A stretch of DNA of 36,572 nucleotides, taken from positions 1 to 36,572 of the forward strand of contig JAESPR010000053.1 in assembly GCA_016765685.1 (NCBI GenBank), given 5' to 3'. The translations under genes were made by a program, and so were the position numbers. Within the stretch, counting starts at the first letter, position 1. The number at the start of each line of letters is the position of its first letter. The stretch comes from Colwellia sp. (GTDB lineage Bacteria > Pseudomonadota > Gammaproteobacteria > Enterobacterales > Alteromonadaceae). This document shows positions 1 to 36,572 of the stretch, piece by piece. The notes under the pieces are model-generated. The model had not been told where the DNA came from. It saw only the letters and a list, made by a program, of their open reading frames with translations, and made no database searches.

Positions 1-30
1 AATCAAGAAAAACAGGATGCGGATAGGGAT

Positions 31-118
31 CAGCTAAAGCTGGGAGTTTAATGCGCCTTGGGCGCTTACTTTAACCCTTCTAGGGTGTCATCTAATAAGC
101 CTCCGGCTCTGCCGGAGG
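31..118. repeat. Array of four short hairpins (REP/RAYT-like)
   Basis: Four perfect small inverted repeats follow each other: CAGCT-AA-AGCTG (31-42), GCGCC-TTG-GGCGC (53-65), ACCCT-TCT-AGGGT (74-86) and CCTCCGGC-TCT-GCCGGAGG (100-118). The last has an 8-bp GC-rich stem but is followed by TCATTT rather than a T-run, so it is not a textbook terminator. Tandem small hairpins with GC-rich stems are known at the flanks of REP-associated tyrosine transposases (RAYT/IS200-like), so this may be the tail of such an element or gene lying just outside the window. It could also serve as a terminator or mRNA-stabilising structure for the upstream gene. The hairpins are seen directly; the mobile-element link is inference. 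Confidence 0.5.
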
Positions 119-202
119 TCATTTAACTGGAATGAATTTTATCCTCTATTACAACAAAAACAGCGGAATGGATACGAACTAAGAAAATATCGGTAAAACA
201 CT

Positions 203-231
203 TTGTTTCCGCAGCTAAAACCTTATATCAT
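203..231 (+). promoter_or_regulatory. Candidate sigma-70 promoter for the manC operon
   Basis: TTGTTT (203-208) and TATCAT (226-231, 5 of 6 to TATAAT) are separated by 17 bases, about 80 bases before the manC start. The -35 half matches only 3 of 6, so this is a weak computational-style guess. Confidence 0.25.
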
Positions 232-311
232 ACGGTTTTTTATAGGTTAGCTGTTATCTAGCTATCAAATCAATTAATCGCTAACGATAATTTATAGGAT
301 ATAAATAAAAG

Positions 312-1730
312 ATGCCAGTTATTCCCGTTATACTCTCCGGCGGTTCAGGGACTCGTTTGTGGCCACTTTCTCGAAAACAATACCCCAAACAATTCTTCAA
401 CTTGACTAATGGTGAATACACCATGTTGCAAGAAACGATTCTAAGAACGCAGCATTTACAAAAGCCTATTGTTGTTTGTAATGAAGACCATCGGTTTATG
501 GTTGCAGAGCAATGTCACGCTATAAATATAAAACCATTAGCCATAATGCTTGAACCTATTGGGCGAAATACCGCACCTGCAATAGCATTAGCGGCTATAG
601 AAGCACAAAAACAAGATCCAGACGCCATTATTGCTGTTTTTCCCGCTGATCATGTTATTGAAAATCAGCAAGCCTTTGAACAATCGTTAAGTGTAGCCAT
701 TGAAGCTGCCAAGCAAGACAAATTAGTCACCTTTGGTATAGTTGCGGATAAACCTGAAACCGGTTACGGTTACATAAAAGCGGTAGATGAAGCTTCAACC
801 ATAAAAAATTCAAATTATTTCAACGTAGAAAAATTTGTAGAAAAACCAGATTTGCAAACTGCACAACAATACATAGAATCTGGCGACTATTATTGGAACA
901 GCGGAATGTTTGTTTTCAAAGCCTCTGTTTATCTAAAAGCGCTAGAACAAGTAAGTCCTGAAAGTATTAAATACTGTAAAGAAGCAATAAATAAAGCTCA
1001 GAGCGATTTAGACTTTATTCGAATAGAAAAAGAAAGCTTTGAACGATGTCCAGATGACTCAATTGACTATGCCGTGATGGAAAATGCAAGTAATGTTGTT
1101 GTTGTACCAATGGATGCGCAATGGAGTGATTTAGGCAGTTGGACTTCACTTTGGGATATTGCAAACAAGGATCAAAACCAAAATTCACATGTAGGTGATG
1201 TTATTGCCATCGATAGCAAGAATACATTGGTACATAGCCAAAATAGACTTGTTGCAACCATTGGCTTAGAAGACATTATAATTGTAGATACTTCTGATGC
1301 ATTGCTTGTGGCGCATAAAAGCAAAATACAAGATGTGAAAACGATAGTTAACGAACTTAAAATTAAAAATCGTAGCGAACACCTTCAACACAAAGAAGTG
1401 CATCGTCCTTGGGGGAAATATGACTCTGTGGACAAAGGCGCACGTTATCAAGTAAAACGGATTACCGTAAAACCTGGAGCATCCCTTTCGCTACAAATGC
1501 ACCACCACAGAGCAGAGCATTGGATTGTGGTATCAGGCACAGCCACTGTACAAATAGGCGAAGAAGAGCAATTGTTAACGGAAAATCAGTCTGTGTATAT
1601 TCCTATTGGTGAAACTCATCGGTTGACTAATCCGGGGATATTACCGTTAGAGCTTATAGAGGTGCAAAGTGGTAGTTATCTTGGTGAAGATGATATTGTT
1701 CGTTTTGAAGATGTATATAAAAGAGTTTAA
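312..1730 (+). CDS. manC: Mannose-1-phosphate guanylyltransferase / mannose-6-phosphate isomerase
   Basis: Bifunctional cytoplasmic enzyme (472 aa, the usual length) making GDP-mannose from mannose-1-phosphate and GTP, often also isomerising fructose-6-phosphate to mannose-6-phosphate. The N-terminal nucleotidyltransferase signature [12 protein letters not shown] lies at residues 10-21, and the FVEKPD motif at about 175-180. The C-terminal cupin (isomerase) half has the metal-site stretch [10 protein letters not shown] at 395-404. The start is ATG with AGGA 12 bases upstream. It is the first gene of a tight operon: wecB begins 5 bases after its stop. GDP-mannose would feed gmd at 12081. The paralogue name cpsB/algA/wbpW would serve equally. 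Confidence 0.95.
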
Positions 1731-1735
1731 AAATT

Positions 1736-2863
1736 ATGATTAATGTATTGCTTGTTTTTGGCACAAGACCAGAAGCTATAAAAATGTGCCCTTTGGTAAA
1801 TGAACTTAAAAACGATAACTCTTTTAATGTTAAAGTTTGTGTGACAGCTCAGCATAGAGAAATGCTAGATCAAGTGTTAAGTCTTTTTGATATAAAGCCA
1901 GATTATGATTTAAACGTAATGAAGCATGGTCAATCTTTGTCAGAGTTAACGTCAAATATCCTAAATGGTTTAGAGTCTGTATTAGAGGACGCTTGTCCTG
2001 ACATAGTACTTGTCCATGGTGATACCTCAACTACATTTTCATCTAGCCTAGCGGCATTCTACAAACAAATACCCGTGGGGCATGTAGAGGCTGGATTAAG
2101 GACGGGTAATTTGTACTCTCCTTGGCCTGAAGAGGCTAATAGAAGGTTAACGGGAGCATTAACTACTTTACACTTTGCTCCTACCGATGTATCAAAACAA
2201 AATTTATTAAAAGAAAATATTGACCCTAAAAGCATTGTTACAACGGGTAACACAGTTATTGATGCCTTATTAACCGTTGTTGATAACCTTAAGAACAATA
2301 AAGAATTAAGGGCTAAGTTTAATCAACAATTTCCCTTTATAAAAGATGAGAGAAAGTTCATCTTAGTAACAGGGCATAGAAGGGAAAGTTTTGGTCAAGG
2401 TTTTGAAAATATTTGCCAAGCGTTAGCTAACATTGCTAGTGATAGACCTGATATTGACATTGTTTATCCTGTACATTTGAATCCTCAAGTTCAAGAGCCA
2501 GTAAATAGATTGTTGAGTGGTCTTGATAATATCTACTTGATTGAGCCCCAAGACTATTTACCTTTTGTTTATCTAATGTATAAGTCTCATATTATCATTA
2601 CAGATTCTGGTGGTATTCAAGAAGAAGCACCATCGTTAGGGAAACCTGTATTAGTGATGCGTGATACTACTGAACGTCCTGAGGCCGTAGAAGCAGGAAC
2701 AGTTAAATTAGTAGGCACAAGCGCAAGTAAAATAGCTTTCGAAGCAATGAACTTACTAACTGATGATGCGTATTACCAAAGTATGAGTTTTTCCCATAAC
2801 CCTTACGGTGATGGCGATGCCTGTAAAAAGATAGCAAAGGCTATAAAAGAGTGGAAGAAATAA
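1736..2863 (+). CDS. wecB: UDP-N-acetylglucosamine 2-epimerase (non-hydrolysing)
   Basis: Converts UDP-GlcNAc to UDP-ManNAc in the cytoplasm. The protein has 375 aa, the normal size. GTRPEAIKM lies at the N-terminus; HVEAGLRTG (116-124) is followed by the [10 protein letters not shown] stretch; TGHRRESFG has its histidine at about 214; and DSGGIQEE at 290-297 is the nucleotide-binding loop of this GT-B-like epimerase fold. Sequence style matches enterobacterial WecB along its length, so I prefer WecB over WbpI, the related UDP-GlcNAc3NAcA epimerase. Its stop codon overlaps the start of wecC, which supports joint production of UDP-ManNAcA. Confidence 0.95.
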
Positions 2864-4131
2864 TGGGTTTTGAAACAATTTCAATTATAGGTTTAGGTTA
2901 TATTGGCTTACCTACTGCAGCAGTTTTTGCCTCTCGGAAAGTTAAAGTGATAGGTGTTGATGTAAGTCAGCATGTAGTTGATACCATTAATAAAGGTAAA
3001 ATACATATCGTTGAACCAGACCTTGATATTGCTGTACATGTAGCAGTAACAGAAGGTTATTTAAAAGCGACAACCATGCCTGAAAAAGCAGATGCGTTTA
3101 TCATCGCAGTGCCAACACCTTTTTATACTGAGGAAGATAGTTCAAACCTTAAACCTGATCTAAGTTACATAAAATCTGCTTGTGAAGCGATAGCGCCAGT
3201 GTTAGAAAAAGGTAACTTGATTATATTAGAATCTACTTCTCCCGTAGGCGCGACAGAGAAAATGGTAAAATGGTTATCTGAATACCGTCAAGACTTAACT
3301 TTTCCTTTATCTGGTGATGAGGCCGATGGAAGTGAGGCTGATATAAATATTGCACATTGCCCTGAGAGGGTTCTGCCCGGGCACATTATGCGAGAGCTAA
3401 TTGAAAATGATCGTATCATAGGCGGTATAACGAGAAAATGCGCGCAACGCAGTGCTGAGTTATACAAAGCTTTTGTAAAAGGTGAATGTATTATCACTAC
3501 AGCTCGCACTGCAGAAATGGCGAAACTGACTGAAAACTCATTTAGAGACGTTAATATTGCTTTTGCTAATGAGCTATCGATGATTTGTGAAAAGCTTGAT
3601 ATTAATGTTTGGGAACTTATTAAACTTTCTAACAGGCATCCAAGAGTAAATATACTTCAACCAGGTTGTGGCGTTGGTGGGCACTGTATAGCCGTTGACC
3701 CATGGTTTATTGTAGATTCAGCTCCTGAGCAAGCAAAAATTGTTCGTACTGCTCGTGAAGTAAATGACTACAAACCACAATGGGTTGTTGAACAAATTAT
3801 TAAAAAGTGTAATAAACAAAACACCAAGAAAGTCGTTTGTATGGGTATTGCTTTTAAACCGGATATTGACGATTTAAGAGAAAGCCCAGCTTTAGCGATT
3901 ACCGAAAAGTTAGCAAAATTAGGTTACGAAGTAACTGTAGTCGAACCTAATATCACAGAGCTGCCAGAAAGGTTGCAAACATATAATATTAGACTTGAAA
4001 AACTAACAGGGTTAACTGGTTTAGATGTGAGTGTTCAAGCACTTTTGGTTGCACATTCGCCATTTAAACAGTTTGTCGATTTAAGTAAGTCAACTGAGTT
4101 GTTAGATTTTTGTGGTTTAAGAGAAGAATAG
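2863..4131 (+). CDS. wecC: UDP-N-acetyl-D-mannosamine dehydrogenase
   Basis: NAD-dependent four-electron oxidation of UDP-ManNAc to UDP-ManNAcA. The N-terminal Rossmann motif GLGYIGLPTAA is at residues 10-20. The family motifs ESTSPVG and KLTENSFRDVNIAFANELS and the catalytic cysteine loop GVGGHCIAVDPWF (Cys at about 275) are all present. I chose ATG at 2863, whose A is the last base of the wecB stop (TAATG); it gives 422 aa and an N-terminus matching WecC. A GTG at 2851 would add four residues but lies inside wecB. The GGAAGAA just upstream serves as ribosome-binding site. The gene is coupled to wecB and followed after 3 bases by the giant fusion gene. Confidence 0.95.
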   Translation: MGFETISIIGLGYIGLPTAAVFASRKVKVIGVDVSQHVVDTINKGKIHIVEPDLDIAVHVAVTEGYLKATTMPEKADAFIIAVPTPFYTEEDSSNLKPDLSYIKSACEAIAPVLEKGNLIILESTSPVGATEKMVKWLSEYRQDLTFPLSGDEADGSEADINIAHCPERVLPGHIMRELIENDRIIGGITRKCAQRSAELYKAFVKGECIITTARTAEMAKLTENSFRDVNIAFANELSMICEKLDINVWELIKLSNRHPRVNILQPGCGVGGHCIAVDPWFIVDSAPEQAKIVRTAREVNDYKPQWVVEQIIKKCNKQNTKKVVCMGIAFKPDIDDLRESPALAITEKLAKLGYEVTVVEPNITELPERLQTYNIRLEKLTGLTGLDVSVQALLVAHSPFKQFVDLSKSTELLDFCGLREE

Positions 4132-4134
4132 AAC

Positions 4135-7100
4135 ATGTCTACCATAAGCGATCATATATTTAAGATTAAAGTTGACCAAGGTGAATATTCAATGTATTTA
4201 CCTAAAGCTAATGTTGATTATATTCAAAAACATATAGCTGAAACAGGACAGCCTTACGAGTTGGATATGTTGCAAGATATGGCTAGTAGATTGAGCCCAG
4301 GTGATGTTGTGCTTGATATAGGGGCTAATGTCGGTAACCACACTCTTTATTTGGCTGCTTTGGCTAAAGTTAAAGTTTATGCTTTTGAACCAAATGCACT
4401 CCTTGTTAAAGCGATAAGGAAAAGTGCGGCATTATCTTTAGTTGAAAAGAATGTAATTATTTATTCTATTGGGCTAGGGAGCGAAGAATCTTCAGGGCAT
4501 TTTAAAGAGTTAATTAGTGAAAATATTGGAGCTCAGAGTATTGAGGTCGGCGAGGGTAAACTGCGTATACAGCCCTTAGATTCTATTAGGTTTTCAGAAT
4601 CTATATCAATGATGAAAGTTGATGTTGAAGGTATGGAGCTTGAAGTATTAAGAGGGGCTATTGCAACTATTCAACATCATCAACCTATTATGTATGTTGA
4701 AGCGTTAAATATTGACGAGTTCTTCTTGGTAGAAGATTTTTTAGCTAAGCTAGGTTATATTGTTTTAGATACCTTTAATGCTTCACCAACTCACTTGTTT
4801 ATACATATAGACAAATTAGATAATAATATTTTGGAAAAATACAATGCTAAAAAAATTATTGCGTCAAGTTATGTATTACCTCAAGAACTGAAAGAAAGCA
4901 AGGAACACTTACATCAAGCTAACTTAAAGTATCGGAATATAAATGAGCAAGTTATTCAATTAAAAAAACAATTAGCTAATAAAAATATAGCTAATGACAT
5001 TGATTTATCAAAAGAGCTTGTTAGCAAACTAACCTCATTACAAAATAGTGCAGAGAATAAAGAGCAGCAACTAGCCGTTGCATTATCTGAAATTTCGTCT
5101 TTAAGTGATAAAGGCAATGAAAGTTACGATGTAGTTAAAAGCTTATTAGATGGCAGAGAAGAGCTTGTTAGCAAACTAACTTCATTACAAAATAGTGCAG
5201 AGAATAAAGAACAGCAACTAGCCGTTGCATTATCTGAAATTTCGTCTTTAAGTGATAAAGGCAATGAAAGTTACGATGTAGTTAAAAGCTTATTAGATGG
5301 CAGAGAAGAGCTTGTTAGTAAACTAACCTCATTACAAAATAGTGTAGAGAATAAAGAACAGCAACTAACAACCGCTTTAGTTAATATGGCCATTTTAGTT
5401 AAGCAGGCTAAAGAGCAAAAAAACTCTAATGACAAAACTCAACGCATTATGTTGCAGTATCTTGATTTAATTGGAAAAAATAAAAAAACAGAGCTTTTTT
5501 TTATTGAATTTAATAATAGAGATAAAGAATTGAAAGGAAAAGTTGCAGATATGGCGGTCTCTAAAAAAGAACTTGAAGTTAATGTTCAGAATTTACAAAT
5601 TGAACTTAATGAAATAAAAGAAAATTTAATTATAGCTAAACAAAAAGAAAGTAAAGCTGAATTAGCAAAAATAAAAGCACTGAAACAAATTGAAGACCTG
5701 CGAGCAAGTGTTATGTTTCAACTTGGTTATGTATTAGTTAATGCTTGTTTGTCATTTAAAGGTTTTATTTCTTTACCTCTTAAATTAATGAGTATATTAA
5801 AGTTAGGTATTATAACTTTTTTTGCAGATAGGAAGTCTTTAAGAAAGAAAAATAAGCAAGCCGCTAAAATATTGCTTGAGAAACCTACATCGGTATTACA
5901 TGCTGAAGCACCTAAAAAGTTAGAGGCTTTTAATTTAGCTGAAGGTTTATTAAAAAACTCTAGATCAAAACTAAAAGTCGCTTGTATTATGGACGAATTT
6001 ACTTATGGTAGTTACGAACCAACATGTAATTTACAACAGTTAACTCCCGATAACTGGCTAGAAGAACTCGAACTATTCCAACCTGAACTTTTGTTTATTG
6101 AATCGGCATGGAGAGGTAAAGATGAATTGTGGGGCAGTAAAGTTGGCCATAATTCTGCTGAGTTACAAAGCATTATTACTTGGTGTAAAACTAAAATAAT
6201 CCCAACGTTGTTTTGGAATAAAGAAGATCCGGTTCATTATCAAACTTTTTTAACTGTTGCTAAACAGTTTGATCATGTTTTTACCACAGATTTAGATTGT
6301 GTTTCTCGTTATAAGGCAGCACTAAAACATAATAATGTTTATTTCTTACCCTTTGCTTGCCAGCCTCAAGTACATAACCCGATAGAAAAATTTGAACGTA
6401 AAGATGCAATAAGCTTTGCGGGTGCTTATTATGTAAAATACCCTGATCGTACTAAAGATTTAGAAAGTTTGGTTTCATCTTTACCCAAAATAAAGGCACT
6501 AGAAATTTTTGATAGAAATTTTGGTAAATCTGATCCTAATTACATGTTTCCGCCGCAATATACTCCTTACATTGTAGGAACCTTACCTTTTGATAAAATA
6601 GACATAGCCTATAAAGGCTATAAATATGCAATAAACCTGAATTCTATCAAGCAGTCTCAAACCATGTTTGCTCGGCGTGTATATGAGTTGCTAGCGAGTA
6701 ATACCTTAACCATTAGTAATTACTCCAAAGGTATCAGGTTAATGTTTGGTGATTTAGTTGCTTGCTCAGACAGTGGAGAGGCACTAAGTCAAACCCTAGC
6801 TGAATGGGGGGAGAACTCCAATAATGTTGATAAACTACGTTTGGCAGGGTTAAGGAAAGTATTACAAGAGCATACGTATCTAGCACGCCTTAATTATATT
6901 GAAGAAAAAATATTCGACAAAAAAAACACAGATAACAACGTAAGTGTTGCAGTGGTTTGTTTTGTTAAAACAACTGAACAAGCAAAAACAATTATTAGTC
7001 AATTTAATAATCAAACATGGCAGGCTAAACAGCTTGTCTTGGTTGTTAAAAAATCTACAGCCAATTTTGATTCATTTGAAACTAAAAACATAAAATTTTG

Positions 7101-10100
7101 CAAATATAGAGAATGCTCAAGTAAAACGCTCAGTGAACTTTTTGAGAATAATAATTATTTGGCAACTTTTAATTATGATGATTTTTACGGTGAAAATTAT
7201 TTAACAGATCTCATGTTGAATTTTTCATACCTGCATGTAGATGTCGTTGGCAAAGCTAGTTGCTATAATTATAATAAAAGTAAGTCTGTTAACTTGGTTG
7301 ATAACGGTGAAAGCTACACTGTAGTAAATACACTCACTCCTGTTAAAAGTGTAATCTATATTGAATCTTTTTCAGAGTTAATGTTAAAGCAGTGGTACAA
7401 AAAACTGACAACAAGGTTTGATGATAAGTATGTACAATTTTCGGTTGACAGATTTAATTATTGTCAGAATGGAATGGCTAATATATCACTGATAAGTGAC
7501 ATAGTTGGAGATATAAAAAATATCAACCCAGGTGCGAGTTTAACTGATTTACAAAGCATTGCTGAGAATGTAGCTCCGATGATACATAATGCGGTTGAAA
7601 CTATTTTAGAATATAAGTTATTAAAGCCTATTTTTGAAAAAGCGAAAGCAAGTAAAATAAAATTAACTTTTGAAAATTATCATATCCATTTATCTTCAAC
7701 CTTAGATAATGGAAAACATGAGTATATCTATGGTAGCAAACCATTAGGTATCAATTTGTTTAACCCTGATATAAAAGATGGTGAACAGAAAATTCAATTA
7801 TTTATTGAGGGAACGCCGGGTCTTTCTGTTAGTTTTGTATTAATCTATTTGGATCAACAGCAGCAGCGCTTGTGTCATGATATTATACTAACAAATCAAA
7901 ATAAAATATTAACACTCCCGAATGCAGTTGCATATGTAAAAGTTGGTTTTAGGGTTTTGTCAGCAGGTAGTTGTGAAATTAAAGCTATCGTACTGGGACA
8001 GCGTAATTTATTACCAAGTAAAATAATTCCTTGCTCTGAGACACTACTTATTACCAATCATTACCCATCATATCAAGACTTATATAAAAATGGCTTTGTG
8101 CATACTAGGGTAAAAGCTTATAAAGCTGAAAATGAAATTGTAGATATATTCAGATTTTGGAAAGATACAAACTTAACATATCATGAATTTGATGGTGTTG
8201 ATGTTGCTACGGGTGGAGCAGATGTTTTAAGAAGAAAATTATCAGATGGTAATTATAGCTCAGTATTAGTACATTTTTTAGATCAAAATATGTGGGATGT
8301 GCTTAAGGAATTACCACAGGATATAAGAATTAATGTTTGGGTACATGGTGCTGAAATTCATCCTTGGTATCGTAGGAAATTCAATATTGAGACACAGGAA
8401 CAAGAAGAGATTGCAAAAACAAACAGTGAACTGAGAATGGCTTTTTGGCACAGTGTTTTGGATCATATGCCTAAAAATTTAAAATTGATTTTCGTTTCTA
8501 AAGCATTTTCACAAGAAGTATTTGAAGACTTAGGCTATAAATTACCAAAAGAACAATATAAGATCATTCATAACCCTATAGATACAGATACTTTTAAGTA
8601 TATTGAAAAGCCGGAGAGCCAAAGAAAAAAAATACTATCAATCAGACCATTTGCGACAAAACAATATGCGAATGATTTGTCTGTTGCAGCCATTTTAAAG
8701 TTAAGTAAAACTCCTATTTTCGAAAGTTTAGAGTTTAGAATAATTGGTGATGGAAAGTTATTTGATGAAACACTAGAGCCACTTAGAAAGTTCAGTAACG
8801 TCATTATAGAAAGAAAATTTGTTACACACGCTGAAATCGCTGCTTTACACCAAGAATATGGTTTATTCCTATGTCCTTCACGCTGGGACAGTCAAGGGGT
8901 ATCTAGAGATGAAGCTATGTCTTCCGGACTTATTCCTATTACAACAGCTGTTGCCGCTATTCCTGAGTTTGCAGATGATACCTGTGCTATCTTAGCGCCC
9001 CCAGAAGATGCAAAAGCCTTGGCTGAAGGTATACTTAAGTTGATAGAGGAACCAGGTTTATTTTCTAAAATGTCTCAGTGTGCGTCTGAAGTGGTAAAAG
9101 CAACCAGAGACAAAAAATTTATTGCTAATGAAGAAATAAATACATTCATAACTGATAACTGTATTCCCGTGTATTCGACCGTAAATGTATTTGAAACGTT
9201 ATCAAAAAAACTGACTTTGCCTGGAATATCTGAAAGCGATCGTTTCGATATTTATAAATCGATGTCAGGAATATTGTACGAACTTAAAAGGTATGAAGAA
9301 GCTTATATTTGTATCGATATTTGCCTTCAAATAGAGCCTGACAATATGGTTTTAAAAGAAATGCTCACTAAGTTGAAAAGTTCAATCGGTAACGGGGGAG
9401 AAGGTATTTTAGATGAACATAAAAACTTTCTGCGAAGAAAAGATAAATACCTGGACTATCCAGAAGTTGTACAGATTGAAACCTTAGCCGCTTGTAATGC
9501 CGGTTGCTCTTTTTGCCCTTATCCTACAATGGAAAGGCAAGGAGAAAAAATGTCGATGGAGCTGTTCGATAAGATCATTGCAGATCTTAAGCGTCAAATA
9601 CCCAAGGACCATAGTTTTTCAATAGGACTGAATCATATTAATGAGCCGTTGGCTGATTCTAGATGGGCAACATTTGTGTCAAAAATAGCTTCAGAGCTAC
9701 CTAATGCAAACATTTCTATTATCACGAATGGGTATTTACTGCATGAAAAAAACATCAACAGATTGTTGGCAAGTTCAAATGTCAGTTCTATTCAAGTATC
9801 GCTGAACGAAATTGATGAAGTGTTACATGAAGAAAAAATGAATATGAATGGTAAGTTTGAACGCATAGTTACAAACTTGGATATGCTACATACTATTATT
9901 GAAAATAGTGACTCTACCATGCCTGTTTTTATCCGGCGTGTTGGTGATTATACCCAAAAGGATGAGGAGTTTATTACTTACTGCTCAAAACGTTGGCCTG
10001 AATTCAATGCTGCATCAAGGGGGGTAAAAGACTTTTTAGGACAAGTTAATCTTGATAATTTGGAATCAAATGTAGCAAAAAATTTAAAAAATGCGAATAT

Positions 10101-10362
10101 TCCAGTTGTTGGATGCTCACAATGGTATCATCTGGTCATATCGGCTTCTGGCAAGGTTGCTACGTGTTGCTTTGACGGTAAAGTGAACTGGCCTATTGGT
10201 GATACTAATCAGTCGAATGTCCTTGATATATATAATTCCCAAGCTTACTTAAAATTGAGGGGAAGCGCTAAAACAAGGTTAGAAGGCAATAGCCCCTGCA
10301 GTTCTTGTAGTATTCATTGGGGGGCAGGTGAGAAAAATGCAGTATATAATTATAAACCGTAG
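4135..10362 (+). CDS. Giant fusion: FkbM methyltransferase, glycosyltransferases and radical SAM domain
   Basis: A single open frame of 2075 codons with several recognisable modules. (1) FkbM-type SAM methyltransferase, residues ~45-225: VVLDIGANVGNH ~57-68, FEPN 84-87, KVDVEGMELEVLRG ~161-174. (2) Coiled coil ~250-530 with a 49-residue tandem repeat. (3) Hydrophobic/amphipathic stretch ~530-565. (4) CgeB/DUF3880-like glycosyltransferase ~613-926. (5) GT2-like, apparently degenerate ~936-1120, with FNYDDFYGENYL. (6) Beta-rich unknown ~1180-1292. (7) GT4-like GT-B ~1304-1665, with a DEAMSSG loop. (8) TPR-like ~1699-1749. (9) Radical SAM, C1787-X3-C1791-X2-C1794, with C-terminal cysteines 1994, 2011/2012, 2055 and 2058 as in SPASM/twitch domains. 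There is no signal peptide. The start is ATG after GAGAAGAA, 3 bases after wecC. It probably builds and modifies part of the glycan at the inner membrane; specificities are unknown. Confidence 0.9.
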   Translation: MSTISDHIFKIKVDQGEYSMYLPKANVDYIQKHIAETGQPYELDMLQDMASRLSPGDVVLDIGANVGNHTLYLAALAKVKVYAFEPNALLVKAIRKSAALSLVEKNVIIYSIGLGSEESSGHFKELISENIGAQSIEVGEGKLRIQPLDSIRFSESISMMKVDVEGMELEVLRGAIATIQHHQPIMYVEALNIDEFFLVEDFLAKLGYIVLDTFNASPTHLFIHIDKLDNNILEKYNAKKIIASSYVLPQELKESKEHLHQANLKYRNINEQVIQLKKQLANKNIANDIDLSKELVSKLTSLQNSAENKEQQLAVALSEISSLSDKGNESYDVVKSLLDGREELVSKLTSLQNSAENKEQQLAVALSEISSLSDKGNESYDVVKSLLDGREELVSKLTSLQNSVENKEQQLTTALVNMAILVKQAKEQKNSNDKTQRIMLQYLDLIGKNKKTELFFIEFNNRDKELKGKVADMAVSKKELEVNVQNLQIELNEIKENLIIAKQKESKAELAKIKALKQIEDLRASVMFQLGYVLVNACLSFKGFISLPLKLMSILKLGIITFFADRKSLRKKNKQAAKILLEKPTSVLHAEAPKKLEAFNLAEGLLKNSRSKLKVACIMDEFTYGSYEPTCNLQQLTPDNWLEELELFQPELLFIESAWRGKDELWGSKVGHNSAELQSIITWCKTKIIPTLFWNKEDPVHYQTFLTVAKQFDHVFTTDLDCVSRYKAALKHNNVYFLPFACQPQVHNPIEKFERKDAISFAGAYYVKYPDRTKDLESLVSSLPKIKALEIFDRNFGKSDPNYMFPPQYTPYIVGTLPFDKIDIAYKGYKYAINLNSIKQSQTMFARRVYELLASNTLTISNYSKGIRLMFGDLVACSDSGEALSQTLAEWGENSNNVDKLRLAGLRKVLQEHTYLARLNYIEEKIFDKKNTDNNVSVAVVCFVKTTEQAKTIISQFNNQTWQAKQLVLVVKKSTANFDSFETKNIKFCKYRECSSKTLSELFENNNYLATFNYDDFYGENYLTDLMLNFSYLHVDVVGKASCYNYNKSKSVNLVDNGESYTVVNTLTPVKSVIYIESFSELMLKQWYKKLTTRFDDKYVQFSVDRFNYCQNGMANISLISDIVGDIKNINPGASLTDLQSIAENVAPMIHNAVETILEYKLLKPIFEKAKASKIKLTFENYHIHLSSTLDNGKHEYIYGSKPLGINLFNPDIKDGEQKIQLFIEGTPGLSVSFVLIYLDQQQQRLCHDIILTNQNKILTLPNAVAYVKVGFRVLSAGSCEIKAIVLGQRNLLPSKIIPCSETLLITNHYPSYQDLYKNGFVHTRVKAYKAENEIVDIFRFWKDTNLTYHEFDGVDVATGGADVLRRKLSDGNYSSVLVHFLDQNMWDVLKELPQDIRINVWVHGAEIHPWYRRKFNIETQEQEEIAKTNSELRMAFWHSVLDHMPKNLKLIFVSKAFSQEVFEDLGYKLPKEQYKIIHNPIDTDTFKYIEKPESQRKKILSIRPFATKQYANDLSVAAILKLSKTPIFESLEFRIIGDGKLFDETLEPLRKFSNVIIERKFVTHAEIAALHQEYGLFLCPSRWDSQGVSRDEAMSSGLIPITTAVAAIPEFADDTCAILAPPEDAKALAEGILKLIEEPGLFSKMSQCASEVVKATRDKKFIANEEINTFITDNCIPVYSTVNVFETLSKKLTLPGISESDRFDIYKSMSGILYELKRYEEAYICIDICLQIEPDNMVLKEMLTKLKSSIGNGGEGILDEHKNFLRRKDKYLDYPEVVQIETLAACNAGCSFCPYPTMERQGEKMSMELFDKIIADLKRQIPKDHSFSIGLNHINEPLADSRWATFVSKIASELPNANISIITNGYLLHEKNINRLLASSNVSSIQVSLNEIDEVLHEEKMNMNGKFERIVTNLDMLHTIIENSDSTMPVFIRRVGDYTQKDEEFITYCSKRWPEFNAASRGVKDFLGQVNLDNLESNVAKNLKNANIPVVGCSQWYHLVISASGKVATCCFDGKVNWPIGDTNQSNVLDIYNSQAYLKLRGSAKTRLEGNSPCSSCSIHWGAGEKNAVYNYKP
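5014..5367 (+). repeat. 147-bp in-frame tandem repeat (2.4 copies) in the coiled coil
   Basis: Unit 1 is 5014-5160, unit 2 is 5161-5307, and a partial third copy covers 5308 to about 5367. Units 1 and 2 differ at only two bases (acc/act and gag/gaa), both synonymous. The third copy stays recognisable for about 20 codons before diverging. Each unit encodes 49 residues beginning ELVSKLTSLQNSAENKEQQL. The length is a multiple of 3 (and 49 of 7), so gain or loss of copies keeps both the frame and the heptad register. Confidence 0.95.
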
Positions 10363-10419
10363 CTTTAGTCTTTACTCCTAACATCATAGAAAACAAATGA
10401 AAATAAATGAAGATAAAAC

Positions 10420-12072
10420 GTGATAGATAAAAATAATGAATTAAATGTGAATTATCTATTCTCATTTTATACGAGTTCTAAAAGTCATTGGGAAAAACAC
10501 GCGACAGGGCACCCACTAGATGGCTACCAATTAGGAAACCGGTTTAGCTTCCATACTGAAGATGAATATGATCCATTTATCACACTTTCATGTGATGAAT
10601 ATATCGATTTGTCCTCATTTGAAATTGTGCTTAGGGATAAATACGAAAATAAAATATTACCTTTGAAAGTGTATGTTAGCTTCAATAAAATTGAATGGTC
10701 TGAGATTTTTAGTACAGAATATAATGAAGACAATGCGACACTAACATACAAAAACCTCAAGGGTGTTAAATACTTAAAAATTACCAAAGAAGGCTATACT
10801 TGTTTATATTTATCTTCAGTTAACTTTTATAGTGACTGCAAGTATATTGAACGTAACGCTTCTAGGTTGAATAATATAGAAAAGAATAATAATATTATTT
10901 CATATACTCCATTCTATGGTTTAGGTGGGCAGTTAGCTGTTTTAGCAACCACAATTGGACAAGCATTAAATAGTAGGTTTAAGCATTGTTTTTGGACTTG
11001 GAGAGATTATCAATCAGGTCTAGTACAGTTTCCGCCAGAACTGCCAAACAATGCACATACAGAACTATTGCTTAAAGAAAATATAAGTTCGACTGTTTTG
11101 GCTAATTTTCAAGGAAATAGAGAGCGCCAAAAATCAAGTAAATCAGTAACAAGTTGGCTTCCAGAAAATGGAAACAGTGATTCTGATAACCCTTTAGTTA
11201 TTATTTCCAGAGACAGTATTAATCAATTCATACTAAAGGGGGAAAGTAAGTTTGCATGTATGAGGAGGTTATATTCAAAAATACAACCTAGCATAGATGT
11301 ATTACATTTAGTGAGAAATCAAGAAAAGGTTTTGGCTAAAAAAGATATTGATTTTACAAAATCATTGGGATTGCAGGTCAGGCATGGTAATGGAGAGCAA
11401 TACACTTCAGGGAATGTTTGGGGGGTAAAGCCACCTTCAAAAGATGAATTGATTATGGCGGTCAACATTGCAATTAAAAATTCGGAATCAAAGTTAGACA
11501 GCCTGATCATTGCATCTGATTGTTTTGCAGTGAGAGATTTGTTGACAAATGTATTTGGTGGTTCTTACAAAATACACTTTTTATCTGAAAATATTCAACC
11601 TATTGGAGGGGGCGGAAATCCACAAGAAAAAAGGTTTGATTTGAGTGTTAAACGTATTGTTGTTGATATGGAGTTTGACGATAAACAAGCTTTTTCAGAG
11701 ATACTGACTCTTGCGAAATGCAATGATATTTGTGGAGGCAAGTCATTCTTTTTTGACGCAATAATTGGTTTTGGTGCTACTGATGAATCAAATATAACAA
11801 GAGTAAATAATAACGATCGGTACATTGAACTACCAAATAATTTAGTTCCTTTGAGTGAAGCTATTAATTATTTACGTTATCAAGAAATAGTAAATGAATT
11901 TAGATCGAATAATATACTATTAGACGGGATTTTTATTGATGTTAATGAAATAAAAAAAATCAAAATTTCGTTTTTTGATACTCCATTGTTCGAAGGAAGT
12001 TATAAACAGTTAAAAAAAGAGCTATCAAGAGAAAGTATTATTAAAAAATTAGTAAATTATAGATATTATTAG
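10420..12072 (+). CDS. Discoidin-like domain fused to NodZ-like fucosyltransferase
   Basis: 550 aa. Residues ~10-140 contain the run [19 protein letters not shown] followed by a beta-rich stretch, resembling the F5/8C (discoidin, galactose-binding-like) modules attached to some bacterial glycan enzymes. Residues ~155-490 form the likely catalytic part: [18 protein letters not shown] near its start and [11 protein letters not shown] at 316-326, which is the NodZ/GT23-type HxRxGN(G)E signature for GDP-fucose binding. GTG 10420 is the first possible start after an in-frame stop at 10414; a second GTG at 10447 is possible. The ribosome site is weak. The gene directly precedes gmd and an Fcl-like reductase, so a GDP-fucose (or related GDP-6-deoxyhexose) donor fits. 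Acceptor unknown. Confidence 0.75.
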
Positions 12073-12080
12073 AGGTTATT

Positions 12081-13115
12081 TTGAAAAAAGCATTTATCAC
12101 CGGCGTAACTGGGCAAGACGGTTCTTATTTAGCCGAGTTCCTTCTAGAAAAAAATTATGAAGTTCATGCTATTGTACGTCGATCTTCTGTATTTAATACT
12201 GCGAGGATTGAAAATATATTGGGGCATCCTAATTTTACTACCTACCATGGAGACTTAACTGATTCTAGTAATTTACATACTCTATTAGCGAAAATAAGGC
12301 CAGATGAAATATATAATTTAGGTGCTCAATCGCATGTTGCTGTTTCTTTCGAAGTGCCTGAGTACACCGCCGAGGTGGATGCTGTAGGTACGCTAAGATT
12401 GTTAGATGCAATTAAAGATTTAGGTATTAAACCAAAATTTTATCAAGCATCTACTTCCGAATTGTTTGGTGGTTTACCTGATACCGCACCACAAAGTGAA
12501 ACTACGCCATTTCATCCTAAGTCTCCATATGGAGTGGCTAAAATTTATTCATATTGGATAACTATAAACTACAGAGAGTCTTACGACTTATTTGCTTGTA
12601 ATGGAATATTATTTAATCACGAATCTCCGCGTCGTGGGGAAACGTTTGTTACTAAAAAAATTACAAAAGCTGTTGCCAATATTTTTAAAGGTAAACAAAA
12701 AGTACTTAAATTAGGCAACATGGACGCAAAACGAGATTGGGGTTATGCAAAAGACTATGTAGAAATGATGTGGTTGATGTTGCAACAAGATACACCTCAA
12801 GATTACGTTATTGCAACAGGGAAAACGTACACCGTTAGATATTTTGTCGAAATGGCCTTTGCAGAAGTAAATATAGACATTATATGGGAAGGCCAAGGCG
12901 AAAACGAAGTCGGTATAAATAAAGCAACAGGTGAAACTGTTGTACAAATCGACCCCAAATACTATCGACCTGCAGAGGTGGAGTTATTGTGGGGAGATGC
13001 GTCTAAAGCAGAAAAAGAATTAGGCTGGAAAGCAAAAACCACTTTAAAAGAACTCGTTAAAATTATGGTTGAGTATGATCTTAAATATGATACATACGGT
13101 GGAGACAACACATGA
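12081..13115 (+). CDS. gmd: GDP-mannose 4,6-dehydratase
   Basis: Short-chain dehydrogenase/reductase family enzyme that turns GDP-mannose into GDP-4-keto-6-deoxy-mannose. 344 aa, family length. [17 protein letters not shown] is the NADP-binding loop. The catalytic residues T125-S126-E127 and Y150-G-V-A-K154 are present, as are the family stretches [14 protein letters not shown] and [17 protein letters not shown]. The start is TTG at 12081, supported by AGAGG at 12071-12075, which overlaps the stop of the upstream gene. The stop overlaps the next gene by four bases (ATGA). Its product is the branch point for the reductase at 13112 (fucose-type) and the aminotransferase at 15856 (perosamine-type). 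Confidence 0.95.
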
Positions 13116-14029
13116 TATTAGTTACCGGTGCAACGGGTTTTTTAGGGAAACGCGTATGTAAGTTGTTAGATCAACAAGGTTTACCTTACACAAAAACTTC
13201 TTTAAGTTTAGGGACTGATTTACGAGATAAAGAACAAACCTTTACCCTGTTTAAGTCTGTAAAACCCGATTTTGTGTTAAACTGTGCTGCGTTTGTTGGA
13301 GGCATTCAATTTGGGGCGAAACACCCCGTTGAGCTGTTTCAAAATAACCTGCAAATAACATTGAATCTACTGGCAGCAGCCAAAGAATTCGATGTAAAGC
13401 GTATGGTTAATCCAATATCAAATTGTGCTTACCCCGGTAAAGCTACTTTGTTCAAGGAAGATGAGTTTTGGGATGGGCCTCTGCATGATTCCGTGTTGGT
13501 TTATGGTTTTGTCCGTAAAGCTTTTTGGGTGGGATCATGGGCTTATGCTGAGCAATATGATCTTGACGTGATGAATATCATTTTATCAAATATGTACGGC
13601 CCGGAAGATCACTTCGAAGAAGAGCGTTCCCATGCACTAGGGGCTTTAATAATGAAATTTGTTAAAGCTAAAAGAAATAATGAACCCAGTGTAAGTGTAT
13701 GGGGTAGTGGCACACCCGTTAGAGAGTGGTTACATGTAGATGATGGTGCACAAGCTATGGTTCGCTCATTAGATGTTGATCGCACTATAGAACCAATTAA
13801 TATAGGTGTTGCAGAGGGAATTTCAATTATTGAAATGGCCCGACAAATAAAAGCTATTGTGGGATACGAAGGAGAGATTGTTTTAGATCCGACTAAACCT
13901 GATGGCGCCCCTTATAAAACTGTTGATGGTAGTAAAGGTGAAAAACTGCTTGGCTGGAAACCACAAATAGCATTTGACGACGGTGTTAAAAGCACAATTG
14001 AATGGTATTTAAAGAATATTACTGAATGA
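13112..14029 (+). CDS. GDP-L-fucose synthase-like SDR with Arg at the catalytic Lys position
   Basis: 305 aa, related to Fcl/WcaG (GDP-4-keto-6-deoxymannose 3,5-epimerase-reductase). Seen: [10 protein letters not shown] at the N-terminus, FVGGIQ, a serine-cysteine pair S103-N-C105 matching the Fcl SSC, the SHALGAL histidine region, [16 protein letters not shown], and [11 protein letters not shown] near the end. The catalytic tyrosine aligns with Y131 (YGFVRK). The lysine normally four residues later is arginine (R135), with a lysine at 136. So either the enzyme tolerates Arg or belongs to a subfamily with a different reaction. It is translationally coupled to gmd through ATGA and followed by a small cupin gene. 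Substrate GDP-4-keto-6-deoxyhexose is likely; the exact product is uncertain. Confidence 0.75.
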
Positions 14030-14044
14030 TAATTAGGAATAGAG

Positions 14045-14452
14045 ATGTCTGTTATTGAAATTAAAGAAAATGATGTTGTACTAGCAAAACATGTACCAGC
14101 AGCTGTCGCTTGGGCTGGCGGATTAAATTTTTTCTCGGCTGATGAAGAATATGTTCAGGTTGGTACCTGGGGTTATGATTCCGGAAAAGAGCTATTAGCT
14201 CATTCACATAACGAAGTATCAAGAGAAGTGTTATGGACACAAGAAGTGTTATATATTCGCAAAGGAAAAATACTTGCTGAAATATATAATGCTAAGGATG
14301 AAAAAGTGGCTGAATTTGAAGCTACCGAAGGTGACCTAGTTATTTTATTACACGGTGGTCATGGTTATCATATTCTTGAAGATGGCACTCAAGTTTTGGA
14401 AGTTAAAAATGGCCCTTATGTTGGCGCCAATGCAGATAGAAGAAGGTTATAG
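14045..14452 (+). CDS. Small cupin protein, possibly a sugar-nucleotide isomerase/epimerase
   Basis: 135 aa, single-domain beta-barrel of the cupin type. A histidine pair LAHSHNE (~residues 55-61) and a later HGGHGYH stretch sit where cupin metal or substrate ligands usually lie. AGGAATAGAG precedes the ATG. It lies between an Fcl-like reductase and a hydroxyacyl-CoA dehydrogenase in the same operon, one base before the next gene. Sugar-locus cupins of this size include RmlC-like epimerases and FdtA-like isomerases, so a role in shaping the GDP-4-keto-6-deoxyhexose is plausible. No specific function can be read from the sequence. Confidence 0.75.
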   Translation: MSVIEIKENDVVLAKHVPAAVAWAGGLNFFSADEEYVQVGTWGYDSGKELLAHSHNEVSREVLWTQEVLYIRKGKILAEIYNAKDEKVAEFEATEGDLVILLHGGHGYHILEDGTQVLEVKNGPYVGANADRRRL

Positions 14453-14453
14453 T

Positions 14454-15293
14454 ATGGACAGGGTTGCGATTGTTGGTAATGGAGTTATGGCGCAAGGGAT
14501 AGCCAGCGTTTGTATAATTCATGGCTATGAAGTCTCCATTATTTCGAGATCTGAATTAAATATCCAAAGTTCGAGAAATAACATCCTTCGAATGTCAAAA
14601 AAGGTTGTAGCTAAAAATAAGATGGATGTCTGCTCTGATGATTTGGTAAATAAATTATCATTTTCATGTTCATTTGAAGATATTAGTAATTGTGGCATTA
14701 TCATCGAGTCTGTCACAGAAGATTTAATGGTAAAACAAAAGGTATTGAAAAGCATTGAGCAATATCGATGTGTAGACTCTATTGTTGCAACTAATACGTC
14801 TTCAATTTCCATTACTGAATTAGCGAGTTACAGTAAAACCCCCGAATCATTTATAGGTTTACATTTTTTTAATCCTGCGCCAGTCATGGCGTTAACTGAA
14901 ATAGTAAAGGGAATGTTGACCAGTGATGAATGTATTGATAAGACTTTTAAATTTGCAACTTCTCTTGAAAAGTCTCCTGTTATAGTTGAAGATTCACCTG
15001 GTTTTGTTGTTAATCGTTTACTTATTCCGATGATAAACGAGGCAATCAATGCTCTTTCGGAAGGGGTGGCTTCAGCTTTAGATATAGACTCTGCAATGAA
15101 ACTTGGTGCCAATCATCCCATAGGACCATTATCTTTAGCTGATTTAATTGGAAATGATGTATGTCTGTCTATTTTAGATTCATTACATCAAGAGACAGGT
15201 GATCAAAAGTATCGGGCATCTCCATTACTCAGAAAAATGGTAAGAGCAAACGTGTTAGGTCGTAAAACTAAAAAAGGTTTTTTTAATTACTAG
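14454..15293 (+). CDS. 3-hydroxyacyl-CoA (3-hydroxybutyryl-CoA) dehydrogenase
   Basis: 279 aa, the full length of the short HBDH/PaaH-type family, which interconverts acetoacetyl-CoA and (S)-3-hydroxybutyryl-CoA with NAD(P)H. The N-terminal Rossmann loop is GNGVMAQG (8-15). ATNTSSIS is present, the catalytic histidine is H137 in GLHFFNPAPVM, then TEIVKG, DSPGFVVNRLL and NHPIGPLSLADLIGNDV. I chose ATG 14454: AGAAGG lies 7 bases upstream and the protein then begins directly at the Rossmann fold. An upstream ATG at 14355 would only read out of frame through the cupin gene. In a sugar operon just before an acyltransferase and an aminotransferase, it likely supplies a hydroxyacyl-CoA for N-acylation of an amino sugar. 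Confidence 0.85.
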   Translation: MDRVAIVGNGVMAQGIASVCIIHGYEVSIISRSELNIQSSRNNILRMSKKVVAKNKMDVCSDDLVNKLSFSCSFEDISNCGIIIESVTEDLMVKQKVLKSIEQYRCVDSIVATNTSSISITELASYSKTPESFIGLHFFNPAPVMALTEIVKGMLTSDECIDKTFKFATSLEKSPVIVEDSPGFVVNRLLIPMINEAINALSEGVASALDIDSAMKLGANHPIGPLSLADLIGNDVCLSILDSLHQETGDQKYRASPLLRKMVRANVLGRKTKKGFFNY

Positions 15294-15305
15294 AGGAAAG
15301 TTAAT

Positions 15306-15854
15306 ATGTCCAATGAATATGACTATGATCAATTGAAAAGCTATGGTGACGATGTATTCATTAGTCAAAATGTAGAAATAAGAAGACCTAACCTTGTTAC
15401 TGTAGGTAGCCATTTAGCTATAGATACTGGTTTTTATTGTACTGTAACGGCTGAAATAGGTGATTATGTACATATTGCACCATATATTACTGTTATCGGC
15501 GGAGCAAAAGGCCTTTTTAAAATGCATCATTTTTCAACAATTGCTGCAGGCTCAAGAGTCATTTGTGGTAGTGATGAACATTTAGGTGAGGGACTAGTTG
15601 GGCCAACGATTCCTAAACCGTATAAAGATAATATTAAATATGCGCCGGTTATTCTTGAAAGGTATGCAAATGTGGGAACCAATGTTGTTATTATGCCGGG
15701 CGTAACTATTGCTGAAGGTTGTGTGATAGGTTCAAACTCAACGGTTACTAAATCAACAAAACCTTGGACTATCTATGTTGGTAATCCAGCTAGGGCAATA
15801 AAAACACGTAAGAAAGAAAACATTCTAGATTACGCAAAAAAATTAGGTTATTAA
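15306..15854 (+). CDS. Left-handed beta-helix acyltransferase (hexapeptide repeat)
   Basis: 182 aa with hexapeptide repeats through most of its length (for example VTVGSHLAIDTGFYCTV and VGTNVVIMPGVTIAEGCVIG), ending in the typical TIYVGNPARAIKTR cap of CoA-dependent sugar O- or N-acyltransferases. AGAGGAAAG precedes the ATG. Its stop is one base from the aminotransferase gene. Context suggests transfer of an acyl group, perhaps 3-hydroxybutyryl from the product of the preceding gene, to the 4-amino group made by the next enzyme. An O-acetyltransferase role cannot be excluded. Confidence 0.8.
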   Translation: MSNEYDYDQLKSYGDDVFISQNVEIRRPNLVTVGSHLAIDTGFYCTVTAEIGDYVHIAPYITVIGGAKGLFKMHHFSTIAAGSRVICGSDEHLGEGLVGPTIPKPYKDNIKYAPVILERYANVGTNVVIMPGVTIAEGCVIGSNSTVTKSTKPWTIYVGNPARAIKTRKKENILDYAKKLGY

Positions 15855-15855
15855 A

Positions 15856-16950
15856 ATGTCAGATTTTATTATGCAAATGCGCCCTTTGTTTGGCGAAGAA
15901 GAAAAAAAAGCTATCTGTGAATATATGGATGAAGATGGTTTTATAACTGAGTTCAAACGAACTGAACAATTTGAAAATATGCTTGCCGCACATACAGGTG
16001 CAAAACATTGTGTAGTGGTTAATAATGGTACGGTAAGTTTAACCTTAGCAGCAATGTCTGTAGGTATAGAAGCCGGTGACGAAGTAATAGTACCTAACTT
16101 TACCATGATCGCTACGCCTAACTCGATAAAAATGTTTGGTGCTGTGCCGGTATTTGTTGATGTTGAGGTAGAAACACTGTGTCTTGATATTAAACAGGTA
16201 GAAGCAGCAATTACCGACAAAACCAAAGCCATCATGCTGGTAACCGCTAACGGACGTTACCCTAAGTCTGGCATTCAAGCTTTTGAAGCATTAGCTAAAA
16301 AGTATAATTTAAAGTTGATTGAAGATTCAGCGCAATCACTAGGTTCATATTATCCTGATGGCAGGCATATTGGTACAGTGGGTGATGTCGGTAGCTTTTC
16401 ATTTTCGGCACCTAAAATTATTTCTACCGGTCAAGGTGGCTGTATTATCACTAATTGTGATAATACAGCTGAACGCTTACGTCGTCTTAAAGATTTCGGC
16501 CGTTCTGGTGGGGGTAATGATATTCATGATCAAATTGGTTTCAACTTTAAGTTTACAGAATTGCAAGCATGTATTGGCATAGAGCAAATGAAAAAACTTG
16601 AATGGCGTATTGAACGTAAAAAAGAAATTTTAAAATTATACCAATTAAATTTAACTGAAGTTTCTCAAGTTAAATTCTTTGCGCAAGACCTCTCCTGTAC
16701 TACACCATGGTTTATTGATGTATTAGTAGAAAGAAGAGAAGCACTACAAGCATATTTAAAAGGGGAGGCAATTGGTACTAGAGTGATGTACCCGCCGATA
16801 AATGAACAACTTGCTTACCAACTGGCAGGTAGTTTTCCTATCGCAAAATTAGTAGGACAGAATGGGCTTTGGTTACCATCAGCAGTTCAACTTACAAATG
16901 AAGATATAAATCGTATCTGTAACGCCATTATTAAATTTTACAAACCTTAA
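15856..16950 (+). CDS. DegT/DnrJ/EryC1-family sugar aminotransferase (perosamine synthase-like)
   Basis: 364 aa PLP enzyme. The internal-aldimine lysine is K187 in FSFSAPKIISTGQGG. LIEDSAQSLGSYYPDGRHIGTVGDVGSF carries the PLP-contacting aspartate, and NNGTVSLTLAA lies at the PLP-phosphate site. RMYP-like residues (TRVMYPPINEQLAY) close the C-terminal half. With gmd in the same operon, a GDP-4-keto-6-deoxymannose 4-aminotransferase (perosamine synthase) is the simplest reading, with L-glutamate as donor. A related keto-sugar aminotransferase is also possible. It is the last gene before a hairpin at 16957-16977. Confidence 0.85.
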   Translation: MSDFIMQMRPLFGEEEKKAICEYMDEDGFITEFKRTEQFENMLAAHTGAKHCVVVNNGTVSLTLAAMSVGIEAGDEVIVPNFTMIATPNSIKMFGAVPVFVDVEVETLCLDIKQVEAAITDKTKAIMLVTANGRYPKSGIQAFEALAKKYNLKLIEDSAQSLGSYYPDGRHIGTVGDVGSFSFSAPKIISTGQGGCIITNCDNTAERLRRLKDFGRSGGGNDIHDQIGFNFKFTELQACIGIEQMKKLEWRIERKKEILKLYQLNLTEVSQVKFFAQDLSCTTPWFIDVLVERREALQAYLKGEAIGTRVMYPPINEQLAYQLAGSFPIAKLVGQNGLWLPSAVQLTNEDINRICNAIIKFYKP

Positions 16951-16956
16951 AGTATT

Positions 16957-16977
16957 AGGGAGATTCAACACCTCCCT
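16957..16977 (+). terminator. Hairpin between aminotransferase and membrane-protein genes
   Basis: AGGGAG (16957-16962) pairs perfectly with CTCCCT (16972-16977) around a 9-base loop, starting 7 bases after the aminotransferase stop and ending 10 bases before the next ATG. Only a short TTTA follows, so termination would be weak. It may act as an attenuator or as a boundary between transcripts. Confidence 0.35.
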
Positions 16978-16986
16978 TTAATCATT

Positions 16987-18696
16987 ATGAATTTAAATAA
17001 AGCTTCTTCCGATTTTTTTGGGTGGAATATATCTGTCTTCAAAAAATTATGGCGCCATACAGCCTCTCAGGCAGTTTTAAGTGTTCTATTTTTTGGCTTT
17101 AGTCAGCTATTTTTGATCATAGCCATGTTCTTACCTTTAAAGGTTATTATTTTACTTTCAACTAACACGGTTCCTGCATATCTATCAGCTTTCATGACAA
17201 CTGAAAATAAGCTTATAATAGTTTATGGTCTTGTTGGTTTAGCTTTTATTTTATATCTATTATTCGTTTTGTTTGAATGGGCATTTAAAAAATATGCCTA
17301 TAAAGGTGCAGAGTTACTGCTTAATAAATCGAATAAAATTCAGTTTTTTGATAATCAAAAGTTTATTGCCAGTGAACTATATTTAAGATATTGCAAAATG
17401 ATTGCTTCCTTTGGCATCATTTTTATAGTATTTGGCTTTGGCCTTTTTATTAATGTAGAAGCTTTTATTAGTTTGATTTTATTAGTAATATTTCAGTACG
17501 CCTCAATATTAATTTTATACAAATATGAAAGTAATATTTCTACATGGATAACAGATAACTTAAATGTATTCTTGAATATTTTATCGTCGATAAACTTTTT
17601 AATGGTCTTTTTATTTTTAGTTTTGCAGTATCGGATAAACACCAATTTTAGTATATTCATAGCATTGATAAGTATTATTCTAACTCGCCAAGCAATGCAA
17701 CGATTACATGGAACCTTGCTAGATGCAAATTATTTAGTCTTAAATCAAATTAAATTTAATGCTCTATTCTATAGTAATATACAGTACTTATTAGGAAGTA
17801 ATCGTCAAAATGATGAGTTTATTGATTTTATTTCTCATAACAGGCGTAATTCTTGGATCACTGAAGTAATAAAGGTTGTTAATGGTAGTTCAATTTTTTT
17901 AGATGATATAGTTGCAGATTGGAGAGACTCAGGCACTGCAAACATAGGTTGTTTTGATGTTAGGGTTGGAGACGAAAATAGTACTTGTTATACGATCAAA
18001 ATATTCGCGCCAAATCGTATCGCATCTTGCAAACATGAACGTTTGTTGTTTGTTGAAATGGGTAATACATTAAAGGTTTTACCAACATTTATTGGTGCTA
18101 CTTCGTTTGATGACTACGAAGTGCAAGTATACTCGTTAATAAGCCAGAAAATGATTGATGTACCTCAATGGAAAATCACCTTAAATGAACTTTTTCTTAC
18201 TATGTGGTGCACCCCGCCAACGGAAAGATTAATTGATATTTACACTAGGTCTAGACCTTTACTTCACCAGAGACTTAAATTAGATGTTTTAGATTTATTA
18301 ATTGTTGCTTGCATTGACGAAAAAGAAGAAAAGATGGTAAAGGTTATATTAAATAAACTCGATAAAATAATTGCTCAACTAGTAAAAGCACCTTTATTTA
18401 TATTTAATCCTGAAATGGTCAGAGCAGCAGTATTTGTTGAGGGTGATAAAAAATATATCAATAGTTGGTCAAGATGGACATTAGAGCCGGTTGGTGCTGG
18501 TTTGCCAGTACCCAATGATGACCAAGCTATAGAATTAGCTTCAGAAATTATCAAGCATCATTCAGTTCCGTTGACTGTTGACGAGTTATTGTATAACGCC
18601 TATATTTATGAGTTTGAAAAATGCTTACAACGGCAAAATTTGAGAGAAGCCATGACTTTTGTTTCAAGAATTATAGGATTTATTAATGAGAAATAA
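16987..18696 (+). CDS. Orphan membrane protein: ABC-exporter-like helices plus unknown soluble domain
   Basis: 569 aa, family not recognised. Six hydrophobic segments lie in the first half, at roughly residues 28-55, 75-96, 136-157, 158-180, 195-220 and 222-237. With PLKVIILL near the first and RQAMQRLHGTLLDANYLVLNQIKFNAL after the sixth, they resemble the transmembrane half of an ABC exporter. There is no Walker A, LSGGQ or Walker B, so no ATPase domain follows. Residues ~280-569 are soluble, with motifs such as RLLFVEMGN and INSWSRWTLEPVGAGLP. This part is reminiscent of a degenerate phosphotransferase/kinase-like fold, but the usual catalytic HxDxxxxN is not visible. It is the last plus-strand gene before the inverted block. 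Transport, assembly or regulation of glycan synthesis are possible; function unknown. Confidence 0.75.
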   Translation: MNLNKASSDFFGWNISVFKKLWRHTASQAVLSVLFFGFSQLFLIIAMFLPLKVIILLSTNTVPAYLSAFMTTENKLIIVYGLVGLAFILYLLFVLFEWAFKKYAYKGAELLLNKSNKIQFFDNQKFIASELYLRYCKMIASFGIIFIVFGFGLFINVEAFISLILLVIFQYASILILYKYESNISTWITDNLNVFLNILSSINFLMVFLFLVLQYRINTNFSIFIALISIILTRQAMQRLHGTLLDANYLVLNQIKFNALFYSNIQYLLGSNRQNDEFIDFISHNRRNSWITEVIKVVNGSSIFLDDIVADWRDSGTANIGCFDVRVGDENSTCYTIKIFAPNRIASCKHERLLFVEMGNTLKVLPTFIGATSFDDYEVQVYSLISQKMIDVPQWKITLNELFLTMWCTPPTERLIDIYTRSRPLLHQRLKLDVLDLLIVACIDEKEEKMVKVILNKLDKIIAQLVKAPLFIFNPEMVRAAVFVEGDKKYINSWSRWTLEPVGAGLPVPNDDQAIELASEIIKHHSVPLTVDELLYNAYIYEFEKCLQRQNLREAMTFVSRIIGFINEK

Positions 18697-18867
18697 TAGA
18701 TAAAGCCTTGTCCAATATGAAATGAGTCTGAAGTGAAACCTAAATGGTCAAGACTTTTTGTTGAATACGATGCCATTATTTTTCCATCACCCAAAGATAA
18801 GTAATAGATCAAATCTAGCGATCTGCGTCAAGATTTTGTAATTAAATTTTTAGGTGTGGAAAAACAG

Positions 18868-19962
18868 TTATATAGTTTTGATATTTTTTATTATATTGGT
18901 TAAACTGTTTAAAAAGTCATTAAAAGTTGGTTGGCTAATGTTACTTGGTAAAGACATGCAACAGGTTGATTGGATAGATCGTGGAGTTAAATCACATGGT
19001 AATATTAAAAGTCCACTTTTGGAATGCTGAACTGTTTCTAATAGCCCCCCCTCAGCAACGCCAATAACAGGTTTTCCTGCGGCAATTGATTCAACAGGAG
19101 ACATGCCAAAATCTTCATCTTTTGGGATGTAAATTGTAGCTTCACAATGCGCGATAAGTTCGCGTTTTTCTTCTTCGGTAACCCAGCCTGTAAACGTTAT
19201 GTTTGGGTGGCTTTTAGCTCTTTGTTTTAATTGTTCTAATTGACTACCACCAGACATTACAATAAGTTCTTTGTCTGGCATCTGCATGAATGCATCAACA
19301 ATCATATCTACGCGTTTTAATGGCTCTACTCTAGCGGTAGATAGAAAGTAGCCTTTAGATTCTTTACCCTTATAACTAGTATCGCAAGGTGGGTAAACTA
19401 TTTCCGCATCAACATTTAAGTATTTTTTTAAGCGTTTTTTTACGTTATTTGAATTTGCTAATACTACATCAATATTAGTTAGTGACTTCTCATATAAAGG
19501 CTTATAGATTAATGAGAATATTTTAAGAAAGGTATATGCGGGTAATGATAAGGTCTCTTTATAATACTTTTTTAAGTCATACAAAAAACGTGGTGGAGTA
19601 TGACAATAATAAATTATTTTTTTTGCTTTTATGCGTGGCACCATTAACGGGGCAAAGACACCTGATACAATCACGGTATTGTATTCTTGTTTAGGCTTAA
19701 ATGTGGCAAAGCACCAAGTTGCTTTCAGCATGGATAGCGCAGATGATTTTACGAGCTTACCAAGATTAATGACCTTTGTTTCAGTTATACCTAACGAGCT
19801 TAATGTTTGTTCATTAGAAAAGGCTGTGATTAATTCATCAAAATTTAAACCATTGAGTATCTCTTTAGTGACTATTTCGGCGCCGCCATGCACTTGCAAG
19901 TAATCATAGGCAACCATGTTCTTTAGTTTTAATACACCTTCTTTATTTTTACAATAATTCAT
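18868..19962 (-). CDS. GT4-family glycosyltransferase (mannosyltransferase-like)
   Basis: 364 aa GT-B enzyme of the WbaZ/WbdB-like group. The N-terminal domain has YDYLQVHGGAE (glycine-rich acceptor loop) and YYCHTPPRFLYD. The C-terminal nucleotide-sugar domain has STARVEPLKRVDMIVDAF, FTGWVTEEEK and the EX7E-type stretch EDFGMSPVESIAAGKPVIG. The last ~45 residues (after GLLILP) are unusually short and cysteine-containing compared with relatives. The ATG at 19962 overlaps the previous minus-strand gene by 14 bases and has AGAGA upstream; an internal ATG at 19917 is an alternative that would begin right at MVAYDYLQ. It is the last gene of the inverted three-gene block. A mannose or GDP-sugar donor is likely by family, not proven. 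Confidence 0.85.
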   Translation of the reverse strand: MNYCKNKEGVLKLKNMVAYDYLQVHGGAEIVTKEILNGLNFDELITAFSNEQTLSSLGITETKVINLGKLVKSSALSMLKATWCFATFKPKQEYNTVIVSGVFAPLMVPRIKAKKIIYYCHTPPRFLYDLKKYYKETLSLPAYTFLKIFSLIYKPLYEKSLTNIDVVLANSNNVKKRLKKYLNVDAEIVYPPCDTSYKGKESKGYFLSTARVEPLKRVDMIVDAFMQMPDKELIVMSGGSQLEQLKQRAKSHPNITFTGWVTEEEKRELIAHCEATIYIPKDEDFGMSPVESIAAGKPVIGVAEGGLLETVQHSKSGLLILPCDLTPRSIQSTCCMSLPSNISQPTFNDFLNSLTNIIKNIKTI

Positions 19963-21454
19963 ATTGATACGTCTCTAAATAGCTATCAGCAATAACTTGC
20001 CACTTATACTGCGATTCTATGATTAAAGAGCTATTTACTGTTAATTCTTTCAGTAAGTTACGATCTTCATATAGTAATGAAATAGCTTCTGCGGTTTCTG
20101 CTATTGAGTTTGGTGCTACCACTAGGCAATTTAGCTTATCTTTCGCAGCTTCCGTTAGTGCGGGTAATCTAGATACTATACAAGGAGTTCCATAAGAAAA
20201 AGCTTCTATGTGCTTAATGGGGGAAACAAGTTGGGTTAATTCAGAATCATTCCTGTTAACCATAATCACGTCTATTGTCGTATATAATTGCTTTACTTGT
20301 TCCTTAGTCAGATGCCCTAAGAATTTTACCCTATCTGTTAACTTTAAATTTGTTACTAATTTTTTTAAATTACTTAAATATCTACCACTTCCCGCAATAA
20401 AGAATTGTATGTTTTTTTGTTTGATTTTTGTTAGCGATTTAATAACAATATCTAACCCTTCATATTCAGTAACAGAACCAATAAAGCCTAAGGTGAGACT
20501 GTTTCTCGAGGTATTAATGCCTTTATCTGTAATAACACCTTGAGTAGGTAAATTATTATTGACTACGCCATTCGGTACTACTGTTATTTTATTTTCTTTA
20601 ATGCCTTTTTTAATTAACCACTGTTTCATTGTTTCAGTTAAAGAAAAAACATTATCAACTAAATGACATGCAAGTAGCTCCATTCTCTCGCAATAATAAA
20701 AGTGTTCACTTCGATTAAATAAAGGCTCTTTTATGGCTCTCGATAAATACCACAACCCTCTCACTTCGTAACAACTTTTAATACTGAGATCTTTTGCTGC
20801 TTTTGCTGCTGCTATACCATTAACATAAGAAGAGTGGGCATGTATAACGGAACTGTTATTTTTTAAGGCTTGATGAGTAAGTATTTTTATATATTCATCA
20901 ATATACTGGCTTTCGGGTCCACTTATCATGTTTTGTGGGTCATAACTTTGATGAAAGCTGATATTTTTATAGTTTACATCTGTTTTTTTAGGACTATTTG
21001 ATGTTTCTGATAAATCCCATGGATAACCAAGTCTAGTAACGCAATTAACGTCTATATTAACATTGCTCAATGCATTAATAATATTTTCAGTTCTTATTGC
21101 ATAACCATTACTGTGATAGTAGCCATTACTATGAAGGGCAAAAAGTACTTTATTGTTAAATGTTTTTTGATTGGTTATTTGAGGCTTAACTTCTGGAAAA
21201 GCTGCACTCATATATTCATTGATATCTTTACAGCGCTGAATACATCGTTTGACAAGGAAAGAGGGGGTATTTATTTTTTCTAAAATAGCTAGTGAATCGC
21301 TGATGTCACCTTTTCTAAATAGCCATATTCCATAAGGTGTTCTAGCGATAAATCGAGAGAGGTTGATAACGAACAGGGCGGCTTTATTGCCTTTTAATGC
21401 ATTTTGAAAAAGCGCTTCTATTTTTAAATTAATATATCGCTTAATATTTTTCAT
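19949..21454 (-). CDS. GT4-family glycosyltransferase
   Basis: 501 aa from the ATG at 21454 (a TTG at 21460 would add two residues). A ~100-residue N-terminal extension precedes the GT-B fold, which begins around LFALHSNGYYHSNGYAIRTE, a glycine/asparagine-rich acceptor loop. EVRGLWYLSR and HAHSSYVNG lie in the N-domain. The C-domain shows VVPNGV, LGFIGSVTEYEGLDIVIK, FLGHLTKEQVKQLY and the EX7E stretch VSPIKHIEAFSYGTPCIVS. The start overlaps the end of the upstream minus-strand gene, indicating translational coupling. Its donor and acceptor cannot be read from the sequence. Confidence 0.87.
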   Translation of the reverse strand: MKNIKRYINLKIEALFQNALKGNKAALFVINLSRFIARTPYGIWLFRKGDISDSLAILEKINTPSFLVKRCIQRCKDINEYMSAAFPEVKPQITNQKTFNNKVLFALHSNGYYHSNGYAIRTENIINALSNVNIDVNCVTRLGYPWDLSETSNSPKKTDVNYKNISFHQSYDPQNMISGPESQYIDEYIKILTHQALKNNSSVIHAHSSYVNGIAAAKAAKDLSIKSCYEVRGLWYLSRAIKEPLFNRSEHFYYCERMELLACHLVDNVFSLTETMKQWLIKKGIKENKITVVPNGVVNNNLPTQGVITDKGINTSRNSLTLGFIGSVTEYEGLDIVIKSLTKIKQKNIQFFIAGSGRYLSNLKKLVTNLKLTDRVKFLGHLTKEQVKQLYTTIDVIMVNRNDSELTQLVSPIKHIEAFSYGTPCIVSRLPALTEAAKDKLNCLVVAPNSIAETAEAISLLYEDRNLLKELTVNSSLIIESQYKWQVIADSYLETYQYELL

Positions 21455-22571
21455 TCGCAATTTCGGTTAGCAATTGTTGGGTGATTGTTTTCCAATTGAA
21501 TTTTTCAGCAAACTCAATCAAAGGGGCCTTGGGTGTTGTACTTGTCTCCATTTTTGATAAATGTGCTACAAAACTATCAATGTCTTTAGCAAGCTCAATA
21601 GGGGCGTTAATTAACGTTAATTCAGCCCACGCTGTGGAAATAACAGGAATGCCAGCAGCAAGGTATTCATACATTTTTATTGGGTTTACATAATTAATTA
21701 GTGCATGATGTTCTTGGTTATTAAATGGAATTATACCTACATTGGCGTACTTCAGGTATGGAATTTTATCATTACCTCTTTTCTCACCTATAAATCTTAT
21801 ATTGCTTGGAGCTGAGACTTGAGGCGATTTTCCTATGATGGTAAATTGCCAATTTGGTTTTAATGTGGCAATTTCAAATAGCATATTCATGTCAAACCAT
21901 GCACTAATCGCCCCAACATACACGGCATTGAATTGACTCTTTTTGTATGAACTAGGTTTTTCATAGTCATTTGTATAAAGGGCTGTGTCTACACCATTAT
22001 TTAAATGAAGTACTCTTTTTTGTTTGTGTTCTTTGTTAAGTTCTATTGCTCTGAGCTTTGATGGAGTCACAATGATGTCTGCGGACTGTAATAATTTCTT
22101 TTCTGCATTCAATAGTGTTTTATTTTTTTTCCAAAATCCTGAAAAATTATCGGGCAGTCTAACGACCAACTTTTTATAAGATACTTGCTGTAACAGTCTA
22201 GGGAAAAATAGTGACTCACAAAAAACAAAGTCAAAAGTATTGGTAGGCAATACTTTCTGCCAGCTCAACGAGAACTTGTCCCATAAGTTTAAATAAAAAG
22301 GAGCTTTATTGACTATAAATGGTAATGGCGGCAGTACTGTTTTTGGTATATAAACAAATAAATTTTTTTCAACTTCAATTGTTTTTTTAGTAAAAAAAAC
22401 TCTCTGATTATAATCTGTTCTTTTTTGTATAAGCCTATAAAATGGACTCATAGGAAAAGATATAACGAGTGTTTTTATTCCTTTCGCTGCAAGCTGTTTG
22501 GCAATTTGATGACTACCAATTTCATTAGCAGAACCTAAATATTCACTGGTTATTATTAATGCAGATTTCAA
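21441..22571 (-). CDS. GumK/TuaH-like GT-B glycosyltransferase
   Basis: 376 aa, a GT-B enzyme whose C-terminal half resembles the TuaH/GumK type: VYVGAISAWFDMNMLFEIA, FTIIGKS, RFIGEKRGNDKIPYLKYANVGIIPF and NYVNPIKMYEYLAAGIPVIST with the donor-binding glutamate. The N-domain has IITSEYLGSANEIGSHQIAKQL and a conserved FVFCESLFFPRLL strand. The start is TTG at 22571, as no ATG fits the fold; no strong ribosome site is visible. First gene of the inverted block, divergent from the gene at 22680. GumK relatives use UDP-glucuronate, which ugd (36188) would supply, but that link is speculative. Confidence 0.82.
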   Translation of the reverse strand: MKSALIITSEYLGSANEIGSHQIAKQLAAKGIKTLVISFPMSPFYRLIQKRTDYNQRVFFTKKTIEVEKNLFVYIPKTVLPPLPFIVNKAPFYLNLWDKFSLSWQKVLPTNTFDFVFCESLFFPRLLQQVSYKKLVVRLPDNFSGFWKKNKTLLNAEKKLLQSADIIVTPSKLRAIELNKEHKQKRVLHLNNGVDTALYTNDYEKPSSYKKSQFNAVYVGAISAWFDMNMLFEIATLKPNWQFTIIGKSPQVSAPSNIRFIGEKRGNDKIPYLKYANVGIIPFNNQEHHALINYVNPIKMYEYLAAGIPVISTAWAELTLINAPIELAKDIDSFVAHLSKMETSTTPKAPLIEFAEKFNWKTITQQLLTEIANEKY

Positions 22572-22679
22572 AGTGTTAATTCAAATTTGAGCGGCGAATA
22601 AAATTTAAGTTACTATACCATGTACTAATGTCTTACAATAATAATTAGTTAATTAAAAAATGTTTTAGAAGGTTTTCTT
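22572..22679. promoter_or_regulatory. Divergent intergenic region with overlapping promoter candidates
   Basis: This 108-base AT-rich gap is the only place where genes diverge in the window, so both blocks could be driven from here. Rightward: TTGAGC (22587-22592) and TACTAT (22611-22616), spacer 18. Leftward: TTGTAA (complement of 22633-22638) and TATAGT (complement of 22612-22617), spacer 15. The two -10 candidates overlap, so the promoters would compete. All matches are partial. Confidence 0.35.
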
Positions 22680-23864
22680 TTGCGGGTTCTCCACATAGGT
22701 AAATACCACCCTCCATTTATGGGCGGTATTGAAAACTTTATGGCTGATTTAATGCACCAGCAAGTTATAAATGGTCATAAAATTTCAGCGATAGTGCATC
22801 ATCCTGAGAGAGAATCATCTTTTTCTACAGAATATTTGAACGACTCTACTGTTTATCGAATCCCATGTTTAGGGCAACTGGCTTATGCCCCTATTTCACC
22901 TTCGTTTGGCTACTACCTTAATAATATAATCAAACAAGAACAGCCTGATGTTTTACATATTCACATGCCAAATTTATCTGCTTTTTGGTGTTTGTTTTTA
23001 CCTATCGCTAGAAAAACACCTTGGGTAATACACTGGCATGCAGACGTATTAGGGGCTGTTCCGGATTTAAAAATAAAATTGTTATATCCTTTTTATCAAT
23101 TATTTGAGAAAGCTTTGCTTAAAAAAGCTAAAACAATTATTGCTACTTCTTCTGTTTATTTTGCATCGAGCATACCGTTGCAAAATTTTAAAAATAAAGT
23201 TGAGGTTATTCCTTTAGGGTTAAAAAGGGATATTGGACTAACCCCAAAATTACAAAAAAACCAGCAGAGTGACAGGTTGAACCCAACAATTTTAGACGGG
23301 CTAAAGCCCGACCTACATTTGTTAATGGTTGGTCGTTTAACTTACTACAAAGGTCATGTTTTAATTATTGCTGCAATAGCCAAATTAAAGTTGCAAGGTG
23401 TTAACCTTTCATTGTCTATTGTGGGTGGCGGCGAATTGTCTGCAGAAATCAGTGAGCAGATAAAATTACTTGGCTTATCTAGGCATGTTCAGTTATTAGG
23501 GAAGTTGTCTAATGAAGATTTAGCTAAGAAATTATCAGCCACTGATTTACTTTGTTTACCTTCTATTGAACGTACAGAAGCCTTTGGTGTAGTGTTGTTA
23601 GAGGCTATGAGAAGCGCTAAGCCCTGTTTAGTTACTGATGTTCTAGGTTCAGGTATGAGTTGGGTAGTTCAACATAATAAAACCGGTTTCGTTGTTAAAC
23701 ACAATGATGTAGACAGTTTAGTTGATAAGTTGAAATATATTTCAGTTAACTTAGAATTATTGAAAACATACGGACAAAATGGGCAGGAACGCTTTGAAAA
23801 ATACTTTAGTATTAAAGCTGTTAGTCACAAAATATCTAAACTGTATGAAAATATGCACCAATAA
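22680..23864 (+). CDS. GT4-family glycosyltransferase
   Basis: 394 aa GT-B enzyme. The N-terminal loop is HIGKYHPPFMGGIENFMADL. IHWHADVLGA lies in the N-domain. In the C-domain are VIPLGL, LMVGRLTYYKGHVLIIAAIAKL, LLGKLSNEDLAKKL and the EX7E-like stretch EAFGVVLLEAMRSAKPCLVTD. The start is TTG, chosen because AGAAGG (22667-22672) lies 7 bases upstream and the protein then begins at the first beta strand (RVLHIGKY). It opens the second plus-strand block. Donor unknown. Confidence 0.88.
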   Translation: MRVLHIGKYHPPFMGGIENFMADLMHQQVINGHKISAIVHHPERESSFSTEYLNDSTVYRIPCLGQLAYAPISPSFGYYLNNIIKQEQPDVLHIHMPNLSAFWCLFLPIARKTPWVIHWHADVLGAVPDLKIKLLYPFYQLFEKALLKKAKTIIATSSVYFASSIPLQNFKNKVEVIPLGLKRDIGLTPKLQKNQQSDRLNPTILDGLKPDLHLLMVGRLTYYKGHVLIIAAIAKLKLQGVNLSLSIVGGGELSAEISEQIKLLGLSRHVQLLGKLSNEDLAKKLSATDLLCLPSIERTEAFGVVLLEAMRSAKPCLVTDVLGSGMSWVVQHNKTGFVVKHNDVDSLVDKLKYISVNLELLKTYGQNGQERFEKYFSIKAVSHKISKLYENMHQ

Positions 23865-23954
23865 TAAGTTAATAAAGCCAAGTTTGATTTTTATTCAAAG
23901 TTTAAGGTGTTTTTTAGGTTTAATTATTTTCTCGCAGTTTAGCTCTTAACGCTT

Positions 23955-23960
23955 TATAAT
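23955..23960 (+). promoter_or_regulatory. Consensus -10 box upstream of the GT2/DUF2304 genes
   Basis: TATAAT is exact, 30 bases before the TTG start at 23991, in a 126-base gap after the previous gene. No good -35 hexamer is found at 16-18 bases upstream, and AT-rich DNA produces TATAAT by chance, so this is tentative. Confidence 0.3.
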
Positions 23961-23990
23961 TCGCTGATCTTAGCTATGAATTGAACTATT

Positions 23991-24713
23991 TTGAATATAA
24001 ACGAACTTTGTATTGTAATGCCTGCAATGAATGAAGAAAAAACGATAAGTGATGTCGTTAGTTCTGTGGTCAAGTGCGGCTATAATATTATTGTTGTTGA
24101 TGATGCAAGTTCAGATTTAACAGCACAAAAGGCGAAAGCAGCAGGCGCTATTGTTTTATCGAATATTCAAAATTTAGGCGCATGGAAAGCAACTCAATCT
24201 GGTTTACGTTATGCACAAAAGCTAGGGTTTGAATTAGTTGTTACTATGGATGCAGACGGTCAGCATGAAGCTAATGATATTCATTTACTTATTGAAGCAT
24301 ACGATAAAGGAGCCGATGTTGTTATTGGTAATTGCACCTCTAGAGGTAGCACAGGTCGTCATATTGCTTGGAAGTTTTTTAAATTTTTTAATGCTCTGAA
24401 GGTAAATGACATCACATCAGGCTTTCGTTTATACAATAAAGAGGCATTAACTTGTTTAGTTTCTCGTGAAGCAACAATGTTTGAATACCAGTGTATTGGT
24501 GTTTTAATTATGTTGCGAAATATGAAGTTAAATATTATCGAAACCTCGGTGCCTATGAAAGAGCGGGAAATAGGCGTGTCACGGATTTTTCATTCTTGGG
24601 TCGCGGTTGGGTATTACTTACTTTATAGCGGTATATTGTCTATTTCAAAAGCATTTCCAACTAATAAATCAAAATATATCACTAGAATTACAAGGTTAAA
24701 AGGCATTGACTAA
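23991..24713 (+). CDS. GT2 family, DPM1-like (polyprenyl-phosphate sugar) glycosyltransferase
   Basis: 240 aa GT-A enzyme. CIVMPAMNEEKTISDVV is the N-terminal nucleotide-binding strand and VVTMDADGQHEANDI is the DxD metal site with the DGQH variant typical of dolichyl/undecaprenyl-phosphate glycosyltransferases. SGFRLYNKEAL and a basic C-terminus follow. There are no transmembrane helices of its own. The start is TTG 23991: an in-frame stop at 23982 rules out a longer form, and later ATGs would remove the first strand. It overlaps the following DUF2304 membrane gene by 8 bases, a pairing common in surface-polysaccharide loci, so a lipid-linked sugar donor role with a membrane partner is plausible. 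Confidence 0.88.
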   Translation: MNINELCIVMPAMNEEKTISDVVSSVVKCGYNIIVVDDASSDLTAQKAKAAGAIVLSNIQNLGAWKATQSGLRYAQKLGFELVVTMDADGQHEANDIHLLIEAYDKGADVVIGNCTSRGSTGRHIAWKFFKFFNALKVNDITSGFRLYNKEALTCLVSREATMFEYQCIGVLIMLRNMKLNIIETSVPMKEREIGVSRIFHSWVAVGYYLLYSGILSISKAFPTNKSKYITRITRLKGID

Positions 24714-25056
24714 TCCGCAAATTGTTTCATCTGTTATTGGCTTTATTTTAGCCATAGTTATTTATTGGTTGGTTAGGCGTGATCATTTAGCACCCAAACA
24801 AGCGCTTCGCTGGATTTTTGTAGCGATAATTGTACTTGTATTAGGAACATTTCCTATTATTATTGATTGGATAGGCCATGCCGTGGGTATTTCTTACCCT
24901 CCTATTATTCCAGTCATTATTGGTTTAGGTGCGGCGCTAATTAAGATATTGTTAATGGATATTCAGCAAACTAAAACACAGATTACTCAAGATAGAATTA
25001 TTCAAAAGCTAGCGATGCTTGAGGCTGATATAGAGTCAATTAAAAGCTCAAAGTAG
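24706..25056 (+). CDS. DUF2304 small membrane protein
   Basis: 116 aa with three hydrophobic segments (about residues 5-24, 36-53 and 65-83), ending in a basic/coiled helix (QQTKTQITQDRIIQKLAMLEADIES). Length and layout match DUF2304. The TTG start overlaps the end of the GT2 gene by 8 bases, which implies coupled translation and a likely complex with the DPM1-like enzyme. The molecular function of the family is not established. Confidence 0.8.
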   Translation: MTNPQIVSSVIGFILAIVIYWLVRRDHLAPKQALRWIFVAIIVLVLGTFPIIIDWIGHAVGISYPPIIPVIIGLGAALIKILLMDIQQTKTQITQDRIIQKLAMLEADIESIKSSK

Positions 25057-25111
25057 ATTTCTTATACTATGTTTTGTTATCATTTTTTATATATATTTTT
25101 ACTTTAATTAT

Positions 25112-25131
25112 CTCTTTTCAATTAAAAAGAG
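25112..25131. other. AT-rich hairpin in the gap before wzx
   Basis: CTCTTTT (25112-25118) pairs with AAAAGAG (25125-25131) around a 6-base loop. A perfect palindrome GTAAGCTTAC follows at 25147-25156. Neither is followed by a T-run, so termination is unlikely; the pair may structure the wzx leader RNA or be chance in AT-rich DNA. Confidence 0.25.
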
Positions 25132-25180
25132 CAATTAGTAACTTATGTAAGCTTACTACTTGCCATCTAATAGGTTTTTT

Positions 25181-26515
25181 TTGTCATTATTTAGTCAAGT
25201 TAAAAAAAATAAAACGTCATTTGCTGCTATAAAAAATACCGGTTGGTTAGTCGGTGAAAAAGTACTATCAATGTTGCTTGTTTTATTAGTTAATATTTTT
25301 GTTGCTCGCCATTTAGGCCCTGAATCTTTTGGTTTATTAAATTATCTATTAGCTGTTATCGCACTGTTGATACCGCTAAGTTCGTTAGGACTTAATGCTA
25401 TCGTTACCCGTGAACTGGTTGTTTTAAAACATACTTCGTTGTCAATAATGACAACGGTAACAGCAATACGATTTTTGGGCGGGTTGTTGGCAAGTATCAT
25501 TTTAATCACTTGTTTGTATTTTGGAGTTTTTAGCCGTTTACAAGGAAAGTATTGGGCGATAATTTTACTTTCATTAGCTAATGTATTGGTTGCATTTCAT
25601 GTAATTGATTTTTGGTTTCAAGCTAAAGTTCAATCAAAATATATTGTTAAAGTACGTTTTATTAGTGTTGTGCTTATATCTAGCGTTAAATTAATCCTTG
25701 TTTACTTTAAAGCACCTTTAACTGCATTCATTTGGGCTAGCGCAGTAGAGTCGGTATTATTATCTATAGGATTTATTGCTATATATAAAATTAAGAAGGG
25801 AGACTTTGAATTATTATCATTCGACTTTTCTTATGGCATGAGTTTATTGAAACAGTCAAAGTGGCTTGTTTTATCTGGTGTAGCGTCCATTATTTATTTA
25901 AAAATTGATCAAGTCATGCTATCTGAAATGGTCTCAACAACTGAAACGGGTATTTACTCTGTGGCAAGTCGAATGTCTGAAGTTTGGTATTTTTTCCCTA
26001 CCGCTTTAGTGGCTTCATTTTTTCCTGCGTTAATAAAATTAAAAGAAGAAAGTACCATTAAATACCAGCAAAACTTACAACGTTTATGTGATGTGTTGTT
26101 TTTTGGGGCGCTAATTATTGCTATATTAATTACGCTTATTGCAGACAAGCTTATTATTGTTTTATACGGTGAACAATATACACAAGCTGGAACTATTTTA
26201 GCTTTGCATGTTTGGGCAGGTGTTTTTGTTTTTATGCGTGCTTTACTTAGTAAGTGGTTGTTGGCGGAACATTTACTGATTTTTTCTTTTGTTACTCATG
26301 GCGTAGGCGCAATTATTAATGTTGGTTTGAACTTATGGTTGATACCATTATATCAAGGGAAAGGTGCTGCAATAGCCACTGTTATTTCATATGCATTTGC
26401 TTCCTATTTTGTTTTGTTCTTCCACCGCTCTACTTGGCCAATGGCAAAAATCATGACTAAGTCTTTGTTTTTCCCTAGCCGTTTTCTGCTTGATAAGGTA
26501 AAATTGAATAATTAG
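25181..26515 (+). CDS. wzx: Wzx-type polysaccharide flippase
   Basis: About 444 aa, polytopic, with 12 or more hydrophobic segments. The N-terminal family pattern is NTGWLVGEKVLSMLLVLLVN followed by FVARHLGPESFGLLNY, and IDQVMLSEM lies mid-protein, as in MOP-superfamily O-antigen translocases. It would flip undecaprenyl-diphosphate-linked repeat units across the inner membrane. I prefer TTG 25181 (TAGG six bases upstream, protein starting MSLFSQVKK) to TTG 25160, which has no ribosome site and would add seven residues; either is possible. One flippase and one Wzy-like protein in the window support a Wzx/Wzy-dependent pathway. Confidence 0.92.
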   Translation: MSLFSQVKKNKTSFAAIKNTGWLVGEKVLSMLLVLLVNIFVARHLGPESFGLLNYLLAVIALLIPLSSLGLNAIVTRELVVLKHTSLSIMTTVTAIRFLGGLLASIILITCLYFGVFSRLQGKYWAIILLSLANVLVAFHVIDFWFQAKVQSKYIVKVRFISVVLISSVKLILVYFKAPLTAFIWASAVESVLLSIGFIAIYKIKKGDFELLSFDFSYGMSLLKQSKWLVLSGVASIIYLKIDQVMLSEMVSTTETGIYSVASRMSEVWYFFPTALVASFFPALIKLKEESTIKYQQNLQRLCDVLFFGALIIAILITLIADKLIIVLYGEQYTQAGTILALHVWAGVFVFMRALLSKWLLAEHLLIFSFVTHGVGAIINVGLNLWLIPLYQGKGAAIATVISYAFASYFVLFFHRSTWPMAKIMTKSLFFPSRFLLDKVKLNN

Positions 26516-26533
26516 TTCAGTTCATGAAACTGA

Positions 26534-27661
26534 ATGATTTATAATTTAAGTTGTGCTTCTCTGGTTAGCGCAATATATTTGGCTCTAGTAATGAAATCAA
26601 TGCTTCGAAAACTGTTATCTCCAGCAGTTTTATTATCGTTAAAGAATACACTCAAATCCTTAGATGAACTGATCTTTCCTTACTTTTCCAAAAGTCGTTT
26701 TCTTAGTTCATTTTATTACTGCTTTTTAAGTAATCAGTTTCGTCGTGAGCATCAAGCAGTATTGCAAGGTCGTCTTCAATACCAAAGCTCTTTAAATGAT
26801 ATAAAGGCATCTAGTGTTTTGTTACGTCGAAACACTCACCGATTAGAAAAAGGCTTAATTATGCAGCCTCGTCGCTCTGTATTTGCAGAGGTGTATATAA
26901 ATGAAACGGTTGAATGTTTTGCTAAATGTCTAGCAGGGGCTGAATTTTGTATTGAAGAGCTTAAGTGGGCTCAAGATGTATTAAGCCAGTTTTTTTCTGT
27001 CACTGGTAGCACAGAGGTGCTTGATAAAGCTAGAGAGCGTTTTGATGCATTAACACTGAAATGTTTTGAGAAGAATAAAGCATCATTACCTTATCAGTAC
27101 CAACAAAGAGTAACATCAACAGTAACGCAGCAAGAACTTCACGATTTATTTAAGCAACGTCGCTCTGTACGTTGGTATCAAGAAAAGAATGTTGAAAATT
27201 ATATGCTTGAGCAAGCTATTGATATGGCATCCCAAGCACCAAGTGCTTGTAATCGGCAACCATTCGAATTTTATACAGTTACTGATATGAACAAAGCCGC
27301 TAAAGTATCCTCTTTAGCTATGGGAACTGCTGGTTTTTCAGATAACATACCTGCTGTGATAGTCGTTGTAGGTGACTTATCTGCTTATCCAACAGAGCGT
27401 GACCGTCATATTATTTATATCGATGCATCGCTTGCTTCGATGCAGTTGATGTTGTCTTTAGATACAATGGGCTTAAGTTCTTGCCCTTTAAATTGGCCTG
27501 ATTTAGATGTACCAGAGAGAAAAATGTCCAAATTGTTAAACTTGCCTACATATAAACGCCCGATTATGTTGATTGCTGTTGGCTATGCACAAAGTGATGG
27601 ATTAATTCCATATTCTTCTAAAAAAACATCACAAACTTTAAGAAAAGAAGTGAATCTATGA
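26534..27661 (+). CDS. Nitroreductase-family protein with long N-terminal extension
   Basis: 375 aa. Residues ~210-375 carry the FMN-binding nitroreductase fold: LFKQRRSVRWYQEKNV (the R-R-S-x-R phosphate/FMN motif), ASQAPSACNRQPFEFY, and a C-terminal LSSCPLNWPD...LPTYKRPIMLIAVGYA stretch. The first ~200 residues are extra to the classic family and include RRNTHRLEKGLIMQPRRSVFA, a conserved-looking arginine-rich helix region. The first 20 residues are hydrophobic; an alternative ATG at 26591 would remove them. It overlaps the pyruvyl transferase gene by four bases (ATGA), so the two products probably act together. A redox step on a glycan or its precursor is inferred; the substrate is unknown. 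Confidence 0.8.
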   Translation: MIYNLSCASLVSAIYLALVMKSMLRKLLSPAVLLSLKNTLKSLDELIFPYFSKSRFLSSFYYCFLSNQFRREHQAVLQGRLQYQSSLNDIKASSVLLRRNTHRLEKGLIMQPRRSVFAEVYINETVECFAKCLAGAEFCIEELKWAQDVLSQFFSVTGSTEVLDKARERFDALTLKCFEKNKASLPYQYQQRVTSTVTQQELHDLFKQRRSVRWYQEKNVENYMLEQAIDMASQAPSACNRQPFEFYTVTDMNKAAKVSSLAMGTAGFSDNIPAVIVVVGDLSAYPTERDRHIIYIDASLASMQLMLSLDTMGLSSCPLNWPDLDVPERKMSKLLNLPTYKRPIMLIAVGYAQSDGLIPYSSKKTSQTLRKEVNL

Positions 27662-28806
27662 TTATTGAAATAAAAGGCATTCAGTTTGTAAATAAAGGCG
27701 CAGAGTTGATGTTGCATGCTATTTTGCAGCAATTAGAAAAGCGTTTTCCTGATGCTAAAATTGTTTTGAAAGATAATGTAAATTCACCTTATTTAAAAAG
27801 AATTTCAGTTGGTGCTTATCAAAAATTAGAGTTTAAGAAAAATATTTTTGATTTTGGTGACTTTTTTTACATGCTTCCTAAAAAAATCAGAAACTGGTTA
27901 TTAAAATGGGGAATTATAACTGAAGCCGATATCGATGTGATTTTAGATGCTTCAGGGTTTAGTTATGGTGATCAGTGGAGTCCTGTTATTTTGGCGCAAA
28001 CGGCAAAAGAAGTTCAGCGCATGAAAAAAAAAGGTAAGCACTATATTTTTATGCCGCAAGCATTAGGACCATTTACTAAATCAGCGCAAAAAAAATGGGC
28101 TGATGTTGCTTTTGAGAATGCATCTTTAGTTGTTGCTCGAGAACAACAATCTTTCTCTTATGTTAAATCCTTAATGGGTGATAAAGGTAATGTTATTTGT
28201 TTTCCTGACTTTACTAATTTAGTGGTAGGTATAGTACCTGAGGAATTTAAAGAGCAAAACAAACGCTATTTCACGGTTATCCCTAACTCTAAAATGCTAA
28301 GTGAAAAAAATACTAATACAGCATGGCAAGCTCATTACGTAAATACTTTTGCAATCATAATGAACGAAGCTGAAAAACAAGGTTTAACACCACTATTACT
28401 TAACCATGAAGGTGGAAATGACCAAGTATTATGCGAGCAAATAAATGCTAAGTTATTAAAGCCAGTTGAAATATTGCAAGAAGATGATCCATTAAAAGTG
28501 AAGGGAATTATTGGTGCTAGTGAGGCTATTCTCTGTTCTCGTTATCATGGCTGTGTTAGTGCTTTATCACAGGGGACTCCTTGTTTAGGTACTAGTTGGA
28601 GCCATAAGTATGAGAAATTATTTGAAGAGTACGGTGTTTCAGACTATTTAGTTACCCCTCATGGAGAGTCAATTAAGCTAATAGCACATCTACAGCAGTT
28701 ACTTGATAACAAAAAGTCGGTAACAGATATCTTATTAGTTAATGCTAAAACTTATAAATCACAAAGTCAGCAAATGTGGGATGTTGTGTCCCAAAAACTA
28801 GCATGA
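27658..28806 (+). CDS. Polysaccharide pyruvyl transferase family protein
   Basis: 382 aa, GT-B-like fold of the CsaB/WcaK/ExoV family, which adds ketal-linked pyruvate from phosphoenolpyruvate to sugars. N-terminal NKGAELMLHAILQQLEKRFP is the nucleotide/PEP-side glycine-rich loop. DASGFSYGDQW and FMPQALGPF follow. The C-terminal signature ILCSRYHGCVSALSQGTPCLG has the conserved RxHG and is followed by SWSHKYEKLF. Coupled to the nitroreductase-like gene by ATGA. Predicted to decorate the repeat unit with pyruvate; some family members have other roles. Confidence 0.88.
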   Translation: MIIEIKGIQFVNKGAELMLHAILQQLEKRFPDAKIVLKDNVNSPYLKRISVGAYQKLEFKKNIFDFGDFFYMLPKKIRNWLLKWGIITEADIDVILDASGFSYGDQWSPVILAQTAKEVQRMKKKGKHYIFMPQALGPFTKSAQKKWADVAFENASLVVAREQQSFSYVKSLMGDKGNVICFPDFTNLVVGIVPEEFKEQNKRYFTVIPNSKMLSEKNTNTAWQAHYVNTFAIIMNEAEKQGLTPLLLNHEGGNDQVLCEQINAKLLKPVEILQEDDPLKVKGIIGASEAILCSRYHGCVSALSQGTPCLGTSWSHKYEKLFEEYGVSDYLVTPHGESIKLIAHLQQLLDNKKSVTDILLVNAKTYKSQSQQMWDVVSQKLA

Positions 28807-28816
28807 GCACTATTAT

Positions 28817-29698
28817 ATGAATAGTAATAATAAACATAAGCCGTTGATCACTGTTTATATGCCAACTCATAACCGTCTTGAGCTTTTACAACGAGCTGTA
28901 GTCTCTGTGTTTGCACAAACTATGCAAAATTTTGAGTTGATTATTGTTGATGATGCTTCATCGGATGATACTTTTGATTATTTGCAGAAACTCGCAGAGC
29001 AGGACTCTAGAGTCACTGTGTTACGAAATGAGGTGTCACAGGGGGCCTGTGTAGCACGTAATAGAGCAATAGAGTTAGCTAAAGGCAAATTTGTAACTGG
29101 CCTTGATGATGATGACGAATTTTTGCCACATCGTTTAGATGCCTTGCTTAAGGGATATGATAGTAACTATGCTTTTGTTAATCATGGTTATATTTGGCAT
29201 TATGGTAGACAAACAAAAAAAGTTGGAAATATAGCCAGAATAATCACATTGGATGATCAGCTGAGTATTAATTATGGAACTAACCAAGTTTTTGTAGAAA
29301 CGGAGCGTTTACGTGCTATTGGTGGTTTTGACGCTTCTTTTAAGGCTTGTCAAGATTATGATACATGGACTCGATTACTAATAACCTATGGGGATGCAAA
29401 ATCTTTAGGTGATGCATCTTATATTGTTCATCAAGGCCATGAAGGACATCGTATTACAGCTAAAGAAAATCATGCTAAAGGTTATCAACAGTTTTATGAC
29501 AAACATCAGCATTTAATGACTGAGACCAATAAAATTAATCAACGTTGGTTAGTAATGAGAGCTTTAAGAGAAAAGCCAACTATTAAAGAGTTTTTTATAC
29601 AGATTCAACATGGGTTTTGGTTTGTTAAAACAAGGTATTACTTATCTGTTTTGTTAGTGCCATTAGCAGAAGTAAGGCGTAAATGGCTTAGAGGGTAG
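28817..29698 (+). CDS. GT2-family glycosyltransferase
   Basis: 293 aa GT-A enzyme. The N-terminus is TVYMPTHNRLELLQRAVVSVFAQT; IIVDDASSDDT is the first acidic motif, VTGLDDDDEFLPHRLDAL the DxD metal site, and GGFDASFKACQDYDTWTRLL contains the catalytic-base region. A ~60-residue C-terminal basic/hydrophobic tail could touch the membrane. Start ATG 28817, 10 bases after the pyruvyl transferase stop, without a clear ribosome site. Donor sugar unknown. Confidence 0.9.
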   Translation: MNSNNKHKPLITVYMPTHNRLELLQRAVVSVFAQTMQNFELIIVDDASSDDTFDYLQKLAEQDSRVTVLRNEVSQGACVARNRAIELAKGKFVTGLDDDDEFLPHRLDALLKGYDSNYAFVNHGYIWHYGRQTKKVGNIARIITLDDQLSINYGTNQVFVETERLRAIGGFDASFKACQDYDTWTRLLITYGDAKSLGDASYIVHQGHEGHRITAKENHAKGYQQFYDKHQHLMTETNKINQRWLVMRALREKPTIKEFFIQIQHGFWFVKTRYYLSVLLVPLAEVRRKWLRG

Positions 29699-29767
29699 TA
29701 TAACTCATATTATTTTTACGCTTAATTGGTTCTAACTGTGGAAGTAGATGATTCTACAAAAAATCTT

Positions 29768-31006
29768 ATGTTTTCAATGAAATTTAAACCTGATATAACA
29801 ACGCTTTGTTGGTTGATTATTGTTCCATATGTTTTTATTGATGCAATCTCAGGTTTTTTTGCCCAAGAAATAGGCGTTAATATAAAGTTATCGCTAGTTT
29901 TAAAAATTACCTTGCTCTTCCTCTCCTTATTATGCCTGATAAGATGGAAATCGAAGTACTTATTTTTTGTTTCTTTTATTTCTATTCACATTATAATTTC
30001 TCTCTACTATTCGGTTATGCAAAATGGCCAAGAAGCCTTAGTTAATGAACTCCCTTTTGCGATGAAGATAATAATGACTATCGTTATGTATGTTTTTGCT
30101 AAAGAATATTCAATGCGTGATCCTATTACTTTTATTAAGTATTCTAGAATGAGCCTAAATTTTGGTTTTTGGGTTGTTATTGTTAATGTCTTGTTTGGAT
30201 ACTTTGGTATTGGTTATTACACATACCCTAATAGTGATATAGGCTATAAAGGTTTTTTTGTAGCAGGGAATGAATTAAGTGCGTTATTTATAGTTTTATC
30301 TTGCTTCAAGTTACATGACGTATGGAATTTGAATAATCGAAAACAATATTTATTTTTTTCTTTACTTGTTCTTTTTATTGGCATTTCTATAGGAACAAAA
30401 GCAGGGATTTTATTTAGCGTATTTGCTGTTTTTGCAATACCGTTTTTTAATTTAAGACAAAAGGTACTTTCTTTAAAATCTCTCATTATATTGCTATGTC
30501 TTTGTTTAGTATTAATGTCAGGATTAATACTAATTTATCATTGGATAGAAACATTACCAATTGGACAAAGGATTTTTTATAACTTATCTAAATATGGAGT
30601 CTTAGGGTTGATTTTTTCTGGCCGAGATGAATGGGTATTGCAAGTATTTGAACGTATCTCGGATGCTGATGGTCTTGTTCCCTTGTTTCTTGGTTATGGT
30701 TCAACAGAATTGAAGCTTCTTATTGGTAAAACTAGTTTGGAAGTAGACCCTATAGACATGTTTGTATATTTTGGAGTTATACCGGCAGTTTTAGTTTTTG
30801 TATGGGCGGTAAATATTATCATTTTCAATATTAAAAATTTAAACCGATATTATTTTGCGCCATCGGTTTTAGTTGCTAATGTTGCACTTTTATTATTTGC
30901 TTGCATTGCAGGGCATGTATGGACTTCAGGTATGTTAGGTATAGCGTGGGCATTACTTAATGGTTTAGCTGTATCTAAAAGTGCATTATTACATTTAAAG
31001 AATTAA
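29768..31006 (+). CDS. wzy: Wzy-like O-antigen polymerase
   Basis: About 412 aa, strongly hydrophobic with ten or more membrane segments and one larger loop (~residues 265-320) holding FSGRDEWVLQVFERI and EVDPIDMFVYFGV, the conserved stretch of the O-antigen ligase/polymerase (Wzy_C-like) superfamily. GYKGFFVAGNELSALF is another family hallmark. It would join flipped repeat units in the periplasm; ligase function cannot be excluded by sequence, but its place near wzx favours polymerase. The start is uncertain: ATG 29768 is used, while the frame also opens at TTG 29726 and GTG 29738, none with a good ribosome site. Confidence 0.82.
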   Translation: MFSMKFKPDITTLCWLIIVPYVFIDAISGFFAQEIGVNIKLSLVLKITLLFLSLLCLIRWKSKYLFFVSFISIHIIISLYYSVMQNGQEALVNELPFAMKIIMTIVMYVFAKEYSMRDPITFIKYSRMSLNFGFWVVIVNVLFGYFGIGYYTYPNSDIGYKGFFVAGNELSALFIVLSCFKLHDVWNLNNRKQYLFFSLLVLFIGISIGTKAGILFSVFAVFAIPFFNLRQKVLSLKSLIILLCLCLVLMSGLILIYHWIETLPIGQRIFYNLSKYGVLGLIFSGRDEWVLQVFERISDADGLVPLFLGYGSTELKLLIGKTSLEVDPIDMFVYFGVIPAVLVFVWAVNIIIFNIKNLNRYYFAPSVLVANVALLLFACIAGHVWTSGMLGIAWALLNGLAVSKSALLHLKN

Positions 31007-31029
31007 TGATTTACTAATAGGAATTATAA

Positions 31030-31986
<957 letters not shown>

Positions 31987-32012
31987 ATTATTAGCAAAAA
32001 ATAGAGAAAATT

Positions 32013-32597
32013 ATGACTGATTATTATAAACATGAAAGCGCCATTGTTGATGACGGTGCTGTCATAGGTAGCGATTCTCGTGTATGGCATTTCGCTCACG
32101 TTTGTGCTGGCGCGCAAATAGGCGAAGGCGTTTCGCTAGGGCAAAATGTATTTGTTGGCAATAAAGTCACCATTGGTGATAAATGTAAAATACAAAATAA
32201 CGTTTCAGTTTATGACAATGTTCATTTAGAAGCTGAAGTGTTTTGTGGTCCAAGCATGGTTTTTACTAATGTTTATAATCCTCGCTCTGGTGTAGAACGT
32301 AAAGATGAATACCGTGACACTAAAGTTAAAAAAGGCGTCACTTTAGGTGCTAATTGCACTATTGTTTGTGGTGTGACATTAGGTGAATATTCGTTTATAG
32401 GTGCTGGGGCTGTTATTAATAAAGACGTGAAACCTTATGCGTTAATGGTAGGTGTGCCCGCTAAGCAAATTGGTTGGATGAGTGAATACGGTGAGCAGCT
32501 TGACTTGCCTATAAAAGGCGAAGGTGTTGTCACTTGTTCTCATACGGGTAATAAATACCAGTTGAGCAATGACCAACTAATGAAAGTTTTAGGTTAA
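32013..32597 (+). CDS. wbpD: UDP-GlcNAc3NA N-acetyltransferase (left-handed beta helix)
   Basis: 194 aa. Hexapeptide repeats from ~residue 10 ([30 protein letters not shown]) to ~145, with a loop [20 protein letters not shown] typical of WbpD/WlbB and the cap [22 protein letters not shown]. It acetylates the 3-amino group formed by WbpE, giving UDP-2,3-diacetamido-2,3-dideoxy-glucuronate. The C-terminal ~30 residues ([19 protein letters not shown]) are the short tail seen in relatives. The ATG follows AGAGAAA. Flanked by wbpB and wbpE as expected for this pathway. Confidence 0.93.
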
Positions 32598-32619
32598 TAA
32601 GAATTAAGAGTATCAAGCA

Positions 32620-33717
32620 ATGCAATTTATAGATCTTCAAGCACAGTACCAACACTTAAAAAGTAAAATTGATAAGCGTATAGCGGATGTACTTAACCAT
32701 GGTAAATATATCATGGGACCGGAAGTACAAGAGCTAGAACAAAAACTAGCAGATTATGTGGGGGTTAAACACGCTATAACGTGTGCTAATGGCACTGATG
32801 CTCTGTCACTCGCGTTAATGGTGTTTGATATTAAAGTAGGCGATGCTGTTTTTTGCCCCACATTTACATTTTTTGCTACCGCTGAAGTGATATCTTTTGC
32901 TAATGCGACACCTGTATTTGTTGATTCAAACGAGCAAACCTTTAATATTTGCCCTAATGATCTTGAAAAGAAAATTCAAAAAGTAATTAGTGAGGGTAAG
33001 TTAAAACCTAAAGCAATTATTGCCGTTGATTTATTTGGTTTGCCAGCTAACTATGCTGAAATTGAAGCCATAGCCAAAAAATACGGCTTGAAGTTAATTG
33101 AAGATGCCGCGCAAGGTTTTGGTGGTTCAATTACTGATATACAAGGGAATACTAAAAGAGCAGGAAGTTTTGGTGATATCGCCACCACCAGTTTTTTTCC
33201 GGCTAAACCCTTAGGCTGTTATGGAGACGGCGGTGCTATTTTTACTAATAATGATGAATATGCTGAGTTATTGCGTTCATACCGTGTACACGGTAAAGGC
33301 AGTGACAAATATGATAATATTCGCATCGGCATGAACAGCCGTTTAGATACAATTCAAGCGGCCATTTTATTAGAAAAATTGGCTGAATTTCCACAAGAGC
33401 TTATTAATCGCAATATTGCCGCTGCTAATTATGAAGCTGAATTAGCTAATACCTATAAAACACCACAAATACCGACAGGTTATGAAAGCTCTTGGGCACA
33501 ATACACCTTGCTAAGCTGCGATCGTGAACAAGTTATGAGCGACTATAAAGAGCAGGGCATACCAACGGTTATTTATTATGGCACTTGTATGCATCAACAA
33601 ACCGCTTTTGCTGATTTAGGTTATCAAGAGGGTGACTTTCCTGTTGCTGAAAAATTGTGCAAACAAGTGTTCAGTTTGCCAATGCACCCATATATTAACA
33701 ACTTGCAACATATATAG
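32620..33717 (+). CDS. wbpE: UDP-3-keto-GlcNAcA 3-aminotransferase (DegT family)
   Basis: 365 aa PLP aminotransferase adding an amino group at C3 from glutamate. CANGTDALSLALMVF (PLP phosphate site), LIEDAAQGFGGS and SFFPAKPLGCYGDGGAIF with the PLP lysine at 196 are present; HGKGSDKYDNIRIGMNSRLDTIQAAILL is family-typical. The C-terminus stops soon after SLPMHPY (six more residues), about ten residues earlier than in the Pseudomonas enzyme as I remember it. This may trim the last helix but leaves the active site intact. Completes the wbpB-D-E module; the first enzyme (WbpA, UDP-GlcNAc 6-dehydrogenase) is absent from the window. Confidence 0.92.
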   Translation: MQFIDLQAQYQHLKSKIDKRIADVLNHGKYIMGPEVQELEQKLADYVGVKHAITCANGTDALSLALMVFDIKVGDAVFCPTFTFFATAEVISFANATPVFVDSNEQTFNICPNDLEKKIQKVISEGKLKPKAIIAVDLFGLPANYAEIEAIAKKYGLKLIEDAAQGFGGSITDIQGNTKRAGSFGDIATTSFFPAKPLGCYGDGGAIFTNNDEYAELLRSYRVHGKGSDKYDNIRIGMNSRLDTIQAAILLEKLAEFPQELINRNIAAANYEAELANTYKTPQIPTGYESSWAQYTLLSCDREQVMSDYKEQGIPTVIYYGTCMHQQTAFADLGYQEGDFPVAEKLCKQVFSLPMHPYINNLQHI

Positions 33718-33759
33718 TGTTTTTGATTTTAATCTTTTTAATTTTTTGGAAAATAATAA

Positions 33760-34899
33760 TTGAAACCTCAAGATTCAATCCTTGTGTTATTACACGCATA
33801 CTACTTAGACGATACTAGAGTTAAAAGACATTGTGAGCTGTTAGCTCAAAGTGGTAAAAAAGTAACAGTGCTTTGTTTAAATAAGGGAAAAGAAAGGTCA
33901 AAAGAAACGGTTAATAGTGTCATCATTAACAGAGCTCCAATAGCGAGATCTAAGCTGAAAAGTAAGCTGTTTTATTTAATAGAATATTTTTTATTTTTTG
34001 TTTTTTGTTTTTTTAAATCAACAAAATCTTGTTTTGGTGATAAACCAAGTTTAATCATTGTTAATAATATGCCTAATGCTTTGGTGTTTACTGCTATTGT
34101 CCCTAAGATTTTCGGTATTCCTATCTTGCTTGATGTTCATGATTTAATGCCTGAATTAGTTGATATTATATTTAAGAAAAAAGGAAGCCTGCTCAAAAAA
34201 GTTCTTGTTATTGAAGAGAGAATGAGCTTTGTCTTTGCTTCTTATTTAATGACGGTAAGTTTACCGGTAAAAAAACTATTAGAAAAAAGAAGTAAATATG
34301 ATTTCTTTATTGTTCATAATTCACCTTATCATCTCCCCGTGCTAAACAAAGAGGTAAACAATGACCTTAAAGTTGTTTTTCATGGAAATATACACGAAAG
34401 ATATGGTTTACAAAGAGTACTTGAACCGTTAAATATTGTACGTAACACTGTGGCTAATGTTCGTTTGGATATTCATGGCAAGGGGCCTTATGTTGATGAT
34501 TTAACCATACTTATTAAGCCATTAGATTTTGTTCATTTCCATGGATGCTTTTCTCCTGAGGACGTTCCGGCTATTTTGGCGAATGCATCATTAGGTATTG
34601 TTATGAATTATCCTAACCATTCTAATGACTTTGCTTTACCAGTAAAAATGTTAGAGTACATTGCCAATAAGGTGCCTGTTATTTGTCCAAGGTTACCGGT
34701 ACTTCTAGAATACTTTTCTTCAGAAAGTGTCTTTTATTTTAATGATGATGATGATCTTGCTGAGGTTTTATTATTTGCTTTGTCAGAGCCGAAATTACGG
34801 GAGAAAAAAGCAGCAAGTGCTTTTGAAGAATACCAGGAAATAAGTTGGGATAATGAGAAAAATCGATACATTGAGTATATTGATAAGATATTAAAATAA
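33760..34899 (+). CDS. GT4-like GT-B glycosyltransferase
   Basis: 379 aa. N-domain: ILVLLHAYYLDDTRVKRHCELLAQSGKKVTV, then a hydrophobic, membrane-leaning stretch (~residues 67-85, LFYLIEYFLFFVFCFF) and DVHDLMPEL. C-domain: VVFHGNIHERYGLQRVLEPL, FHGCFSPEDVPAILANASLGIV and LPVKMLEYIANKVPVICPR, the donor-site glutamate region. The start is TTG 33760, with TTGGA about 9 bases upstream, and the fold begins directly after it. Seven bases separate its stop from the next GT4 gene, so the two are likely co-translated. Donor unknown. Confidence 0.85.
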   Translation: MKPQDSILVLLHAYYLDDTRVKRHCELLAQSGKKVTVLCLNKGKERSKETVNSVIINRAPIARSKLKSKLFYLIEYFLFFVFCFFKSTKSCFGDKPSLIIVNNMPNALVFTAIVPKIFGIPILLDVHDLMPELVDIIFKKKGSLLKKVLVIEERMSFVFASYLMTVSLPVKKLLEKRSKYDFFIVHNSPYHLPVLNKEVNNDLKVVFHGNIHERYGLQRVLEPLNIVRNTVANVRLDIHGKGPYVDDLTILIKPLDFVHFHGCFSPEDVPAILANASLGIVMNYPNHSNDFALPVKMLEYIANKVPVICPRLPVLLEYFSSESVFYFNDDDDLAEVLLFALSEPKLREKKAASAFEEYQEISWDNEKNRYIEYIDKILK

Positions 34900-34906
34900 G
34901 GTTGTT

Positions 34907-35929
34907 ATGAAAGTTTTAGTTGTTGCTAATATGTACCCAACAAAACAGAATCCATCATCTGGGGTTTTTATTAAAAAAGTAACTGAGAAATTATCTAATT
35001 CAGCTGAGTTTGATGTGTACCTATGGAAATTACTTGGAGGTAATAAGCATCTAGCCTACATGCATTTTTATTTACTTTTTATCATTAAGCTTGTTATTGT
35101 TCGCCCTGACATTGTCTATTGTCATTTTATTTCACATACAGGTATTTTAGGCTACTTGGCGAAGAAAGTTTTTGGTAGTAAATTAGTATTAAATGCCCAT
35201 GGCTCAGATATTATGAACTCTATTAAAAAAGGAAATAGACTTTTTAAACTTAATCAATATTTGCTTTCACATGCCGACTTGGTTGTTGTGCCATCTCAGT
35301 TTTTAAAAAACATTATTCATAGCCACTTTTCTATTGAGCATTCTAAATTATTTGTTTCTCCTTCTGGCGGCGTTGTTCTTTCACAAAAAGAAAAAAATAA
35401 TAAAATAACTACTATGCTAAAACTCGGCTTTGTAGGTCGTTTAATACCAATGAAAGGCATCGATACAATAACTTCAGCGCTAAAAAACTCTAACAATATT
35501 GAATTACAGATTGCTGGTGGGGGCGATTATTCTTATATTTTTAATGAGTTAAAAGATAATGTTAAATTAACGTATTACGGTGAAATACCACAACATGAAT
35601 TAGAGAATTTATATAATGAAATTGATTTACTTTTATTCCCGACTAAGTTTGAAGAAAGTTTAGGCTTAACTCCTTTGGAGGCTATGGCCCATTTTGTGCC
35701 TGTTATTGCTTGTGATATGGGGGCGGTAAGCGAATATATTCACCATGAAAAAACGGGCTATTTAATACCTAAAGACAATGCTGTTCAGCTAAGTAAATAC
35801 ATTGAGAATTTTCGTTCAATGCCTCTATCTGAAAAAATTGCTATGGGTAAATTAGCACATCAAACAGCAAAAAAATATGAGGAAAGCATTGTTCACCAAG
35901 CGCTGAAAAATAGGTTGTCTTCTTTGTAG
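34907..35929 (+). CDS. GT4-family glycosyltransferase
   Basis: 340 aa. N-domain: VVANMYPTKQNPSSGVFIKKV (acceptor loop) and LNAHGSDIMN; C-domain: LGFVGRLIPMKGIDTITSAL, YYGEIPQHELENLY and the EX7E-type ESLGLTPLEAMAHFVPVIACD, with ISEY-like VSEYIHHEKTGYLIP afterwards. AAGG lies six bases before the ATG. It is the last glycosyltransferase in the window and is followed by a 258-base gap before ugd. Donor and acceptor unknown. Confidence 0.88.
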   Translation: MKVLVVANMYPTKQNPSSGVFIKKVTEKLSNSAEFDVYLWKLLGGNKHLAYMHFYLLFIIKLVIVRPDIVYCHFISHTGILGYLAKKVFGSKLVLNAHGSDIMNSIKKGNRLFKLNQYLLSHADLVVVPSQFLKNIIHSHFSIEHSKLFVSPSGGVVLSQKEKNNKITTMLKLGFVGRLIPMKGIDTITSALKNSNNIELQIAGGGDYSYIFNELKDNVKLTYYGEIPQHELENLYNEIDLLLFPTKFEESLGLTPLEAMAHFVPVIACDMGAVSEYIHHEKTGYLIPKDNAVQLSKYIENFRSMPLSEKIAMGKLAHQTAKKYEESIVHQALKNRLSSL

Positions 35930-36056
35930 CTTTGTGAACACCCGCCAATATACACAGGGTTGTAAGAAAGATTAATAAAGTTGACAGACTGAAGCTTGCT
36001 ATTGTTGTTATCAACAGGCATGATCTTGTTTTTTTAGTTAGGTGTAGGTGTCCATC

Positions 36057-36191
36057 ATGCCACAAAGTAGATTAATGGCTTTTGAGTGGGTAATGAAAGA
36101 ATTATTGTTCTTAAAAGCTAATGCTGATATTTTAGCTAACTTGAGTGATTACGGTGATATCTCCCTAAACCAAAGTGAATTTATGAAATGA
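36057..36191 (+). CDS. Possible small protein overlapping the ugd start
   Basis: A 44-codon frame beginning [11 protein letters not shown] and ending QSEFMK. Its stop overlaps the ugd ATG (ATGA, 36188-36191), the arrangement used repeatedly for coupled genes in this locus. GTG 36048 and ATG 36075 are alternative starts; GGTG-type bases lie upstream but no strong ribosome site. No family recognised. It may be a real leader/small protein, or the degraded 3' end of a lost gene. Confidence 0.3.
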
Positions 36192-36572
36192 AAATAACAA
36201 TTGCTGGCACAGGTTTTGTAGGGCTATCTAACGCAGTTTTACTAGCTCAGCACAATGAAGTAATAGCATTAGATATATCTGCAACACGAGTTGATTTAAT
36301 TAACAGTAAGCAACCAACTGTTGTTGATGATGAAATCCAACATTACCTAACTAACAAGCAATTAAACTTAACGGCGACTCTTGATAAAAACGAAGCATTC
36401 TCTGATGCTGAGTATGTCGTTATTGCCACCCCTACCGATTACGATCCTCAAACCAACTACTTTAATACTTCTTCAGTTGAAACAGTAATTAAAGATGTTA
36501 TGGTTATTAATCCGAATGCAGTCATTATTATTAAATCTACGGTACCGGTTGGTTATACCCAACGTATTAAAC
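36188..36572 (+). CDS. ugd: UDP-glucose 6-dehydrogenase (partial, runs off the right edge)
   Basis: First 128 codons. The N-terminus [20 protein letters not shown] is the Rossmann motif, followed by [38 protein letters not shown] and [10 protein letters not shown], all matching the enterobacterial Ugd type rather than WbpA/WecC. It oxidises UDP-glucose to UDP-glucuronate. The catalytic cysteine region lies outside the window. It starts inside the stop of a possible 44-aa frame. UDP-GlcA could be a donor for the locus or a route to other uronic acids. Confidence 0.93.

Follow-up and report, generated by a model that had tools for sequence, protein, structure and literature searches.

One gene in the DNA analysed here, a window of 36,572 nt that is contig JAESPR010000053.1 of a Colwellia sp. 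MAG, encodes a protein of 2075 residues (P0001) which joins an FkbM-family methyltransferase, a long coiled coil, a glycosyltransferase core and a radical SAM enzyme in one polypeptide. We propose tentatively, with somewhat less than even confidence, that P0001 caps, measures and builds a ManNAcA-containing surface polysaccharide and carries its own radical oxidase or epimerase for it. As the initial annotation of this DNA had claimed, the reading frame is unbroken over 2075 codons from ATG to TAG (window 4135-10362, + strand); it was judged from the assembly of the MAG, 76.85% complete. A Pfam scan, with all matches above the curated cut-offs, placed FkbM at residues 61-209 (E 1.1e-15), Glyco_trans_1_2 (CgeB type) at 817-923, GT4 at 1491-1648, Radical_SAM at 1783-1946 and SPASM at 1994-2058, and frame and modules together support the earlier idea of one scaffolded machine for glycan assembly with a radical SAM enzyme at its end. 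The features are as follows.

312..1730, +: manC, mannose-1-P guanylyltransferase/mannose-6-P isomerase (TIGR01479, above cut-off)
1736..2863, +: wecB, UDP-GlcNAc 2-epimerase (TIGR00236, above cut-off)
2851..4131, +: wecC, UDP-ManNAc dehydrogenase (NF008286, above cut-off), ending 3 bases before the fusion gene
4135..10362, +: P0001, 2075-residue fusion protein, open frame, single copy in the MAG
4135..4854, +: residues 1-240, FkbM-family methyltransferase (PF05050, E 1.1e-15; TIGR01444, E 4.6e-19; SAM motif DIGANVGN at 61)
4867..5694, +: residues 245-520, coiled coil (heptad periodicity, z 6.3)
5012..5367, +: tandem repeat of 147 bp (49 residues, seven heptads), 2.4 copies (TRF; alignment)
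5695..5934, +: residues 521-600, conserved hydrophobic junction (hydrophobicity windows; relatives by eye)
5935..6939, +: residues 601-935, CgeB-like GT-B glycosyltransferase (PF13524; invariant motifs)
6940..7650, +: residues 936-1172, probable GT-A-like segment (AlphaFold secondary structure; conserved columns)
7651..8022, +: residues 1173-1296, beta-rich segment (model: ten strands, one short helix)
8023..9168, +: residues 1297-1678, GT4 glycosyltransferase (PF13692/PF00534; Foldseek)
9169..9399, +: residues 1679-1755, TPR-like helical linker (TPR matches below Pfam cut-off; model helices)
9400..10359, +: residues 1756-2075, radical SAM/Twitch domain (PF04055, PF13186; BtrN profile match; model and Foldseek)
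25160-26515: Wzx-type flippase
29726-31006: O-antigen ligase/Wzy-like protein

The N-terminal methyltransferase, already assigned to the FkbM type from the sequence, matches both families and has its SAM motif in place. The long coiled coil noted behind it is borne out by a hydrophobic period of 3.5 residues (z = 6.3 against shuffles), with z = -0.7 and 0.8 in two control stretches of P0001, and the heptad phase stays at 125-159 degrees in windows with starts at residues 287-399 and drifts on both sides of this range. Copies 1 and 2 of the coil repeat differ at 4 of 147 bases in the alignment, and these near-identical units of 49 residues keep the heptad phase. From FkbM to the junction, the coil measures 303, 230, 200, 135 and 117 residues in five fusions including P0001; in some relatives the heptad signal is weak (z 0.1 in L003, 0.5 in L064), and the coil repeat of Leisingera, 237 bp or 79 residues, is a non-integer number of heptads. 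Of the ten 19-residue windows of P0001 with the highest hydrophobicity, nine start at residues 531-547, in the junction, and by eye a similar stretch recurs in relatives; this suggests a possible membrane-binding helix.

In the glycosyltransferase core, the CgeB-like assignment is confirmed by the PF13524 match and by WNKEDP, FTTD and further motifs, invariant in 11 of 11 aligned sequences (P0001 and ten relatives), while the GT4-like one is confirmed by PF13692/PF00534 and by Foldseek, in which the core model matches GT4-type enzymes best. Between them, the segment once called GT2-like is probably of the GT-A fold, to which the alpha/beta order of the AlphaFold model and the D-x-Y and D-x-x-x-Y-C columns conserved in eight sequences point; the family itself found no backing, with no Pfam match in P0001 or in seven relatives scanned whole, no NCBIfam match, and nothing at E < 0.4 when the profile of the eight sequences (P0001 and seven relatives) was compared with the PDB. 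The beta-rich segment stands as described, the model showing ten strands beside a single short helix, and this predicted beta-sandwich possibly binds sugar. The TPR-like assignment of the following linker agrees with helices in the model, though the Pfam TPR matches stay below cut-off.

The core is found, whole or in part, in 18 other loci, which carry wecC in 17 cases, wecB in 14 and an ABC ATPase (KpsT/Wzt-like) in 12; of these 12, ten also give a permease match, three of the ten being the source loci of the queries, and in the remaining six of 18 no ATPase was seen within the DNA covered. Weak ATPase matches can be unspecific: one in an unrelated setting (L082) has 26% identity, the same as that in L004. 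A gene of the KpsC/S kind is present in 4 of 20 comparison loci (L009, L011 by Pfam, L012 and L068). The search for proteins with the same domain order did return FkbM, coil and glycosyltransferases in one protein, and this order is not unique to P0001: the fusion exists in 4 of the 18 relatives, namely Nitratireductor (L004), Helicobacter (L005) and Aminobacter (L008) by BLAST and G338 (L081) also by Pfam, and 14 lack a fused FkbM. These four share the P0001 order over residues 1-1670 with 40-45% core identity, but they end soon after GT4 and have no radical SAM domain; the neighbours of the L081 fusion are Wzm/Wzt-like genes and wecC. None of the 20 comparison loci carries a radical SAM tail, which agrees with the earlier remark that such an addition is unusual. 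Judged by sequence, the glycosyltransferase core of P0001 is thus already known from other loci; what is new is its radical SAM tail. The loci suggest a rule in which a conserved CgeB/GT4 core goes with wecB-wecC and has caps, coils, extra GT4s or a radical enzyme appended at either end.

The arrangement of P0001 recalls the coiled-coil cap-ruler-polymerase proteins that belong to O-antigens exported by ABC transporters, namely WbdD of E. coli O8/O9a, WbbB of K. pneumoniae O12 and, in K. pneumoniae O7, ORF6. The published accounts describe the coil as a ruler in WbdD and WbbB, and methyltransferase, coil and glycosyltransferase modules in that order in Klebsiella O7 ORF6 (PMC11231755, PMC3482155). 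As far as these accounts go, P0001 resembles them in the N-terminal position of a modifying or capping enzyme, in the long coil, which by Pfam order, periodicity and phase lies between that enzyme and the glycosyltransferase modules, and in the hydrophobic junction preceding those modules (WbdA being separate in O8/O9a), and many of its core relatives adjoin ABC exporters. P0001 differs in the FkbM type of its methyltransferase, the wecBC-tied CgeB/GT4 core and the radical SAM tail, and no exporter was found alongside it. The 37 PDB matches at E up to 0.1 include no WbdD chain, so sequence kinship with WbdD was not seen. It is by this analogy, which is not a test, that the coil, earlier taken for a mere spacer, may better be read as a ruler setting length between a capping and a polymerising end.

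In the mechanism that we envisage, the products of wecB and wecC, directly upstream, would make UDP-ManNAcA, and the CgeB, probable GT-A and GT4 modules, held at the membrane by the hydrophobic junction, would add the sugars of the repeat. The N-terminal FkbM domain would O-methylate the chain as a cap or a decoration, and the coiled coil would keep it at a fixed distance and so measure the chain, as in WbdD and WbbB; gain or loss of 49-residue units of seven heptads would change the length of the ruler with the heptad register intact. At the other end, the TPR-like linker would keep the radical SAM/Twitch module close to the polymerase.

The best-surviving alternative arises from the locus. 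Here P0001 would be a Wzx/Wzy repeat-unit assembler, in which a short lipid-linked unit is made by the glycosyltransferases and changed at one sugar each by FkbM, through methylation, and by the radical SAM domain, while the coil does no more than oligomerise or tether the protein. The window does contain a flippase and a ligase/Wzy-like gene, beside which a chain ruler has no obvious role, and no polysaccharide ABC exporter was found within its 36,572 nt or in the search of the 77% complete MAG, where one KpsM query, run without a positive control, gave no match and the single ABC2_membrane match lies in a neighbourhood that is unrelated by eye. A Kdo-linker pathway was also considered for the source genome and rejected, as the KpsC/S family has no match in the MAG. 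Against the Wzx/Wzy alternative, an ABC ATPase adjoins the core in 12 of 18 relatives, eight further glycosyltransferase genes in the window could supply a Wzx/Wzy system on their own, and a tether, in our judgement, would seem not to need some 300 residues of coil with a young repeat in them. We regard this alternative as a real possibility, if a somewhat unlikely one. Because no exporter was found and Wzx and Wzy/ligase-like genes lie in the window, we say of P0001, under the cap-and-ruler reading, that it may work like the ABC-class ruler proteins, and we claim no membership among them.

The radical SAM fold asserted for the last 300 or so residues is upheld by Pfam, the structure model and Foldseek alike, which show a partial barrel with the CX3CX2C cysteines at 1787/1791/1794, exactly as annotated. 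The terminal cysteines had been assigned to SPASM, a reading which we rejected despite the Pfam SPASM match at 1994-2058. SPASM is defined by a seven-cysteine motif with two auxiliary clusters (PMC6231123), and behind the barrel P0001 has only five cysteines (1994, 2011, 2012, 2055 and 2058), too few for it; those at 1994, 2011, 2055 and 2058 align by profile with the cysteines of BtrN and are candidates for one auxiliary cluster. By sequence and model, the last domain is therefore Twitch (four cysteines, one cluster), structurally nearest to BtrN. The tail profile matches BtrN at E 3.5e-38, and the first Foldseek match of the tail model is BtrN 4m7t (E 2.1e-11, 17% identity, rmsd 6.6 A), with which it shares CX3CX2C, barrel and four-cysteine Twitch. 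BtrN is the 2-deoxy-scyllo-inosamine dehydrogenase of butirosin synthesis, and thus belongs to another pathway, whereas the P0001 tail is fused to glycosyltransferases.

BtrN is described as acting on a sugar or sugar-like ring (PMC9012708), and DesII and BlsE, sugar or sugar-like-ring enzymes by their NCBIfam names, are among the structural matches of the tail, as are peptide enzymes such as SuiB; function is reported to be hard to predict from such similarity (PMC6231123). Within our preferred reading, the tail would make a radical change on a sugar, a donor or a freshly added residue, most likely a BtrN-like two-electron oxidation and otherwise an epimerisation. Cys1950, considered as the conserved hydrogen donor of an epimerase, is common to 17 of 21 members of the tail clade; it is Val in the other four, hence it is no proof of an epimerase and decides nothing. 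The previous notion that the tail modifies the glycan terminus found no support, and the domain is located towards the polymerase.

In sequence, the tail falls closest to a clade of stand-alone virus-borne proteins with one bacterial protein among them. The tree comprised 16 of 17 loci of the virus-borne set together with L117 and L120 (L166 was left out for a stop), and of 77 related loci 33 were tried and 32 aligned, L099 being left out for a stop. The virus-borne radical SAM/Twitch proteins have 30-36% identity to the tail and share its RWPxF and NEP motifs; they differ in standing alone at 267-279 residues. At 1e-10, tail matches were obtained in 27 of 398 genomes of the phylum, including the source MAG; outside it the best is G154 (38% identity, E 4.7e-54), and the remaining 25 have 21-37% identity at E 3e-19 or weaker. 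As the genome search was a sample with few candidates scored per genome, and the related-locus search used six short peptides, the same fusion in other genomes could be missed. A viral origin of the entire P0001 was rejected: the whole-protein viral scan gave no relatives among 4 stretches, and in 50,697 phage records the best 15 of 18 matches cover only residues 26-222.

Such kin raise the alternative that the substrate of the tail is not this glycan but a peptide, nucleotide or small molecule, the fusion serving for localisation only, or that the tail is now inactive. Its nearest relatives do stand alone and are mostly virus-borne, one (L160) lying between phage head genes, and many SPASM/Twitch enzymes are reported to modify peptides (PMC9012708). 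However, the three radical and four auxiliary cysteines are invariant in 21 of 21 clade members, and BtrN, DesII and BlsE occur among the structural matches, though peptide enzymes such as SuiB do as well; we consider this alternative unlikely. A MAG assembly error at the point where the radical SAM domain joins on is very improbable: the contig comes from a MAG without reads, no comparison locus has the tail, and GC3 is about 32% in the TPR and radical SAM pieces, against 19.6-26.3% in the seven pieces before them and 20.2-29.4% in ten neighbour genes, whose maximum it slightly exceeds, but the junction is in frame through the TPR-like linker without a stop and the tail is present once in the MAG.

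A bolder form of the cap-and-ruler reading has the tail oxidising or inverting a sugar carbon at the polymerising site during growth, with a repeat-adjustable ruler and a methyl cap at the other end, and the tail perhaps derived from an enzyme of the viral type whose own targets would be glycans of the virion or the host; as a whole we hold it to be rather unlikely. The main text of a catalogue of E. coli capsules (PMC13171606) contains one ManNAcA abbreviation and no wecB, CgeB, FkbM or radical SAM, and none of six terms looked for is present in PMC11666461. Among the listed titles and abstract openings of open-licence papers, no protein of this kind is described. For radical SAM SPASM/Twitch proteins of glycan loci, few substrates are known. 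The P0001 tail is fused to a defined glycosyltransferase core beside donor genes, so that the likely substrates come down to a few sugars and the question of what it acts on can be put to the test. SPASM or Twitch proteins of the radical SAM superfamily occur in glycan loci elsewhere, for example several on a Brachyspira plasmid.

The fusion gene (window 4135-10362, +) reads as a single unbroken frame, in agreement with the initial annotation, which had described 2075 residues without interruption, and it is present in one copy in the MAG (3.02 Mb, 128 contigs, 76.85% complete), of which the window is an entire contig. In a set of 61 genomes, made up of the MAG itself plus 60 relatives (36 in its genus), 23 including the MAG match the fusion protein at all, and outside the MAG each match spans one module or part of one. 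The same annotation took the protein for one machine that builds a glycan terminus and then modifies it radically; this interpretation is supported in part. The framework varies a type of glycan-building machine already known, and what is new in the fusion protein is the radical module.

The glycosyltransferase core (CgeB-like module, GT-A-like part, beta-rich piece and GT4) is a known module set, seldom found. It was recovered in 18 comparison loci in total, in 15 of them as a whole (residues 600-1670) at about 37-50% identity:

Core, whole: Aliarcobacter, Pseudomonadales MAG, Nitratireductor, Helicobacter, two Paenibacillus, Aminobacter, Acinetobacter, two Advenella, two Leisingera, Caballeronia, two other genomes
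Core, partial: Sulfurovum (contig end); Paracoccus (to residue 1396); Citrobacter plasmid (to residue 1118, without GT4)

The sources were one scan of 84,980 species, which gave 11 loci, plasmid records, five of them included, a class search at 1e-60 (2 of 369 genomes, one being the MAG) and a phylum search at 1e-25 (5 of 398 genomes, including the MAG and three partial matches). When the fusion protein was aligned with ten relatives, mean column identity reached 51%, and the strong motif conservation in CgeB and GT4 across these 11 sequences makes it probable that both modules are active. Conservation of the GT-A-like part is below that of the CgeB and GT4 parts; its Asp-x-Tyr columns are invariant in all eight aligned sequences.

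FkbM and coil stand N-terminal to the core in 4 of the 18 loci (L004, Nitratireductor; L005, Helicobacter; L008, Aminobacter; L081), but TPR and radical SAM follow it only in the window's protein, neither a radical SAM profile search of 468 frames from 19 comparison loci nor BLAST with the tail against 20 loci giving a match. L002 carries FkbM as a separate upstream frame, the remaining relatives with a visible N-terminus have coil-like or other N-termini without FkbM, and the two Advenella proteins and that of Caballeronia end in a second GT4 (two Pfam stretches each).

Heptad periodicity of the coil, taken as period-3.5 power, is 33.5, compared with 10.9 for shuffled sequence (z 6.3; control stretches of the same protein, FkbM -0.7 and CgeB 0.8). 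Its phase holds at 125-159 degrees throughout windows starting at residues 287-399, after which power drops and phase drifts. Seven stretches from relatives gave z of 6.4 (L008), 5.0 (L081), 2.9 (L004), 2.7 (L002), 2.0 (L005), 0.5 (L064) and 0.1 (L003). A 147-bp repeat, equal to 49 residues or seven heptads, encodes part of the coil, and since its first two copies are identical at all but 4 of 147 bases, the duplication looks young; more copies could be hidden by short-read assembly. A separate repeat of 237 bp, which does not correspond to a whole number of heptads, occurs in Leisingera, and L081 has only a 21-bp repeat in two copies. From FkbM to the hydrophobic junction before CgeB, the five fusions, the window's protein included, measure 303, 230, 200, 135 and 117 residues.

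PMC11231755 describes proteins in which a capping enzyme is joined to a coiled-coil ruler and GT modules, among them O7 ORF6 (methyltransferase, coil and two GT modules); the coil's role as a ruler is established for the E. coli O9 group and for O12. PMC3482155 describes WbdD, including an O8 version with methylation only. The fusion protein resembles WbdD and O7 ORF6 in layout. It is not filed as a member of this class because the exporter test failed for the MAG, where no KpsC/S was found and, in a search run without positive control, no KpsM-like match. In the MAG there are three Poly_export genes, whose surroundings by eye look different, and a single ABC2 membrane protein, encoded in an unrelated setting; the window has one Wzx-type and one Wzy/ligase-like gene.

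The tail is matched to radical SAM enzymes by both sequence and predicted structure; the initial annotation had described a radical SAM domain there. It has three cluster cysteines (1787/1791/1794), and auxiliary cysteines 1994, 2011, 2055 and 2058 line up with BtrN. A 14-sequence profile of the tail and 13 relatives matched BtrN at E 3.5e-38, followed by MoaA at 4e-21, and the single sequence matched BtrN at 2.8e-7. The structure model (33 sequences, mean pLDDT 76, pTM 0.69) scores highest in the barrel (mostly 89-98, but 74 in one loop) and lower in the Twitch part, linker and ends; its top Foldseek match was again BtrN (4m7t, E 2.1e-11, target-based TM 0.70, rmsd 6.6), then SuiB (a sactipeptide enzyme), DesII, BlsE and anSME chains. 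BtrN performs a two-electron oxidation of an aminocyclitol alcohol, according to PMC9012708, and sequence similarity is described as a poor predictor of fold or function in this enzyme group (PMC6231123).

The nearest relatives of the tail are L054, a stand-alone bacterial protein (35-38%), and 18 virus-borne proteins (30-36%). A 61-row tree places these, the tail and an additional viral row in a single group, at 100/95 support with bootstrap not fully converged. Transfer from such a source is a possible origin of the tail. PHROGs annotation, applied to virus loci L160 and L175 only, places the tail-like gene between the major head protein and the head-closure protein in L160, in a cassette that also includes an unknown protein (phrog_1574) and a methyltransferase (Pfam), and next to a terminase in L175. 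A possible role of the L160 cassette is modification of the virion or of virion glycans. The L160 head region with this cassette is at 1400-7629, and virus loci L117 and L120 have frames with similar first residues by eye.

Gene context was counted by BLAST with the window's proteins at 1e-8 within the DNA stretch compared for each locus. WecC is present in 17 of the 18 core loci (exception L004) and wecB in 14 (exceptions L004, L006, L007 and L009); a KpsT/Wzt-like ATPase occurs in 12, ten of which also match the permease, and weak ATPase matches are possibly unspecific (26% in L082, the same as in L004). The NCBIfam cut-off for UDP-ManNAc dehydrogenase is exceeded by the dehydrogenases of L012, L067 and L081 and narrowly missed by the one in Paenibacillus L006; L082, a locus with a stand-alone GT4 relative, has an enzyme closest to TviB and likewise under the cut-off. 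A CgeB-like protein that lacks a GT4 domain accompanies wecB-wecC on two enterobacterial plasmids. We infer that the core works with N-acetyl-hexosaminuronic acids, the CgeB module being the strongest candidate for the transfer of ManNAcA.

L068, on the Citrobacter freundii plasmid p1C73 (typed as conjugative), is a capsule-type locus of wecB-wecC-CgeB that includes ABC exporter genes and has an annotated Tn4401-family resolvase nearby. In L002, L003 and L068 the core gene is followed by DUF6270 proteins, as it is, by eye from first residues, in L005 and L006; in L003 DUF6270 is fused to heparinase II/III-like domains, and heparinase-like proteins also occur in L010, L064 and L066.

Downstream of the fusion gene lie:

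window 10420-12072: P0002, 550 residues, directly after the fusion gene
window 12081-16950: gmd, sugar-nucleotide reductase, 3-hydroxybutyryl-CoA dehydrogenase-like, hexapeptide acyltransferase and DegT aminotransferase genes in a row
window 16987-18696: P0003, 569 residues, membrane protein by eye

The five-gene row looks like a pathway to a GDP-linked amino-deoxy sugar with an N-3-hydroxybutyryl group. P0003 has no Pfam or NCBIfam match; relatives occur in 9 of 274 genomes of the class, MAG included, and ManNAcA locus L063 holds a counterpart at 23% identity. P0002 likewise has no Pfam or NCBIfam match and one PDB match, by chance; by eye, its start is beta-rich and its end possibly fucosyltransferase-like.
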